From contig NZ_QUSX01000001.1 of NCBI RefSeq assembly GCF_003933245.1, forward strand, positions 1,240,001 through 1,304,000: a stretch of DNA of 64,000 bases, given 5' to 3'. The position numbers were made by a program, and so were the translations under genes. The DNA is from Maribacter algicola (GTDB lineage: Bacteria > Bacteroidota > Bacteroidia > Flavobacteriales > Flavobacteriaceae). Below the pieces are notes generated by a model. The model was not told the DNA's origin, ran no database searches, and saw only the letters and a program-made list of their open reading frames with translations. Positions 1-64,000 of the stretch are shown here, one piece after another. Position 1 is the stretch's first letter. Each line of letters starts with the position of its first letter.

Positions 1-743
1 AAATCGCTGGTATTGGCTTGCGCCTTTTTGGCCTTGAGCTTGGCATCCAAATAAATCTTGTCGTTTAAATAGTTGAAGTTGATATAGTACATGACGACCA
101 TTAGGGCCAACGGTACCAGAACGGTTATTGGATAGGCATACAAGGCGTGGAAAATAGGGCCAAACACCTCCTTCACAGAAAAAATCCCGAAATAATCCAA
201 GGCATAAGAAACAACTAGGATAGCGGCCAGGATACTCAAAGCAACATTGCTTTTATTGATCAGCAGGTTCAGGTAATTAATGGCCAGGACAATGGCCATC
301 ATGGAAATCAGCCAAAGCAACACATTGAGTGCCGCATAACCTTGGACCAAGAGCACAATACATAATGGGATAAAGAAAAAAAGTGCCAATAGGTTATATA
401 CGGATGCCGCAGACCGACCCAAAATATAATGGGCAATGGAACTTTTTTTGACCGGAGTTGTCAAAAACGGTTTAATGTCCATTACCGGTAACTTCTGCAT
501 AAAATACCGCAAGAATAACTCGATCAATACCCAATAAATTAGGTACTGGCTCAAGGTCCACATAGGACTTTGGTCCGGTACGGCCTTTCGTAAGATGAAA
601 TAGATACCGGCACCCATGGCGGCTAGTACTACGAGCATGTACACCCCAAAGAAACCCATGATTATTTTTACCGCTAGGCTCTTACCAAAGTTGGCAGACC
701 TAAAAAAGGATTTCCATTGCAGGGAAGCAAATCGTTTAAACAT
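1..743 (-). CDS. DUF5687 family membrane protein (3' end beyond window)
   Basis: The frame opens with ATG at 743 and stays open to the window edge, so only the N-terminal 247 residues are visible and the C-terminus is missing. The translation shows an amphipathic start followed by several long hydrophobic segments (about residues 28-50, 65-80, 115-165, 170-185, 210-230), separated by short loops with Lys/Arg, as in an ABC-2-type permease. The sequence resembles DUF5687, a flavobacterial integral membrane family usually encoded beside an ABC ATPase. It is the third gene of a minus-strand set after a PadR regulator and a HAAS-type membrane protein, which suggests a PadR-controlled exporter. The ATPase would lie outside the window. 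Function is inferred from family and context only. Confidence 0.72.
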   Translation of the reverse strand, partial: MFKRFASLQWKSFFRSANFGKSLAVKIIMGFFGVYMLVVLAAMGAGIYFILRKAVPDQSPMWTLSQYLIYWVLIELFLRYFMQKLPVMDIKPFLTTPVKKSSIAHYILGRSAASVYNLLALFFFIPLCIVLLVQGYAALNVLLWLISMMAIVLAINYLNLLINKSNVALSILAAILVVSYALDYFGIFSVKEVFGPIFHALYAYPITVLVPLALMVVMYYINFNYLNDKIYLDAKLKAKKAQANTSD

Positions 744-803
744 AAGGGTTGGATGTTGTTGTTTGGTCCATAAGTAAACCAAAAATGGAAAATGTTACAA
801 AAA

Positions 804-1505
804 CTAAGAAATTTTATATTCTGGATAGGTTTCTGCCAATATTTCATCTGCTTTTGATGGAATGACATATCCACAAATTTTGAGCAAAAGCCCCATACTT
901 ACAATTAATAAAGACAATGCCGATTGAAAATACAGGTTATCCATAAAGTTGTTGGTCCATGTTAGATTCCAAAAATTCATTGGGATTAAAAATAAACTCG
1001 AAAGCAAACCTTGTTCGTATATTATCTCTTGGAGCATCCATTTACGCCAAGTACCTTCCATGCGTTTTTTCAATTTAAACGTTCTAAATAGTATTACAAA
1101 GGAAAAGCCTATAAATACTCCCGAAATAATACCTTTTTTTAATTCACCCGGAGGAAGCATTTTGAGCATAGTAAATATGCCTATAACAAAGGTCAGGGTC
1201 GCTATTATCTTGGGAAGAGACCACCACTCCTTAAAATGACGCCAGATAATACCTCTGTATCTTTTTGACATGGCCTTTCTGCGCTGTTTTACAACTTCCT
1301 GAAAGCCAAAAACTCCAAACTTTTTGAACTCAAGGTTTTTAGCTTCTTCAAAAGTAAGACCGGGTTTCTCTTCCCATTGCTTTTCAATACCGTTGGCTAA
1401 ATGATCTACCAATTCCAGTTGTAAATCATAGTATTCCACAGAATGGGCTCTAGTAAATTTAAATAGCTCTTCAATTTGGTTTTGGGTAAGTTTCATAAGT
1501 CTCAT
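804..1505 (-). CDS. HAAS-domain (PadR-associated) membrane protein
   Basis: The N-terminal 80 residues form a helical soluble domain (LTQNQIEELF, QLELVDHLANGIE) typical of HAAS/DUF1700-like proteins encoded directly after PadR regulators. Four hydrophobic segments follow. The open frame extends upstream to 1598, but that start would overlap padR by about 90 bases. I prefer the ATG at 1505, two bases after the padR stop; a second ATG at 1496 is also possible. The layout indicates co-transcription with padR and with the downstream DUF5687 gene. HAAS proteins are thought to work with PadR in sensing or signalling. The biochemical role is unknown. Confidence 0.75.
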   Translation of the reverse strand: MRLMKLTQNQIEELFKFTRAHSVEYYDLQLELVDHLANGIEKQWEEKPGLTFEEAKNLEFKKFGVFGFQEVVKQRRKAMSKRYRGIIWRHFKEWWSLPKIIATLTFVIGIFTMLKMLPPGELKKGIISGVFIGFSFVILFRTFKLKKRMEGTWRKWMLQEIIYEQGLLSSLFLIPMNFWNLTWTNNFMDNLYFQSALSLLIVSMGLLLKICGYVIPSKADEILAETYPEYKIS

Positions 1506-1506
1506 T

Positions 1507-1845
1507 TTATTGAATACTCCATTTCGGATTAACCAGTTGCTGCATACTTCGTATAAAATCTTCCAATTCGGCCAATCTGTTAACCGTTTCCTTTTCACCT
1601 TGCTCTGTTAGTTTATAGTATTTTCGAAGCCTATTATCCACTTTAGCCACTTCCACATCCAGGAGGCCTTCGGCTTCCAACTTATGCAAGGCTGGATATA
1701 AGGCCCCCTCAGTGATATTCAATTCCCCTTTGGTGAGTTCCTTCACCTTCTGTGTAATTTCATAGCCATACATCTTTCCTTTCTCCTCCAACAACTTTAG
1801 AATAATAGTGTTCAGACTTCCTTTATATAATTTTGAATTCCCCAT
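1507..1845 (-). CDS. PadR family transcriptional regulator
   Basis: A 112-residue protein with the compact PadR winged helix: an N-terminal helix (KGSLNTIILKLLEE), the GKMYGYEI recognition region, the TEGALYPALHKLEAEGLL helix-wing segment and a C-terminal dimerisation helix. The length is standard for the short PadR subfamily. It is cytoplasmic and expected to repress its own operon, which includes the HAAS and DUF5687 membrane proteins downstream. A perfect 14-base palindrome lies about 45 bases upstream of the start and is a reasonable autoregulatory operator. The ligand cannot be deduced. Confidence 0.9.
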   Translation of the reverse strand: MGNSKLYKGSLNTIILKLLEEKGKMYGYEITQKVKELTKGELNITEGALYPALHKLEAEGLLDVEVAKVDNRLRKYYKLTEQGEKETVNRLAELEDFIRSMQQLVNPKWSIQ

Positions 1846-1889
1846 AATGCCGTATTAAATCAATTTACTGGTCCCAATATACATAATTT

Positions 1890-1903
1890 TCTTATGCATA
1901 AGA
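1890..1903. promoter_or_regulatory. candidate PadR operator (14-bp palindrome)
   Basis: TCTTATGCATAAGA is a perfect inverted repeat 45 bases upstream of the padR start codon, embedded in AT-rich sequence. PadR proteins commonly repress their own promoter through such dyads. Binding is inferred from position only. Confidence 0.4.
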
Positions 1904-1998
1904 TTTTTAGGTATATTTTTCGTCAAGGCCATAGCCTACTTGATTTATTTTGCCTTCTAAAACAGGTCGCTTTCTCAAAATTTTTACCAAAAAAGGTT

Positions 1999-2047
1999 CC
2001 CTCCAGGAGTAGGGAGGGGTGTTCCGCTGTCGCGGAACGGGGAGGGT
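1999..2047. repeat. REP-like palindromic repeat, copy 1
   Basis: The copy contains the block agggaggggtgtt, then the perfect stem GTTCCGC (2021-2027) and GCGGAAC (2032-2038), then ggggagggt. The same arrangement recurs at 2336-2382 in the same orientation. Flanking G-rich blocks and an internal palindrome are typical of REP-type intergenic elements. Confidence 0.6.
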
Positions 2048-2086
2048 AGGAATTGGACATGTTAACCAAATAAAAGTTAAGTGTAC

Positions 2087-2115
2087 GATACTTTTTCCGT
2101 CGCCGAAAAAGTATC
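2087..2115. repeat. perfect 11-bp inverted repeat
   Basis: Arms GATACTTTTTC (2087-2097) and GAAAAAGTATC (2105-2115) surround a 7-base loop cgtcgcc. The element lies between the two REP-like copies. It has no terminator-like U tract and no neighbouring gene end, so it is more likely part of a mobile or repeated element. Confidence 0.5.
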
Positions 2116-2335
2116 CAAAAAGGCTAGGCTGATTTTGGGATACTTGAAATCCAAGCAGTCCTTGGCCCGCATCCCCCAGGCCGTTTCCGATTGCATCGGA
2201 ATAGGTTGCAGGGCGATTTCCTTTGCCCCCACTCCAAGGCCTTCCGGATTTACCACGCATCCCAAAAATAGGCCGGTTTATTCTCAAAACATCCATTTAT
2301 GTAACCTCATCTTTATTAACGCCAAATAAGCTCCG

Positions 2336-2382
2336 CTCCCTGGTCAGGGAGGGGTGTTTCGCGATAGCGGAACGGGGAGGGT
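2336..2382. repeat. REP-like palindromic repeat, copy 2
   Basis: Second copy of the 1999-2047 element, direct orientation. The left stem arm reads GTTTCGC instead of GTTCCGC, yet it still pairs with GCGGAAC through a G-T wobble, and the loop differs. Stem preservation despite the change suggests that the structure matters. Confidence 0.6.
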
Positions 2383-2520
2383 CGAGATAGGATGTGTCCT
2401 TCAAATTAAAATATTTCTCCAAGCAGGTTTCCCATCCATCATTATTGATTTTTTCACTTTCCCATTTTATATCGCATCCTCTTTCCTTAATTTTGCATTT
2501 TATTTCTAGATTGGATAATT

Positions 2521-3570
2521 ATGGCAGATTTTTATGCATTGACCGTTAAAAATATTAAAAAACTAACCCCTAATTCCGTGGCCGTCACTTTTGAGATTCC
2601 CAAGGATTTGGTTCAAACCTTCTTATTCACTGCCGGACAATACATTACCATAAAAAAGGAAATAAAGGGCAAGGAATTGCGTAGGGCCTACTCCATAAGT
2701 ACTTCCCCCAAAAAAGACCATATCACCATCGGTATTAAAAAAGTGGATAATGGCGGTTTTTCCCATTATGCCAATACCAAACTACAAGTTGGCGATACGT
2801 TGGAAGTCATGCCGCCGGAAGGTAGGTTTTCCTATAAACCCTCCGGAAATCCGCAAAATGTTGCTGCCTTTGCAGCGGGTAGCGGTATTACCCCAATTAT
2901 GAGCATCGCAAAAACCGTTTTAGAAGGGAATCCAAAGAACAATTTCGTATTGGTCTATGGCAACAAGTCTTATGAAGAGACTATGTTTTATACGGATTTG
3001 GTAAAACTGCAGCTGGATTATTCCAATCGGTTTTTTGTGTATTTTATCAATAGCCAAACACGGGAAGACAAAGCACTGTTTGGACGCATTGATACCTCTA
3101 CGGTGAACTACGCTCTAAAAAACAAGCATGCCAATTTGGATTTTGACGGTTATTACCTCTGCGGGCCCCAAGAAATGATCGAGAACGTAAAGGATACCCT
3201 GTTGGACAATGACGTCCCAAAAGAGAAAATCCACTTTGAGCTATTCACGGCAACGGAAATAAAGGAGGAACTACCCAGTCTGCCCGATGGCCAAACTGCG
3301 CTTACGGTAACTTTGGATGATGAAGAGTTTCAGCTGACTATGGACAAAAAAACGACCGTGTTGGACGCCGTTCTCAAGGAAAATATTGATGCTCCATACT
3401 CTTGCCAAGGCGGCGTCTGTAGTAGTTGTATCGCTAGAATTACAGAAGGAAAAGCGGAAATGGCCGTAAACCAAATCCTAACGGACGGGGAAATTGCTGA
3501 AGGTTTCATCCTAACCTGCCAGGCCCATCCCATAACACCTACCCTTAAAGTGGATTATGACGACGTTTAG
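2521..3570 (+). CDS. PaaE-like ferredoxin-type NAD(P)H oxidoreductase
   Basis: 349 residues in the order FAD-binding barrel, NAD(P)-binding domain, C-terminal plant-type 2Fe-2S ferredoxin domain. Visible motifs are RAYSIS (residues 55-60, flavin binding), GSGITPIMSI (120-129, pyridine nucleotide binding), YLCGPQEMI (212-220) and cluster ligands C295, C300, C303 and C333 in the usual Cx4Cx2C...C arrangement. This is the layout of PaaE, the reductase of phenylacetyl-CoA epoxidase, and of related stand-alone ferredoxin-NADP reductases. No paaABCD genes are adjacent, so the electron acceptor is unknown and a general redox role is as likely as phenylacetate degradation. Cytoplasmic; monocistronic by spacing. 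Confidence 0.88.
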   Translation: MADFYALTVKNIKKLTPNSVAVTFEIPKDLVQTFLFTAGQYITIKKEIKGKELRRAYSISTSPKKDHITIGIKKVDNGGFSHYANTKLQVGDTLEVMPPEGRFSYKPSGNPQNVAAFAAGSGITPIMSIAKTVLEGNPKNNFVLVYGNKSYEETMFYTDLVKLQLDYSNRFFVYFINSQTREDKALFGRIDTSTVNYALKNKHANLDFDGYYLCGPQEMIENVKDTLLDNDVPKEKIHFELFTATEIKEELPSLPDGQTALTVTLDDEEFQLTMDKKTTVLDAVLKENIDAPYSCQGGVCSSCIARITEGKAEMAVNQILTDGEIAEGFILTCQAHPITPTLKVDYDDV

Positions 3571-3667
3571 TACGCTTGTACTTTACTATTTTCCTGGCGC
3601 ATTGTCCCTTAATAGCAAATGCATTCCCAAATTATTGTATTGGGCTAATTTGATGTAGTCCTTGTGT

Positions 3668-3675
3668 TACATTTG
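3668..3675 (+). promoter_or_regulatory. candidate -7 box for SLC13 gene
   Basis: TACATTTG matches the Bacteroidota sigma-A -7 consensus TAnnTTTG and ends 20 bases before the start codon at 3696. No well-spaced -33 TTG is evident. Confidence 0.4.
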
Positions 3676-3695
3676 GTCAAATCCTACCTTTAAAT

Positions 3696-5540
3696 ATGGC
3701 CTGGGAAATTATTACCGTATTTCTTATCATCGGCGCAGTTGTAATCCTGTTTGCGTTTGAGGTTTTTCCTATGGATAAAATCTCATTTTTAATCATAGGA
3801 ATTCTCTTGCTCTCTGGCCTAGTTAGCCCGGAAGAGGCGGTAAGCGGGTTTTCCAACAAAGCCGTGATAACGATACTTTGCCTTATGATATTGGCCATTG
3901 GACTAGAGGATAATGGAGTAATTTCGTGGTTGGCAGAAGGATTGAAAATCTTAAAAAGTTGGCCGGGCGTTCTTGCCTTGATTGCCATCATGATTTTATC
4001 CGGAGGTATCTCGGCGTTCATCAGCTCGACTGCCGTCGTTATCGTTTTTATCAAAATCGTCGCAAAGCTCAAAGAAAAATATGGTATGCTGCCGGGAAAG
4101 CTACTGCTGCCCATTTCCTTTGCAGGAATTCTGGGTGGAAGCTGCACGCTTATGGGGACTTCTACGAATTTGATCGTGAACAATATAGCCCTCCGTTACA
4201 CAGGCGAAAAACTTGGTTTTTTTGAATTTTCCCTTTTGGGTTTGACCTTCCTTGGTGTTTCCATGTTCATCATCGTTCTGTTCTACAAATTTTTACCCAA
4301 AGGCGACGGGGACAAACTATCGGATACCTACAATCTAAACCGATATCTGCTCACCCTAAAGGTAAACAAAGACTCCCCTTTGGTAGACAAGGAACTACAG
4401 GATACCTTCATGTTCAAGGAATCCGAAATTACCGTTTTAAGGGTGACCCGAAATAATCTGGAGAAGAATATGCTCAGCCCTGGATTGAAAATAAAGGCAA
4501 ACGACATTATTCTGTTGCATTGCAGCTTGGAAAATCTTCAAAAAATGAGAGGGGAAGGGTATTTTGACCTTGATATCGATGAAAATACTGCAGATTTTAC
4601 CTCCGAAGAAACATCCATCAAGAGATTGGATAGAAAAGAAAAGGATTCTCCCAATGTAATAGAACATGAAACCATCCTCCTTGAACTTTTATTGTTACCA
4701 GGCTCCCGTTTCATTGGAAAAACACTATCGGGACTTAAAAAAATGATTGTACCTAGGGCCATTCCAATTGCGGTAAACAAGAGAAAACCCTTGACCAACC
4801 TGAGAAGTCGTTTACATTTGAACAATAGCGCCATAACCCGGCTCAGGGTAGGCGATCGTCTATTGATACAGACCGATACTTCCTACCTTAACAATTTTGA
4901 GAACAGCAACAACTTGGCCGTTCTAAATCAATTTGACGGGGCACTACCCTCTACCCCCTTGAAAAGAAACGTTTCCCTATTGATTTTGATAGTTACCATC
5001 GTTCTTGCGGCAACCGGGGTTTTTGAGATTATGACCAGCGTCATCTTCGGGACCATAGCCATGCTCCTTTTTAAGTGTATTGAGCTCAATACCATTTATG
5101 AAAAGATCAATTGGCAGATTATTTTTCTACTTGCAGGGATGATTCCTCTAGGCATTGCCATGACGAACTCCGGAGCAGATCAATGGTTGACCCAGGAACT
5201 TTTAAAAATTATGGCCGGCCAGCAACCTATATTCATCATCGGCGTGCTATTCCTTACTACCATGTTGTTCAGTAGTGTGGTATCTAACAACGCCACAGCC
5301 ATCATCATGGCCCCTATTGCTATTTCTCTGGCCAAGGGACTGGAACTGGATGTAAAACCCTTTATTCTTTGTGTGATGTTTGCAGCTAATTTTAGCTTTT
5401 TTACCCCTTTAGGATATCAAACCAACGCCTTGATCTATAGCATGGGAATTTATAAGTTTAAGCACTTTCTAATTCTGGGAGGGGTCATTTCCTTGGTGCT
5501 ACTTGTCCTGGGCACCTTGCTCTTGAGTGCTATGCTGTAA
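3696..5540 (+). CDS. SLC13 family permease with central TrkA-C domains
   Basis: 614 residues. An N-terminal membrane block (about 1-200) is followed by a soluble central region (about 210-420) that reads as two TrkA_C/RCK_C domains (for example SEITVLRVTRN and ANDIILLHCS), then a second membrane block. Each half carries the family re-entrant signature: STAVVIVFIKI with GTSTNLIVNNIA in the first half, and VVSNNATAIIMAPIA in the second. Members are Na+- or H+-coupled inner-membrane carriers for dicarboxylates, citrate or sulfate. The substrate cannot be read from the sequence; central TrkA_C domains suggest ligand gating and are common in sulfate-type members. It converges on the patatin-like gene with only five bases between the stop codons. 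Confidence 0.88.
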   Translation: MAWEIITVFLIIGAVVILFAFEVFPMDKISFLIIGILLLSGLVSPEEAVSGFSNKAVITILCLMILAIGLEDNGVISWLAEGLKILKSWPGVLALIAIMILSGGISAFISSTAVVIVFIKIVAKLKEKYGMLPGKLLLPISFAGILGGSCTLMGTSTNLIVNNIALRYTGEKLGFFEFSLLGLTFLGVSMFIIVLFYKFLPKGDGDKLSDTYNLNRYLLTLKVNKDSPLVDKELQDTFMFKESEITVLRVTRNNLEKNMLSPGLKIKANDIILLHCSLENLQKMRGEGYFDLDIDENTADFTSEETSIKRLDRKEKDSPNVIEHETILLELLLLPGSRFIGKTLSGLKKMIVPRAIPIAVNKRKPLTNLRSRLHLNNSAITRLRVGDRLLIQTDTSYLNNFENSNNLAVLNQFDGALPSTPLKRNVSLLILIVTIVLAATGVFEIMTSVIFGTIAMLLFKCIELNTIYEKINWQIIFLLAGMIPLGIAMTNSGADQWLTQELLKIMAGQQPIFIIGVLFLTTMLFSSVVSNNATAIIMAPIAISLAKGLELDVKPFILCVMFAANFSFFTPLGYQTNALIYSMGIYKFKHFLILGGVISLVLLVLGTLLLSAML

Positions 5541-5545
5541 GTGAT

Positions 5546-6319
5546 TTAAGAACCAAGGGTTTTCAATTGTTTGCAAGCACTTTCATATCCAATGGCATAA
5601 GCCTTTTCGATTCCTTTTCGGTCCAGAATTCCTATATGTTCCAAGGATTTCGGTTCGATTACCAGATCGCATTTTTTTATTTTCTCCCTGTTGATGGCAT
5701 AGATCATCAATCCGGTGACCCTGCCGGTCAATTGTAGGGAATTGGTTAGGTTCTTTTTGTTCAGCTCAGAAACGATGGAAACATTGCTACCAATAACAAA
5801 ATCTACTTTATCCCTAACCGGTTCCAGCGGGAAGTTGTTCATGATGCCTCCATCCGCATATAAACTTCCATTATAGGACACCGGGCTAAACACTGGGGGC
5901 AAGGCCGCCGAAGCCAACAAGGGCTTGATCAGTTCCCCTTTACTTATAAACAATTCCTCCCCTTTTTCCAGATTGGTGGCAACCACGTGTAACTCCTTTT
6001 GTAAGTCTTCGAAGGTGTTATGAGGAAAATAGGTCTTAAAAACAGTTTCATACCTATCGGTATCTAATAGGCCGGGCTTGCCTATAGATAAAAAATTGTA
6101 TTTGAACAGCGGTGTTTCCTTGAAGAATCGAAGCATGTCGATAATAGGGGTTCCATTGGCATAAAGAGCTCCCACTAAAGCCCCTACACTGCTACCCGCC
6201 ACCAGTTCCGCCTCCAAGCCATACTCCTGCATCGCCTTAATGACCCCAATATGGGCCATGCCCCGTACCCCACCACCGGAGAGGACCAAACCTATTTTTT
6301 TTGTCGAAAGGAAAGCCAT
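5546..6319 (-). CDS. patatin-like phospholipase
   Basis: 257 residues with all patatin motifs: oxyanion loop GGGVRG (15-20), nucleophile elbow GSSVG with catalytic Ser44, and the dyad aspartate in DGG (Asp156). There is no signal peptide, so it acts in the cytoplasm or at the inner face of the membrane as an acyl hydrolase, probably on phospholipids. Its length is that of the minimal RssA/NTE-like bacterial group. It lies 70 bases downstream of the DegP-type protease on the same strand, but a strong hairpin separates the two, so it may be transcribed independently. Confidence 0.9.
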   Translation of the reverse strand: MAFLSTKKIGLVLSGGGVRGMAHIGVIKAMQEYGLEAELVAGSSVGALVGALYANGTPIIDMLRFFKETPLFKYNFLSIGKPGLLDTDRYETVFKTYFPHNTFEDLQKELHVVATNLEKGEELFISKGELIKPLLASAALPPVFSPVSYNGSLYADGGIMNNFPLEPVRDKVDFVIGSNVSIVSELNKKNLTNSLQLTGRVTGLMIYAINREKIKKCDLVIEPKSLEHIGILDRKGIEKAYAIGYESACKQLKTLGS

Positions 6320-6327
6320 ATTGATTC

Positions 6328-6367
6328 TAAAAAAATGCCGTACGAAGTAAAACCCTCATACGGCATT
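6328..6367 (-). terminator. rho-independent terminator of degP-like gene
   Basis: Stem arms AATGCCGTA (6334-6342) and TACGGCATT (6359-6367). On the minus strand the stem is followed by a run of T residues (complement of 6328-6335), just after the protease stop codon at 6391. Confidence 0.7.
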
Positions 6368-6390
6368 AAAGTTAACCAAATACCACTAGT

Positions 6391-7905
6391 TTACGAATCC
6401 AATCCGAAGGCATAATAATATTTACTTCCATCTTCATAGACGCCTTCAATCATTACCCCGCCTTTTTTGTTTTCCAAAATTTCGGCAACATCTTCAACAT
6501 TGCGAACACGTTTGGCATCTATATGGGTTATTATAAAGCCTTCCCGCATTTGGGTTTCCTTCTTGATTTTTCCTGGATACAGCTTGTTCACCTGTACACC
6601 GCCATCCAAGTCAAGTTTCTCGGCCAAATCCTTATCCAAGTTTTCAAAATCGGCTCCAAGGAGGTTCAATATTTCCTTTTTCTCCTTTTTCACGAGCTTG
6701 GTTGTTCCGTTGACATTTTCAAGGATTACTTTGAATTCCTTTTCCTTACCATCTCTATTGACAAGTAGAATTACTTCATCTCCAGGTCTTTTACTGGCTA
6801 TGATTTCCTGTAGTCTTGGGGAGGTAGTGGTTTCCTCTCCGTTCACCTCAAGTATAATATCTCCAGATTGAATTCCGGCCTTGTCAGCTGCACTGTTCTC
6901 ACCAACCTGCTCGATCCAAACACCTTTTGTGAAGTCTACCTTCTTTTCCTTGGCAAGGTTGCTATCCATAGTCCGTATGGTCACGCCCAACATTCCTCGT
7001 TGAACCGCTCCATATTTCAACAGGTCTTCCACCACTTTAGTAACGATATTACTGGGCACTGCAAATCCATATCCGGTATAAGTACCTGTCCTACTAGCGA
7101 TTGCCGTATTTATCCCAACAAGATTACCATCTAGATTTACCAGGGCCCCACCACTGTTTCCGGGGTTGATGGCAGCATCGGTCTGGATAAAACTTTCTAC
7201 GGCAAACTTATCTTGATTGATATTGATACTTCTCGCCTTGGCACTCACAATACCAGCGGTTACGGTAGAGTTAAGACCCATTGGGTTACCAACGGCCAAA
7301 ACCCATTCACCTACCTCAACATCATCGGAATTTACCAAAGACATGGTACTCAAGTTATCGGCATCAATCTGCAGCAAGGCCAAATCTGTAGTTGGATCGG
7401 TCCCAATGACCGTTGCCTTATAGGATTCGTTGTTATAAAGGGTAACCTCAACCTCATCGGCATTATCGATCACATGGTTGTTCGTAATGATATAACCCTG
7501 ATCGTTTATGATAACTCCTGACCCAGTACCGATTCTAGGTTGGGAGCGCATCCCTTCTGGACTTTGTCCTTTGAACATATCGCCGAAAAATTCCTTAAAG
7601 GGATCTGGAAGTTCCCTGCCTTGATTTCCATAATTAGGAGACGATTGGGTAGATTTGATGTGCACTACCGCATCCAATACTTTTTTGGAAGTATCCGTAA
7701 AATCCAACGGTTTAATGTTTCCTTCCTCGTCCGCGGTATAGAGCACATGCTTCCCTTGTACCGTTTCTACCGTAGTCACACCCTTAATTTCCTCTTTTTC
7801 ATTTAACTCGTTGATTCCTATAACACCTAGGCTTACTGCCAAGGCGATAGCGGCAGAAAAGAGGTATACTTTTAAACTGCTTTTGTTTGATTTGTTTGTA
7901 TCCAT
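6391..7905 (-). CDS. degP: Do family (DegP/HtrA) periplasmic serine endopeptidase
   Basis: 504 residues. A short cytoplasmic N-terminus and one hydrophobic segment (about 12-30) act as signal or anchor. A trypsin-like S1C domain follows with the complete triad His144 (TNNHVI), Asp174 (TTDLALL) and Ser251 (GNSGGAL), then a PDZ domain (about 300-395) and a weaker second PDZ-like region at the C-terminus. The order and length fit DegP/DegQ proteases that degrade or refold misfolded envelope proteins. Paralogue assignment (P, Q or S) cannot be made from sequence alone. The gene is divergent from the arsenosugar locus across a 376-base spacer. Confidence 0.92.
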   Translation of the reverse strand: MDTNKSNKSSLKVYLFSAAIALAVSLGVIGINELNEKEEIKGVTTVETVQGKHVLYTADEEGNIKPLDFTDTSKKVLDAVVHIKSTQSSPNYGNQGRELPDPFKEFFGDMFKGQSPEGMRSQPRIGTGSGVIINDQGYIITNNHVIDNADEVEVTLYNNESYKATVIGTDPTTDLALLQIDADNLSTMSLVNSDDVEVGEWVLAVGNPMGLNSTVTAGIVSAKARSININQDKFAVESFIQTDAAINPGNSGGALVNLDGNLVGINTAIASRTGTYTGYGFAVPSNIVTKVVEDLLKYGAVQRGMLGVTIRTMDSNLAKEKKVDFTKGVWIEQVGENSAADKAGIQSGDIILEVNGEETTTSPRLQEIIASKRPGDEVILLVNRDGKEKEFKVILENVNGTTKLVKKEKKEILNLLGADFENLDKDLAEKLDLDGGVQVNKLYPGKIKKETQMREGFIITHIDAKRVRNVEDVAEILENKKGGVMIEGVYEDGSKYYYAFGLDS

Positions 7906-8281
7906 TTTATTTTCGATTTAAAATTATTTTTTCAACACGCTCCTATTCATTCAATTCCTGTGCCACTTAAAGTCATGTAATTGCTAAAAAATGTTTAAAA
8001 TTCCGCACATTTTTAAGTTGTTTTTTAGACTCGCGGTTTCGATACAAGAAAAAATCAGAAAATAGTGAAAGGAAGACGATTTTTGCCGACTTTTTCCTAA
8101 TATGACAGGTATTTACACTAATTATTAAATGTATTTAGAAACCGTACGGTCAAGCGCATTGTACATTTTCTGCCATTTTGACTTGTTTTTATTTTGCCGA
8201 TTTGCAGTAAAAAGTTAGACAAAACAAAACCCTTGGATTTTTTTGTCGTATGTTTAAAAAAGAAAGTTAACTGAATCCTTA
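7906..8281. other. divergent intergenic region, degP / arsenosugar locus
   Basis: AT-rich, no open frame. It contains a 10-bp palindrome ACCGTACGGT at 8141-8150 that resembles the dyads in front of the TetR gene at the other end of the locus. A near -7 box TACATTTT (8162-8169) lies just after the dyad. No exact TAnnTTTG was found on either strand here. Confidence 0.5.
8140..8151. promoter_or_regulatory. candidate TetR operator upstream of arsenosugar locus
   Basis: AACCGTACGGTC contains the perfect palindrome ACCGTACGGT. Its core ACC-N4-GGT is shared with the two dyads at 17561-17582 and 17693-17704 in front of the TetR gene. The link is an inference from similarity; the core is short enough to occur by chance. 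Confidence 0.35.
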
Positions 8282-8965
8282 ATGCAAAGTACCGCCGTTC
8301 TTATTTTCGCGAACTCTTCCCAGGAAGAAAAGCGATACAAACCCCTTCAAAGGGGCGAGGTACTGTTCGATTCCTTGACCAATACAGTAATCCGGAAGGT
8401 CAAGCAATCAAAATTGACCTACTTCCATATATCCGAAAAACATCAAAAAGGTACTTCCTTTGGGGAACGATTTTCCAATGCGGTGCAAAGTGTCTTTGAC
8501 AAAGGGTTTGACAACGTAATTACTGTCGGAAACGACACTCCCCATCTTCAAACGGCACACATTACGACCGCCGCAAAGGCCCTGGCCGATGGCAAGACCG
8601 TAATTGGTCCTTCCTTGGACGGCGGTTTCTATCTAATGGGCATCCATAAGGCCGATTTTAACAGGGAGAACTTCCAGAATTTGCCATGGCAAAAATTCAA
8701 CCTGTTGAAATCGTTATTGGACAACCTTCAAGAAAATTCCTTTCCCATTGTTCAATTACCGACTTTTAGGGACATCGATTCCATTAAGGATATTCTTTCC
8801 TTGGTCAACCATATAAGGTCAATCTCCGTTTCGATACAAAGACTTTTTGCCCTTTGCCTTTGGACCAAACAACAATTTTTCCTTCTAGAGGAAAATTTAT
8901 ATACATCCATTTTACTCCAAAATCCCTATAACAAAGGGTCCCCAGTGTTAGTACATATCCAGTAA
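8282..8965 (+). CDS. DUF2064 / TIGR04282-like transferase of arsenosugar locus
   Basis: 227 residues related to the GT-A fold DUF2064 family (named 'rSAM/selenodomain-associated transferase 1', later linked to arsenosugar biosynthesis). Visible motifs are GNDTPHL, the metal/nucleotide-binding aspartate motif (usual form GxDxP), and GPSLDGGFYLMG, the family DGG signature. The C-terminal 40 residues (from about 187) are extra and rather hydrophobic compared with the usual core of about 200 residues. Expected to be cytoplasmic and to transfer a sugar or nucleotidyl group onto an arsenic-containing intermediate; the actual donor and acceptor are unknown. It is the first gene of a plus-strand series that continues into susC 60 bases downstream. 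Confidence 0.78.
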   Translation: MQSTAVLIFANSSQEEKRYKPLQRGEVLFDSLTNTVIRKVKQSKLTYFHISEKHQKGTSFGERFSNAVQSVFDKGFDNVITVGNDTPHLQTAHITTAAKALADGKTVIGPSLDGGFYLMGIHKADFNRENFQNLPWQKFNLLKSLLDNLQENSFPIVQLPTFRDIDSIKDILSLVNHIRSISVSIQRLFALCLWTKQQFFLLEENLYTSILLQNPYNKGSPVLVHIQ

Positions 8966-9025
8966 TATGTCCACGTAGGATTTTAACGCCTTCGTGTAAA
9001 GTTGAACTAACACCACCAAAAAAAC

Positions 9026-12000
9026 ATGAAATATGTATTGTGGGTCGTGCTATTTTTCATGACCACCATCAATTTTGCCCAAGAGAGCATATCGGGCACC
9101 GTATCCGATGTGTCAGGAGCAGCCCTTCCTTATGTGAACGTACTTGTATCGGGCACTAATAAGGGAACCATAACAAATGAAGAAGGCGCATACCGAATAA
9201 CCGTAACAGAAGGAAGCGGTAGTTTGAAGTTTTCCGCCATTGGATACGAGACCCAAATAATCCCTATTGATGTTACATCCGTTCTAAACATTGTGCTAAA
9301 AGAAGCATCGGAACAATTGGACGAAGTAGTATTGACGGCCCTCGGTTTAAAAAGGGAAACCAAAGAGCTGGGCTACGTGGTACAAAGTTTAGACGCGGAA
9401 GGGGTTGCGGAAGTAAAGGCAGTAAATTTTTTGGATAATCTCGCCGGAAAACTTGCCGGCGTAACCATAAGCCAAGGACCAACGGGAGTTGGATCGACCT
9501 CGAAAGTAACGATCAGGGGGGAAGCCTCGTTCTCCAACAACAATCCTTTATTTATCGTTGACGGAGTTCCCATTAACAATAATTCGGTCTTTAATTTCAC
9601 CAACGAAGCCGCCGCCGGTTTCCAGGAAATAGATTTTGGAAACGGGGCCATGGAGGTAAATCCAGATGATATTGCAGAAGTTTCCGTACTAAAAGGTCCC
9701 AGCGCAGCTGCCCTATATGGGACCAGAGCTTCAAACGGTGTTATAGTTATCGAGACCAAAAGCGGTAGAAACTCCAAAGGGATAGGGATAAATTACAACA
9801 CGAGTTTCTTTGTGGATACGGCATTTCAGTTACCCGATTTCCAAAACGAATATGGCCAAGGCCAATCTGGAGTCTTTGAATTTGTTGATGGTCTTGGAGG
9901 CGGTATCAGTGACAACATTACCTACAGCTGGGGACCAAGATTGGATGTGGGCAATTTAATCGCCCAGTTTGATAGTCCCGTAAACCTGCCGGATGGTAGC
10001 GTAGTCAGAGGGGGTGATACCGCACTCTACAATGGATTGCCCATTACACCAACGCCTTTTGTTTCACATCCAGAAAATCTAAAGGATTTTTATAGAACAG
10101 GGACCACGTTAATCAATAACATTGCCATTGGAGCTTCTTTTGAAAAAGGGGATTACCGACTTTCCGTTACCGACTTACGTAGTGAATCCATTATTCCTGG
10201 CGTGAATTTGGACAGGCAGACCATAAGTACCCGATTGGGCTTTAGACCTACTGAGAAACTAAAAATCAACACGACCATCAATTATGTGAATTCAAAGAGC
10301 GATAATCGTCCGTCCAACGGTTATGGCTCTGAAAATGTAAATTATTCCTTGGTGGGATGGGGCCCTAGGTCCCTAAATATGGAAAGTTTGCGGGATTATT
10401 GGCAACCTGGTTTGGAGGGTGTACAACAGTACTCTTTTAACTACACCTTCTTTGACAACCCGTTTTTTATTATGTACGAAAATAGAAACTCCTTTAACAG
10501 GGACCGTATTTTCGGGAATGTTTCTGCAAGTTATGATATCACGGAGCATTTGACGGCATCGGTACGGTCTGGAATGGATTATTCAAGTGAACTGAGACAA
10601 TTGAGACGCGCCTTTAGTTCCAATAGGTTTCAAAATGGCGGGTATGCGGAGCACGACGTATTTTACAGGGAGGTAAATACGGACTTTCTTTTGAACTATA
10701 CCAATCGGTTCAATAAATGGGCCTTGGATGCCAGTGTAGGTGGAAACCGGCTGGACCAAAAAGCTTTTACCTCACAATCCCAAGCTACCAGTTTGGCGCA
10801 ACCCGGTATCTTTAGATTGTCCAACGCAGCTTCGCCAGTTGAAGTCTTTGAGTTTGAATCCAACAAACGCATCAATAGTTTTTACGGACTGGTAAAATTG
10901 GGGTACGCCGACTTTCTATTTTTGGACGTTACCGGAAGAAACGACTGGTCAAGTGCCCTGGCAACGCCTATTTCTGTGGATAATACCTCGTTCTTTTACC
11001 CATCCGTATCCACAAGTTTTGTCCTTTCCGAAGTGGTGCAACTTCCAGCCGCAGTATCCTTTGCAAAACTGCGGGCCAGTTGGGCGCAAGTGGGGAACGA
11101 TACCAATCCCTATCAAACCACAAGCTCCTTTATAGCCCGTACGCCTTTTAACGGTCAGCCCACATTTAGCGATCAGAATACGATCGCAAACCCAAACCTG
11201 AGACCAGAACGCACTTCCTCCATTGAAGTTGGAGCGGATGTACGTTTTTTTGGCGATCAGTTTAGTTTTGATATATCCTATTACAATGCCCTCACAAAGG
11301 ACCAGATCATTTCGTTGCCTATTGGCATCTCTTCCGGGTACACCCAACAGGTGGTAAATGCGGGTAGTGTACGATCCAGAGGTGTCGAAATTATTGCAGG
11401 AATTTCTCCTGTATTATCAGAAAATTTCAGGTGGAACAGTACCTTGAATTTCAGTACAAACCGCGCCATCGTAGAGGACTTGCCCCAAGAAGATGGGCGA
11501 TTGACATTGGCCTATTCCAGAATCTATGATAGTCAAAACCAAACGGTATTTTTTCAGGTAGAGGAAGGAGGGCGCGTTGGCGATCTCTATGGCACAGGGT
11601 ATCTAAAAAATGACAATGGCGACTTTATACTTACCAACGAGGGCCGATACATTCCAGATAACGAACTAAGGAAATTAGGCAATTACAATCCAGATTTCAC
11701 GCTAGGGTTTAACAATCAATTCCATTACAAAAATTGGAACCTAGGTTTTCTACTCGACTGGCGCCAGGGCGGGATTATTGTTTCAAGGACGAGGGCCCTA
11801 GGAAATGTGGGAGGTCAATTGGCAGAGACTTCCTTTCGCCCGGAGGAAGGAATCGTTCCCCAAGGTGTCGTAAATATTGGAACGGATGAAAACCCTGTCT
11901 ATGAACCCAATACGGTAGCCGTTTCGGCTGAGAGTTATTATCGACAATTTTATGACCGAAACCACGAGGAAAACAATACCTATGACGCCTCTTTTCTAAA

Positions 12001-12229
12001 ATTAAGGCAGTTTTCCTTAGGCTATACATTTACCGACCTTTCCCTTTTTAACCAAAACGCGACCTTAAACCTGTCCCTGATCGGAAGAAACCTTTTTGCC
12101 CTAACGGAGAATCCGCATTTTGACCCCGAACAATTGGCGGTTCAGGGGCAGGGATTTATAAGTGGTGTCGAGGATATGTCCTATGCCACAACAAGAAGTA
12201 TTGGAATTAAAGCCGGATTTAATTTTTAA
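9026..12229 (+). CDS. SusC/RagA family TonB-linked outer membrane protein
   Basis: 1067 residues: signal peptide (1-19, ending AQ), carboxypeptidase-regulatory-like domain (about 22-95), TonB plug (about 105-240, with VTIRGEASF, LFIVDGVPINN and YGTRASNGVIVIETK), then a 22-strand-type beta barrel ending in a terminal aromatic (GFNF). This is the complete architecture of a SusC importer, which takes up large or scarce solutes with TonB energy in concert with a SusD lipoprotein. Its partner susD follows directly. Placement inside the arsS cassette, and not beside glycoside hydrolases, suggests that the ligand is an organoarsenical or related metabolite instead of a polysaccharide; that is inference. 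Confidence 0.93.
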   Translation: MKYVLWVVLFFMTTINFAQESISGTVSDVSGAALPYVNVLVSGTNKGTITNEEGAYRITVTEGSGSLKFSAIGYETQIIPIDVTSVLNIVLKEASEQLDEVVLTALGLKRETKELGYVVQSLDAEGVAEVKAVNFLDNLAGKLAGVTISQGPTGVGSTSKVTIRGEASFSNNNPLFIVDGVPINNNSVFNFTNEAAAGFQEIDFGNGAMEVNPDDIAEVSVLKGPSAAALYGTRASNGVIVIETKSGRNSKGIGINYNTSFFVDTAFQLPDFQNEYGQGQSGVFEFVDGLGGGISDNITYSWGPRLDVGNLIAQFDSPVNLPDGSVVRGGDTALYNGLPITPTPFVSHPENLKDFYRTGTTLINNIAIGASFEKGDYRLSVTDLRSESIIPGVNLDRQTISTRLGFRPTEKLKINTTINYVNSKSDNRPSNGYGSENVNYSLVGWGPRSLNMESLRDYWQPGLEGVQQYSFNYTFFDNPFFIMYENRNSFNRDRIFGNVSASYDITEHLTASVRSGMDYSSELRQLRRAFSSNRFQNGGYAEHDVFYREVNTDFLLNYTNRFNKWALDASVGGNRLDQKAFTSQSQATSLAQPGIFRLSNAASPVEVFEFESNKRINSFYGLVKLGYADFLFLDVTGRNDWSSALATPISVDNTSFFYPSVSTSFVLSEVVQLPAAVSFAKLRASWAQVGNDTNPYQTTSSFIARTPFNGQPTFSDQNTIANPNLRPERTSSIEVGADVRFFGDQFSFDISYYNALTKDQIISLPIGISSGYTQQVVNAGSVRSRGVEIIAGISPVLSENFRWNSTLNFSTNRAIVEDLPQEDGRLTLAYSRIYDSQNQTVFFQVEEGGRVGDLYGTGYLKNDNGDFILTNEGRYIPDNELRKLGNYNPDFTLGFNNQFHYKNWNLGFLLDWRQGGIIVSRTRALGNVGGQLAETSFRPEEGIVPQGVVNIGTDENPVYEPNTVAVSAESYYRQFYDRNHEENNTYDASFLKLRQFSLGYTFTDLSLFNQNATLNLSLIGRNLFALTENPHFDPEQLAVQGQGFISGVEDMSYATTRSIGIKAGFNF

Positions 12230-12239
12230 GAATAAGAAA

Positions 12240-13811
12240 ATGAAGTTTATATATAAAACAGTTGTAAATGGTATTCTTAGCTGCCACTCCGTGCTTTTAG
12301 AAACATGGTCTATGAGCAAGTGTATCTTTACTGTCGGTTCGAGCAGAATCCAGAACAATTGGATAAAATCAAAATTGAGCTTGATAGGTGTATTTGTACT
12401 TGTACTTTTGGGTACCACATCCTGTACCCAGGATTTTGAGGATATAAATACGAATCCAAATGCGCCCGTAAATGTACAGCCCAATCTGCTCTTGAGGCAG
12501 GTAATTTATGATTACGGGGAGCAAATGTCCTACGAAGGGTTTACGGCAGGCAATCTTTTGGGGCAGTATACCACGGCTTTGGATTTTAACCTTTTTGATA
12601 GGCATAATTTAAAATCGCCCCAACTTGGAGGAAATCCCTGGCCCATATTCTATCAGAATCTTAGGGATAATGAACTGATCTTAAATCTATCCCTTGAAAA
12701 TCCTTCCTTTAGGGTTTATGAAGGGCCAGCACGTATCATGAAGGCCTATATGGCCGCTGCCCTGACAGATCTTTTTGGGGATGTCCCCTATTCCGAAGCT
12801 TTTAGGGGAAATCAAGGTCCCGTCACGCCCGTCTACGATGCCCAGGAAGATATTTATATGGGTGAAAACGGAATATTCGATAATCTAACCAAGGGTATAG
12901 CGGCTATCCAGTCATATGATGGCAATATCGCTTTAGAAGGCGATATCCTGTTCAACGGAGATTTGCAGGGCTGGGTACGCTTTGCCAACTCCCTTAGGAT
13001 AAAATATCTAATGCGGGTATCCTCAAAAATGGACGTTTCCGCAGAATTACAATCTATTTACAATGCTGATACCTTCATAAAAGAAAACGGCCAAAATGCC
13101 ATTTTTAACTTTACCGATGGGGAACCCAACAATTTTAGGTTGGCAAGATTGCGAATAGGTGACTTCAACAATTTTGTCATGTCTGAAACCATGGAGGAAA
13201 TCCTTGTCGATCTAGATGATGCCCGTATATCGAGGTTGTTCAGACCCTTTGCCAATAGTGAAACTGGTGATGAATATAATGGTCTATTGAACGGTATCGA
13301 TGCATCCTCCACTACGGTTACCTTGGCCGATTACTCTTTGGCGGGCACCATATTCCGGGAAAATACAGGCTTATTGGATACCAATTTTATGACCAGTATG
13401 GAAACGTATTTCCTATTGGCGGAAGCGGCACAAAGGGGCTTAATTTCTGCCGATGCCCAAAACTTGTATGAAATTGGTGTGACCCAAGCCTTCGACTATT
13501 GGCAGGTGGACTTGCCAAGCGATTATCTTTCGGGAACCGGGGCAATGGAAAATGGCGACCCTTTGGAAAATATTATCACCCAAAAATGGATCGCCAATAT
13601 GATCAATGGTTATGAGGGTTGGGTCGAATATAGAAGAACCGGTTTTCCCCAACTCAAAACGATATCGGCCAGTCTAAACGATGACCTAATTCCTGTAAGA
13701 ATGCCCTACCCGGCGGAGGAAGAAGCGTTGAACAACCAAAATTATACCACGGCCGCCAACAACACGGATGGCAATAGTATCAATGTAAATGTGTGGTGGG
13801 ACCAAGAATAA
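12240..13811 (+). CDS. SusD/RagB-like outer membrane lipoprotein
   Basis: About 523 residues from the ATG at 12240. The mature part begins at Cys62 (codon 12423-12425) after the lipobox LGTTSC, and continues with SusD-like helices (LRQVIYDYGEQMSYEGF, LTDLFGDVPYSEAFRG, YFLLAEAAQRGLI), typical of the SusD-like_2 type. It caps the SusC barrel outside the cell and binds ligand. The start is uncertain. The frame is open from 12162, inside susC; ATG 12240 gives an abnormally long 47-residue leader before the hydrophobic core; ATG 12312 or TTG 12375 would give more normal signal peptides. The leader looks non-coding, as if DNA had been inserted in the signal sequence. Confidence 0.85.
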   Translation: MKFIYKTVVNGILSCHSVLLETWSMSKCIFTVGSSRIQNNWIKSKLSLIGVFVLVLLGTTSCTQDFEDINTNPNAPVNVQPNLLLRQVIYDYGEQMSYEGFTAGNLLGQYTTALDFNLFDRHNLKSPQLGGNPWPIFYQNLRDNELILNLSLENPSFRVYEGPARIMKAYMAAALTDLFGDVPYSEAFRGNQGPVTPVYDAQEDIYMGENGIFDNLTKGIAAIQSYDGNIALEGDILFNGDLQGWVRFANSLRIKYLMRVSSKMDVSAELQSIYNADTFIKENGQNAIFNFTDGEPNNFRLARLRIGDFNNFVMSETMEEILVDLDDARISRLFRPFANSETGDEYNGLLNGIDASSTTVTLADYSLAGTIFRENTGLLDTNFMTSMETYFLLAEAAQRGLISADAQNLYEIGVTQAFDYWQVDLPSDYLSGTGAMENGDPLENIITQKWIANMINGYEGWVEYRRTGFPQLKTISASLNDDLIPVRMPYPAEEEALNNQNYTTAANNTDGNSINVNVWWDQE

Positions 13812-13817
13812 TCTAAA

Positions 13818-15158
13818 ATGAGCGACCTAGTATTTTGGCAGTGGGGATTGATTCTAGTATCTAGTTTGGTACTGTTTCTTCTTTCCCCATACGCAAAAGA
13901 TACCAATCAGTTTTTTAATGCGGTTCAAAAAAGGGGCACGCCCAATACCTTTGTCCTTATGGGCAGTTTGATTATCTCATGGATTTTTGCCAAAAGCATA
14001 ACCAATGCCGCCAACCTAGGTTTGGAATTTGGTATCGTTGGTGGGATTGCCTATGCGGGTTACTATGTGTCCTTTGCCGTTGCGGGTTTCATTATATACC
14101 AAATGAGGGTAAAAGCAAAATATACCAGTATCCATCATTTCTTGACCTCCAAGTTTGGAAAAAGAGCGGTTTCCCTGTTTTCTATGTTGATTGCCATTCG
14201 ATTGTTCAATGAAGTTTGGAGCAATACCATGGTCATTGGGTCCTATTTTGGGGAAGCTGGGTCGAGTCCGTATTACTGGAGTATCCTGATTTTTACCTTG
14301 CTAACATTGGCCTATGTTATCAAGGGCGGCATGAGCAGTTCCATTTTTACCGATGTCGTACAAATGGCCTTGTTCACCCTATTACTAGTGATAATACTTC
14401 TTACCATATACGGACCTAAGACCGATTTTATGGTAAAGGACACGGTCAGTTCAGGTATATGGTCCTTTGAAACGGGACTAAACCTATTGTTCGCCGCGAT
14501 AATTCAATCCTTTAGTTATCCCTTTCACGACCCGGTTCTAACGGACAGGGGGTTCATCAGCAGCCCTAAGGTGACTTTAAAAAGTTTTCTAGGAGCCAGT
14601 TTTCTTGGTGCCCTATGCATAGTCCTTTTTAGTTTTATAGGGATATATGCGCAGTCCGAAGGCTTAGCTGGACAGGCCGCTGTAGAAGTGGGAAAGGCAT
14701 TTGGTATCATAGTCCTACTTATCATAAATTTCATCATGATTACCTCGGCCGCCTCCACTTTGGATTCCACATTCTCCTCCTTCTCTAAATTAATAGCGAT
14801 CGATTTGAAATTTGGCAACAGTTTGAGCATTGGAAGATGGTCCATGGTCCTTATTGCCATATTGGGAACGATTCCCGTTTTTTTGGATGCCGAAATTTTA
14901 TCGGCTACGACCATCAGCGGCACTATGGTCATTGGGCTTACGCCGATATTCATTTTTTGGAAAGGAAAGGCTCCTAAAATTAGTTTTCATCTGAGCGTTA
15001 TGTGCGGATTGTTCTTTGGCCTATTGCTTGTTTTTAAAAGCTTTCCGGAGCAATTAATATTTACAGAAGGAAAATATGCCGATTTGCTTTGGATCAACGT
15101 CTGGGGAATACTTTGTTGTACACTTTTATATTTTATACCTATATGGAGCAAAAAATAA
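13818..15158 (+). CDS. sodium:solute symporter family protein
   Basis: 446 residues, almost wholly hydrophobic, with about 12-13 predicted membrane spans and the long SSS-type helices (for example SLIISWIFAKSITNAANLGLEFG and FNEVWSNTMVIGSYFGEAG). The overall plan is that of the SSS/LeuT-fold Na+-coupled carriers such as PutP or PanF, though the family signatures are divergent. It starts six bases after the susD stop and its end overlaps the next gene by 16 bases, so it is firmly part of the arsenosugar operon. The simplest reading is that it carries across the inner membrane whatever SusCD brings into the periplasm. The substrate is unknown. Confidence 0.85.
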   Translation: MSDLVFWQWGLILVSSLVLFLLSPYAKDTNQFFNAVQKRGTPNTFVLMGSLIISWIFAKSITNAANLGLEFGIVGGIAYAGYYVSFAVAGFIIYQMRVKAKYTSIHHFLTSKFGKRAVSLFSMLIAIRLFNEVWSNTMVIGSYFGEAGSSPYYWSILIFTLLTLAYVIKGGMSSSIFTDVVQMALFTLLLVIILLTIYGPKTDFMVKDTVSSGIWSFETGLNLLFAAIIQSFSYPFHDPVLTDRGFISSPKVTLKSFLGASFLGALCIVLFSFIGIYAQSEGLAGQAAVEVGKAFGIIVLLIINFIMITSAASTLDSTFSSFSKLIAIDLKFGNSLSIGRWSMVLIAILGTIPVFLDAEILSATTISGTMVIGLTPIFIFWKGKAPKISFHLSVMCGLFFGLLLVFKSFPEQLIFTEGKYADLLWINVWGILCCTLLYFIPIWSKK

Positions 15159-16348
15159 AGGACTTAGGAACCAAGGAAGGTACATTGCTGCTTTTTGGTG
15201 GCGTCTATAGCAACCTACAGGCCATAGAAAAATTGATTTTACTAGCCAAGGAAGCGGGTATCCCCCCAGAAAACTGTATCTGTACAGGAGACATCACAGG
15301 ATACTGCGCCCAACCCGAAGAAACGATTCAAGCCTTTAAAAATTGGGGCGCATTGTCGATCGCTGGCAACGTAGAAATACAGCTTTCTAACGATAGTGAG
15401 GACTGCGGTTGCGATTTTAAGTCGGGCGGACGTTGTGATGGATTCTCAAAGATGTGGTTTCCCTATACAAAAATGAACCTATCGCAAGACTCCCTCGAAT
15501 GGATTTCGGCCCTGCCCGAGTACCTTAGTTTTACGTATGCGGGTAAAAAAGCGACCGTAGTTCATGGAAACTATGGCAATGTATCGGAATTCATATTTAA
15601 ATCCAATGCACAGGATAGTAAGGAAAGGTCTTTTCAAGCAACCAACAGTCAAGTAATTATTGCTGGACATTGCGGTTTACCATTTCATCAGAAAATAAAA
15701 GATAAACTCTGGATAAATCCTGGGGTCATTGGAATGCCCGCAAATGATGGAACCACTAGGGTATGGTATCTTCTTTTGGAACAATCTGATGGGGAAATCG
15801 TTTTTCACCACCGTAGCTTTGAATATGACCATAATAAGGCCCAACGAAGAATGCTGGACAATAATTTGCCAGAGGAGTATGCGGACACTCTAGTTTCGGG
15901 TATTTGGGACAATATGGAAATACTTCCTGAAGTGGAGAAAATGGGTCAAGGAATTCCCATAGGATTGGATACAACTATAAATCAGAACATAAAATCACAA
16001 ACAAATAAAACAATGGCAGATTCTTATTACGACCCCAAGGACTTGAGAAAGTTTGGTAAAATAACAGAATGGAGTGAGGAACTAGGTACCAAGTTCTTTG
16101 ACTATTACGGAAAAGTTTTTGAAGCCGGTGCCCTTACGGCGAGGGAAAAATCCCTTATCGCCCTAGCCGTTTCCCATGTAGTAAAATGCCCTTATTGTAT
16201 AGATGCCTATACCAAGGACGGATTACAAAAAGGGATAACCAAGGAGGAAATGATGGAGGCCGTGCACGTAGGTGCGGCCATTGAAAGTGGTGCCACCTTA
16301 GTCCACGGAGTACAAATGATGAACAAATACAACAAACTATCCATGTAA
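15143..16348 (+). CDS. metallophosphoesterase-like / AhpD-like peroxidase fusion protein
   Basis: The start chosen is the ATG at 15143, inside the symporter's last codons. Residues 1-285 resemble the calcineurin-like phosphoesterase fold, but several metal-ligand motifs are altered: GGVYSN (19-24) instead of D-x-H, GNVE (75-78) instead of GNHD, GHCG (175-178) instead of GHTH; GD (49-50) and HG (141-142) remain. A Cys-rich loop DCGC...C lies at 87-98. Residues 291-402 are a carboxymuconolactone decarboxylase/AhpD-like domain with CPYC (Cys349, Cys352), of the arsenosugar biosynthesis-associated peroxidase-like kind. These are normally two genes. Here the frame is continuous through an AT-rich linker that looks like an intergenic leader ending in ATG at 16013. 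Confidence 0.82.
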   Translation: MEQKIKDLGTKEGTLLLFGGVYSNLQAIEKLILLAKEAGIPPENCICTGDITGYCAQPEETIQAFKNWGALSIAGNVEIQLSNDSEDCGCDFKSGGRCDGFSKMWFPYTKMNLSQDSLEWISALPEYLSFTYAGKKATVVHGNYGNVSEFIFKSNAQDSKERSFQATNSQVIIAGHCGLPFHQKIKDKLWINPGVIGMPANDGTTRVWYLLLEQSDGEIVFHHRSFEYDHNKAQRRMLDNNLPEEYADTLVSGIWDNMEILPEVEKMGQGIPIGLDTTINQNIKSQTNKTMADSYYDPKDLRKFGKITEWSEELGTKFFDYYGKVFEAGALTAREKSLIALAVSHVVKCPYCIDAYTKDGLQKGITKEEMMEAVHVGAAIESGATLVHGVQMMNKYNKLSM

Positions 16349-16398
16349 AGGGCCGTAAATATCCCAAAAATGAAGTTTGATTTTTAAATACAGAAATT

Positions 16399-17454
16399 AT
16401 GGCAACAAAGTCGTTAAAGGCGCAAGGAGATGAATTGGCGGTTTCCAACAAACAATTGGAAATTCTGAACGGAGGTATTTTTGCCGATGGGGAACTCCCC
16501 TATTTTAAGGATAAGATCCATCAAATTGATCAGTTCCCGTTGCGCCCCAGGAAATTGGAAATACTGCAGATCAATGTAGGATATATGTGCAACCAGGTCT
16601 GTGAGCATTGCCATGTTGATGCCGGTCCGGACCGAAAGGAAATCATGACACGCGAAACCATGCAACTATGTCTGGAAGTCATTAGAAACACCGGCGCACA
16701 TACCTTGGATTTAACTGGTGGGGCCCCAGAAATGAACCCAGATTTCAGATGGTTTGTTGAAGAGGCAGCCAAAGCTGGTATACAGGATTTTATTGTCCGA
16801 TCCAATTTGACCATCATTAGGGCCAACAAGAAATACCATGATTTGCCGGATTTCTTCAAAAAACATAATGTACACGTAGTATCCTCAATGCCCCATTGGA
16901 CTCGGGGTAAAACGGATAAACAACGTGGGGATGGTGTTTTTGACAAATCCATTAAAGCGCTGCAGGAATTGAACGAGAGAGGTTATGGCATGCCGGGCAG
17001 CGATTTACGGTTGGACTTGGTCTATAACCCTTCTGGAGCCTATTTGCCTGGAGACCAGGGGGCTATGGAAAAAGACTTTAAAAAGGCCCTCAAGGAAGAT
17101 TTTGGTATCGAGTTCCATAATTTGTTCGCCATCACAAATTTGCCCATTGCCCGCTTTCTGGATTACTTGATAGCTTCTGAAAATTACGAAGACTATATGT
17201 ATGCACTTGTGGAGGCATATAATCCGGCAGCTGTTGCCAATGTGATGTGCAGGAATACCATTTCCGTGAGTTGGGATGGATGGCTATACGATTGCGATTT
17301 TAATCAAATGCTGGATTTAAAGGTCGCCAGTAAAATAAAACATATCAAGGATTACAACGAGGATATTCTAAACGATAGGAATATCATCATTTCCCAACAC
17401 TGTTATGGCTGTACGGCCGGTGCCGGCAGTAGTTGTCAGGGTACTGTGGCTTAA
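16399..17454 (+). CDS. arsS: arsenosugar biosynthesis radical SAM protein ArsS
   Basis: 351 residues. The radical SAM cluster motif CxxxCxxC is at Cys64, Cys68 and Cys71, followed by the TGGAPEMNP region for SAM binding. The C-terminal DUF3641 domain carries Cys335, Cys338 and Cys346 (CYGCTAGAGSSC), probably a second metal or auxiliary cluster site. This is the hallmark enzyme of the 'rSAM/selenodomain' family, shown in cyanobacteria to be needed for arsenosugars and thought to join a 5'-deoxyadenosyl group to a dimethylated arsenic species. It starts 50 bases after the fusion gene and ends at a strong terminator. All cysteines are encoded as Cys, with no in-frame TGA. No arsM methyltransferase neighbours it in this window. 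Confidence 0.92.
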   Translation: MATKSLKAQGDELAVSNKQLEILNGGIFADGELPYFKDKIHQIDQFPLRPRKLEILQINVGYMCNQVCEHCHVDAGPDRKEIMTRETMQLCLEVIRNTGAHTLDLTGGAPEMNPDFRWFVEEAAKAGIQDFIVRSNLTIIRANKKYHDLPDFFKKHNVHVVSSMPHWTRGKTDKQRGDGVFDKSIKALQELNERGYGMPGSDLRLDLVYNPSGAYLPGDQGAMEKDFKKALKEDFGIEFHNLFAITNLPIARFLDYLIASENYEDYMYALVEAYNPAAVANVMCRNTISVSWDGWLYDCDFNQMLDLKVASKIKHIKDYNEDILNDRNIIISQHCYGCTAGAGSSCQGTVA

Positions 17455-17464
17455 GCCTCCCCTA

Positions 17465-17489
17465 ACCCCTCCAAAGGAGGGGTATTTTT
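17465..17489 (+). terminator. terminator after arsS
   Basis: Stem CCCCTCC (17466-17472), loop AAA, GGAGGGG (17476-17482), then tattttta. It lies 11 bases after the arsS stop. The flanking cctcccctaacccctcc is similar to common flavobacterial REP-type sequences, so this may be a REP element serving as terminator. Confidence 0.75.
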
Positions 17490-17560
17490 ATTCTACTTTG
17501 GTGGTATCAGACATGAACTATGTCAAGTCACAAGTTGTTAATCCTTAAAATTGTTCACAT

Positions 17561-17582
17561 AAACCGACCACTTGGTCGGTTT
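17561..17582. promoter_or_regulatory. candidate TetR operator 1
   Basis: Perfect 10-bp inverted repeat, arms AAACCGACCA and TGGTCGGTTT around a CT centre. Upstream of the TetR gene; typical size and symmetry for a TetR-family operator. Core GACC-N4-GGTC is repeated at 17693-17704. Confidence 0.65.
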
Positions 17583-17692
17583 TCATTTTTAAAAAAGTAG
17601 TAGTTCATCGGGTTTTTGAACGTTCGCCGATTTTTTTCTTCATCATATCCAAAGAATCGAATTTCACCCAGCATCGGTCGGTTCTTTGTATA

Positions 17693-17704
17693 GACCAAAC
17701 GGTC
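17693..17704. promoter_or_regulatory. candidate TetR operator 2
   Basis: GACCAAACGGTC repeats the GACC-N4-GGTC core of the dyad at 17561-17582, and lies 23 bases before the ATG at 17728. A further half-site GGTCGG occurs at about 17677. Its position supports placing the TetR start downstream of it. Confidence 0.5.
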
Positions 17705-17727
17705 GGATTAACCCAAATCTTGAAATC

Positions 17728-18345
17728 ATGGATAAAAATTTAAAACGCATGGCTACCATGCACCGCATGCAAACCGCTGGATTGGAACTATTTTATGCAA
17801 ATGGGTATTATGCCACCAGCGTTGACGACATTCTGAAAAAACTATCCTTATCCAAAGGTGCCTTTTATTACCACTTTGTATCGAAAGAGGATTTCTTTAT
17901 ACAAATCATTCAAAACTTATTGGCGAGAAAAATATACAGCGTACTAATTGAACCTATAGAGGGCCATGACAATCCCCTTGAGCAAATAGTCGATTGTTTT
18001 GAAGACGCTTTGCAAACCGCCGTTCACAATGACATGGACTTTGGTTGTGTCCTCAATAATTTCTTGACCGAATTTCGCGGAAAGGACCAAAAAATAATGA
18101 AACATCTTTGTGATATATTTTCCATTTGGGAGGTAAATCTAGTTTCAGCCTTGCAAAAAGGGAAGTTTAATGGCTACGTAGATCGCCATGTAGATTGTGA
18201 GGCGGCAGCCACTTATTTAATAAGCTCTTATTTTGGTGTTCGTACCTTGATGGTAGGAACTACCCCTAGTGCCAGGAAATATCGCTTTATGAGCCAATTA
18301 CGAGTTTATCTAAAATCCTTGGAGCCTAAAAAAGTTGTCGCCTAG
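17728..18345 (+). CDS. TetR/AcrR family transcriptional regulator
   Basis: 205 residues from the ATG at 17728. The frame is open from 17686, but that earlier start would place the operator-like dyad inside the gene and add a non-homologous N-terminus. The N-terminal helix-turn-helix is clear (YYATSVDDILKKLSLSKGAFYYHFVSKEDFF); the C-terminal ligand/dimer domain is of the usual all-helical type. Two dyads with the same core lie upstream, indicating autoregulation, and a similar dyad precedes the first gene of the arsenosugar locus. It may therefore sense an arsenical or a locus metabolite. Its stop shares the tetranucleotide CTAG with the stop of the convergent GT9 gene. Confidence 0.9.
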   Translation: MDKNLKRMATMHRMQTAGLELFYANGYYATSVDDILKKLSLSKGAFYYHFVSKEDFFIQIIQNLLARKIYSVLIEPIEGHDNPLEQIVDCFEDALQTAVHNDMDFGCVLNNFLTEFRGKDQKIMKHLCDIFSIWEVNLVSALQKGKFNGYVDRHVDCEAAATYLISSYFGVRTLMVGTTPSARKYRFMSQLRVYLKSLEPKKVVA

Positions 18346-19391
18346 TCAATTATAAGTATTTGCCGAACTCTTTTTACAATCTGTTCAGGTGAAATTGTTT
18401 TCATGACTTGATCATATCCCGGCGGAAATTTGTTTCCGTAAACAGATGTAGGTATCAGGGGGAATTCTTTCCTGTTCGAAACAATTTGGTTTTCAACCGA
18501 CTGGCCAAAGGGTGCAAAGCCAGCTGCCGGATGTGTTACGCCCCACAAAGTAATTACAGGAACACCGTACATAGCTGCCAAATGGCCGTTTGCGCTATCC
18601 ATGGAAATCATTACCTCCAAATTACTGATTAGGGCGAGTTCCGCTTTAAACGGTAATTTTCCCGCTACCGAGGTGCATCCAGCGTATTGTTGTTCCCAAT
18701 CCTCCAAAACTGTCCGCTCTTTTTGGCCACCTCCAAAAAGAAGTATTTTTACATCTTTCATTGCGGCCAATTCCGAAATCAAAATCTCCATTAATGCAAG
18801 AGGGTATATTTTACCGGAAAAAGCGGCAAAGGGTGCGATACCTACTACCTTCTTGCCTTTAGGAAAAAAACTAGAACCTAAATCGGCGACTAATCTATGT
18901 TTTTCCAAAATATGCACATTGTGAACGGGAAATTCAAAACCATGTCTTTTGAAAACCGATTGATACCTCAAGTACATTGGAATTAGAGGATTTAGTTCCT
19001 TTATTTTTCCCGAAGTCAGTTCCCTTTTCTCCTTTCTACCCTTGTCCAATTGTTCAATAGGGATACCGTTTAATTTAAAAAAGATTTTTAGAATATTACT
19101 GCGTAGCACATTGTGAAGATCTGCCACGGCATCCACATCCATCCCCCTAAGCTGTTTAAAAAGTTTCCATAGACCCAAAGCCCCTTTATGCACGCCTTTT
19201 ACATCGGCAATAAAAACACCTACGTTGGGAATTTCAGATACAATGGGTGCAAAAAATGGTTTGGTAAGAAATGTAATTTTTAGATCGGGATATTTTTCGG
19301 TCAGTGCAAGTAGCACAGGAACCGTCATGGCCACATCTCCCATGGCCGATAACCTGATAACCAATATATGCCCTTTCCTATTTTTGGCCAC
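18342..19391 (-). CDS. glycosyltransferase family 9 (heptosyltransferase-like)
   Basis: 349 residues with the GT9/heptosyltransferase pattern: N-terminal ILVIRLSAMGDVAMTVPVL, a central VGIAPFAAFSGKIYPL acceptor/donor loop, and the C-terminal SMDSANGHLAAMYGVPVITLWG sugar-nucleotide motif. Such enzymes act at the cytoplasmic face and add core sugars to lipid A or related glycolipids. It overlaps the upstream DUF4254 gene by 14 bases and converges on tetR with overlapping stop codons. The GT9-DUF4254 pairing is frequent in Bacteroidota. The transferred sugar is not deducible. Confidence 0.9.
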   Translation of the reverse strand: MAKNRKGHILVIRLSAMGDVAMTVPVLLALTEKYPDLKITFLTKPFFAPIVSEIPNVGVFIADVKGVHKGALGLWKLFKQLRGMDVDAVADLHNVLRSNILKIFFKLNGIPIEQLDKGRKEKRELTSGKIKELNPLIPMYLRYQSVFKRHGFEFPVHNVHILEKHRLVADLGSSFFPKGKKVVGIAPFAAFSGKIYPLALMEILISELAAMKDVKILLFGGGQKERTVLEDWEQQYAGCTSVAGKLPFKAELALISNLEVMISMDSANGHLAAMYGVPVITLWGVTHPAAGFAPFGQSVENQIVSNRKEFPLIPTSVYGNKFPPGYDQVMKTISPEQIVKRVRQILIID

Positions 19392-19980
19392 GAAGGATGG
19401 GATTTAGTTCCTCATCGTTGTACATCTTCATTTGCTTGTACACTTTCATGTATTTGTTGCCTTCTTCTATATCTTTCAACAATTGGTCGATGGCCATCGA
19501 AAGATCTCTGCGCTGCTCCATAAGAATATCCAATTTGTCCTGACACCTTTTTAGATGTTCCTGGGATGCATCCTCCCGGTTCACCTCTTCCTGCATGTGG
19601 TAAATTTTCAAGGCGAGAATGGAAAGTCGGTCTATCGCCCAGGCAGGGCTCTCCGTATTGATGGTGGCGTTCTCCTTGATTTCTACTGATCGGTATTTAT
19701 TAAGGAAGTACCCGTCAATATATTCAACGAGGTCCGTTCTGTCCTGATTGCTGGCATCGATTTTACGCTTTAAATCCAAGGCCGCTTTGGGTTCAATATT
19801 TGGATCCCTTATAATATCCTCATAGTGCCATTGCACGGTGTCGATCCAATTCTTTCGGTAAAGTAAATGGGCTATATCCTCCTTTGGATAGGGATTGTTA
19901 AACACTTGATCTACATCATCCTTTTTGTGATATGTATGGATACTTTCCTCGAAAACCTTTACCGCAAAGTCGCTGAACAT
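19378..19980 (-). CDS. DUF4254 domain-containing protein
   Basis: 200 residues, highly charged and predicted all-helical with no signal peptide, matching the DUF4254 family of Bacteroidota. Recognisable stretches are HLLYRKNWIDTVQWHYEDIIRDP and AIDRLSILALKIYHMQEE. The function is unknown. Members almost always sit beside a GT9 glycosyltransferase, as here, with a 14-base overlap that implies translational coupling and a role in envelope glycolipid synthesis. A TATCTTTG -7-like box lies 14 bases upstream of the start. Confidence 0.85.
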   Translation of the reverse strand: MFSDFAVKVFEESIHTYHKKDDVDQVFNNPYPKEDIAHLLYRKNWIDTVQWHYEDIIRDPNIEPKAALDLKRKIDASNQDRTDLVEYIDGYFLNKYRSVEIKENATINTESPAWAIDRLSILALKIYHMQEEVNREDASQEHLKRCQDKLDILMEQRRDLSMAIDQLLKDIEEGNKYMKVYKQMKMYNDEELNPILRGQK

Positions 19981-19994
19981 AATTTAATTTTTAA

Positions 19995-20002
19995 CAAAGA
20001 TA
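19995..20002 (-). promoter_or_regulatory. candidate -7 box for DUF4254-GT9 pair
   Basis: On the minus strand this reads TATCTTTG (TAnnTTTG consensus), 14 bases before the DUF4254 ATG, with TTG about 16 bases further upstream (20019-20021). Confidence 0.4.
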
Positions 20003-20009
20003 CCTTATA

Positions 20010-20948
20010 TCAGGAAATCAATAGATTTCCCAAAAAAATCGCCGTTGGAAACAAAATACTGGCAATCAATAGTATTTCCCGAAATTTTTCGCGCTTTATG
20101 GACTGCACATAATTGGTCATTAAAATGACCGTGGGGAAAAAGGTGATAATCAATGCATGACTATTCCCTGAAAGTACCAATAGGTTTAGCAATAACCCCA
20201 AAACAAAGGAAAGGACCACCAAACGTATCATAATAATCCTTCCTACACCGGCTTTGCCCAATTTTAGAAAAGCCCAAAAGATAAGTGCTACATTTAAGAC
20301 AATATAAAATCCGATTTTCACGCTTGGAATAAGGTCAAATGTAAACAAGTTTTTAATGTCCAGTTGAAAACTATAGTGTTCCAAAAGCCAGTCAAGTTGG
20401 TCAAAAATCGATAAAAACCCGATCAGTATGAGCAAAAAGCATATTGTCGAAGATATAATTACAAGCCAGTTTCGCAAGTTTTTTGGTTCATAAATAAAAA
20501 TAGCCGAGAGCACCAAAACCAAATAGAGTATGCCCCAATCATAAAAAAGGCTGCCTACGAGTATCCATAAACTTGCGTCAAATATCTTTAGTTTGATGTT
20601 CTTAAGGGATTTTATACTGAGGATTCTCCTAAAGGCAAGTAATAGGAAGAAATTGCAAAAGATGGCATTGGAATCGCCCATAGTTGCGGGAAACACCATT
20701 AAAAATAGTGTAAAAAACAGGATGGCGTAAGAATTGTTCTTGGTCAACTTATTTCGTTTTACTATGAAATCCATAATAAATACACTAAATAATAATACGA
20801 CCAATACAATAAGTTCCTTTAAGGGACTTACGTCGTTTACATCAAGATTTAGCACAAAAACCTTTGTTGTAGGATATAAAAGAAAGATAAAACTGAACAG
20901 TATGACAAAGTTTACCGGTTTTGTTTTACCAAAAATGCTTGAAATCAT
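20010..20948 (-). CDS. DUF6427 family integral membrane protein
   Basis: 312 residues with about nine hydrophobic spans and little soluble sequence, opening ISSIFGKTKPVNFVILF. It matches the flavobacterial DUF6427 family, whose function is unknown. In related genomes it is commonly found upstream of DUF4254/GT9 or next to DUF6341 and purD, as here. It shares a short (41-base) divergent promoter region with the DUF6341 gene. Low sequence complexity of the spans limits functional inference; a role in envelope lipid or glycan metabolism is only suggested by neighbours. Confidence 0.8.
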   Translation of the reverse strand: MISSIFGKTKPVNFVILFSFIFLLYPTTKVFVLNLDVNDVSPLKELIVLVVLLFSVFIMDFIVKRNKLTKNNSYAILFFTLFLMVFPATMGDSNAIFCNFFLLLAFRRILSIKSLKNIKLKIFDASLWILVGSLFYDWGILYLVLVLSAIFIYEPKNLRNWLVIISSTICFLLILIGFLSIFDQLDWLLEHYSFQLDIKNLFTFDLIPSVKIGFYIVLNVALIFWAFLKLGKAGVGRIIMIRLVVLSFVLGLLLNLLVLSGNSHALIITFFPTVILMTNYVQSIKREKFREILLIASILFPTAIFLGNLLIS

Positions 20949-20968
20949 GGATGATTTTTATACTTTTG
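20939..20968 (+). promoter_or_regulatory. promoter of DUF6341 gene
   Basis: TTG (20939-20941), 19 bases, then TACTTTTG (20961-20968). Both elements and the spacing match the Bacteroidota sigma-A promoter. The ATG follows 21 bases after the -7 box, and the -33 overlaps the divergent DUF6427 start. Confidence 0.6.
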
Positions 20969-20989
20969 CCTTGTAAATATAGCAATAAG

Positions 20990-21211
20990 ATGAAGTCATT
21001 TTTTTACGGTATCGAGGATTTGTTTGTCAATGTACTTTTCGCACCATTGGATGCATTGCGATTTATGGAAAGCTGGACACTATCCAATATTTTGAACTGG
21101 ATATTTATGTTAATCGGCTTTGTAGCATTTGTGTATTGGATGTTGGAGCTGAAAAAGTTCAACGATAACGGTGAAGAGGATAAGTCGATTTCTTCCCACT
21201 CGTACCTATAA
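20990..21211 (+). CDS. DUF6341 family small membrane protein
   Basis: 73 residues: the opening FFYGIEDLFVNVLFAPLDALR and the single hydrophobic span NWIFMLIGFVAFVYWMLEL are characteristic of DUF6341, a conserved flavobacterial small protein once mis-named uracil phosphoribosyltransferase. The frame is open from 20921, but the well-placed promoter and family length favour the ATG at 20990. It is flanked by a good promoter and a strong bidirectional terminator, so it is a stand-alone transcript. Function unknown. Confidence 0.85.
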   Translation: MKSFFYGIEDLFVNVLFAPLDALRFMESWTLSNILNWIFMLIGFVAFVYWMLELKKFNDNGEEDKSISSHSYL

Positions 21212-21226
21212 AGATCAACATTTAAA

Positions 21227-21263
21227 AAAATCGGCATTTTCCAAATTGGAAAATGCCGATTTT
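21227..21263. terminator. bidirectional terminator, DUF6341 / purD
   Basis: An 18-bp perfect inverted repeat: left arm 21227-21244, central A 21245, right arm 21246-21263, with AAAA/TTTT at both ends. It lies between two convergent genes and can serve both strands; its end is two bases from the purD stop. Confidence 0.85.
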
Positions 21264-21265
21264 CT

Positions 21266-22537
21266 TTATAGGTCAAAACCTATATCCCGCCGGTAATTCA
21301 TTCCCTCAAATTGTATCTTTTGAACGTTTTTGTAGGAAATTGCCAAAGCTTCCTTATATGATTCCCCGTAGGAAGTTACTGCCAAGACCCTTCCGCCATT
21401 TGTTAGTATTTTACCTTCTTTAAGGGTGGTACCCGCATGGAAAACAATGGAGTCCTCAATCGTGTCAATCCCTTTTATCTCCTTTCCCTTTTCATAAGCA
21501 CCTGGATATCCGCCTGAAACCGTCATCACCGTAGTGGTGGCTCGTGCATCGATTTTAATCGCTACATCGTTTAAACCTCCTTTGGCAACGGCTTGCATCA
21601 GTTCCACAAAATCATTTTGAATCCGTGGTAATACGACTTCCGTTTCCGGATCTCCCATGCGAACGTTGTACTCGATTACTTTTGGTTCATCGCCCACTTT
21701 GATCAATCCTATAAATATGAATCCCTTATAGGGTAGATTATCCAATTTAAGGCCCTCTATGGTAGGTTTTACTATTTGGTCATGTACTTTGTCCATAAAG
21801 GTCTTATCGGCGAAAGGGACTGGTGAAATGGCCCCCATACCGCCCGTATTGAGACCTGTATCGCCCTCCCCGATTCTTTTATAGTCCTTGGCCGTGGGCA
21901 GAACTTTATAGTTTAAACCGTCGGTAAGCACAAAAACACTTAATTCTATACCTTCCAAAAATTCCTCTATGACCACAGTGGTACTGGCACTACCAAATTT
22001 TGCGTCCACCAACATGGATTTCAACTCCATTTTTGCTTCGTTCAGGTCCTTGAGAATGACCACACCCTTGCCCGCTGCCAGACCATCCGCTTTCAATACA
22101 TAAGGAGGTTCCAAACTCTCTAGAAATTCATATCCCTCGTTCAATAATTCTGCAGTAAAACTTTGGTATTTGGCCGTAGGAATATTATGACGCATCATAA
22201 ACTCCTTGGCAAACTCCTTACTACCCTCCAATTTTGCCGCTATTTTTTGAGGGCCGATAACGGGAATGCTTTTTAATTGAGCATCTTCCAAGAAATAATC
22301 ATGAACGCCGTTCACCAAAGGGTCTTCTGGGCCAACAATCACCAAGTCGATTACCTTTTCCAGCACGGCCTCCTTGATTTTTTCAAAATCGTTTACACCA
22401 ATTGGTATGTTTTCGCCTAAATTGGAGGTGCCCGCATTTCCAGGGGCAATGTAGAGCCTTGATAAATGATCGCTTTGGGACAACTTCCAAGCGAAAGCAT
22501 GTTCGCGGCCCCCAGATCCAAGAATTAAAATGTTCAT
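21266..22537 (-). CDS. purD: phosphoribosylamine-glycine ligase
   Basis: 423 residues, full length for PurD (GAR synthetase), the second step of de novo purine synthesis: 5-phosphoribosylamine + glycine + ATP gives GAR. The N-terminal Rossmann-like loop ILGSGGREHA, the ATP-grasp core (ADGLAAGKGVV, GASTTVVIEEFLEG-type region), and NVRMGDPETEVVLPR near the metal site are all present. Cytoplasmic. A TACTTTTG -7 box lies 14 bases upstream of the start, and the gene ends at a bidirectional terminator. It lies beyond the downstream end of the polysaccharide locus but is functionally unrelated to it. Confidence 0.97.
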   Translation of the reverse strand: MNILILGSGGREHAFAWKLSQSDHLSRLYIAPGNAGTSNLGENIPIGVNDFEKIKEAVLEKVIDLVIVGPEDPLVNGVHDYFLEDAQLKSIPVIGPQKIAAKLEGSKEFAKEFMMRHNIPTAKYQSFTAELLNEGYEFLESLEPPYVLKADGLAAGKGVVILKDLNEAKMELKSMLVDAKFGSASTTVVIEEFLEGIELSVFVLTDGLNYKVLPTAKDYKRIGEGDTGLNTGGMGAISPVPFADKTFMDKVHDQIVKPTIEGLKLDNLPYKGFIFIGLIKVGDEPKVIEYNVRMGDPETEVVLPRIQNDFVELMQAVAKGGLNDVAIKIDARATTTVMTVSGGYPGAYEKGKEIKGIDTIEDSIVFHAGTTLKEGKILTNGGRVLAVTSYGESYKEALAISYKNVQKIQFEGMNYRRDIGFDL

Positions 22538-22551
22538 GAGTAGACTTTTGA

Positions 22552-22559
22552 CAAAAGTA
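22552..22559 (-). promoter_or_regulatory. candidate -7 box for purD
   Basis: The minus strand reads TACTTTTG (TAnnTTTG consensus), 14 bases before the purD ATG. No well-spaced -33 TTG was seen. It implies that purD is transcribed separately from the polysaccharide genes upstream. Confidence 0.45.
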
Positions 22560-22579
22560 AGCTTTGATGCGTAAATAAA

Positions 22580-23557
22580 CTATTTGGAAGAAAAATCCCG
22601 ATGTTCCTTTTTTTGCAACTCCTCGGGGGAAAGGGATTTGAAATAATCGTATACGATTTTTAGGCCCTCAGACCGACTTACCTTAGGCTCCCATCCCAAA
22701 ATCTGCTTTGCTTTTGTGATATCCGGCTGGCGCTGGGTGGGGTCATCTTTGGGAAGTGGTTTATAAATAATCTTCTGATTTGTTCCCGTCAGGGCAATAA
22801 TCTCCTCAGCAAACTCCTTAATGGTTGTTTCGTGTGGATTCCCAATATTCACAGGGTCCGGATAATCACTGAATAACAATCGGTATATTCCTTCAACCTG
22901 ATCATCGATATAACAGAAGGACCGAGTTTGTGAACCATCGCCAAAAACGGTCAAATCTTCCCCTCGCAGCGCCTGTCCCATAAATGCCGGTACCACCCTA
23001 CCATCATTCAACCGCATTCTGGAGCCGTAGGTATTAAAAATTCGTACAATCCTTGTTTCCAATCCGTGGTGTCTATGGTAGGCCATGGTGATGGACTCCA
23101 TAAAGCGTTTGGCCTCATCGTACACTCCCCTAGGACCTACCGGACTTACATTACCGTTGTATTCTTCGGTTTGGGGATGTACCAAAGGGTCTCCATACAC
23201 CTCAGATGTTGATGCAACCAAGATTCTTGCCCCCTTTTCCTTGGCAAGTCCCAATAGGTTCAGCGTACCCAACGAACCCACTTTTAATGTTTTGATAGGG
23301 ATTTTAAGATAATCTATAGGACTGGCAGGCGAGGCAAAATGCAGTATATAATCCAATTTTCCGGAAACATGGACAAACTTAGTCACATCATGGTGATGGA
23401 ATTCAAAATTCTCCAAGGGAAAAAGATGCTTGATATTATCCAAATCTCCCGTAATCAAGTTATCCATGCCAATAACATGAAAACCTTCATTAATAAATCT
23501 GTCACATAAATGTGAACCAAGAAATCCGGCCGCGCCGGTAATTAGGATTTTTTTCAT
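22580..23557 (-). CDS. UDP-glucuronic acid decarboxylase (UDP-xylose synthase)
   Basis: 325 residues of the extended SDR family: NAD-binding [10 protein letters not shown] (8-17) and catalytic Tyr146/Lys150 in YDEAK. Overall sequence ([50 protein letters not shown]) is that of UXS, which converts UDP-glucuronate to UDP-xylose in the cytoplasm with internal NAD recycling. The gene lies 9 bases after the sugar transferase gene in the same direction, so the exported glycan may contain xylose or a derivative. The UDP-glucose dehydrogenase needed to make its substrate is not in the window. Confidence 0.92.
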
Positions 23558-23566
23558 TAGTCTATT

Positions 23567-24931
23567 TTATATTCCTCTAGAGAACAATACTGTAGTAATG
23601 GTTTTGAATATGATTCTTAAATCCAAGGTAATTGAACGGTTTTTAATATAATAAAGATCATATTCCAATTTTCTAACCGAATCCTCCAAATTTTGCCCAT
23701 ATTTATACTTTACCTGAGCCCAACCGGTAATACCAGGTCTTATAAGATGCCTAGTCCCATAAAAAGGCACTAAATTGTTTAATTGTTTAACAAATACCTT
23801 TCGTTCTGGCCGTGGACCAATAAACTGCATATCTCCCCTAATTAAGGAAATAACTTGGGGAATTTCATCAATCCTGAAAATTCTTAATATTCTACCAAAA
23901 GAAGTAATACGAGCGTCGTTCTTTACGGCCATTTTGGCCCCTTCCTTTTCTGCATCCGTTACCATGGACCTAAACTTATAAATTTTGAACTCTTTTCCAT
24001 GTAAACCGACACGCTTTTGTGTATAAAACAAAGGCCCGGGATTAAAAAAAATATTTAGTACGAATACAAATGGAATGCATAGTATAAGCATTAGTCCTAG
24101 AAAAAGTGAAACCAAAAAATTTAATCCAAAACTAAAAATGGTTTGTAGATACCTGATCTTTTTATGCCTTAATTGAAGTATTTCATAAAAACTGTCATTA
24201 TGAGATTGTATGGGCAGCGCCTCGTAAATATTTTCATAAAATGAAGTATATGTTATCACTTCTTTCCCCTTTAGAATTGCCCTAAACATTAGCTTTTCCA
24301 AGTCGGCAGGAATCCCATTATAACTTTTTACATTAAGAACCCAAGAGTCTACCTTTTCAATCGCGTTAAGGAAAGGTTTTCTAATTGCTGTATCCGAATT
24401 AATATCATACGTTAATTTTACTCTATAAAAAGTTTCAAGGTCAACCCCATCAATACGCTTTTGCACTTCTCTTAAAGAGCCTTCTGTATCCTTTTCATAA
24501 ATTAACAGTACATTTTTAGTAATGGGTATTACCCTAAATACATTAGCAAAAAAAAGTCGCCAAAGCGCCACCTCAACGGGCGTAAGCAATAGAAAGACCA
24601 AAAGAGGTATTCGCCAGAAACTCGTGTCAAAGAAAATAACACAAAAAATAAATACGACAAAAACAAAGAGACTAGTAATGTAAAGCGCTTGCGTAATTAC
24701 ATATTTTCTGCGTAACCTCTTCTGCAGGTTATATAAATCAAGGATGTAAGAGAGGGTCAAAAATGAAAAAATACCGAAAGAGAAAACCGATATCTCCAAT
24801 CTAGTCGATATAAATTCAGCATCAATAGCATGATTTACAAAAACGTTCAAACTTGCTATAATAACAACCAAATCCCCTACTAAAAGAATAAATTTGCGTT
24901 CTACGCTATTTAGAATTGAGGGGCGTGCCAT
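23567..24931 (-). CDS. initiating sugar transferase (polyprenyl glycosylphosphotransferase)
   Basis: 454 residues. N-terminal membrane spans (about 10-130) and a degenerate CoA-binding-like region precede a last long hydrophobic segment near 270-300 and the bacterial sugar transferase catalytic domain. The domain carries the diagnostic KRVGLHGKEFKIYKFRSM, the DEIPQ motif and GPRPE. This is the WbaP/WcaJ type that places the first sugar-1-phosphate on undecaprenyl phosphate at the inner membrane. It is the initiating enzyme for the Wzx/Wzy locus upstream. Which sugar it takes cannot be told from sequence. Confidence 0.93.
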   Translation of the reverse strand: MARPSILNSVERKFILLVGDLVVIIASLNVFVNHAIDAEFISTRLEISVFSFGIFSFLTLSYILDLYNLQKRLRRKYVITQALYITSLFVFVVFIFCVIFFDTSFWRIPLLVFLLLTPVEVALWRLFFANVFRVIPITKNVLLIYEKDTEGSLREVQKRIDGVDLETFYRVKLTYDINSDTAIRKPFLNAIEKVDSWVLNVKSYNGIPADLEKLMFRAILKGKEVITYTSFYENIYEALPIQSHNDSFYEILQLRHKKIRYLQTIFSFGLNFLVSLFLGLMLILCIPFVFVLNIFFNPGPLFYTQKRVGLHGKEFKIYKFRSMVTDAEKEGAKMAVKNDARITSFGRILRIFRIDEIPQVISLIRGDMQFIGPRPERKVFVKQLNNLVPFYGTRHLIRPGITGWAQVKYKYGQNLEDSVRKLEYDLYYIKNRSITLDLRIIFKTITTVLFSRGI

Positions 24932-25061
24932 TTGATTTTTTCTTGTAAGATTTTATGACTTAAATGTAAGTTTTCAATTTTAAAAACAATAAAAGTAAAA
25001 GTTTAATAAAGGATATTTAGCCAAAATAAAAAAACATAACAAAATCCATGCCCATAAAATT

Positions 25062-25871
25062 TTATTTAAACTGCCTAGACACATTGCCAATTCTTGAAAC
25101 CTTAAAATTCATAAGGATAAATATTGCTATAATCTGCTTCAGTTTTATTATAATGGTAGTGATTGAATAGAAAAAAGAAAGTACAATTGATAATTGGGCC
25201 ACTTTACGAAATACTTGCCATTGATACTGAATCAAATCCAATTTATTCGCTGATACCGAATCGTTTCGTTTTATGTAACTTGACAAACATTCAGTTAAAC
25301 CATATCCATTGGTTTTTCTGAGCAAATTTAACCAAAGTGCATGGTCTTCGCACTTTCCTATGGTCGGGAAATATTGCTTTCCAAAGAATCCAACATCATA
25401 AATTACAGTCAAACAGCCAATTGGGTTATTGTAAAGGGCTCTTTTTAGAGTGACCTTGTCAAGACAGTGAATAAAAATATCAGCTTTTTCTTTATTTTCG
25501 ATTAAAACAGCATAGTCGCTAAAGGTAAAATAGTAATTATTTTGCCGCATAAAGTGAAGTTGTTTTTCCAACTTTTCAGGATACCATAAGTCATCACTGT
25601 CTAAAAATGCTATATAATTTCCATTGGCCAGTTCAATCGCCTTATTCCTGGCCACAGCGGCACCACCATTTTTCTGAAGCCTGAAATACCTAATCCTAGA
25701 ATCCTTTTCTTGAAATGATTTTATAACCTCTTGGCTTCCGTCCGTGGAACAGTCGTCAACCAGGATATGCTCCCAGTTCTTATAGGTTTGTGCCTGCACT
25801 GTTCCAATATTATATGAAAGGAATTTTTCAGAGTTATAAACTGGCGTTATTATTGAAACCAAGTCGTTCAT
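25062..25871 (-). CDS. glycosyltransferase family 2
   Basis: 269 residues with a GT-A domain: VSIITPVYNSEKFL, DDCSTDGS, and the metal-binding DSDD in IAFLDSDDLW. It is near the short end of the family, with a C-terminal hydrophobic helix (about 225-250) that may tether it to the membrane. It would add one sugar to the lipid-linked repeat unit. The gene and its spacers look more AT-rich than purD or rfbA, as is common for variable glycosyltransferases. There is a 130-base gap before the sugar transferase gene downstream. Confidence 0.9.
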   Translation of the reverse strand: MNDLVSIITPVYNSEKFLSYNIGTVQAQTYKNWEHILVDDCSTDGSQEVIKSFQEKDSRIRYFRLQKNGGAAVARNKAIELANGNYIAFLDSDDLWYPEKLEKQLHFMRQNNYYFTFSDYAVLIENKEKADIFIHCLDKVTLKRALYNNPIGCLTVIYDVGFFGKQYFPTIGKCEDHALWLNLLRKTNGYGLTECLSSYIKRNDSVSANKLDLIQYQWQVFRKVAQLSIVLSFFYSITTIIIKLKQIIAIFILMNFKVSRIGNVSRQFK

Positions 25872-25898
25872 AGAATAATATGTTGATTATCAGCTAAT

Positions 25899-26984
25899 TT
25901 AATGTACCAGTGTATTTACGATAATTTTTCCCGTATTCCCTGAACCATATAAATTAACCTCAAAATCAATGTTCTTTTCGCCTAATTGGTCAAATAATTG
26001 TACTATTCGTTTTTGGTCAGAACCCGCAATAAAATTAACGCCGTGTTCCACCAACTCTATCCATTCTGTTTCCTCCCGTACCGTAATACAGGGTTTTTTA
26101 AAGAAAAAAGCCTCTTTTTGAAGTCCGCCACTATCCGTAATGACACAAACGCAATTGGACAACAACCATATCATTTCAAAATAGCCGACCGGTTCCAAAA
26201 TCTTGATGTTGTTATTGACCATAATTCCGAAACCATCTAATTTTTTAATGGTTCTAGGGTGCAGCGGCAGAATCACCTTTTGATTTTGAGATATTTCCTT
26301 CAATGCCTCGAAAATAGATGTTAGTTTTCCCTTATCGTCCGTGTTTTCCTGACGATGAATGGTAGCCAGTACAAAAGGCACTGTATTACTATCCACACCC
26401 ACTGGCCGTGTACTTTGTTCTGTATAATATAATGCCGCATCATACATTACGTCACCACATTGTACTCGTTTTATGCCCATGGCCTCGTAGCCTTCCTTGC
26501 TCAGATTGTCCATGGCGGTTTGGGTTGGACAAAAAAGAACATCGCTTATCCTGTCTGTTAAAATACGGTTGATTTCCTCAGGCATTCTCATATTGAATGA
26601 ACGCAATCCGGCCTCTACATGCGCAACTTTTATATGAAGTTTTTTTGCGGCCAAAGCCCCAGCAATGGTTGAGTTCGTATCCCCATAGACCAACACCCAT
26701 TCTGGTTCTTCATGAAGTAACACCTTCTCTATTTCCTCCAGCATCTTGCCTGTCATTGCCCCATGGGATAGGCTGTTGATGTCCAAATTGTAGTGCGGCA
26801 GTGGAATGTTCATTTGTTCAAAGAACACATCACTCATTTTTGTATCAAAATGTTGCCCTGTATGCACTATAATCTCTTGTATTATTTGTGTAGGTTGATA
26901 TGAATTATACTCTGCAATTGCCCTGCTGACGACCGCAGCCTTTACGAATTGAGGTCTGGCTCCTACTATTGTGATTATCTTCAT
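25899..26984 (-). CDS. wbpI: non-hydrolysing UDP-N-acetylglucosamine-type 2-epimerase, WbpI-like
   Basis: 361 residues of the UDP-GlcNAc 2-epimerase fold. The opening VGARPQFVKAAVVSRAI, VHTGQHFDTKMSDVFFEQ and VEAGLRSFNMRMPEEINR match the WbpI/WlbD subgroup (UDP-2,3-diacetamido-glucuronate 2-epimerase) better than the classic WecB opening FGTRPEAIK. Because WbpB, WbpE and WbpD homologues are encoded in the same locus, the likely reaction is UDP-GlcNAc(3NAc)A to UDP-ManNAc(3NAc)A. Plain UDP-GlcNAc to UDP-ManNAc is the alternative. Cytoplasmic. Confidence 0.88.
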   Translation of the reverse strand: MKIITIVGARPQFVKAAVVSRAIAEYNSYQPTQIIQEIIVHTGQHFDTKMSDVFFEQMNIPLPHYNLDINSLSHGAMTGKMLEEIEKVLLHEEPEWVLVYGDTNSTIAGALAAKKLHIKVAHVEAGLRSFNMRMPEEINRILTDRISDVLFCPTQTAMDNLSKEGYEAMGIKRVQCGDVMYDAALYYTEQSTRPVGVDSNTVPFVLATIHRQENTDDKGKLTSIFEALKEISQNQKVILPLHPRTIKKLDGFGIMVNNNIKILEPVGYFEMIWLLSNCVCVITDSGGLQKEAFFFKKPCITVREETEWIELVEHGVNFIAGSDQKRIVQLFDQLGEKNIDFEVNLYGSGNTGKIIVNTLVH

Positions 26985-27076
26985 TTCTAAATACTTAAAT
27001 TAATAAATCAAATTGCCGCTATTCCATTTTTTAAAAAAAACTAAACATCTCTTATTACGCAAAACTATAGGTTTAT

Positions 27077-28183
27077 TTATGTTTCCAATTTGGCATAAAT
27101 GCCCAGTAATTTCTTTTCCTCGGGCTTCCAATTATATGTATTGAGAACCGCATTTCTCCCATTTTCTCCCATACGCTGGGCACTCGCTTTATCATCAAGG
27201 AATACTTTAATGGCCTTTGAAATTTCTACGGGATCTTTGGGGTCAATACAAATGCCACAATCTACCTTTTCTATAATGTCCTTCCATAAATCAAAATTTG
27301 AGGCCACCAAAGGTATGCCTTGGGCCATATATTCGAACAACTTGTTGGGTTGGGAATGGGTATGGTTGCCAGCAGGCAAAAAGGTAACAATCCCAACTTG
27401 TGAGTCACGAAGTACTCTTTTTACCTCACTACGATCAATTTGTCCAAGAAAATTGGTTTTCTCCCATCCTTTTCTTCTCTCCAAGTTCTCCTTAAACGTG
27501 TTAGGCGCAAAACTGCCGGCTAGATTCAGGCGAATGCCCTTTAAAAGTTCCATGGCGTCAATGACTTGTTCTAACCCCCTAATCTGGGTAATATTACCAA
27601 CATAGCAAACTTCGTTCTTCTTGTTGGCCCAATCCGTGGTTTCGGTGTTCAATTCACTCAATAAAGGATAATTGTTGACATCCATGGTAGCTTTGTTCAA
27701 TTTGGCGAATCTTTTTCGTATGTGGGGGGTGGCCGTTATTACAAAGTCAAATTTCTTTACTGCTAAGTCCTCGTATAACTCCACAAGTACAGATACAGGC
27801 TTGCGAAGAAAGCCTGGAATATACTCTTTGCTCATGATTTCCCTTGGCAAGTCTTCATGGGAATCATAGATCACCTTCTTTCCCTTTTTCACCAACCTCA
27901 GTCCAACAGGGATCAGTTCTGTGTCGTGAAAATGATAAATGTTCGCATCAAGTGCAAACCCTTTATGATATACCGCCTTAGTGGTTTTAGTAAACCTGTT
28001 CAACATGCTTTTTGGCTTGCCTACATCATGAATATGAACCCCGTCAAAAATTTCATCCCCTTTACCGTCGGCTACAACTAAATGAACTTCGTAACCATTT
28101 TTACGAAGTGAAATACACTCCTTTAGTAAAATACGGGTATCATATCTAAAATGTACTGAACTTAAGTGACAAACTTTCATCAT
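27077..28183 (-). CDS. glycosyltransferase family 4
   Basis: 368 residues with a GT-B fold: N-terminal VCHLSSVHFRYDTRILLKE, and C-terminal GT4 features (QPNKLFEYMAQGIPLVASN, containing the conserved EYMA nucleotide-sugar-binding glutamate). It begins MMK, so either Met may start translation. It is expected to add a sugar to the lipid-linked repeat unit at the cytoplasmic face. It lies between the polymerase candidate and wbpI. The donor sugar is unknown; UDP-ManNAc(3NAc)A is a plausible candidate because of the neighbouring pathway. Confidence 0.9.
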   Translation of the reverse strand: MMKVCHLSSVHFRYDTRILLKECISLRKNGYEVHLVVADGKGDEIFDGVHIHDVGKPKSMLNRFTKTTKAVYHKGFALDANIYHFHDTELIPVGLRLVKKGKKVIYDSHEDLPREIMSKEYIPGFLRKPVSVLVELYEDLAVKKFDFVITATPHIRKRFAKLNKATMDVNNYPLLSELNTETTDWANKKNEVCYVGNITQIRGLEQVIDAMELLKGIRLNLAGSFAPNTFKENLERRKGWEKTNFLGQIDRSEVKRVLRDSQVGIVTFLPAGNHTHSQPNKLFEYMAQGIPLVASNFDLWKDIIEKVDCGICIDPKDPVEISKAIKVFLDDKASAQRMGENGRNAVLNTYNWKPEEKKLLGIYAKLET

Positions 28184-28203
28184 GGTTTTAAAGTTATAAG
28201 GGA

Positions 28204-29472
28204 CTACCGGGTAACTTGGGCTGTGGGCCTTTTGTTCAACAAAAAAATCGAGGCCAACAACAATGCTAAACCGCCATGGGTCAGAAATACCGTGCTTACC
28301 GGAGAACTTAAAAATGAGAACATGGTGACTAAATATAGGCCAAAATACTTTGAAGGTATATGAAGACTATTCAATATCGAAAAATAAACGCTGACAATTA
28401 TGATATTTATGAATACGCCGGTACTTCCAAAATTCATATAACCATCTGAGATAAATCCATTGTTGGCAGACATATTGGGCCGTTTAAAATATAGGTCGCC
28501 AATAAGATGGGTAGCCTGAACATCATAAGGATATTCTATCAAGCCCTTGAAAATTGATTCTGACCAGTATAAATAGTTGTTCTTAAAAAAATCGAGATAA
28601 CAAATATCCAGTAGGGCAGACGAAAAATGCACCCTCCTAAAAGATAATATCCAAGGATAGTCCCACCCAAAATAGGCCAAGACCGCAAATAGTACGATCA
28701 GGACACAAGAGTACTTAAGAATGAAATGGATTGATTTTGCATAACTGAATTTATAGAATATGAACACTACAAAAAGGCCCACATAGACAGATTTATGTGC
28801 GCCAAACAAATAAAACAAAATCAAGTATAGCGCCCCTACAAAAACCCAGACCTTTTTTTTGAGTTCTAGGCCAAAAACAATTATTAGTGGAATTACAATC
28901 TTCGTGAACACTGAATAGGAATATCCAAAATAGGGGTTTGATAGGGGCCTCATTTTGAACCTAGTCTCATACACGTCCATTAATAATAGGTTTTTCAAAT
29001 TGATATAGGGACCATAGACAACAATATAGGGAATAATGCCAATGGTAGCTGTTAGCAAAAGCAGGTAGAGGGACTGACTCTTGTTAATTGTAGGAACTTT
29101 GGCAAAATTGACATTAATCCTTGAGAACCCAAAAAGGACGAAAAAAAAGGATTGATGATATATCAACAAATTGCCCGGATAATTGCTGCCGGTAGTAAAA
29201 GCAATTAATGATGGAATGGTAATCAATGCAAAGAAAATGGACAAAACGATAAATGACATCTTGGTCTTCCTTAAAGTGCTGAGTAAAGCCAAGTTTATTG
29301 AGAAAAGAAGCAGTGATAGAAAAAAGCGCGATGGAATAAAACCAAAACTTTGGCTTTTCAAGAACCCCACATATTCCCAATATGGGTAACCCTTAATCTT
29401 ATAATGGAACAGGCCCATCAAAAGAAAAAAATACAGAACAAAGTAATTTGAGATATTCAACTTAAGCTTCAT
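28204..29472 (-). CDS. putative Wzy-type oligosaccharide repeat polymerase
   Basis: About 422 residues, 10-12 hydrophobic spans, with one longer loop near 285-350, a typical layout for an O-antigen/capsule polymerase of low sequence identity. No catalytic motif is recognisable. The start chosen is the ATG at 29472, preceded by AAGGGAGG eight bases upstream; a GTG at 29481 is also possible. It overlaps the end of the O-antigen ligase-like gene by 11 bases. The assignment as polymerase rests on topology and on its place among Wzx, Wzz and glycosyltransferase genes. Confidence 0.65.
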   Translation of the reverse strand: MKLKLNISNYFVLYFFLLMGLFHYKIKGYPYWEYVGFLKSQSFGFIPSRFFLSLLLFSINLALLSTLRKTKMSFIVLSIFFALITIPSLIAFTTGSNYPGNLLIYHQSFFFVLFGFSRINVNFAKVPTINKSQSLYLLLLTATIGIIPYIVVYGPYINLKNLLLMDVYETRFKMRPLSNPYFGYSYSVFTKIVIPLIIVFGLELKKKVWVFVGALYLILFYLFGAHKSVYVGLFVVFIFYKFSYAKSIHFILKYSCVLIVLFAVLAYFGWDYPWILSFRRVHFSSALLDICYLDFFKNNYLYWSESIFKGLIEYPYDVQATHLIGDLYFKRPNMSANNGFISDGYMNFGSTGVFINIIIVSVYFSILNSLHIPSKYFGLYLVTMFSFLSSPVSTVFLTHGGLALLLASIFLLNKRPTAQVTR

Positions 29473-30715
29473 CGACCACACCTCCCTTCTTTGGGTTTGT
29501 CATTATATAACAGCATATAAATGAGACAAACGAAATACCGGAAAAACGATTGAACATTCCCTCAAATATTGAATTAACAAGCAATATCAGCACAAAAGAC
29601 AAAAATAAGGGGGAACCCACGCTTTTAGAGAAAAGCACTGAGAAAACACACAAAAGAAGGAGTACGGCGACAATTCCGTTCTCGAGCCAGGATTGCAACC
29701 ATAGATTATGGGCGTTATAACTTTCCTTTAATGCGAATGTATAATTGTTTTTCAGATAATACGTGTTTAACTGTTTTTGGGTGTTTTCATGACCATATCC
29801 CAAAATTGGTTTTTGTTGTATTAAATTAAAGGCCGCATCCCAACTTAAAAGGCGTGTTCCAAATCCGTAGCGCTCGTTTTTATTTATGGTTATCCCATCA
29901 ACAACAACCTTACGTATCGCCTCCCGCGCTCTGGGATTTCCAAACACAAAAAGTAAAGTTACCGCTATACTTATGGCTAAGCCCCTAACCTTTTGTCTAA
30001 CACTATATGTTGAAAAAAACAAGAGCATCTGTAAAACCATGACAAGAGCGATGAATGAAGCTTTGTTGGAAATGAGAAAGAGCAACGCCAAAAAAAACAT
30101 TATTAAAACAATGCGCAATAGCGGTTTAAACTCATTAGGTCGAAACATTAGTACAGCAATACCTATACATAGATAAAGCGCAAAATACACGGTTTGGTGA
30201 AAGATTGAGAAGTGCCGGCCAAAGAAATAGTTGCCCCCATACATTATGGATTCTACAAACCCTTTTCCGCTCAATACATTGGCTTGAAAGACAAAGATGC
30301 CGTTTTCGATTGACGTTGACCTATAGGTGGCTACTAAAAGACATACAAAACCTGCCAATGTTAGTCCGGCAACCAAGGCCCGCAGCATATCCATGCGTTG
30401 TTGAAGAGAATAATCGTGAATAAAGAAAAGTACTGGAAAGGCCAGCAGAGATAGTTTGCTCTCTATAAATCCATAATCTGAAATTCCAGAATTTAAAAAA
30501 CCAACGGCGTAGGAGACGTAAAACAAGGGCAATAGCCAGAGAAACTTATTCTTGACCACATTTCCACTTTTGTAGCTTATCATTGATAAAAAAAGCCAAA
30601 TAATTATGGCTAGAGTTGCCATTTTTGGATGAAGCGGAATGAAAAAAGCATATAACAAGGCTCCCTTATAATGAAGATTGTTCCGTATGCTTCCAAATTT
30701 AAACGTCATCATCAT
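29462..30715 (-). CDS. O-antigen ligase/polymerase family (Wzy_C) protein
   Basis: 417 residues with about 10-12 membrane spans and the Wzy_C periplasmic loop, including GFGTRLLSWDAAF, PILGYGHENTQ and the family-typical YNAHNLWLQSWLENG. WaaL-type ligases and some polymerases or protein O-oligosaccharyltransferases share this domain, so either role is possible; with a second polymerase candidate directly downstream, one could polymerise and the other ligate. It follows the flippase gene with no gap. Inner membrane. Confidence 0.85.
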   Translation of the reverse strand: MMMTFKFGSIRNNLHYKGALLYAFFIPLHPKMATLAIIIWLFLSMISYKSGNVVKNKFLWLLPLFYVSYAVGFLNSGISDYGFIESKLSLLAFPVLFFIHDYSLQQRMDMLRALVAGLTLAGFVCLLVATYRSTSIENGIFVFQANVLSGKGFVESIMYGGNYFFGRHFSIFHQTVYFALYLCIGIAVLMFRPNEFKPLLRIVLIMFFLALLFLISNKASFIALVMVLQMLLFFSTYSVRQKVRGLAISIAVTLLFVFGNPRAREAIRKVVVDGITINKNERYGFGTRLLSWDAAFNLIQQKPILGYGHENTQKQLNTYYLKNNYTFALKESYNAHNLWLQSWLENGIVAVLLLLCVFSVLFSKSVGSPLFLSFVLILLVNSIFEGMFNRFSGISFVSFICCYIMTNPKKGGVVDEA

Positions 30716-32005
30716 TCAGCAATTTTGGTTGTTGTGGTCAGGGTCTTGACCATAACCATAGAGGGTTTTTATCTGAAGGGCCAAATACAAGCCATATAGT
30801 ATGATTTCATGAACAACATATACCCACATAAGTTTTATTAGCCCCAATTTAAGGTGAATGGCACAAAACCCTAAAGACACAAAGGTGCTTACAAAATACA
30901 AAACCTGCCATTTAGATGCGATTCGCAGGGTATTGGTGGCATTGAATAGAGATGAAAGCGGACTTATAACTAACCTCACCACAAAGCTAATGGCAAGAAT
31001 TGATGCAAAATGACCGGATCTATTCCATTTTGTGCCAAAAACAAAACCAAAAAGCGATTCTCCGAAGAAGAATAGTACGATTCCTATTGGCAGTCCCATT
31101 AAAAACAAGGCCATTGCAGCCTTTTTATGGAAGTTTTGTGCTTCCCGATATCGTCGGGCATTCATCAAAAATGCAATTTTTTGATAAAAGACATCTTTGA
31201 AAGAAGCTCCTATAAGTGTTAATGGAGCGCTCAAAACCATAAATGTGAGGCCAAAATAGCCCAAATCTTCGGTCGTATAGAATTTTGTCAACACCAATAC
31301 CATGGCCTGAAGCGATATGGTATTCAAAAATGCGGGCCAAATGCCGTATTTAGGATAATCTATATAGGTAATGGCCATATCCCTTAATGATATGAAAGGC
31401 AGTATGGCAAACCTTATCCGTGATTTACGGAAAAGAAACATCCAAGAAATAATAGTGCCGACAATTTTGGCAGTTACCAGCCCAAATGCCAAAAGCTTAC
31501 TGAATCCCAAACCAACAGCGATGATGATGTAACCAAGAGCTTGCACTACCTTTGCCAAGGCGTTGTTAGTAAAGGTCTTATGTCTAATGGAAACATTAAT
31601 GTATGCCGTCCAAATACCAAAGAACAAAACATAGAGAGGTACGTAAAAAAGGGCATTTTTTAAGGTGTCAGGAAAAAGACGGTGGAAAAAAGGCAAAATC
31701 AACGCAATCGCCACCGAATAGGCAATGGTCAAATATATACTTAGGGTAAATAACTTAATGGCCTCAACTTCAGCCTTAGGCAAAACGATTGCTAGATGAT
31801 AATTGCCTCCAACAGCTACGGCAAAAATACTGGCCACAGCGAAAAATGACGTATACGTGGCAAAATCCTCTTCTGTGTATAAACGGGTCAAAAGAGGGGT
31901 GGCCAAAAAGGGCAATGCTTGTGCCATGCCCGTACCCAAGATTTGAGTGGAAACATTTCTTGAAAACTCAGATTCTGAAAATTTCGACCAAATTTTTGAG
32001 AACAA
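30716..32005 (-). CDS. Wzx-like polysaccharide flippase
   Basis: 429 residues, about 12 hydrophobic spans, opening NVSTQILGTGMAQALPFLATPLLTRLYTEEDF. This N-terminal pattern is characteristic of the polysaccharide biosynthesis protein/MOP superfamily (Wzx). It would flip the undecaprenyl-linked repeat unit across the inner membrane. Its stop abuts the start of the O-antigen ligase-like gene at 30715, and it lies 33 bases after wbpB, so it is part of the operon. Confidence 0.9.
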   Translation of the reverse strand: MFSKIWSKFSESEFSRNVSTQILGTGMAQALPFLATPLLTRLYTEEDFATYTSFFAVASIFAVAVGGNYHLAIVLPKAEVEAIKLFTLSIYLTIAYSVAIALILPFFHRLFPDTLKNALFYVPLYVLFFGIWTAYINVSIRHKTFTNNALAKVVQALGYIIIAVGLGFSKLLAFGLVTAKIVGTIISWMFLFRKSRIRFAILPFISLRDMAITYIDYPKYGIWPAFLNTISLQAMVLVLTKFYTTEDLGYFGLTFMVLSAPLTLIGASFKDVFYQKIAFLMNARRYREAQNFHKKAAMALFLMGLPIGIVLFFFGESLFGFVFGTKWNRSGHFASILAISFVVRLVISPLSSLFNATNTLRIASKWQVLYFVSTFVSLGFCAIHLKLGLIKLMWVYVVHEIILYGLYLALQIKTLYGYGQDPDHNNQNC

Positions 32006-32038
32006 TTTGCTTTTATATTTCTTAGATGGTATCTGTTG

Positions 32039-32989
<951 letters not shown>

Positions 32990-34084
32990 TTAAAGTAATT
33001 TAATCAGATTGTTTGTGATATAGTCTAGTTCATTCTCTGATAGGTATGGGTTCATGGGCAAACTCATTACCTCGTCAGCGCACATTTCGCTTACGGGAAA
33101 ATCTCCAAATTTGTAACCTAAATAACCAAAACATTCTTGTAGATGCATAGGTATGGGATAGTGCACGGCAGTAGGTACACCTACTTTGGCCAAATTCTCC
33201 TGAACCCATCCACGATTCTGTACCCTTATCGTAAACTGGGCCCAAACGGATGTTCTGTCTTCTTTGACCACCGGTGTTGGGATAATGCCTTTTAGCCTAG
33301 TTTTATAATTGTCGGCAACTTTCTGTCTCCTCTTGATGTCCTCTTCATAATAATTCATCTTTACGCTCAAGATGGCCGCCTGCAAATTGTCCAGCCTTCC
33401 ACCCATGCCAATATATTTATGGACGTACCTTTTGACCTGCCCATGTACTCTCATGGCCTTCATCATCTCATATAATTTTTCATCTTTTGTAAAAACGGCA
33501 CCCCCGTCTCCAAAACAACCTAAGGGCTTTGCTGGGAAAAAACTGGCACATCCAATAGTAGAGGTATTACAGCTCCTTTTGCCCTTATAAAGCGCACCAA
33601 AACTTTGCGCACCATCCTCTATAACGGCCAATCCATATTTTTCCGCAATACGATTGATCTCATCCATATCCGCCATTTGACCATAGAGCGATACTGGCAT
33701 AATGGCCTTCGTGTTTTCGGATATGGCGGCTTCAATTAATGAGGCATCGATGTTAAAAGTTTCCTCATCTATATCTACAAAAACAGGTCTTGCACCCAAG
33801 CAAGCAATTGTTTCGGCTGTGGCGATAAATGTAAACGGCGTAGTGATTATTTCGTCTCTTGAACGTATTCCTAGGGCCATTAAAGCCAATAAAAGTGCAT
33901 CTGTACCGGAAGAACATCCAAGCGCATGTTGCGAGCCGGTAAATTGCCTCAGTTTTTCCTCAAATTCATCAGTTTCCTTGCCCAAAATATATCGTGCTGA
34001 AGACATTACTTCGAGGGCTGCTGTCAAAAATTCATCCTCGTGCTCCTTAAATGCCTTATCCAAGTTGGCAAAATCTATATTCAT
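32990..34084 (-). CDS. wbpE: DegT/DnrJ/EryC1 aminotransferase, WbpE/WlbC-like
   Basis: 364 residues of the sugar aminotransferase family. SSGTDALLLALMA is the PLP phosphate-binding region, and SFFPAKPLGCFGDGGA contains the PLP-binding lysine. The opening and its position between WbpB and WbpD homologues identify it as the UDP-2-acetamido-3-oxo-glucuronate transaminase, using glutamate to give the 3-amino sugar. It starts one base after the acetyltransferase stop and ends where wbpB begins, so the three genes are tightly coupled. Cytoplasmic. Confidence 0.93.
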   Translation of the reverse strand: MNIDFANLDKAFKEHEDEFLTAALEVMSSARYILGKETDEFEEKLRQFTGSQHALGCSSGTDALLLALMALGIRSRDEIITTPFTFIATAETIACLGARPVFVDIDEETFNIDASLIEAAISENTKAIMPVSLYGQMADMDEINRIAEKYGLAVIEDGAQSFGALYKGKRSCNTSTIGCASFFPAKPLGCFGDGGAVFTKDEKLYEMMKAMRVHGQVKRYVHKYIGMGGRLDNLQAAILSVKMNYYEEDIKRRQKVADNYKTRLKGIIPTPVVKEDRTSVWAQFTIRVQNRGWVQENLAKVGVPTAVHYPIPMHLQECFGYLGYKFGDFPVSEMCADEVMSLPMNPYLSENELDYITNNLIKLL

Positions 34085-34085
34085 A

Positions 34086-34667
34086 TTATGCTATTCTTGT
34101 TACTTTACCGTCCTCGATTTTATATTTTTGCTCACTTTCAGGACAAATGGCCTCATTTTGCGAATTAAATTGCAACCGATGTCCATATTCCCCAACCCAA
34201 CCAATTTGTTTGGCAGGATTACCGACCAGTAACGCATAGGCGGGCACGTCTTTAGTCACTACCGCTCCTGCCCCGATAAAGGCATATTCGCCAATGTCGT
34301 TGCCGCAAACTATGGTGGCATTAGCCCCAATGGAGGCGCCCTTTTTTACTACCGTTTTTGCGTATTTATCTCTTCTATTTATAGCACTTCGCGGATTTAT
34401 TACGTTGGTAAAAACCACTGATGGACCTAAAAAAACATCATCTTCACAAATTACACCGGTATAGATAGACACATTGTTTTGAACTTTTACGTTGTTTCCC
34501 AATATGACCTTAGGTGAAACAACTACGTTTTGTCCAATATTACAGTTCTCGCCAATAATACAGTCTGTCATTATATGAGAAAAATGCCAGATTTTAGAGC
34601 CTTTTCCTATGTTAGAATCTTTGTCTATAATTGCACTCTCATGAGCAAAATAATCAATATATATCAT
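34086..34667 (-). CDS. wbpD: left-handed beta-helix N-acetyltransferase, WbpD/WlbB-like
   Basis: 193 residues made of hexapeptide repeats ([32 protein letters not shown]) that form a left-handed beta helix trimer. The segment [18 protein letters not shown] is diagnostic for WbpD/WlbB, which acetylates the 3-amino group of UDP-GlcNAc(3NH2)A with acetyl-CoA. It is the first gene of the wbpD-wbpE-wbpB run, and about 150 bases separate it from rfbA upstream; that gap holds a tiny reading frame. Confidence 0.93.
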
Positions 34668-34707
34668 TTAGAAATTTAATTTTCACTAAATCTAAGGAGT
34701 CACTAAA

Positions 34708-34821
34708 TCATTTTTTCAAAAGTACAGTTTTTCTTCCTACTTCATTTTTGTCACCAGTATTGTTCACTAAAAATGCCAAATAATCGACAGGAGATTCATT
34801 CTTGCCCAATTTAATCTTCAT
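34708..34821 (-). CDS. 37-codon reading frame coupled to rfbA, unrecognised
   Basis: A 37-codon frame whose ATG (34821) follows the rfbA stop codon with no gap (TGA then ATG). The predicted peptide is charged, opens MKIKLGKNESPVDYLAFLV and has no membrane span. I do not recognise it. Possibilities are a real small protein, or the remnant of a longer nucleotide-sugar gene such as the missing partner of rfbA/rfbB. The exact abutment suggests re-initiation by the same ribosome. Too short for a firm call. Confidence 0.35.
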   Translation of the reverse strand: MKIKLGKNESPVDYLAFLVNNTGDKNEVGRKTVLLKK

Positions 34822-35679
34822 TCAAGGCAAATTAATTAAATACTCCCCATACCCGCTATTCATTAAAGGTTTTGCCAGTTGAAATAATTGTTCCTTGTCA
34901 ATATATTCCATGGTATAGGCCATCTCCTCAATACAACCAATTTTAAGTCCTTGTCTCTGCTGAATTACCTCCACTAAATGGCTGGCTTGCATCAATGAGC
35001 CAAATGTTCCCGTGTCCAACCATGCCGTGCCACGGTCTAAGATGCTTACCTGCAACTTCCCCTTTCCCAGATAAGCCTTGTTTACATCCGTTATTTCCAA
35101 TTCTCCCCTTTTACTGGGTCGGATACTTTTTGCAATTTCAATTACTTCGTTATCGTAAAAATAAATACCAGGCACGGCATAATTTGATTTTGGTTTTTTC
35201 GGTTTTTCCTCAATGGAAATCACCTTTCCAGAATTATCAAACTCAACTACTCCATACCGTTGCGGATCATTTACGTGATACCCATAAATAATGCCTCCTT
35301 CCGGATTATTATTCAGTTGCAAAAGCTTTGCCAGCCCAGAGCCGTAAAAAATATTATCTCCCAAAATTAGCGCAACCTTATCATCTCCAATAAATTGCTC
35401 TCCAATGATGAATGCTTCTGCCAAGCCATTAGGGTGTTCCTGAACAGCATATTGAAACTCACACCCAAGTTGCGAGCCATCTCCTAATAATTTTTCAAAA
35501 ATAGGCGCATCCTGCAGTGTGGTAATAATCAATATCTCTCTTATTCCGGCTGACATTAAAGTGGCCAAGGGATAATAAATCATAGGTTTGTCATAAATGG
35601 GCATTAATTGCTTGCTCACCGCCAAAGTAATAGGGTGTAAGCGTGAACCCGTACCGCCCGCCAATATTATTCCCTTCAT
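34822..35679 (-). CDS. rfbA: glucose-1-phosphate thymidylyltransferase
   Basis: 285 residues, standard length for RfbA/RmlA. The nucleotidyltransferase signature [16 protein letters not shown] is at the N-terminus, with [16 protein letters not shown] and the metal-site LGDNIFYG following. It makes dTDP-glucose from dTTP and glucose-1-phosphate. It overlaps rfbB by four bases. rfbC and rfbD, which would complete dTDP-rhamnose, are not in the window, so the route may lead to another dTDP-6-deoxysugar or depend on genes elsewhere. Confidence 0.96.
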
Positions 35680-36719
35680 TTTCTTCCTTTTCTATATTTA
35701 TCAACATACCAAGAAACGGTCCTTTCTAAACCGGAATCCAAACTTTCCTTTGGGAACCATCCTAACTCGTTCTTTATTTTAGATGAGTCAATCGCATATC
35801 TGAAATCATGTCCTGGCCTATCCGACACAAACGTAATCTGTTCCAAATAACTTCCTTTGGATTTGGGAACATGGTTGTCCAAAATAACGCAAACTTCTTT
35901 TGAAATTTTTAAACTACTCAATTCGTTGTTTCCCCCTAAAACATAGGTTTCTCCGGACCTGCCTTTTTGAAAAACCTTGGATATACCTTTACAATGGTCC
36001 ATAACATAGAGCCAATCCCTTATGTTACTGCCATTGCCATAAATGGGGATTTCCTCCTCATTTAAAGCTTTTCTGATAATAGTGGGAATCAACTTTTCAT
36101 CATGTTGTTTAAGACCGTAATTGTTGGAGCAATTACTGGTTACCACATTTAAACCGTAGGTATGGAAATAACTACGAACTAAGAAATCTGAAGACGCTTT
36201 TGAGGCGCTATAAGGGCTATTTGGTGCATAGGAGGAGTCTTCCGTGAAATATCCTGTTGCTCCCAAACTACCAAATACCTCATCCGTGGAAATGTGATGA
36301 AAACGTGCATGTTCCATACCTTTTCTAACTTGAAAGGGTGAATTCATCCAATACTTTCTTGCAGCTTCAAGCAGTACAAAGGTTCCCTCTATGTTGGTCT
36401 TAATAAAATTTTGCGGATCTTCTATTGAATTATCCACATGGGATTCGGCTGCAAAATGCACAATACCATCTATATTATACTCCTCGAATATTTTGTTGAC
36501 CAATTCTTTATTGCATATATCCCCCTGCACGAACAAATGCCGACTATCATTTGCTACCTCTTTCAAGTTATCAAGATTCCCAGCATAGGTGAGTTTATCC
36601 AAGTTAATTATCCTTACATTAGAGTTGTTTTTTAAATAAAACGGAATAAAATTACTGCCAATAAAGCCCGCTCCCCCGGTGACCAAAATAGTGCGGTATT
36701 CATTGAATCGATTTTTCAT
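35676..36719 (-). CDS. rfbB: dTDP-glucose 4,6-dehydratase
   Basis: 347 residues, extended SDR: NAD-binding [10 protein letters not shown], the HFAAESHVD active-site strand, HISTDEVFG with the catalytic DE pair, and YSASKASSD with Tyr/Lys. It converts dTDP-glucose to dTDP-4-keto-6-deoxyglucose in the cytoplasm. It overlaps wzz upstream (four bases) and rfbA downstream (four bases), so the three are translationally coupled. Length and motifs are normal. Confidence 0.96.
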
Positions 36720-37720
36720 TTACTATTCTCGGGCAATTTTGCTTTTCTGTTGAGGTACCGTAAGAAGGAGATTAGAAAGAAAAAGAGTATAAATACAATT
36801 GGCACAAGAACTATATTCTTTCCAAAAAATGACTTTCTAACTATTTGAGGCTTTCCAAAGTTGATGATACTGATAGGTTGCAACTGCTCTGCTAATTCCA
36901 GTTTTTTCGCTTCAATATCTCTTATAAGAATGTTCTTATATTGGAAAAGATCGGCAATATTAACTTGTTCCTGATTGTCCAAAATAATCCGTTCACTAGA
37001 AATGGGATTATTCCCCGAAGCCAGATTATTGGTATAATTGGTAACAATCCTATCGACCTGTTCCAATAATACTTGGTTTTGTTCGATTCTATTTTCTGCG
37101 TTATTTCTAGTTATTTGGAGGACATCGTCAAAGTAAGAATTGGAATTGATATAATCCATAACTTTTTTGGCAAACTCACTTCCCTTTTCCTTGTTTTTGT
37201 AGTAGAATGTAATCCGATGACTAAAAGAGCTTTTGTCCTCTAGCTCTGCCCTTAACAGATCCGCAATAGCATTGGTGTTTTCAAAATTCTGTAGTAGCTC
37301 CAGATATTGCATATCCGTTTCAGAGGTAACTTCCTCCATGGCCTTACCAACGGTGATCTCCAAACCTGAGAAATCAATATCCATTATTCCTATGGACTGA
37401 AAAAAACTAGTATCCTTTGCAGCAATATTTGATTGTAATTCGTCTATTACATCATACAAATAATTCTTACTGTTTAATTGGGGCTTTACAATAACCTCCG
37501 TCTTTAGTCTTTTTGAAACAATTTGGTTTAATCCATAGCCGACCGCCAATCCCAATAAAATTAAACCAATGAGTATAAAAGCATTTTTCTTTAAATAGAG
37601 AAAAACTCTCAGTATAAACCTGAAAATGGCATTAAATCCCCTGCCGATAAGCTGGAATAGCTGTCCCAAGTCGATTTCATCGGAACTGTCCTGATTTTTA
37701 ATTGATTGATTTTCCGCCAT
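36716..37720 (-). CDS. Wzz-like chain-length determinant protein
   Basis: 334 residues with the two-span Wzz topology: an N-terminal cytoplasmic tail, TM1 (about 48-68, NAFILIGLILLGLAVGYGL), a largely helical periplasmic domain, and TM2 near the C-terminus (about 303-325), ending in a basic tail. Wzz proteins set the modal length of Wzy-made polymers. No C-terminal tyrosine kinase domain is present, so it is not a full Wzc. It lies two bases after the DUF6909 gene and overlaps rfbB. Confidence 0.82.
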   Translation of the reverse strand: MAENQSIKNQDSSDEIDLGQLFQLIGRGFNAIFRFILRVFLYLKKNAFILIGLILLGLAVGYGLNQIVSKRLKTEVIVKPQLNSKNYLYDVIDELQSNIAAKDTSFFQSIGIMDIDFSGLEITVGKAMEEVTSETDMQYLELLQNFENTNAIADLLRAELEDKSSFSHRITFYYKNKEKGSEFAKKVMDYINSNSYFDDVLQITRNNAENRIEQNQVLLEQVDRIVTNYTNNLASGNNPISSERIILDNQEQVNIADLFQYKNILIRDIEAKKLELAEQLQPISIINFGKPQIVRKSFFGKNIVLVPIVFILFFFLISFLRYLNRKAKLPENSK

Positions 37721-37721
37721 G

Positions 37722-39401
37722 TTATGAGTAAAATATTTGTTTTAAAATACGATCTGTAATCAAATAGGTGGGCTTTACGCCCGTTGTACCCAATCCTCCC
37801 GAAGCCAAAGTACTGCCAGTTTCCAAAGGATTGTCCGATGCATAATAGGCATATCGCACCTTCACATCTTCCCGTATACTTTTTCTAATTTTCGAGGCAG
37901 ATTGTATCGCTTTTTGATAGTGCACCCCTTCCATTTCCAATCCTATTACGTTCCAAGTGGATTCATGAAAAAACTTCAGTATATCCTTATTCTGGAGCGA
38001 AGTCCCTAAAACGGTTACCATGGCTCCTTCAAAAACTTTAAGACCGTTTCCTTTGAAATCTTCGCTGCACAGTTCGTTGTTAAAAGGATAGTTGTCCGCC
38101 GTTCCCTCAAAAATATGTGCCGAAGGAATCATAATGTCTCCTTTGCCTCCTTCCAATATCCCGGCCTTTCCCATAATGGAGACTGATACTACATTTAAGA
38201 AAACCTCCCTCTCCTCCTTTTCATATGGCTTAAGAAACTCATCGATAGTTTCAAAGGCCTGCTCCCCAAAGGCATAGTCCATTACAAATATAACAGGTTT
38301 TTCTTCTTCACCTGTACTTGGGAAATTATAGCAGCATACGTTTTTATTGAACCTCCCCGTATCAAATATTTGTACATCAATATTGGTACCCGAGGAATCC
38401 TCAATGGATATCATGCCATTGGCCTCTGCAAATTCCCGCACCTTTAATCGCAAGTCTTCACTGCCCGATGCGCTCAAGGCTTCATAAATTTCCAGCTTGT
38501 TCGCATTGGGAAAATCATCTTTTAGTGCATGGGTTGCAAAAAAAGAATTCATGACACTATGCATATTAGCGGAGATTATATGGATAGGCCTTTCCAATAG
38601 ACCATGTTCTTCCAAAATCGCTTTTATGTGGTTGGCCCAACGTTCCCCATGAATGTGATGTCCCAATCGCTCCCTTAACAAAGTACTAAATGTAATGGAG
38701 CGCTTTTCTCCTGTCAATTCCTCTTCAATTGCCAATTTTCCCAACCAATATACAATGCGTAAAAATCGCTCTGGGTTGGTTTCCGTTGCCAATTTATTGT
38801 AAACATTCAATACTTCTCCAAAGGACCTTCCCAAAATATTTGCCGTATGTATCAAAGCAATTTCCTTTTCGGATTGTTCCAGCTCTGTCTTTTTCAGGGA
38901 GGCTTCCAGCTTTGTCCAATCCCTAATGGTTTTATTGGAATCAGGAATCAAGACCTTATTACATATTTTTTCGGATTCGATGAACAAAAATGTTAAATGG
39001 GTCAGAATATCATAGATATCCGATCTGCCACGTGTAATCTCAATGTTCATTTGTTCGTCATCGATACGGTAACAATTCCGTCTTCTTTTTGGGGGAATAA
39101 TGGGGTCTATATGGGAAATTCCATAACCCTCGTCAGAAGTTAGATTGATAAACCTACATTGCTCTATGCCCTCTGGCAGTCTTTCCAAAACGTACAAAAG
39201 ACCGTTGAGCTCCGCCTTTTCCTCCCCTAGTGATCCGTAAATTTCTGGTCGTAAAAGTAAAAGAGCATTTTTTAAGGCTTCGCCAGATACACCGGTGGGT
39301 TTATAAAAGCCTCTATTAAAAAGGTGCCGCATGGTAATGTACATGCGTTCAATAGCATTGGTAGATTCCTGTGCCCTGGTAGTTGTAACTGTTTTACCCA
39401 T
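37722..39401 (-). CDS. DUF6909 family protein, nucleoside-phosphorylase-like C-terminus
   Basis: 559 residues, cytoplasmic, no signal peptide, matching a flavobacterial DUF6909 family of unknown function. The C-terminal third contains GKAGILEGGKGDIMIPSA, then VTVLGTSLQNKD and IGLEMEGVHY. That order resembles purine nucleoside/uridine phosphorylase enzymes, where a 'gD-hhhP' segment and a MEG/MES motif bind the nucleoside. This resemblance is my reading by eye. A TAGTTTTG -7 box lies 13 bases upstream of the start. It precedes wzz by two bases, so it may be transcribed into the polysaccharide operon. Confidence 0.7.
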   Translation of the reverse strand: MGKTVTTTRAQESTNAIERMYITMRHLFNRGFYKPTGVSGEALKNALLLLRPEIYGSLGEEKAELNGLLYVLERLPEGIEQCRFINLTSDEGYGISHIDPIIPPKRRRNCYRIDDEQMNIEITRGRSDIYDILTHLTFLFIESEKICNKVLIPDSNKTIRDWTKLEASLKKTELEQSEKEIALIHTANILGRSFGEVLNVYNKLATETNPERFLRIVYWLGKLAIEEELTGEKRSITFSTLLRERLGHHIHGERWANHIKAILEEHGLLERPIHIISANMHSVMNSFFATHALKDDFPNANKLEIYEALSASGSEDLRLKVREFAEANGMISIEDSSGTNIDVQIFDTGRFNKNVCCYNFPSTGEEEKPVIFVMDYAFGEQAFETIDEFLKPYEKEEREVFLNVVSVSIMGKAGILEGGKGDIMIPSAHIFEGTADNYPFNNELCSEDFKGNGLKVFEGAMVTVLGTSLQNKDILKFFHESTWNVIGLEMEGVHYQKAIQSASKIRKSIREDVKVRYAYYASDNPLETGSTLASGGLGTTGVKPTYLITDRILKQIFYS

Positions 39402-39414
39402 AAAAGATTTCCCG

Positions 39415-39422
39415 CAAAACTA
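39415..39422 (-). promoter_or_regulatory. candidate -7 box for DUF6909-wzz operon
   Basis: The minus strand reads TAGTTTTG (TAnnTTTG), 13 bases before the DUF6909 ATG. No properly spaced -33 TTG was found. Confidence 0.4.
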
Positions 39423-39453
39423 CGATTATTATTTGTATAGATCTCCTGTCTTG

Positions 39454-40950
39454 TCAAGCGATAAATTCCTTTAATTTGTCGGCGACACTTCTGTCATTAG
39501 ACAATCTTTGGACCTTGTTTTGACCTCCCAGCTTGCCAATGGACTTCATGTAATCCATAAATCCATTTTTCCTGATCAGGGTTATTTTCAAGGGCTGAAG
39601 GACCTTACCTTCTATCAAATCGAAATAATAGCTGTTTTGTTTTTGTAATGCTTGGTCCAAAGTTTTCTTGAAGGTTTCCATATCCGAAGGTTCCCTTTCA
39701 AATTCAACGAACCATTCATGATAAGGCAACTCCTCATTTTCAGGTGTGATTTGTGGTGCTACCGTAAACTCGTTTGTTTTGGCATCCGTAGCACTTGTGG
39801 CCATGAGCATAGCTTCTTCTACTTCCTTGGCTATCACATGCTCACCAAAGGCCGAAATAAAGTGTTTAATCCGTCCCGAAACGATTACTTTATAAGGGTC
39901 CAAGGAAACAAACCGAACGGTATCCCCAAGATTATACGCCCAAAGTCCTGCATTCGTGGTTATAATCATCACATAGTCCACATGCAATGCTACCTCCCTT
40001 ATGGTCAACCTTTTCCTTTCCTCATTATAGAATTCATCTGCCCTAACAAACTCGTAGAAAATACCATGGTCCAAGAGCAGCAACATACCTTTATCCTTCT
40101 GGGAATTCTGATAGGCAAAAAACCCTTCACTGGCCGGAAAGAGCTCAATACTGGCAACTTTTCGGCCAATCAACTCCTCAAACTTCTTTCTGTAGGGTTC
40201 GTAGTTGACACCGCCGTAAATGAATAGTTCAAAATTAGGGAACAGCTCCCCAATATTCCGATTGGTTTTTTCTTTGAGCCTCTCAAAATACATTTGTACC
40301 CATGAGGGTATACCTGCAATTACGGTCATATCCTCGTGCATGGTTTCGGTTACGATCGTATTCACTTTGGTCTCCCAATCCTCAATGCAATTGGTCTCCC
40401 AACTTGGCAGTCTGTTCTTTTGGAGATAATTGGGCACATAGTGGGCGGAAATGCCGGAAAGCCTACCCAATTTTATCCCGTTCTTTTCCGTAAGTTCAGG
40501 GCTTCCCTGTAAGAAAATCATTTTTCCGTCCACAAAATCGGCCCTACCCGTTTCATCGATATAACTGAGAATGGCATTTCTGGACGCTTCCACTTGATTC
40601 TTGATGGATTCCTTGGTGATTGGAATATATTTGGCTCCCGAGGTTGTACCGGATGTCTTTGCAAAATATAGTGGTTTGCCGGGCCATAAAATATCTGCCT
40701 CTCCATTAACCATTCTCGTAATATAGGATTTTAGTTCTTCGTAATCCCTAACTGGTACCCTTTCAGAAAAGTCTTTATACGTGTGGATGTTGCTAAAATC
40801 GTGGTCCAGTCCAAATCTGGTTCCAGCCCCTTTGCCTATAAGCTCCTTGAAAACCCTGTTTTGGGTTACATCTGGCTTGCGGACCCACTTATTGGTCTTA
40901 GCCACTATTCTTTTGGCGAAAATCTTGGCGGCAAAGGCTTTTAACGACAT
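39454..40950 (-). CDS. GH3-like adenylate-forming enzyme
   Basis: 498 residues of the GH3 auxin-responsive promoter family: AMP-binding signature KTSGTTSGAKYIPIT, central SPELTEKNGIKLGRLSG, AGIPSWVQMYFERL and YNLGDTVRFVS. Plant GH3 enzymes conjugate acyl acids to amino acids; the bacterial members, frequent in Bacteroidota, have no established substrate. Cytoplasmic. The start lies five bases after the M23 peptidase gene, with which it forms an apparent operon. The reason for that pairing is unknown. Confidence 0.9.
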   Translation of the reverse strand: MSLKAFAAKIFAKRIVAKTNKWVRKPDVTQNRVFKELIGKGAGTRFGLDHDFSNIHTYKDFSERVPVRDYEELKSYITRMVNGEADILWPGKPLYFAKTSGTTSGAKYIPITKESIKNQVEASRNAILSYIDETGRADFVDGKMIFLQGSPELTEKNGIKLGRLSGISAHYVPNYLQKNRLPSWETNCIEDWETKVNTIVTETMHEDMTVIAGIPSWVQMYFERLKEKTNRNIGELFPNFELFIYGGVNYEPYRKKFEELIGRKVASIELFPASEGFFAYQNSQKDKGMLLLLDHGIFYEFVRADEFYNEERKRLTIREVALHVDYVMIITTNAGLWAYNLGDTVRFVSLDPYKVIVSGRIKHFISAFGEHVIAKEVEEAMLMATSATDAKTNEFTVAPQITPENEELPYHEWFVEFEREPSDMETFKKTLDQALQKQNSYYFDLIEGKVLQPLKITLIRKNGFMDYMKSIGKLGGQNKVQRLSNDRSVADKLKEFIA

Positions 40951-40955
40951 GTCAT

Positions 40956-41825
40956 TTAATTAAAATCGATAAAATTTTGGGGGTCTACGGGATTTCCGTC
41001 ATCCCAAAGTTCAAAATGTAAATGAGGGCCTGTGGTCAATTCACCGGTATTTCCAACAGATGCTATGACCTCACCGCCCCGCACGACCGCTCCCTGAAAT
41101 TTTGCCAAGGATCCGTTATGCTTGTATACACTTAAAAGACCATCCTTATGTTCCAAAATAATGACATAACCGGTGTCTGCGGTCCATTCTGAAAAAATAA
41201 CGGTACCATTCGCCACAGCTTTTACCGGCGTATCCATAGGGGCAGTGATGTCCACCGCATAATGCTTACTTTCTAGGTCATAACCCATGGATACGGTCCC
41301 TGTTACAGGAGGAAATAGCACCAAATTTTTCCTGTCCGTATCCCTCTCAAAAAGGTTGTATTTGTCTTCCAAGGCAACCTCTGCCCTTAAAAGGGAATCT
41401 TCGCGTGTGGGTGTCAAATCAACGGAGGAAGGATCTATCTTGAATTGTTCGAACAAAGAATCCCTATTGATTTCGTTGTTTTCAATATCGCCCTTCAAGA
41501 CCATTCTGATGTTGTCCAAATACCTATTGGTATAATTTAGGGTCCTTACCAACGAATCCGTCTTGTAAGTAAGTTCCGTTGCTTGTCTCTTCAACGCAGT
41601 GGATGAATATCCGGGGATATACTCCCGTAAGGGTGTAAATGCGATGAGAAGTATGGTGAGACCAATAAGTACTATCATAAAAAGGGAACCCGTTACAAAT
41701 ACGTTCAAACGGCTGAGCTTGAAAGATATCTTTTCCTCAAAAGTACTTTCGTTCAGTATCACCAAACGGTACTTATGGAGCAACTTTCGCTTTATTTCCT
41801 TTCTTCTTTTTACTTTTTTGGCCAT
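40956..41825 (-). CDS. M23 family peptidase (murein endopeptidase), membrane anchored
   Basis: 289 residues. A basic cytoplasmic tail, one membrane span (about 43-63), a helical/coiled region (about 75-160), then the LytM/M23 domain. Zinc ligands His188 and Asp192 (HxxxD) and the HxH motif His268/His270 (GPHLHFELW) are all present, so it should be active on peptidoglycan cross-bridges. The membrane-coil-M23 layout is like that of EnvC/NlpD- or MepM-related cell-division or elongation hydrolases. The TATCTTTG -7-like box ends five bases before the ATG, implying an almost leaderless mRNA. Confidence 0.92.
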   Translation of the reverse strand: MAKKVKRRKEIKRKLLHKYRLVILNESTFEEKISFKLSRLNVFVTGSLFMIVLIGLTILLIAFTPLREYIPGYSSTALKRQATELTYKTDSLVRTLNYTNRYLDNIRMVLKGDIENNEINRDSLFEQFKIDPSSVDLTPTREDSLLRAEVALEDKYNLFERDTDRKNLVLFPPVTGTVSMGYDLESKHYAVDITAPMDTPVKAVANGTVIFSEWTADTGYVIILEHKDGLLSVYKHNGSLAKFQGAVVRGGEVIASVGNTGELTTGPHLHFELWDDGNPVDPQNFIDFN

Positions 41826-41830
41826 CTGAA

Positions 41831-41838
41831 CAAAGATA
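41831..41838 (-). promoter_or_regulatory. candidate -7 box for M23-GH3 operon
   Basis: The minus strand reads TATCTTTG (TAnnTTTG) with only five bases to the M23 start codon. No -33 TTG at the expected distance. Confidence 0.4.
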
Positions 41839-41983
41839 AACTTAGAAATGTAAACTATTGCGAGAACTTCTAAAAATAAGCGATGCGTAAAACATGCAAC
41901 TAAAAACTTTCCATGATTCCGGCCCTAATTTTACCTATTATTGGGTTAACGTTAATATTCTAGTTAGGTAAACTTGTTTTTAT

Positions 41984-41991
41984 TACATTTG
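41984..41991 (+). promoter_or_regulatory. candidate -7 box for tatA
   Basis: TACATTTG matches TAnnTTTG and lies 24 bases before the tatA ATG at 42016. No clear -33 element. Confidence 0.4.
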
Positions 41992-42015
41992 TTATTCCAT
42001 TAAATACTTTGTATT

Positions 42016-42201
42016 ATGACGTTAGCGAATATTTTTTTAGCAATAGGCCCTTGGCAGATAGCAATAGTGGTTTTGGTAGTTCTTTTGCTTTTTGGAGGGA
42101 AAAAAATTCCAGAGCTTATGCGCGGCCTTGGCAGCGGAATAAAGGAATTTAAGGACGCTTCCAAAGAGGACGAGTCCCCTGAAAAAGAAAAAAAAGAATA
42201 A
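42016..42201 (+). CDS. tatA: Sec-independent protein translocase TatA
   Basis: 61 residues: one N-terminal membrane helix, the [21 protein letters not shown] hinge and amphipathic helix that define TatA/TatE, and an acidic-basic C-terminal tail. TatA oligomers form the twin-arginine protein-conducting path with TatC. No tatC neighbour is visible. The gene has its own -7 box and a strong terminator, so it is monocistronic. Confidence 0.95.
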
Positions 42202-42221
42202 GGATATAATTATATAGTTTG

Positions 42222-42257
42222 AAAAGGCGTTAACCGGATGTGGCTAACGCCTTTTTT
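42222..42257 (+). terminator. terminator after tatA
   Basis: Arms AAAAGGCGTTA and TAACGCCTTTT around a 12-base centre (with CC/GG able to extend the stem), followed by further T residues. It begins 20 bases after the tatA stop. Confidence 0.85.
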
Positions 42258-42379
42258 GTTTAACTTTCTTTATTGCGTTTTTTTCTTCAAACCCCTTTTG
42301 ACCCAAGCAAATATTACTGCTACACGACAAAAAACACCCCTTTCACAACAAAAAATAATTCATTAAGGGCTTTAAAAGT

Positions 42380-42446
42380 ATTTTCGAAAATAAATCTGTC
42401 CAAAAACTGTTATTAGTCAACTAGTTGGAGTAAGATTTTCGAAAAT
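42380..42446. promoter_or_regulatory. twin ATTTTCGAAAAT palindromes upstream of ompA-like gene
   Basis: The 12-bp perfect palindrome ATTTTCGAAAAT occurs at 42380-42391 and again at 42435-42446, centres 55 bases apart, the second only 12 bases before the ATG at 42459. Two identical dyads in front of one gene suggest a cooperative operator; the binding factor is unknown. Confidence 0.5.
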
Positions 42447-42458
42447 GATTTTTAAGGC

Positions 42459-45209
42459 ATGAAACATATTTTTCCTTTTTGTTTATTTTTTATGTCCCTA
42501 TCCATAGGTGCCCAAGATCTTCAGACTGATCTGGCATCATCGGCTTTGGGGGCTCCCAGGAATACATCAAATCAGGCATATTCCGTGGATAGAACGGACG
42601 ATGAAGGGTTTTTCAATGCTACAAGGACAAACAATATTCCACAAAGAACCCTAACCGATATCGATGGGTTTACCGATGGCTATTATGTGATTGCAGGTGT
42701 TTTCAGCAAGGACAACAAACTTGATAAACAAGTAAAGAAACTCAATAAAAAAGGCTTCAACGCCGGATATATTAAAAATCCCAAAAACAAACTTTATTAC
42801 TTATATCTAAACCACTATAGATCCTGGCAAACAGCGATTGCCGATTGTAAGTCCAATTTTGACGGACAGTACGAAGATGACGTTTGGATTTTGAACATGG
42901 TAATCGACAACTCATTTGACAATAGTATAATTGCTAGTGAAAAAGACCTTTTGGAAAATAGGTTGCCCCAAGACGGTAACATTATCTACTCCGAAGTTGT
43001 GACCAATGATGCAGACGGAAAAGCCACTGCTGTATATTATACCAAACAGAACAATACTACAGCTTACCAAGAGGCTGCCAGCGGTTTTGAAGAAAGCGGA
43101 ATTGCCAGTGCTGGTAAAAGTTCTTCCCTAAACAAAGGAAACGCCTCGCAACAAAAGGAACTAAACAATAACATTTTGGTAAGACCTCTTGAACCAGAGG
43201 ACGTTACTTATGAAATGATACAAGAGCAGGTGGGGAATGCGAATTTAGTTGAAGCTGTAGAACCATTACAAGATAATCCTGGGACAAAATCCATAGAATC
43301 CGACCCCAACAAAAGTATGATTATAAAAAGGGCCGATGCCTATTTCGATAAAATGTGGTATTCCGAAGCTGCAAAATTATACGAAACGGCTTTGGACAAT
43401 AATAAGGTAAACCAATCTTATGAGGTACTACAAAAAATTGCGGACGCTCATTATTTCAATACAAACATGGAGCAGGCCTATAAATGGTATAATGCCATGT
43501 ATGAAACTTATGGGGATCAAATGTCTGCCGATAATATTTTTAGGTATGCCCATTCATTAAAGGGAACTGGAAAGTATGCCAGATCTAAAAGGTTAATGCG
43601 CCTTTACAACAAGAAATATGAAGCCCAACTTGGCGATTATAACAGATCAAATGAACAAAGGGAAGAATTGTTGGATCGCCTATTAAACTCTAAGGACAAG
43701 TTCGACATAAGGAATCTTGAAATCAATTCAGAATATAGCGAATTTTCCCCTGCGTTTTTTGAGCAGGACAAGGTTGTTTTCGCCTCTGCTAAGGATTCGT
43801 CCGTATATACTACCAGACTTTATAAATGGGACAACCAGCCCTATTTGGACCTTTACACGGCAAAGTTGAACGAAGAGTCGCAAGAATTGCGCGATGCCAT
43901 TAAGTTCAGCAAGAAAATCAATACCAAATACCATGAGGCCGCAGTTACCTTTACGCCAGATAACAATACCATGTTCTTTACAAGGAACAATTATGGCAAA
44001 AAGCTTCGAAGGGACAGTAAGGGTATCAACCATCTAAAAATCTATAAATCGGTCAAGGTCGATGGTGAGTGGGCCGAAGCTACCGAAGTACCTTTCAACA
44101 GCGACTCCTATTCAACAGGTCACCCAGTGCTTAGTCCGGATGGCAAGAAAATGTATTTCGTGTCAGATATGCCTGGAAGCATCGGTGAAACGGATATATT
44201 CGTAGTGGACCTCAAGGAGGACGGCTCCTTCTCGGAACCTAGAAACTTAGGTCCTGGCATTAATACGGCAAAACGGGAGATGTTCCCCTTCGTGAATGGG
44301 GAAAAACTATACTTTTCTTCGGATGGCTATGTAGGCATGGGCGGTTTGGACGTATATGAGGCGGCCTTTAACGAGGATGGCGGTTTTATGGAAGTAAAAA
44401 ACATGGGTAAACCTATTAATAGCAATAAGGACGATTTCTCATATATTGTAAACGAGGAAAAACAGATGGGCTATTTTGCATCCAATAGGGATGGAGGTAA
44501 AGGATTTGACGATATCTATTCCTTTAAAACCCTAAATATAGAGGAAATTCCGGTCGTGAAAAATGCGATTGCCGGTATCGTAACTGAGTTGGTAACCGGC
44601 GATGTTATGCCAAGGGCGCTAGTGGAATTATTGGATGAGAACAATATTAAATTGAAGGAGGTCGAAGCAGGTGAAGATGGAAGCTTCATGTTCGAAGACC
44701 TAGATGCCAATACAAAATATACCCTTAAAACGACCCGCAATTCCTATTTTGATTATGAAACGGAAGTTGCCACAACGGATAACGATACTATAAACGTGGA
44801 CATTCAAATGAGAAAGCTCAAGGAAATGATCGCCGTTGAAGACGGTATTCGAAAGCTTAAGACGGAAATGATCCATTTTGATTTTGATAAATCCTACATA
44901 CGTACTGATGCGGCCAAAGAACTGGATAAGCTAATAAGCGTCATGAACGAATATCCACAGATGGTCATCAAGATAGAATCCCATACCGACTCCAGGGGTA
45001 GCGATGTGTACAACAAATACCTCTCGGATAGAAGGGCCAAGTCCACTAGGGAATATATCATTTCCAAAGGAATTGCACCGGAAAGAATCCAAAGTGCCAT
45101 AGGGTACGGTGAGGAAAGACTGCTCAACGAATGTAATGGCAGTGTACACTGCACGGAGGAAAAGCATTATTTAAACCGTAGATCGGAATTTATAATTGTA
45201 GACATGTAA
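42459..45209 (+). CDS. OmpA-family protein with SPOR-like, TPR and PD40 regions
   Basis: 916 residues. Signal peptide (1-18, ending GAQ); SPOR-like domain (about 70-150, GYYVIAGVFSKDNKLDKQVKKL); TPR-like helices (about 285-400); WD40-like PD40 beta-propeller repeats (about 430-700, for example GHPVLSPDGKKMYFVSDMPG and NGEKLYFSSDG); a carboxypeptidase-regulatory-like fold (about 705-790); a C-terminal OmpA/MotB peptidoglycan-binding domain (about 805-916, with HTDSRGSDVYNKYLSDRRA). This layout resembles PorE-like envelope anchors and large flavobacterial OmpA proteins near T9SS genes. It probably links outer membrane machinery to peptidoglycan. Twin dyads lie upstream; a terminator follows. 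Confidence 0.88.
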   Translation: MKHIFPFCLFFMSLSIGAQDLQTDLASSALGAPRNTSNQAYSVDRTDDEGFFNATRTNNIPQRTLTDIDGFTDGYYVIAGVFSKDNKLDKQVKKLNKKGFNAGYIKNPKNKLYYLYLNHYRSWQTAIADCKSNFDGQYEDDVWILNMVIDNSFDNSIIASEKDLLENRLPQDGNIIYSEVVTNDADGKATAVYYTKQNNTTAYQEAASGFEESGIASAGKSSSLNKGNASQQKELNNNILVRPLEPEDVTYEMIQEQVGNANLVEAVEPLQDNPGTKSIESDPNKSMIIKRADAYFDKMWYSEAAKLYETALDNNKVNQSYEVLQKIADAHYFNTNMEQAYKWYNAMYETYGDQMSADNIFRYAHSLKGTGKYARSKRLMRLYNKKYEAQLGDYNRSNEQREELLDRLLNSKDKFDIRNLEINSEYSEFSPAFFEQDKVVFASAKDSSVYTTRLYKWDNQPYLDLYTAKLNEESQELRDAIKFSKKINTKYHEAAVTFTPDNNTMFFTRNNYGKKLRRDSKGINHLKIYKSVKVDGEWAEATEVPFNSDSYSTGHPVLSPDGKKMYFVSDMPGSIGETDIFVVDLKEDGSFSEPRNLGPGINTAKREMFPFVNGEKLYFSSDGYVGMGGLDVYEAAFNEDGGFMEVKNMGKPINSNKDDFSYIVNEEKQMGYFASNRDGGKGFDDIYSFKTLNIEEIPVVKNAIAGIVTELVTGDVMPRALVELLDENNIKLKEVEAGEDGSFMFEDLDANTKYTLKTTRNSYFDYETEVATTDNDTINVDIQMRKLKEMIAVEDGIRKLKTEMIHFDFDKSYIRTDAAKELDKLISVMNEYPQMVIKIESHTDSRGSDVYNKYLSDRRAKSTREYIISKGIAPERIQSAIGYGEERLLNECNGSVHCTEEKHYLNRRSEFIIVDM

Positions 45210-45236
45210 TACCATAAACATATTTGATTTAAAAAT

Positions 45237-45268
45237 GGGGCCGGTTTTCTAAAAACTGGTCCCTTTTT
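45237..45268 (+). terminator. terminator after ompA-like gene
   Basis: Stem ggggccggtttt paired with aaaactggtccc (one G-T pair) and a T tract, starting 28 bases after the stop codon. Confidence 0.8.
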
Positions 45269-45459
45269 CTATGCACTTATGATAAACCAATAAGTGTTTT
45301 GTTTAGAGTCGTTTTCGATTGAACGTTAAAATTGACCCTTTATCGATTTTATAAAATATCCTTCTTTTTTGAAAGAATTTATGATCCGTTAATCTAATCT
45401 TTTTAGAAATGTGCTTTCTGTTTTCGAAGTTTGGCACTGTAACTTAAAAAACTATGATT

Positions 45460-45636
45460 ATGGGGAATCTTTTACTTATCAAGGAAATTTATATTGAAGC
45501 CTTTAGAAATTGGAAAAGTTATATTCTGGAAAACTATTTCAAAATTTTTTCATGGGCATGCTTTATACTAATTGCATTGGCGGCGTATGCACTAATATTT
45601 AGAATATCAACAGGTTTTTCGTTTAGTAATCTTTAA
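45460..45636 (+). CDS. small membrane protein, probable DUF6747
   Basis: 58 residues from the ATG at 45460 (an ATG two codons earlier at 45454 is also possible). Amphipathic opening LLLIKEIYIEAFRNW, one hydrophobic helix (FSWACFILIALAAYALIFRI) and a short tail ending in Ser-Phe-Ser-Asn-Leu. It resembles the flavobacterial DUF6747 small proteins; the match is from memory of the family's KEIY...YALIFR pattern. No function known. It sits alone between two terminators, so it is an independent transcript. Confidence 0.65.
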   Translation: MGNLLLIKEIYIEAFRNWKSYILENYFKIFSWACFILIALAAYALIFRISTGFSFSNL

Positions 45637-45662
45637 ACTAAATAACTAATTTATATCCGTAA

Positions 45663-45694
45663 AAAAGGGCCCGCTTATCGTGGGCCCTTTTATT
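45663..45694. terminator. bidirectional terminator, small ORF / DUF4837
   Basis: Arms AAAAGGGCCC (45663-45672) and GGGCCCTTTT (45682-45691), loop of nine bases, with A and T tracts on both sides. Serves both convergent genes. Confidence 0.85.
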
Positions 45695-45713
45695 GTAATA
45701 CCAGATTAATCTA

Positions 45714-46703
45714 CTAATTGAATTTTACTGTCTTTAAAATTGCCTCCAGCTCGAACATATAGTCGCGTTTTTCTGTTGCTGGCGCAAAAGTGAACCCTTC
45801 CAAAACTAATTTTCTATTATTTGGCTTATCATTTATTATGTAGGTCAAAAAAGGACCTGCCATGGGATACTCGGACATTTCCCACCTTCCCCTTACCTCG
45901 GCCGCTTTTCTTCCACCTACTTCGGCAGGAAAAACATAGGGTGAAAACGCCTTTTCTGTAATCATATGGTTGTTTTTTCCAGGAATATCCTCCCCCGGAA
46001 TAAAAAGGTTTCCAATAGAGTCTCGCATGCTTACAATGTCCTGTACGAAGGTGGAGTCGTTCTCAAATGTATCCCAAGGCACACTGTAGGCAATGATATT
46101 CATGTTCCCTTTTTGAATTTGCCTATCGATCCACACAAAATTCTCCTCTTCCCTTCCTACCTTATAAACGGAAGGTACGTTGAGACTTATCCCCAATTTT
46201 TCCTGCAAGGCCTTTTCCTTGCTGAGGGATTTCAAAAACTTCTTTTGAGCCTCTGCTATCTCCAAAGCCTTATAATCCGATATAAATTCAGGGGCTTTTT
46301 CATCTAGGTTTTCAATAATTTCTTGATGGTTTCTGCCTTTTATAACACCTATCAATTGAGGTTTGGCATACATGTTACTCTTCATATGGGCTATATCCAA
46401 GGAGTCCTCCATTATATATAATACCGCCCTAGTGTTCCTAATGGAACCTGAAAAGATTTGATGTGGAATTTGCGTGATTCGAAATTGGGCTTCGTCCCAA
46501 GACAAACCCAATGCAGGAGCAGCAAAGTGTCTCCTTATATTGTCCCCAACCTCACTTTTCCAAAGATCGTTGTTGATAACCACGGTGAGCGTATTATAGG
46601 CGCCAATGGACTCTGGCAAATAATCTTGTTTTTTGCCCTCCTTACAAGAAGCAAGGGTCAAGGTAGTTATTGTTATTAAAAATAGTGCTCTAATTTTCTT
46701 CAT
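45714..46703 (-). CDS. DUF4837 family lipoprotein
   Basis: 329 residues. Signal peptide with lipobox LTLASC (Cys at residue 20), then a mature region with VVINNDLWKSEVGDNIRRHFA and the conserved GPFLTYIINDKPNNRKLVLEGF. It matches DUF4837, a Bacteroidota lipoprotein family of unknown function. It lies 14 bases downstream of the MltD-like gene in the same direction; in other flavobacteria the two are likewise adjacent, suggesting a shared role in cell wall turnover or envelope upkeep. Confidence 0.88.
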   Translation of the reverse strand: MKKIRALFLITITTLTLASCKEGKKQDYLPESIGAYNTLTVVINNDLWKSEVGDNIRRHFAAPALGLSWDEAQFRITQIPHQIFSGSIRNTRAVLYIMEDSLDIAHMKSNMYAKPQLIGVIKGRNHQEIIENLDEKAPEFISDYKALEIAEAQKKFLKSLSKEKALQEKLGISLNVPSVYKVGREEENFVWIDRQIQKGNMNIIAYSVPWDTFENDSTFVQDIVSMRDSIGNLFIPGEDIPGKNNHMITEKAFSPYVFPAEVGGRKAAEVRGRWEMSEYPMAGPFLTYIINDKPNNRKLVLEGFTFAPATEKRDYMFELEAILKTVKFN

Positions 46704-46717
46704 TTTACCTATCTAAT

Positions 46718-48349
46718 TTACGATGAACAATCGCACAGTTTCAATTTTGTGCCCGGTTTTAGGTTATTACCACTAATACCGTTCCATTCTCGTAAATTTT
46801 CGATACTAACTCCAGGATATTTTCTAGAAATCGTCCAAAGGGAATCACCGCTGCGGACTTCATGCACCTTAGAATTGCTTGAAACAGTTCCTTTTGACGG
46901 GGTGTCCTTAGGCTTCACTGCGGCCACGGGCTGCTTTCTGGGGTAAATGGTCAAACGCTGTCCAATTCTAAGATTATTGCTCCTTAAACCGTTCCATCTT
47001 TTAATTTGGCTAACCCCAACACCATATCGATCCGCAATTCTACCAAGATAGTCGCCACTACGTACCTTATATGTAATTTCACCCTCCTCAGCCTGTTTTA
47101 CAAGTTCCTGTAAAGGACTTTCCTTGCTGTTGAGTTCCTTTTCTACATGGGCATAAATAGCGGCCTCATTTGCTACGAACTTGCCCATATGGCTTATGGG
47201 CAACCTAAGGGTATAGTTCTTTCCGTCTACGTAAGGAATAGCGTTCAATTTATAGGAAGGATTTAAAATTTTAAGTTCCTCTTTTCCAATACCTACCAAT
47301 TCTGATATTTGATCGAAGGTGATAAGGCTTTTTACGTGCACGGTATCAGTTTCAAAATAGGCCCTATCCACTTTTTGGCCCTTTAGGCCATGTTCTTCCG
47401 CATATTCAAAAATATACATCGTAGCGAGAAATGCAGGTACATAGCCAGCCGTCTCCCTAGGAAGATAACTCCTGAGATTCCAGTAATTCTTATATCCCCC
47501 AGACCTTCTAATAGCCTTGTTCACATTGCCTGGGCCTGAATTATAGGCGGCAAGCGCCAAATCCCAATCCTGGAAAATTTCATACAACTTTGATAAATAT
47601 TTACAGGCTGCCTCAGTAGATTTAATGGGGTCACTGCGCTCGTCTACATAACTGGTAACGTCCAAATTATACATTTTTCCCGTTCCATACATGAACTGCC
47701 ATAAACCCGTGGCACCCACCCTAGACCTTGCCTTTGGATTCAAGGCAGATTCGACAATCGACAAATATTTCATTTCCAAAGGAATGTTGTGATTGTCCAT
47801 TTGTTGTTCAAAAAGTGGGAAATAAAACTGACTTGCGGTCAACATGCGCTGCATAAGCCCTCTTCTTCTTGTAAGAAATGATTTGATCACATTTTCAAGT
47901 GAGGGATTGTAAGCAACATTAAAAGGGGTTTTTTGATTTAATTTTTCCAAACGGAGTTTTAGTGTGTCCGTATTAAGGTCCAAAACGTAGGTTGAATCGG
48001 GTTCCAAGGTGGTGACGTCTTCATATATGGCCTCAAAAAGAGGGGCGTTCGCTATAAGTTCCTTCAACCAAAGACTGTCATATTTTGCAGCTTGGGAATG
48101 GTCGTTGAGATGGTACTTATGGGTTTGGTCAGACTTTACCAATATGAAATCGTTGTCCGGAATAGAGTCCACTGAAGAAAGGTCGATTACCTGTTCCGCC
48201 TGAAGCGTCGCAGTGTCATTTTCAACCTCAATAAAGGACAGCTCCTCCTTTTTCACAACAGTTGTTGAATTTTTTTGCTGCCCCAAGGAAATCATCGGCA
48301 ATACAAAAAAACCAAAAAGAATAATACTACGGGTGTGCAACTTCTTCAT
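46718..48349 (-). CDS. mltD: MltD-like lytic transglycosylase with two LysM domains
   Basis: 543 residues: signal peptide (1-23), a low-complexity stretch, a family 1 (SLT) lytic transglycosylase domain with catalytic Glu200 in SIVESALNPKARS and the downstream GATGLWQFM, then two LysM repeats (about 423-467 and 493-538, each beginning Val-Arg-Ser-Gly-Asp). It cleaves the MurNAc-GlcNAc bond in the periplasm, releasing anhydro-muropeptides; LysM binds glycan strands. The domain order is that of MltD. It is followed by DUF4837 at a 14-base distance. Confidence 0.95.
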   Translation of the reverse strand: MKKLHTRSIILFGFFVLPMISLGQQKNSTTVVKKEELSFIEVENDTATLQAEQVIDLSSVDSIPDNDFILVKSDQTHKYHLNDHSQAAKYDSLWLKELIANAPLFEAIYEDVTTLEPDSTYVLDLNTDTLKLRLEKLNQKTPFNVAYNPSLENVIKSFLTRRRGLMQRMLTASQFYFPLFEQQMDNHNIPLEMKYLSIVESALNPKARSRVGATGLWQFMYGTGKMYNLDVTSYVDERSDPIKSTEAACKYLSKLYEIFQDWDLALAAYNSGPGNVNKAIRRSGGYKNYWNLRSYLPRETAGYVPAFLATMYIFEYAEEHGLKGQKVDRAYFETDTVHVKSLITFDQISELVGIGKEELKILNPSYKLNAIPYVDGKNYTLRLPISHMGKFVANEAAIYAHVEKELNSKESPLQELVKQAEEGEITYKVRSGDYLGRIADRYGVGVSQIKRWNGLRSNNLRIGQRLTIYPRKQPVAAVKPKDTPSKGTVSSNSKVHEVRSGDSLWTISRKYPGVSIENLREWNGISGNNLKPGTKLKLCDCSS

Positions 48350-48467
48350 AGGGCGTAAAATTTCTTAGCGGGACTAACGAAAATCGTACATTTTTCCTTT
48401 AGAATAAAATTTTCTTTCTTAAAATGTAGATTACTTCGATAAACTCCGTTAATCGATAACGCCCTGT

Positions 48468-49658
48468 CTAGTCGTTTATTGCAGCGATTCCTGGCAAGGT
48501 CTTTCCTTCAAGGCTCTCCAGCATGGCCCCTCCTCCGGTAGAGACATAGCTTACTTTGTCCTCAAAGCCAAATTGTTTGACGGCGGCAACGGAATCACCA
48601 CCCCCAACAAGGGAAAAAGCACCGTTTTGGGTAGCCTCATCAATGAAATTTCCAATAGCTATGGTTCCCTTGGCGAAGGCATCCATTTCAAAAACCCCAA
48701 CTGGCCCGTTCCAAAGGATTGTTTTGGCCCCTAAAATCACTTTTTTGAAGATTTCCAATGTTTTGGGCCCGGCATCCAAACCCTGCCACCCATTTGGTAT
48801 TTTATCAACATCCAAAACCTTGGTGTTGGCGTTTGGGCTAAAATCATCGGCAGCGAGCACGTCTACCGGCAAATGTACATTTACGCCCTTTTCTTTGGCC
48901 TGTTTTAAGATGTCCAAGGCCAAATCCATTTTATCGTCCTCGCAAATGGAATCGCCCACGCCGCCTCCTTGTGCCTTTACAAACGTATAGGTCATACCCC
49001 CACCAATGATTAAATCATCAACCTTATCAAGTATGTTTTCTATAATGGTAATTTTGGAAGAGACCTTTGCGCCGCCCAAAATGGCCAAAACAGGTTTTTC
49101 CCCTGTTTGCATCACCTTTTCAATGGCATCGATTTCATTGGCCAATAAATATCCAAAGCACTTCGCCCCTGGGAAAAACTTGGCCACAATGGTCGTGGAG
49201 GCATGTGCCCTGTGGGCGGTACCAAAGGCATCGTTTACATAGATGTCCCCCAATTTCGACAGCTTTTCAGCGAAAGCTTCATCACCCTTCTCCTCCTCAT
49301 TGTGATATCTAAGGTTTTCCAGTAAAAGCACTTCTCCGCTTTTTAAATCGGAAACCGCCTTTTCAGCCTTTTCACCAATACAGTCGTCCACAAATTTGAC
49401 GGAAACACCAATTACATCAGATACCTTGGAACAGATATGTTTAAGCGATAAATCAGGGTTTTTTTCACCATTGGGCCTTCCCAAGTGGCTCATCAATACC
49501 GCGCTTCCTCCATCTTCCAAAACTTTTATGATGGTGGGTTTTGCAGCCTCAATCCTATTTGCGTCCGTGACTTTAAAGTTTTCGTTCAAAGGAACATTGA
49601 AGTCCACCCTTATCAATGCTTTTTTATTTTCAAAATTGTAGTCGTCTAATATTTTCAT
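48468..49658 (-). CDS. pgk: phosphoglycerate kinase
   Basis: 396 residues from the ATG at 49658 (MKILDDYNF); the frame extends 27 bases upstream, but the family start and the -7 box position favour this one. Motifs [18 protein letters not shown], the ATP-site region GGAKVSSKI and the C-terminal [17 protein letters not shown] are all intact. It interconverts 1,3-bisphosphoglycerate and ADP with 3-phosphoglycerate and ATP. Cytoplasmic glycolytic housekeeping gene, apparently monocistronic. Confidence 0.97.
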
Positions 49659-49682
49659 GGAATGATGCTTTTGAATGAAAGG

Positions 49683-49690
49683 CAAATGTA
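49683..49690 (-). promoter_or_regulatory. candidate -7 box for pgk
   Basis: The minus strand reads TACATTTG (TAnnTTTG) 24 bases before the pgk ATG. It is the same octamer as upstream of tatA and the SLC13 gene. Confidence 0.45.
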
Positions 49691-49759
49691 AAGATTAATA
49701 GGTGTAGTTAAAACCCTGCCCCAGAAATTATCTTTATTCTTTCCTGCACCAAAAACTAC

Positions 49760-49767
49760 TATATTTG
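49760..49767 (+). promoter_or_regulatory. candidate -7 box for holB
   Basis: TATATTTG (TAnnTTTG) ends five bases before the holB ATG, implying a nearly leaderless message, as for the M23 gene. No -33 TTG at normal spacing. Confidence 0.4.
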
Positions 49768-49772
49768 AGGCC

Positions 49773-50936
49773 ATGCTATTTAAGGACGTTTTAGGGCTTT
49801 CCCATATAAAGAACCATCTCACTTCCAGTGCAGATGCAAGGAGGGTTCCACATGCCCAATTATTCGTAGGACCGGAAGGTTCAGGTACTTTGCTTATGGC
49901 ATTAGCCTACGCGCAATATTTGATTTGTGGAAACTCAAATGGCGAAAATGAAGGAGGTAGTGCTTCCTGCAACCTAAAATTCAATTCCTTTTCCCACCCA
50001 GATGTCCATTTTGCCTTTCCGGTAGCGAATACGGAGCAAGCCAAAAAACATGCCGTTAGTGACAATTTCATAAGGGAATGGCGTGATTTTTTATCGGAAC
50101 AACCGTATGGAAATCTTTTTGATTGGTACCGATTGATAGATATAGAAAAAAAACAGGGCCAGATCGGTGTGGACGAGGCCAAGGAGATTGTAAAAAAACT
50201 GTCCCTCAAATCATACGAGGGAGGCTATAAGATTATGATTGTCTGGATGGCCGAGAAGTTGAATAACGCAGCCTCAAACAAACTGTTGAAATTAATAGAG
50301 GAACCCCCCGAAAAAACGGTCTTTCTATTGCTTTGCCAGGATGAGGAGCAAATTCTTCAGACCATACGTTCCAGGTGTCAGATTTTACATTTCCCGCCGT
50401 TGGCGGAAGACGTTATTGCCGATGCGCTGCTCAAAAAAGGGGCGTCCCAGCAAGAGGCGATGCAAATCTCCCACGAAGCCAATGGAAACTTCAACAAGGC
50501 GCTTGACCTTTTGAACAAGGACTCGGAAGATCTGGTGTTCGAAAAGTGGTTCGTGCAATGGGTGCGCAGTGCCTTTAAAGCGAAAGGAAACAAAGCCGCA
50601 ATCCATGAATTACTATTGTGGAGCGATGAATTGGCAAAAACCGGAAGGGAAACCCAAAAAAAATTTCTTTACTATTGTATTATGGTAATGCGACAAGCGA
50701 TGCTTTTGAATTACGGAGTGCATGAACTTGCCTATATGAAGGTACATGTCGATGGCTTCCAGTTTGAAAAATTCGCGCCCTTTGTCCATGAAAACAATAT
50801 TTTGGAAATAACCAAAGAACTGGAAGAGGCCATTTACCACATTGAAAGAAATGGCAATGCCAAGATCATATTTACGGACCTATCCATTCGACTTACAAGG
50901 CTACTTCATAAAAAACCGACAAAAATACCTTCTTGA
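49773..50936 (+). CDS. holB: DNA polymerase III subunit delta'
   Basis: 387 residues. N-terminal AAA+ domain (LGLSHIKNHL, HAQLFVGPEGSGTLLMALA), the conserved LNNAASNKLLKLIEEPPEKTVFLL segment and the arginine finger region IRSRCQ. The P-loop reads GPEGSGTL, so the Walker A lysine is replaced by threonine; delta' is known to lack ATPase activity, so this is expected. It is part of the clamp loader that assembles the sliding clamp. Its stop overlaps the start of the DoxX-like gene (TGATG). Confidence 0.93.
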   Translation: MLFKDVLGLSHIKNHLTSSADARRVPHAQLFVGPEGSGTLLMALAYAQYLICGNSNGENEGGSASCNLKFNSFSHPDVHFAFPVANTEQAKKHAVSDNFIREWRDFLSEQPYGNLFDWYRLIDIEKKQGQIGVDEAKEIVKKLSLKSYEGGYKIMIVWMAEKLNNAASNKLLKLIEEPPEKTVFLLLCQDEEQILQTIRSRCQILHFPPLAEDVIADALLKKGASQQEAMQISHEANGNFNKALDLLNKDSEDLVFEKWFVQWVRSAFKAKGNKAAIHELLLWSDELAKTGRETQKKFLYYCIMVMRQAMLLNYGVHELAYMKVHVDGFQFEKFAPFVHENNILEITKELEEAIYHIERNGNAKIIFTDLSIRLTRLLHKKPTKIPS

Positions 50937-51334
50937 TGGAAACAATACACGAATACGCTTCAGAGCTTATTTTGCTTCTTTTTTTGGCCTTGACCTTTTT
51001 ACAAAGCGGAGCTGATAAAATATTCGATTGGAAGGGCAATATAGGATGGTTAAAAGGTCACTTTTCAAAAACGCCGTTCAAGAATTCCGTTCCTTTACTA
51101 GTGGTAATTATCCTGGTGTTGGAACTAATTACGGGAATTGCCTCATTAATGGGCATTTATGGAATCCTAAGTTCCCAAAACACATCCATGGCTTTTTGGG
51201 GTGCTCTTTTGGGCTGTATCACCCTTTTGATGTTGTTGTTAGGGCAACGGGTAGCAAAGGACTATGACGGGGCCAGGACGATAGTGATATATCTCATGCC
51301 CACCGTTTTTCTGTTGTTTCTTCTACAGAATTAA
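50936..51334 (+). CDS. DoxX-like small integral membrane protein
   Basis: 132 residues with four hydrophobic spans, opening EYASELILLLFLALTFLQSGADKIFDW; the QSGxDK(I/L)xD region of the first span is DoxX-like. The ATG at 50936 overlaps the holB stop (TGATG), so it is translationally coupled; a TTG three bases earlier is less likely. DoxX relatives are quinone- or thiol-associated membrane proteins, but function is unknown here. A terminator lies immediately after the stop. Confidence 0.75.
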   Translation: METIHEYASELILLLFLALTFLQSGADKIFDWKGNIGWLKGHFSKTPFKNSVPLLVVIILVLELITGIASLMGIYGILSSQNTSMAFWGALLGCITLLMLLLGQRVAKDYDGARTIVIYLMPTVFLLFLLQN

Positions 51335-51360
51335 AAAACCTCCCAAGAATAGGAGGTTTT
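51335..51360 (+). terminator. terminator after DoxX-like gene
   Basis: Perfect stem AAAACCTCC (51335-51343) and GGAGGTTTT (51352-51360), loop of eight bases, starting directly after the stop. The right arm ends where the tRNA-Cys 3' CCA (minus strand) begins. Confidence 0.85.
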
Positions 51361-51362
51361 GG

Positions 51363-51433
51363 AGGCATCGAGCGGATTCGAACCGCTGTACAAGCTTTTG
51401 CAGAGCTCTGCCTAGCCACTCGGCCACGATGCC
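51363..51433 (-). tRNA. tRNA-Cys (GCA)
   Basis: On the minus strand the acceptor arms GGCATCG and CGATGCC pair perfectly. The D arm is GCC...GGC, the anticodon stem GAGCT/AGCTT has one G-U pair, the seven-base loop CTGCAAA gives anticodon GCA, and the T arm is AGCGG-TTCGAAT-CCGCT. A four-base variable region is present. The discriminator is U, followed by an encoded CCA (complement of 51360-51362). All conserved features are in place, so it should be functional. A degenerate second copy lies 128 bases upstream on the same strand. Confidence 0.96.
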
Positions 51434-51507
51434 CTTTTTTAAAATGATTGCAAATTTAATAAAAAATAATCCTTTTGTTTTAAAGGAAACGAAGTTTGTT
51501 TGAAATA

Positions 51508-51553
51508 ATAGACCCATGGCCGCTCTATCATGGATCTATCAGAATTTATTCTG
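51508..51553. repeat. two adjacent inverted repeats between tRNA-Cys copies
   Basis: Arms ATAGACCCATG (51508-51518) and CATGGATCTAT (51529-51539) pair with one wobble, and CAGAAT/ATTCTG (51540-51553) forms a second small stem. They lie in an otherwise AT-rich spacer. Possibly processing or termination structures; no T tract of normal length. Confidence 0.35.
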
Positions 51554-51560
51554 CTTTTGA

Positions 51561-51630
51561 GGCATCGAGTGGATTAGAACCAGTATAAAACTCTTGCAGG
51601 AGTTCCGCCTTCCCGTTCGGCCACAATGCC
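51561..51630 (-). pseudogene. degenerate tRNA-Cys copy
   Basis: On the minus strand it aligns along its whole length with the intact tRNA-Cys (same 70-base core, acceptor arms GGCATTG/CGATGCC with one wobble, GCA triplet in the loop). Damage: the anticodon loop has eight bases (CCTGCAAG), the variable loop is one base short, the T stem has a C-C mismatch (ACTGG/CCACT), and the T loop is TTCTAAT in place of TTCGAAT. No encoded CCA. It looks like a decaying tandem duplicate lying seven bases after folB. Function as a tRNA is unlikely. Confidence 0.75.
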
Positions 51631-51636
51631 ATTATC

Positions 51637-51999
51637 CTATTTTCCTCTCTTGAGCGATAATTCTACCAGCACCTTTTGCACATCGCCGTTTATGGGCGGG
51701 TTTACCTTGGCAACTGAAATTCTAGCTTTTTTTACCATTGGGAGTTCCTTAAAAATACGGTCCCCTATTCTTTTGGCCACATGTTCCAATAATTTGGAGG
51801 GAATGCCCATTTCCTCCACCACAATTCTGTTTATATGGACGTAGTCCACAGTGTCCTTCAGTGCATCGGATACGATGGCTTTGGAGAGGTCTGCCTTGAC
51901 TTCAACATTTACCAAATAATCGCTTCCGATTTTTGTTTCCTCAGAAAGACACCCGTGATATGCATATACCCTAATGTTATCTACCCTAATAATCCCCAT
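51637..51999 (-). CDS. folB: dihydroneopterin aldolase
   Basis: 120 residues, normal FolB length: VDNIRVYAYHGCLSEETKIGSDYLVNVEV at the start, the catalytic-site segment IPSKLLEHVAKRI, and the C-terminal VAKVNPPINGDVQKVLVEL with the pterin-binding region. It converts dihydroneopterin to 6-hydroxymethyl-dihydropterin plus glycolaldehyde in folate synthesis. Cytoplasmic, octameric in known members. A good promoter (TTG, 18 bases, TAAGTTTG) precedes it; the tRNA-Cys copies lie downstream on the same strand and could be co-transcribed. Confidence 0.95.
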   Translation of the reverse strand: MGIIRVDNIRVYAYHGCLSEETKIGSDYLVNVEVKADLSKAIVSDALKDTVDYVHINRIVVEEMGIPSKLLEHVAKRIGDRIFKELPMVKKARISVAKVNPPINGDVQKVLVELSLKRGK

Positions 52000-52021
52000 G
52001 ATCCAATTATTGATTCGATCA

Positions 52022-52050
52022 CAAACTTAAAACAAAGATGGGTAAATCAA
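52022..52050 (-). promoter_or_regulatory. promoter of folB
   Basis: The minus strand reads TTG (52050-52048), 18 bases, TAAGTTTG (52029-52022), matching Bacteroidota -33/-7 elements, with the ATG 22 bases further on. The -33 overlaps the last codon of the sprF-like gene. Confidence 0.6.
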
Positions 52051-53003
52051 TAGGTACACCTACAATTGCTGATACCTTGGAATAGATCCACACCAATGGT
52101 AACTACATGGGTACCTGTACTATAGCCTAAAATCTCGTTCAAGATTATCTGATAGGAGTATCCAAAATAAAAGTTGCTTTTCTTTAACCCTAGTATCGGT
52201 GCTATATAGAGCGGGTTTCCAATCTGGTCGTTCAAGAACCTGTAGGTAACCCCGGCGTAGTAGTAGTCCTCAAAATCGTACCATCTGAACTTTACGTTCA
52301 AATCCGTTTCGGAACGTCCATCGCTTTCAAAAATCTTGAACAACATAGAGGGTTCAATTTCCAAATTGCTTGTTCTGCTTTTGGTATATCTGTAGCCCGT
52401 ATACACATAATAGTTTCTCAATTCATTGGGCTCGTCTATATCAAACGTAAGGTCTCTTGGGTCTTTGTCCAAAATATTGGAAGCATTTGCGGCAAAGTAA
52501 AACTTGTCATATCGATACAAAACCCCCACATCAAAGTTGTGGTTGGTCGTTTGCCTGTTGTTTACGATTCCATTATCGGGAAAGTCGATAAGATTGAACT
52601 GATCAATGTCGATATTGAACTGGTTGAAATTATAGGAAAGACCAAAGGATAGAAACTCGTCCTCATAGCGGTCCAAGGTAAGGTGGTGGGCAAAAGAAAC
52701 CCTGGCGCCCCTTTGCTTGGTATATCCGTTTGAATCGTTATATAAAAACACGCCCACCCCGGATTTTTCCCCAATCCGCATATCTGCGGCCAAGGATTGT
52801 GTCCTGGGGGCATCCTTGATGCCTACCCACTGTGCCAAACCATTGAGCCGTATCTTAACATGGTCTCCAATCCCTGCATAGGTGGGGGCCAGTACAAACG
52901 GGTTATCCGCAAGATACTGGGAGAGCTGTGGGGAATTAAGTTCTTGACCTCTTACGAATAAGGCGCTTGTGATAAGTGCTAAGGTCAATAATCTCTTAAA
53001 CAT
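52047..53003 (-). CDS. sprF: PorP/SprF family type IX secretion membrane protein
   Basis: 318 residues: signal peptide (1-19), then a beta-barrel with the family opening LNSPQLSQYLADNPFVLAPTYAG and the RLNGLAQWVGIKDAP pattern, many alternating aromatic strands and a C-terminal Cys-rich tail. PorP/SprF proteins are outer membrane partners needed for delivery or surface anchoring of the neighbouring SprB-like adhesin through the T9SS. The start is 17 bases after the stop of the giant gene, so both are in one operon. Genomes carry several paralogues; exact identity to Flavobacterium johnsoniae SprF is assumed from the SprB pairing. Confidence 0.9.
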   Translation of the reverse strand: MFKRLLTLALITSALFVRGQELNSPQLSQYLADNPFVLAPTYAGIGDHVKIRLNGLAQWVGIKDAPRTQSLAADMRIGEKSGVGVFLYNDSNGYTKQRGARVSFAHHLTLDRYEDEFLSFGLSYNFNQFNIDIDQFNLIDFPDNGIVNNRQTTNHNFDVGVLYRYDKFYFAANASNILDKDPRDLTFDIDEPNELRNYYVYTGYRYTKSRTSNLEIEPSMLFKIFESDGRSETDLNVKFRWYDFEDYYYAGVTYRFLNDQIGNPLYIAPILGLKKSNFYFGYSYQIILNEILGYSTGTHVVTIGVDLFQGISNCRCTY

Positions 53004-53020
53004 AGTATTTAGGTTAAGTT

Positions 53021-56000
53021 TTATCTATATAAAGTGAAATGGCCAACAAATTCCCTACTATCTTCCTCCCCGTTCAATTGAATGACGTACCAGTAATCTC
53101 CGGTTGGTAATTCCTTGCCTTCGTATCTTCCATCCCATCCCTTGGCATCATGGGCCTGTCTGGAAACCACTCTACCATAACGGTCATAAATCTTTATTAG
53201 TATATCCGGGAATTGCTGAATATTTTTTGGAATCCAGAAGTCGTTTTCACCATCACCATCCGGAGTAAAGAAGTTAGGAATATCGACGTCAATGAATTCC
53301 ATGAAGATGCTGGCAATCATCTCACATCCGTTTTGGTCCACTACCCTAACCTCGTACGTATCCGTCCTCATAATGTAGAACGTATTGTCGTTTCCATTGT
53401 CAACACCATCAAAATAATAGGTGTATTCTGGACTACCTCCCTCGGCAATTGCCGTTATCTCGTTTAGGCTTCGTTGTTCAAGTAGCAGGGTCAAAGGTTC
53501 AAAACTTTCAATGGTGAAGTCTACCGTAACCAAACAGCCATTTGAATGCGCAATGGTGATATAGTGGTTTCCTGGAGCAATGTTCCTAAAGTCTGGGTTG
53601 AGTTGCAGCGCAGAAGCATCCGTACTATCCAATGCGTACATCACATCCCCAATGAGGCTTTCATCCTCCAAGGTGATGTTCACGTAATTGTCCGGAAGGT
53701 CTCCCGTACACACATAAACAGGTTCAACCGTGGCGTTAAGATTCACACCTGGTTCTATATCCACGACCACATTGGTCTCACAGCCATTGGCATCCCTAAC
53801 GAAAATCAAATAGTTGCCGGCGGCCATATCCGTAAAGTCGATTCTACCCTGAACAAAATCCGCATCGTCATTTGAATTCAGTGCGGTGCTATATGGAGCT
53901 GTACCTCCTGTTATGCTGAGAGATATAGCTCCATCCTGACTGTCCACGCAAATTTCTGGAGTAGCGGTAGCATTCACCATTAACATAGATGGTTCAGTAA
54001 TCGTATACTCCAAATACTCGAAACAACCATTTTGATCTTGGGCTATCACTATGTAATCTCCTGGTTCCAAATCTGTAAACGTATTTACGGTGTCGAACTG
54101 GTTCAAGTTGGGGGAAATCGCGTATTGATATCCACCGGAACCGCCAGAAAGCGTAACTGTAATACTACCGTTTCCTTCTCCTTCACAGGTTACATTGACT
54201 ACCTCATCAACATAGGTCAATGGAACAGGTTCCGTAATGATAACCTCCTCTGGCAACGTGGTACAATCCTCACTTGTCACAGAGACATAATACGTGCCTG
54301 CAGGCAGATTTCTAAATTCGCCAATGGATGTTGGACCGGCAATTCTTGAGGCAACGCTTAAGGAAGCATCGGTAAACAACTCGAACTGATAGTTGCCAAG
54401 CCCTCCAAAAGCATCGGCATAGATAATGGCTGTACTTTCGCCCGTACAATTGATATAGGCAGCAGATTGGTCCACCAACAGCACCAATGGGTCGATCATG
54501 TCTTCCGTAATTGCATTCGATTGAACTGCATCACAACCATTAACAGCGTCCCTTACAAAGTACTGGTAGGTGCCCGCTCCTAGTGTTCCGGTTGCAGGTA
54601 ATCCCATTGGATTGCTTGTCATTGGCATAAATGTGATACCGTCCGCACTGTACTCGTAGCTTCCACTTCCTCCTGTAGCGGTAAGTTCAAACTCCGCACC
54701 GGTAGCACAGGTCAATGGATCGGTCCGTATCAATTGAGCTCTTACCGGAGTAGGTTCTATGATTTCTACCGTGTTGGTAGTCACGTCACATTCCCAGCCA
54801 TCAGTAACCGTTATACTATAGATGCCTGTTCCCAAATCGTTGAAATTAGGGCTTAGTTGCGACGCCGTAGAGAAAAGAATCGTCGTTCCGTCCGCATCAA
54901 TATAGTTCAAGATATATTCATAAGAACCGCTTCCTCCGGCAACCGTTATATTTGCGGTAACCGTAGCGCCCATATCGCCATAACATGCCAAATTGGTCAC
55001 TAATGGAGTGGCGTTTGCAACTATGGGTGTCGCGGGGTCAAGTACCACCGCATCCGTATAAACACAACCTGCTTGGTCCGTTACCGTAATGTCATAGGTA
55101 CCCGCGGAAAGACCGTTGAACACATTTGCATACACATTGTTTTCAGTAAACGTATTGGTTCCATTGGTGATGGAAATGGTATATGGTCCAAACCCACCTT
55201 CTGGAACTACACGAATTTCGCCCCTATCGTTGGTACAAGTTGGCTGGGATAGAACGTCCACAACGGCCGTCAGTGCCATATCCGGAGAAGCTATGGTGAC
55301 CATATTGGTATCTTCGGAACAGAAAGGAACATCCGTTTCCGTAATTGTGACGTAATAATTGCCACCGGAAAGACCTCCAACAACCCTAGGGTTGACGGAC
55401 GTATCCGTACTCACCACTCCGCCAACAGGGTTACCTGCAGCATCGAATATTTGATAATTGTAATTCCCTGTGTACCCTGTGATGTTTATTTCCAATTCAC
55501 CATTGGAATCTCCAAAACATGTAACCGGAGTAACTGCAGTGGCTGTAGCCCTAATGAAGTCATACGGTTCTACATTGTAGGCGGGCGTATCAAAATAACA
55601 TCCTGTGTCCACATCGGTTACCCTAAATGTGTATGAACCCGTTGTCAATAGATCAAAAGTAGCCGTGGTGGCCGTAAACCCTGTTTGTACTGCATTTGTA
55701 TTTCCTATAGGCAATAACTCGTACATATAATTATGTGCCAAACCATTGTCCGAAACCGTAATGGTAACCGTTTCATCATTTGTACACGTGATGTCCACAT
55801 CTGTAGAAACCAATGCCGTAAATCTATTGATTGGCTGAATGGTGACGATATCCGTTGCGATACATCCATTGGCATCCCTAACATAGACCGTGATATTTTG
55901 CACCGTACCGTTGTCAGCGATATTGAACGTATTGGCAGATTGGTAGGTTACATTATCCAAACTATATAGATAAGGTGCAGTTCCCGATGGGCCGATTGGT

Positions 56001-59000
56001 GGTGTCACTCCATTATCGACGGTTACCGTAACAACGGCCGTATTGATGCTGTTATCCGGAGCGCAATCAAAAGTTGTAGCCGTCGCACTTACCATCAAGG
56101 AGTCGGGTTCCGAAATACTTTCGCTCTTTCTGTCGTCACAACCCAGGCCGGAAATCACCCTTACCTGATAATCCCCAGCGGCCAAATTACCGAATATTGG
56201 GCTGGTCTGTGGACCGGCGATCGGGTTTACCAAGTCGGAAATGTCGTATAACTCGTAAAGATAATCTGGGTTTCCATCCGTAGCCGGATTTAAAATTGCC
56301 GTAATACTACCATCGCTTCCCCCCGCACAACTTACATCCACAATTGTGGCATCCAATAATACTGGTAAAATTGGAGCCTCCAACGCTTGTGAAATGGTCT
56401 TTTCACAAATTGGGTTGCTTGTGTCCAAGTCACGAACTAGGAAATTGTAATTACCTACCTGAACAAGGTTCGCAAAAATCCCCGTTGTGTTCGTAATGGT
56501 TGTTGTACCATCTGGATAAGTGATCGTGAATTCAAGGTTTGAAGAGCTTCCGGTAACATTTACCGTGATTTCACCACCAGGATTTACGGTACAATCGATT
56601 ACCTTGTCCACTGTAGTGGTCAAATTCATTTCCTCGTACAATAAAACGGCCGGTGTTATTGCGGTACATCCCCACTGATCCGTAACGGTTACCTCATAAC
56701 TGCCAGCTCCCAGTCCGGAGAAAATTGGTGTATTCTGGGGAGCACGGAAATTGGAACCGTTCAATAAGAGTTGATACGTATAGTTGGAGCCCTGACCTCC
56801 TACGGCCAAAACTTCAATCTCTCCTTGCAAATTGGTACAGTTTTCCTGATTTACCTGCAAACTGGCAGTTATAGGAGTTGGATCTACCAACACAATAGTG
56901 TTATCGATCAATTGCTCACAACCTTGGGCATCCCTTACCCAAGCTTGGTATGTTCCTGCGGATAGACCTCCTAAAGAAGGAGAGGCCAAATAGTCCGATG
57001 GGGCACTTGGAGCTGCGATACCAATGTAATAGGTATAACCTCCCCATCCACCAGTAACATTTATGATTTCTATGATGCCATCATTACCTGGAACACACGT
57101 AATTTCGGTGATATCGATAGCCCCAGTAATCGCAGCAGGTGGTCCTGCAATTGTAAACGCCTCCGTATTTTCGCAGAAAGGGTTATTGTCCTGCGAAATG
57201 GATACATAATAACTTCCAGCCGGTAAATTGATGTCGGCCATTGGGCCGTTGGTGGCCTCATTGCCAGTTACCACGGAAATATCGTCGGCAGTATTGGCCA
57301 AGGTTCCGTTGGTATCGTAAACTGTCCAAGTAAAGCCTCCTGGATAAGTTGCATCAACCAATTCAAAGTTGACCGCACCTGTAGATGTTCCATAACAAAC
57401 CACATCGCTTGTCTTGGCAACGTTAATTGTAAAAGTATTAGGTTCCAACAAGGTTTCAGATGCAGAGATGATACATCCTGTATCTATATGTCTCGCCAAA
57501 ATGGTATACGGTCCAGCCGCCAAACCTGGGAAGACATTGGATACTTGATAGTTCGAACCATTATCGATACTAAATTCGAATCTCGAAGGGTCCCCTAACG
57601 TAGACACTACGCTCATGGTCAATTCCCCGTCGTTTCCTGGGTTACATGTAACCGTATTGGTAATACTGGCCGATGCGGATATCAATTCGTCAAACGGAGC
57701 GATAACCGCTGTCGTTGAGCCTAAACAGCCGTTGCTGTCATACACATTGATAGTATAGCTTCCCCCGGCAAAATCGGTTTCAGTATATACGGGATTCGTT
57801 CCCGATTGAACAACCACCGGAGCCTCTACGGGTACCGTGTTGGGGTCGTCCTCTTCTATAAACTCATACCTCACGTAGGTTCCTGAACCTCCTGTAATTG
57901 CAGGGGTATCTATGGTAATCGTTGCATTGTTTTCGTTGTTTCCAATCGTACAGGCAAAATCTACCACTGTTGCATTCACATTGGCGATGATTTCTGGCTG
58001 TGTAATTACTTGGGTAACATCCATAAAACAGCCGTTTGCCGCTGTAACCCTTATGGTATAGGTGATTCCCGGAGCAATCAAACCTTCTAGCCCTTGGAAC
58101 GTGGCCCTTGTAGCCGTACTGGTCGTTGGAGCAATAGGGAAAGTGGCACTGCTTCCAGGACCTGAAATTATCTCATAGGAATAAGGTCCGGTACCTACAT
58201 CCGTACTTGTTACCGTGATGGTCCCGTCATCGGCACCGTTACAGGTAACATCGGTAAAACTGGAAACACTAATGTTTGGCGTTACCGCTGGCGAAACATT
58301 TACTACAATGCTGCCCAAACAATTGGGTATGGCCGTACTGGTGTCATATACCGTTACAGTATAGCTACCATCAATGCTGGCACCTGTCCATGTGATACTT
58401 GAACCGCCCATTGCTGCTCTAGCTTGGTCCACTGCACCGGGCCCGTCAATCTCATAATCGTAGGAACCTGATCCTGCAGTAACATTAATGGTAATTTCGG
58501 CATTGTTGGCAGGAGCTACCTCACAATCCAATAAGGTGGTTAAACTAGCATTAAATTGTAATGGGGGTTGAATATCAAATGTTTCAGTAACTGAACATCC
58601 GTTCAAATCCCTAACCTCAATTTCTTGGGCCAATCCAGAGTTAAGTCCCGACACCAAATATTGGTTGCTGCCATCAAACGTAAAGTTTTGGAAGGCATTT
58701 CCGTTCACTCGAATTTGGAACGGTGCCGAAGCGACCAATGGATTATCCAGAGTAACCAATACTTGGAACGTTCCCTCGTCCACACATTCATCCACTAGGG
58801 ACAAACTAATGATTGGGCTTGGGTCTTCCAGTACCGTAATCGGCCTTTGGAAAATACATCCATAGGCATCCTTAACGTAGACTATGTAATCACCGGCCTC
58901 CACATTCGCTGAAGTGGCACTTACCCAACCTGCATCACCGGCCAAAGGTGCAGGAGCCGAATCCAGTAAATATTGATATTCATACGGAGCCGTTCCGTTT

Positions 59001-62000
59001 CGTCCCGCAGCGGTAATGATGCCCGCATTGAGATTACAGTTGTCGTTTTGTGGAGAGGCAACATCCAAATCCAGCGCAAAGGCGGATTCCCGTATCGTAA
59101 AAGTACCTCCATCCACGGAACAACCATTGTTAGGTCCACCCACCTCCGTGAGCAACAAATAGTACTCACCAGGAGGCAAGGTTGCAAAATTGCTTACCGT
59201 TACGGAACCAGGTGGGTTTACACTGGATGTACCCATATACCCGGTAGTTACATTGGATTGCCTGTTGAAAACTTCATATTGTACATCGGTTGCAGCAACA
59301 TCATACCCGGAAAAGGTAAAGGAGATATTACCGTCCGCAGATCCTGTACAACTTACATTATTAACAGCGTCAAGCGTAGCCACCATGGATGATGGCGTGT
59401 TGATGGGTGCAGCGGCCTCCTCAAAATAATAACAATTGGTAGTTAAATCGAACACCACAAAAGTATACGTAATGCCAGGTGTAAGTCCGGTAAACGTTGA
59501 AGTAAAGCCTCCAAGAACATCCGGAGCCTGATAGCTGCTCGAATACGGAGCAGCATACGTTTCCAAAATAGCAAACTCATAATTTCCACTTCCTACGGCA
59601 GCACCTACAGACACTACTGCAGTTCCCCCTACCAAACAATCTACAGTGGCCGTAGATACATCAATATCCAGGTCATTGGGTGGTGATGCAATGATTTCGG
59701 TTGTATAGGAAGCACAACCGTTGGCGTCTACTACATCAATTTGATAAATACCGAATTCCAATACCGTAAAAGTATGGTCTCTTGTACCCGGTGTTGTGAT
59801 ATGGGTTTGTGTAGGAATCCCATTGTTTCCAGTTAAAATATAGGTATACTCGGCAGTTCCGCCTGAAACCCCAGAAATGGAAATTTCACCGGGATTCGTT
59901 GTCCCCAATCCAGCATCACAGGTAATTGGCACGTCTGAGGTAGTATAAACAATAGGGCTAGGTTCAGAAATGGTTACCGGAAATGGTGCGGAAACACAAC
60001 CTTTACTGTCCGTAATGGTCACCTCATAATTGCCCGCTGGTAAACCTGTGGTCTGGGTTCCATAATTGGTAGGGCCAGAAGTTTCCACTACATTGACTAC
60101 ATAAGGAGGTACACCCACGGAAGTATCTATTTGAACATCCAAGGAGCCCGTGCTTTCACCATTACATAGTATATCCGTTGGAACTACATTGGCAATTACG
60201 GGGGTTTGGGCTTCCGTAATCGTAATAGGATTGGTTACCACCACACAATTTACGGGCGTAGAGGTATCCGTGACCCTAAATACAAAGGTTCCAAATAGGT
60301 TGGTCGTGAATACGTTCCCAACAAAATTCGTATTTGCATAGGTAGTTCCCCCATCATTGGACCATTCATATGCGTATGTTCCTGAACCTCCGTTGGCATT
60401 TATCGTGACGGATGCATCCATCAAACACGTTAAATCGTTCGTTAGGACCGCATTCGCGGTTAATTGGGGGTTTATCGTTACCGTTTGGGTATTGGGTGCC
60501 AAAGGACATCCTAGGGCATCCCTTACTTCAATATCATAAGAGCCTGCGGAAAGATTACTAAAGGTAAAGGTTGTAGCCGTTGTTGGTGTTGGAGCCAACC
60601 AAGGGCCGCCGTTTATCCTAAACTGATATCCTCCATTTCCACTGGAAACATTCACGACAATTTCACCATCATTATTTCCACTGTAACAGGTTGTGGGTTC
60701 TGCCGTAAACACGATTGGGTCCGTTGGGTTTATGGTGAGCGGGGCATCGATTACATCCTCGCAATTGTTTATATCACGCACACGCACCAAATAATCGCCT
60801 GGGATAAGTCCGCTGAAAGTGGTATTGCTGCCATTGGTGGCAAAATCAAAACCTGCAATAATGCCTCCGACACCATCTTCCAGTTGATAGCTGTAGTTGG
60901 GGGTGCCACCTATAGCCGATGCAATGATAACTCCTCCATCTGTACATGTCGCCTGACTATTGATCGATGCCGAAGCTACTACAGGAGTAGGTTCGTTGAT
61001 CGTTTGGTTCAATGTAACCGTACAACCTGCAATTGGGTTATCAACGTCCCTAATTGAAATTGTATAGTTACCTGCGGAAAGACCGGAAATAGTTTGTGGG
61101 GCCGTTGTGGTACTTCCTAAAATTGTGATAAAATTATCCAAACTATATTCAAAACCTCCAGCACCAAAATTATCGACATCAAAAGTAATGGAACCATTAT
61201 TGTCACCATTACACGTAACATCCATAGCAGATACGATGCTGGCTTCGAAGGCATTTCCTGGCTCAACGGTTACATCAATAGTTACCGTTTGAGGACATTG
61301 TTCTGGAAGTTGAGTAGCAATTATATTATCGATAACAACGTCGTTTCCTGCCGTCGCAGTTCCAATAGTTCTTATTACAATGTCAAGATTGGTCTCTGCA
61401 CCCGGGTTCAAAGTTATATTGTAATTTTCCCATATATCAGGATCCGTACTCTTGGGAATATTACCGGTAGGAATGCTTGCTATGACCGTACCCGATGAGT
61501 TTACCAGTTGAACATCAAGATTGGCATCTGCTCCAGTAGAACCTACAAACTTGAGGTTGAAAACATCAATTGAAATGGTGATGTCCCTGTTTGGAATCAC
61601 TTCTATTCCCCTTTTTGCATAAACGATGCCGTTGACACCGGCTACACCACCAATATTAATGGCAAGGTATCTTCCATTTGGGTTGCCAGACTGTTCGTTG
61701 GGGACCAACCATGTGTAAGGGTTTACGATTGTGTTTGCAACTGAATATTCCCCATCCTGTATATGTGTATCCGTACCAAAACTTGGACAACTACTAGGGC
61801 TTCCATCTTGGGGTTCATAACAGAATAAGGGGTCAATTTCCGTAATGCTGGTTGGTGCACCAACTCCAAAATCCTCGCGCAACAAAACACTTGGAGAAGG
61901 AGCCGCATTGCTTATATAATCGACAGAAATCGTATGTGTGCCGACTGGAACATTGTTAAATATATTGGAATCTGCAGGTGTGTTAGGAGTCCCATTCAAG

Positions 62001-64000
62001 CTGTACGTGTAATCCAAACTTGGATCATCCGTTCCTATGGTTACGATACCCGTTCCATCACAGGAATAATCCACCGTTGGGGTCAAGGTAACATTGGGAG
62101 GTGTTGGTGCCGGATCAATTGTTACGGACATTGGGTAGGTACAACCATTGGCATCTTGCACGTATAGGGTATGCGTACCTGCCAATAAATAATCTATGGC
62201 ATTGGCCCCGTAGGACAATCCGCCGTCAAAACTGTAGGTATATGGTGCCGTTCCTCCTAGTACATTGGTAATCCGCACCTCAGCACCGGCACTTGGATTA
62301 CATTCAATCAGCTGGGTAACCGCAGCGGATGCTGACAAGGTAAAAGGTTCCGTAATCGAGTATAACTGACTTACCTCACAATTGTTTGCATCCCGTACCC
62401 GAACCGTGTAATTCCCCGTGCCCAGGTTGTTAAAGATGTTGGTTGTTTGATAGGTTGCACCGTTATTTATACTATATCTATACGGAGCTTCCCCACCACT
62501 TGCCAAAATTGTTATGGTTGCTTGGTTTTCCCCACTACAAAGAATAGGGGTGTTGGACACTGAAATGGCCAAGGGTGCATCCTGAACAATGTTGATGTCA
62601 TACCTAGCTTCACAGTATCCTGCATTTCCGTTGTTATCCCTTACATAGACATCGTAGTCTCCTGAAGCACTTACGGTAAAAGGATTAGTCGTTGAGAAAT
62701 CGCCTGCAGTTGGTGATACACCATCGGCAACAACAGCGTATACATAATTTCCGTCTCCACCGGCTGCAGTAATATCAATATCAGTATCCGTGGCACATGC
62801 GGTAATATTGCCAGCACTGGCAATAAGGCTAAGTTCAGGGTTAATTGTAATGGCTTGTGTATCTGTACAGCTATTTCCGTCCCTAACATTGATGGTATAG
62901 GTTCCAGGAGCAAGGCCTGTAAACACATTTGATGTGCTATAACCACCTCCATTTATATTATATTCAAAATTACCATCGCCTCCGGAGGTAACATTGGCCG
63001 TTATCGTCAATCCAACCGCATCGTCATAACAGAAATCATTGGGCGTTATTACCAGTACCGGAGCGGTTGCCGGGTTTATATCAAAAGTAAAGGGTACCGT
63101 ACAATTGTTGGCATCCGTAACGGTGCCCGTATAGGTGCCTCCCTGTGTTAGATTGTTAAATGAGCCATTGGTATTGGTGCCAAATACCGAAGTGTCAGGA
63201 TTTAAAAGGGTATATTCATAACTTCCCCATCCTCCAGTGGAAGATATGATAACACTTCCGTCATCCAAACATGTTGGCTGGGTAACATTGGGCGTTGCAA
63301 CGGTAAGCGCCGTAGGAGGTCCTTCTAAAGTATATATTGTACTGTAGTTACAAGTAGTGTCCGTATCTACAATATCTAAGGTGTAATCGCCCGCGCCTAA
63401 ATTTGGCAAGCTAATGATTGCCTGTACGCCACCTGTTGCAACCGTTCCAGAAGGACCGGTAACTGTATAGGTGAAATTTTGTCCGGTTTGATAATTAACG
63501 TTGAACTGTACCGTTCCATCGGTCGCACCAAAACAGGAAACAGGAGTTACCGTGATACCGCTCATGGTAATGGGTACAATAGGTGCTATGGTATGGTTTT
63601 CTTCATAAAAACAGCCATCGGCATCCGTTACCCTAATAGTATACGTGTCCGGAGCCAAACCGTTAAAGTCGGCCGTGTTTCCAGAAGTGGCATCCGGCGC
63701 AATAAAAGAAGGGGCAACTATCTGGAAGGTCAATGGAGCCTTTCCCCCTACCGAGGTAACCTGTAAATCAACCGTGCCAGATGGACAGGTTATTTGAGAT
63801 TCCACAACCGACAAATCTGTTGGAGGATCCGTTGGGTCTAGTGTTACAGGAGCGGTAGCCAATACACATCCGGCGGCATCCCTTACTGTTATTGTATATG
63901 TTCCCGCTGTCAAGTTTTCGAACCTGTGGGCATTGGGTGTCGAATCCGGAATGAAATTTATTCCATCGATACTATAGCTATAGGGTGCCGTTCCACCGGA
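53021..64000 (-). CDS. sprB: giant SprB-like adhesin, T9SS type B sorting domain (5' end beyond window)
   Basis: The frame is open to the window end (more than 3650 codons visible); an apparent TTG start at 63913 is only internal. The protein is built of about 80-90-residue SprB-type repeats, each with TCxGxxDGS, G(G)xxPYxYS and L..GxYTIxVxDxxGC-like strands. One non-repeat domain of about 200 residues interrupts them (DNA 61305-61895), starting LREDFG and resembling a jelly-roll. The C-terminus (IPNFFTPDGDGENDFW, YDRYGRVV, GWDGRYEGKELPTGDYWY) is the type B T9SS sorting domain. It is secreted to the cell surface and propelled along gliding tracks or acts in adhesion. The paired sprF-like gene follows. 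Confidence 0.93.
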   Translation of the reverse strand, partial: SGGTAPYSYSIDGINFIPDSTPNAHRFENLTAGTYTITVRDAAGCVLATAPVTLDPTDPPTDLSVVESQITCPSGTVDLQVTSVGGKAPLTFQIVAPSFIAPDATSGNTADFNGLAPDTYTIRVTDADGCFYEENHTIAPIVPITMSGITVTPVSCFGATDGTVQFNVNYQTGQNFTYTVTGPSGTVATGGVQAIISLPNLGAGDYTLDIVDTDTTCNYSTIYTLEGPPTALTVATPNVTQPTCLDDGSVIISSTGGWGSYEYTLLNPDTSVFGTNTNGSFNNLTQGGTYTGTVTDANNCTVPFTFDINPATAPVLVITPNDFCYDDAVGLTITANVTSGGDGNFEYNINGGGYSTSNVFTGLAPGTYTINVRDGNSCTDTQAITINPELSLIASAGNITACATDTDIDITAAGGDGNYVYAVVADGVSPTAGDFSTTNPFTVSASGDYDVYVRDNNGNAGYCEARYDINIVQDAPLAISVSNTPILCSGENQATITILASGGEAPYRYSINNGATYQTTNIFNNLGTGNYTVRVRDANNCEVSQLYSITEPFTLSASAAVTQLIECNPSAGAEVRITNVLGGTAPYTYSFDGGLSYGANAIDYLLAGTHTLYVQDANGCTYPMSVTIDPAPTPPNVTLTPTVDYSCDGTGIVTIGTDDPSLDYTYSLNGTPNTPADSNIFNNVPVGTHTISVDYISNAAPSPSVLLREDFGVGAPTSITEIDPLFCYEPQDGSPSSCPSFGTDTHIQDGEYSVANTIVNPYTWLVPNEQSGNPNGRYLAINIGGVAGVNGIVYAKRGIEVIPNRDITISIDVFNLKFVGSTGADANLDVQLVNSSGTVIASIPTGNIPKSTDPDIWENYNITLNPGAETNLDIVIRTIGTATAGNDVVIDNIIATQLPEQCPQTVTIDVTVEPGNAFEASIVSAMDVTCNGDNNGSITFDVDNFGAGGFEYSLDNFITILGSTTTAPQTISGLSAGNYTISIRDVDNPIAGCTVTLNQTINEPTPVVASASINSQATCTDGGVIIASAIGGTPNYSYQLEDGVGGIIAGFDFATNGSNTTFSGLIPGDYLVRVRDINNCEDVIDAPLTINPTDPIVFTAEPTTCYSGNNDGEIVVNVSSGNGGYQFRINGGPWLAPTPTTATTFTFSNLSAGSYDIEVRDALGCPLAPNTQTVTINPQLTANAVLTNDLTCLMDASVTINANGGSGTYAYEWSNDGGTTYANTNFVGNVFTTNLFGTFVFRVTDTSTPVNCVVVTNPITITEAQTPVIANVVPTDILCNGESTGSLDVQIDTSVGVPPYVVNVVETSGPTNYGTQTTGLPAGNYEVTITDSKGCVSAPFPVTISEPSPIVYTTSDVPITCDAGLGTTNPGEISISGVSGGTAEYTYILTGNNGIPTQTHITTPGTRDHTFTVLEFGIYQIDVVDANGCASYTTEIIASPPNDLDIDVSTATVDCLVGGTAVVSVGAAVGSGNYEFAILETYAAPYSSSYQAPDVLGGFTSTFTGLTPGITYTFVVFDLTTNCYYFEEAAAPINTPSSMVATLDAVNNVSCTGSADGNISFTFSGYDVAATDVQYEVFNRQSNVTTGYMGTSSVNPPGSVTVSNFATLPPGEYYLLLTEVGGPNNGCSVDGGTFTIRESAFALDLDVASPQNDNCNLNAGIITAAGRNGTAPYEYQYLLDSAPAPLAGDAGWVSATSANVEAGDYIVYVKDAYGCIFQRPITVLEDPSPIISLSLVDECVDEGTFQVLVTLDNPLVASAPFQIRVNGNAFQNFTFDGSNQYLVSGLNSGLAQEIEVRDLNGCSVTETFDIQPPLQFNASLTTLLDCEVAPANNAEITINVTAGSGSYDYEIDGPGAVDQARAAMGGSSITWTGASIDGSYTVTVYDTSTAIPNCLGSIVVNVSPAVTPNISVSSFTDVTCNGADDGTITVTSTDVGTGPYSYEIISGPGSSATFPIAPTTSTATRATFQGLEGLIAPGITYTIRVTAANGCFMDVTQVITQPEIIANVNATVVDFACTIGNNENNATITIDTPAITGGSGTYVRYEFIEEDDPNTVPVEAPVVVQSGTNPVYTETDFAGGSYTINVYDSNGCLGSTTAVIAPFDELISASASITNTVTCNPGNDGELTMSVVSTLGDPSRFEFSIDNGSNYQVSNVFPGLAAGPYTILARHIDTGCIISASETLLEPNTFTINVAKTSDVVCYGTSTGAVNFELVDATYPGGFTWTVYDTNGTLANTADDISVVTGNEATNGPMADINLPAGSYYVSISQDNNPFCENTEAFTIAGPPAAITGAIDITEITCVPGNDGIIEIINVTGGWGGYTYYIGIAAPSAPSDYLASPSLGGLSAGTYQAWVRDAQGCEQLIDNTIVLVDPTPITASLQVNQENCTNLQGEIEVLAVGGQGSNYTYQLLLNGSNFRAPQNTPIFSGLGAGSYEVTVTDQWGCTAITPAVLLYEEMNLTTTVDKVIDCTVNPGGEITVNVTGSSSNLEFTITYPDGTTTITNTTGIFANLVQVGNYNFLVRDLDTSNPICEKTISQALEAPILPVLLDATIVDVSCAGGSDGSITAILNPATDGNPDYLYELYDISDLVNPIAGPQTSPIFGNLAAGDYQVRVISGLGCDDRKSESISEPDSLMVSATATTFDCAPDNSINTAVVTVTVDNGVTPPIGPSGTAPYLYSLDNVTYQSANTFNIADNGTVQNITVYVRDANGCIATDIVTIQPINRFTALVSTDVDITCTNDETVTITVSDNGLAHNYMYELLPIGNTNAVQTGFTATTATFDLLTTGSYTFRVTDVDTGCYFDTPAYNVEPYDFIRATATAVTPVTCFGDSNGELEINITGYTGNYNYQIFDAAGNPVGGVVSTDTSVNPRVVGGLSGGNYYVTITETDVPFCSEDTNMVTIASPDMALTAVVDVLSQPTCTNDRGEIRVVPEGGFGPYTISITNGTNTFTENNVYANVFNGLSAGTYDITVTDQAGCVYTDAVVLDPATPIVANATPLVTNLACYGDMGATVTANITVAGGSGSYEYILNYIDADGTTILFSTASQLSPNFNDLGTGIYSITVTDGWECDVTTNTVEIIEPTPVRAQLIRTDPLTCATGAEFELTATGGSGSYEYSADGITFMPMTSNPMGLPATGTLGAGTYQYFVRDAVNGCDAVQSNAITEDMIDPLVLLVDQSAAYINCTGESTAIIYADAFGGLGNYQFELFTDASLSVASRIAGPTSIGEFRNLPAGTYYVSVTSEDCTTLPEEVIITEPVPLTYVDEVVNVTCEGEGNGSITVTLSGGSGGYQYAISPNLNQFDTVNTFTDLEPGDYIVIAQDQNGCFEYLEYTITEPSMLMVNATATPEICVDSQDGAISLSITGGTAPYSTALNSNDDADFVQGRIDFTDMAAGNYLIFVRDANGCETNVVVDIEPGVNLNATVEPVYVCTGDLPDNYVNITLEDESLIGDVMYALDSTDASALQLNPDFRNIAPGNHYITIAHSNGCLVTVDFTIESFEPLTLLLEQRSLNEITAIAEGGSPEYTYYFDGVDNGNDNTFYIMRTDTYEVRVVDQNGCEMIASIFMEFIDVDIPNFFTPDGDGENDFWIPKNIQQFPDILIKIYDRYGRVVSRQAHDAKGWDGRYEGKELPTGDYWYVIQLNGEEDSREFVGHFTLYR

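Follow-up and report, generated by a model that had tools for sequence, protein, structure and literature searches.

A recurrent SusCD and sodium-symporter module beside ArsS in Bacteroidota: a candidate route for importing pre-methylated arsenic

The flavobacterial arsenosugar cassette is comprised of an AhpD-like protein (TIGR04169), the radical SAM protein ArsS (TIGR04167), a rhodanese (NF045521), a DUF2064 protein (TIGR04282), PNP, ArsM (NF038099), DUF547 and a GT2 glycosyltransferase (TIGR04283). ArsM is the methyltransferase that normally supplies ArsS, and methylation is generally regarded as a means of detoxifying inorganic arsenic; arsenosugars are less toxic. Uptake by SusC/SusD pairs, which usually take ligands bigger than porins let through, and by sodium symporters of the SLC5/SSS family is a separate matter, as are the calcineurin-like phosphoesterases that share their fold with SapH and YfcE types and occur in ars operons, where they have canonical motifs and are nameless in NCBIfam. 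ArsS itself is described as an enzyme of synthesis (PMC12159101).

The window, a stretch of 64,000 nucleotides of the Maribacter algicola genome, brings elements of all these systems together. Open reading frames and family profiles place seven consecutive plus-strand genes at 8282-18345, as the original prediction had it, except that the phosphoesterase-like and AhpD-like proteins, counted there as two genes, are encoded by a single in-frame ORF (15143-16348). The starts of susD and of the fusion gene were picked by eye (their ORFs begin at 12162, with GTG, and at 15089), and that of tetR was set by alignment (its ORF begins at 17686). The features are as follows.

8282-8965, plus strand: DUF2064b, a divergent paralogue of the DUF2064/TIGR04282 protein of the arsenosugar cassette (PF09837, 78 bits; TIGR04282, 104.8 bits)
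9026-12229, plus strand: SusC-type TonB-dependent outer-membrane receptor (TIGR04056, 575.7 bits, cut-off 368; TIGR04057 signature, 54.1 bits, over cut-off)
12240-13811, plus strand: SusD-type lipoprotein (PF12771, 289 bits; lipobox-like LGTTSC, judged by eye)
13818-15158, plus strand: SSS-family symporter of a module-specific subfamily (PF00474, 27.8 bits, weak; gathering score 22.8)
15143-16012, plus strand: phosphoesterase-like domain, lacking one canonical metal site and bearing four invariant cysteines (PF12850, 40 bits)
16013-16348, plus strand: AhpD-like domain, C-terminal and in frame with the phosphoesterase-like domain (TIGR04169, 193.1 bits, cut-off 120)
16399-17454, plus strand: ArsS, radical SAM arsenosugar-biosynthesis protein (TIGR04167, 440.7 bits, cut-off 300; CNQVCEHC at residues 64-71)
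17465-17490, plus strand: terminator-like hairpin and T-rich stretch 3' of arsS (perfect 8-nt arms, 17465-17472 and 17476-17483)
17561-17582, no strand assigned: probable TetR operator, a 10-nt perfect inverted repeat, AAACCGACCA-CT-TGGTCGGTTT (inverted-repeat search, motif scan)
17691-17706, no strand assigned: weaker second copy of the operator motif, with 2 mismatches (motif scan)
17728-18345, plus strand: TetR-family regulator (PF00440, TetR_N, 50.7 bits; PF16925, 34.5 bits)

The first six genes are separated by 60, 10, 6, -16 and 50 nt, whereas 273 nt lie between arsS and tetR; thus, judging from the spacing, DUF2064b to arsS appear to form a single operon and tetR a unit of its own. ArsS and the AhpD-like protein of the known cassette are in the window, the latter fused, and the rhodanese, a canonical TIGR04282 protein (DUF2064a; C1:1885621-1886172, 201.8 bits), PNP and the TIGR04283 glycosyltransferase (C1:1884049-1884711, 222.8 bits, over cut-off) are found elsewhere in the genome, at a second locus. 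The cassette members ArsS, TIGR04169, TIGR04282 (as the C1 copy) and TIGR04283 are therefore present in the genome, whereas no ArsM match was obtained; to these the window adds SusC, SusD, the symporter and a cysteine-bearing phosphoesterase-like domain. The DUF2064 gene assigned to the cassette in the original prediction does belong to the family, but it is not the canonical member: its TIGR04282 score lies below the cut-off of 134 and covers only profile positions 65-189, and the KTRL block, conserved in DUF2064a, does not appear in the columns conserved across 30 DUF2064b proteins.

The susD gene lies 10 nt 3' of susC and encodes a SusD-family surface lipoprotein, the lipobox being judged by eye, so that the two resemble known SusC/SusD uptake pairs in adjacency, family domains and signature; from these features a TonB-dependent import system is proposed. 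They differ from such pairs in their conserved partner, ArsS, and in their surroundings: family profiles found no glycoside hydrolase or lyase among the seven products, and the absence of any carbohydrate-active enzyme match rules out a plain polysaccharide utilisation locus. The nearest solved chains are 5fq6_B (439 bits) for SusC, which is BT_2264, a SusC that imports peptides, and 5j5u_A (E = 1.9e-39) for SusD. The symporter resembles SLC5/SSS proteins by PF00474 and TIGR00813, although it matches weakly, and its nearest solved match, of the choline-transporter type, is also weak, covers part of the protein only (E = 1.3e-6) and points to no particular ligand. Its relatives are 71-83% identical to the window protein (alignment of 16 sequences), and in the order sample the subfamily is confined to ArsS genomes.

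In that sample, ArsS is present in 43 of 395 genomes and the symporter in 15, all 15 of which are ArsS-positive, while none of 352 ArsS-negative genomes carries the symporter (hypergeometric p = 2.9e-16, without correction for phylogeny). Similarly, a strong phosphoesterase-like protein occurs in 9 of 395 genomes of the phylum, and all nine, four of them from the order, contain ArsS. The co-occurrence persists without linkage, as the two are on different contigs in G487, G702 and G746; among weak relatives of the phosphoesterase-like protein, ArsS accompanies one of seven (sequences were taken from six of these, without G710). The SusC-SusD-SSS-phosphoesterase module, with SusC scoring >1000 bits, is found with ArsS at 15 of 80 named ArsS loci (contig ends truncate several loci). 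It comes in two gene orders and is not limited to the order. Thus, the adjacency of importer and arsS, which the original prediction would have counted against a functional link had it been unique to this genome, is conserved elsewhere, and this recurrence rules out a unique or chance neighbourhood. A literature search found no published account of SusCD/symporter uptake joined to ArsS.

The importer is accompanied by frequent absence of the methylating enzyme. No ArsM was found in the M. algicola genome, either with NF038099 at 1e-12 or with NF008823 at 1e-10; the latter rules out replacement of the arsenosugar-type enzyme by a generic ArsM in this genome. Across genomes, ArsM was not found in 17 of 31 with the symporter versus 2 of 90 others (Fisher p = 1.6e-10), a comparison that includes 78 of the 80 named genomes (all but L075 and L079); for these, some of them incomplete MAGs, the symporter was scored from the ArsS locus alone. 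The remaining 14 of the 31 keep an ArsM. The arsenosugar-type ArsM is missing in 19 of the 31 versus 7 of 90; in these counts, NF038099 matches below the cut-off were classified by hand, split or partial ones (G771, G787, G818) being counted as ArsM present, and five symporter-less genomes at ~95-107 bits (G276, G291, L092, L096, L099) were counted as generic by NF038099 score alone. The NF008823 search, which leaves out those five as well as G379 and G150, detected generic ArsM over cut-off in G399 and G390, the G390 copy containing one internal stop. On the ArsS tree, symporter-dependent ArsM rates fit better (LRT 24.7, p = 4e-6; 38.5, p = 4e-9, with rates at bound), and among phylogenetically independent pairs 3.7 of 8 agree with this trend versus 0.1-0.5 against it, or 2.7 versus 0.2 of 5 in a smaller set, both too few for significance. 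In 15 of 17 ArsM-lacking symporter genomes examined, M. algicola among them (G390 and L097 are outside this count), the DUF2064a and PNP genes persist and only the ArsM gene that would follow PNP is absent, whereas ArsM lies directly 3' of PNP in 13 of 14 ArsM-bearing counterparts.

The frequent lack of ArsM in importer genomes suggests that their arsenic arrives already methylated and is not methylated by the cell itself. A different reading is that an arsenic-free acceptor (a sugar, lipid head group or peptide) is imported and the ArsS-derived arsenic is attached to it, the loss of ArsM having some other cause. The proximity of SusC to BT_2264 and the weak resemblance of the symporter to a choline transporter would fit such an acceptor, as would the two genomes in which ArsM was not found and which have no symporter either; however, an importer of acceptors does not predict that ArsM absence should track the module, and the relatives of the phosphoesterase-like protein sit in ars operons, so that this reading is considered unlikely.

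The phosphoesterase-like domain is fused to the AhpD-like domain at six further loci and separate from it at three (L036, L072 and L146). An AlphaFold2 model (pLDDT 82.3, pTM 0.85) has SapH (3qfn) as its top PDB match. Canonical relatives adjoin ArsR, ArsM and Acr3 or aquaporin in two confirmed ars operons (L210 and L211) among the six relatives examined. With these and the SapH/YfcE types the window protein shares the fold, a CGC motif and the ligand positions D50, N76, H141 and H176, which its family keeps. It differs in that the Asp and His of motif I are replaced by Gly and Tyr, and GHTH by GH[C/A/S]G, in all 20 family members of a residue table that also holds the six relatives, none of which has the C55 and C98 that are invariant in the family. 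The complete two-metal site (DxH, GD, GN, H, GHxH) is thus absent, and with the motif I pair and the second His of GHTH replaced in 20/20 the hydrolase site is not intact, which rules out an intact phosphoesterase; the allotment of residues to one or the other metal site is presumed.

These replacements bear on the proposal that the module serves catabolic salvage, in which arsenosugars or arsenosugar phospholipids are imported and degraded and the phosphoesterase cuts a phosphodiester arsenosugar. Such ligands would suit the usual size range of SusCD, the fold is closest to that of phosphodiesterases such as SapH, and the module shares an operon with ArsS. On the other hand, besides the broken metal site, ArsS acts in synthesis as far as is known (PMC12159101), PNP, DUF2064a and GT2 are kept as in the biosynthetic cassette, and the seven products include no glycoside hydrolase match. 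Salvage of this kind therefore appears improbable, and the frequent absence of ArsM fits better with a methylated precursor being imported for making arsenosugars than with arsenosugar breakdown. The looser notion of the original prediction, salvage or remodelling, would be compatible with the findings.

The regulator is AcuR-like by NF051457 (76.9 bits, below the cut-off), and the inverted repeat at 17561-17582 is probably its operator. With a pattern chosen after inspection of the inverted repeats of the window, the motif (≤2 mismatches) was found 5' of tetR at 10 of 13 loci examined, and similar sites were found 5' of the operon at 4 of 11; the 350 nt 5' of the window's operon contain none. 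A first pattern had two matches, both distant from the operon and no more than chance would give. Regulation of TetR type, together with the phosphoesterase relatives of ars operons, would fit a stress response, in which toxic methylarsenicals are trapped and turned into harmless arsenosugars, less toxic as these are, with no nutritional use. But it is difficult to see why a cell should spend energy on importing a toxicant, and the operon contains no ArsR or Acr3 match (no ArsR, efflux pump or arsenate reductase turned up among the family matches for the seven products or for the two genes beside them), which makes a detoxification trap very unlikely.

The reading that we prefer, with a probability of roughly 60%, is that the operon takes up and activates an organoarsenical that is methylated before it enters the cell, and so supplies ArsS. 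SusC and SusD would catch the compound at the outer membrane at the expense of TonB energy, and the symporter would move it across the inner membrane. The fusion protein may then prepare it, binding it via cysteines and yielding a reduced dimethylarsenic form, which ArsS would couple to the 5'-deoxyadenosyl group, and the enzymes of the second locus (rhodanese, DUF2064a, PNP and the TIGR04283 glycosyltransferase) would complete an arsenosugar-like product. A cell that has the importer would no longer need ArsM, as the absence of ArsM in M. algicola may reflect; TetR presumably governs the locus. Free dimethylarsinate is small, and why it should need a SusCD pair is not obvious. The functional link between uptake module and ArsS put forward in the original prediction nevertheless gains support from the recurrence of the module, the absence of ArsM with it and the ars-operon relatives of the phosphoesterase-like protein.

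It is tempting to go further, at slightly less than even odds, and to suppose that marine Bacteroidota scavenge arsenic pre-methylated by other organisms through a SusCD/sodium-symporter system, and that a one-time phosphoesterase rich in thiols passes the reduced arsenical on to ArsS; arsenosugars would then be made without methylating arsenic, ArsM would become dispensable, and arsenic would be treated as a nutrient and not as a poison. If methylated arsenic is indeed imported at the expense of energy and ArsM has been given up, arsenosugar-type compounds would be valuable to the cell, and methylated arsenic would be exchanged between organisms. A new symporter subfamily would gain a function, and a hydrolase would have been turned to another use. 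The locus would also make the fate of algal organoarsenicals accessible to genetics.

All seven genes that the original prediction placed on the plus strand at 8282..18345, and from which it proposed arsenical uptake, lie at those positions in the window sequence, and family searches matched DUF2064, SusC, SusD, an SSS-type symporter, ArsS and TetR; the phosphoesterase-like protein (PE) and the TIGR04169 AhpD protein, which had been listed apart, are one gene. The first six genes are spaced by 60, 10, 6, -16 and 50 nt, and the TetR gene follows 273 nt after the ArsS gene, beyond a terminator-like hairpin. Among the 80 named ArsS loci, the nearest ArsS is that of Maribacter sp. PR1 (96% identity). 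Two further features lie elsewhere in the window:

51559-51630, minus strand, a tRNA called by ARAGORN with a two-base anticodon and no type assigned, near tRNA-Cys
53021-63913, minus strand, an ORF of 3630 aa that combines SprB repeats with a type IX secretion signal domain, by its sequence a predicted giant surface protein of the gliding or adhesion type

ArsS scored over the cut-off in 43 of the 395 genomes sampled from the Flavobacteriales, and the symporter (scored at E up to 1e-60) in 15/395, all of which (15/15) fall within those 43. Strong PE matches (344-510 bits) occur in 9/395 genomes of the Bacteroidota sample, every one ArsS-positive: four belong to the ArsS genomes found in the order sample, and the other five also carry ArsS. 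In genomes G487, G702 and G746, ArsS and a strong PE lie on different contigs; that the two co-occur even when unlinked points to a common function and not to mere neighbourhood. Weak PE homologues (108-113 bits) are present in seven genomes, one of which has ArsS.

An orthologous SusC (a match >1000 bits) is found at 15 of the 80 named ArsS loci, accompanied in every case by SusD, which at locus L097 is cut at a contig end. The gene order is DUF2064b-SusC-SusD-SSS-PE(-AhpD)-ArsS in the window and at L033, L034, L035, L036 and L072, and AhpD-ArsS-DUF2064b-SusC-SusD-SSS-PE at ten named loci, of which L097 is incomplete; rhodanese, DUF2064a and PNP mostly come next after the latter. L086 holds the symporter and PE without SusCD, and genomes beyond the named loci show both orders plus variants. 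Outside the order, the module occurs in five genomes, one with a PE-AhpD fusion ahead of ArsS. At some arsenosugar loci that keep the arsenite methyltransferase ArsM stands another large receptor of the outer membrane (OMP_b-brl_4 plus CarboxypepD_reg, from Pfam searches of three of the four), perhaps an alternative porter:

L038, 4509-7628, OMP_b-brl_4-type receptor
L045, 12169-15288, OMP_b-brl_4-type receptor
L063, 11868-14981, OMP_b-brl_4-type receptor
L100, 14884-18015, OMP_b-brl_4-type receptor

DUF2064b, the first gene of the window operon, differs from DUF2064a, the canonical TIGR04282 protein of the cassette, in that its match to TIGR04282 covers the second part alone and that it has no KTRL block, which 77 DUF2064a proteins conserve; because it is also found at module-free loci (e.g., L038-L041), it is not a module marker. 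The palindrome AAACCGACCACTTGGTCGGTTT lies upstream of tetR in the window. Its core, with at most two mismatches, occurs upstream of tetR in 10/13 loci and of the first operon gene in 4/11, against a background of 63 sites in 2.99 Mb over all loci; the 350 nt upstream of the window operon contain no such site.

Flavobacterial cassettes of the standard kind include an ArsM of the arsenosugar type (NF038099; the L071 protein scores 570.7 bits). In the order sample, this model scored over the cut-off in 6/15 symporter genomes versus 24/28 others (Fisher p 0.004). Among the named genomes, it did so in 5/15 with an orthologous SusC and in that of L086, in all 12 comparators, picked for absence of the module at the locus, and in 44 of 50 further genomes whose locus lacks the symporter; in the other six the match was split, partial or generic. 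The generic model NF008823 exceeded its cut-off in G399 and G390 only (n=31 genomes). ArsM, whatever its type, went undetected in 17/31 symporter genomes versus 2/90 others (Fisher p 1.6e-10, a value that ignores kinship). An ArsS tree of 121 genomes shows at least 13 switches of symporter state and 13-15 of ArsM state; of eight independent pairs, 3.7 go in the same direction and 0.1-0.5 in the opposite one, a number too small for significance. A Pagel-type likelihood comparison, in our own implementation on an ArsS gene tree from a quick search, favours symporter-dependent ArsM rates (LRT 24.7, p 4e-6; with rates at the bound, LRT 38.5, p 4e-9).

At a second locus, L156, the genome of M. algicola retains rhodanese-DUF2064a-PNP-GT2, and ArsM is absent from the interval separating PNP and GT2. 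Of the 17 symporter genomes lacking ArsM that were examined, 15 share this arrangement, slightly varied (M. algicola itself, G201, G286, G306, G314, G322, G395, G396, G398, G399, which has a generic ArsM elsewhere in its genome, G401, G403, G405, G406 and G407); G188 and G218 have another arrangement. At ArsM-bearing loci, ArsM directly follows PNP in 13/14, the exception being G382, with ArsM at the ArsS locus. Since the DUF2064a-PNP genes are kept and ArsM is gone, the arsenosugar pathway seems to be retained in these genomes and its methylation step lost.

In the genome of L048, ArsM reads as two fragments, as though a frameshift had broken it (G771:C17:121013-121976). The cassettes of L092, L096, L099 and L160 (G276) have neither ArsM nor the symporter at the locus, and the sole ArsM-like match in these genomes (~95-107 bits) lies elsewhere. 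In many cassettes, ArsM is followed by an OlsE-like protein of the fatty-acid-hydroxylase type or by a transporter labelled PiT-like from its sequence, not from a family search (e.g., L060 13734-14624), hinting at arsenolipids or phosphate handling.

The AlphaFold2 model of PE (pLDDT 82.3, pTM 0.85) is nearest in structure to SapH and related phosphodiesterases, and the nearest match by sequence is 3rqz (E 6e-14). In all 20 family members, motif I DxH has become G-x-Y and Gly replaces the second His of GHTH, which we take to be the loss of ligands for one of two metals; D50, N76, H141 and H176 are retained, and C55, C88, C90 and C98 are invariant. Six weak homologues (L206-L211), canonical metallophosphoesterases carrying a DCGC motif, have intact DxH and GHTH and, like PE, the CGC motif, but not C55 and C98; NCBIfam holds no model naming their family. 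By family search, L210 comprises ArsR, ArsM, the PE relative and Acr3, and L211 comprises ArsR, ArsM, an aquaporin and the PE relative; by eye, L207 and L209 resemble ars operons, with ArsR-like and Acr3-like neighbours, and L206 and L208 do not. We infer that PE descended from an arsenic-linked phosphoesterase and changed function; we propose that it would bind or reduce dimethylarsenic on behalf of ArsS.

SusC is nearest to BT_2264, presumably a peptide transporter, which makes it unnecessary to postulate a glycan ligand, and the symporter is nearest, by a weak match, to a choline transporter; neither match names the ligand. PMC12159101, citing Cheng et al. 2021, describes ArsS as a member of the radical SAM enzymes whose activity is the adenosylation of arsenic. 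This role, together with the gene content, suggests a route in which SusCD and the symporter would import a dimethylarsenic compound, the PE-AhpD fusion would prepare it, ArsS would adenosylate it, and PNP and glycosyltransferases would complete the product. Among the matches listed, with subscription journals thinly covered, there was no description of a SusCD/TonB system with ArsS, of the ArsM loss or of the phosphoesterase in ars operons. The window operon is a real and conserved variant form of the arsenosugar cassette, with no earlier report as far as the search went, and there is good comparative evidence, from sequence, that it may serve organoarsenical uptake.
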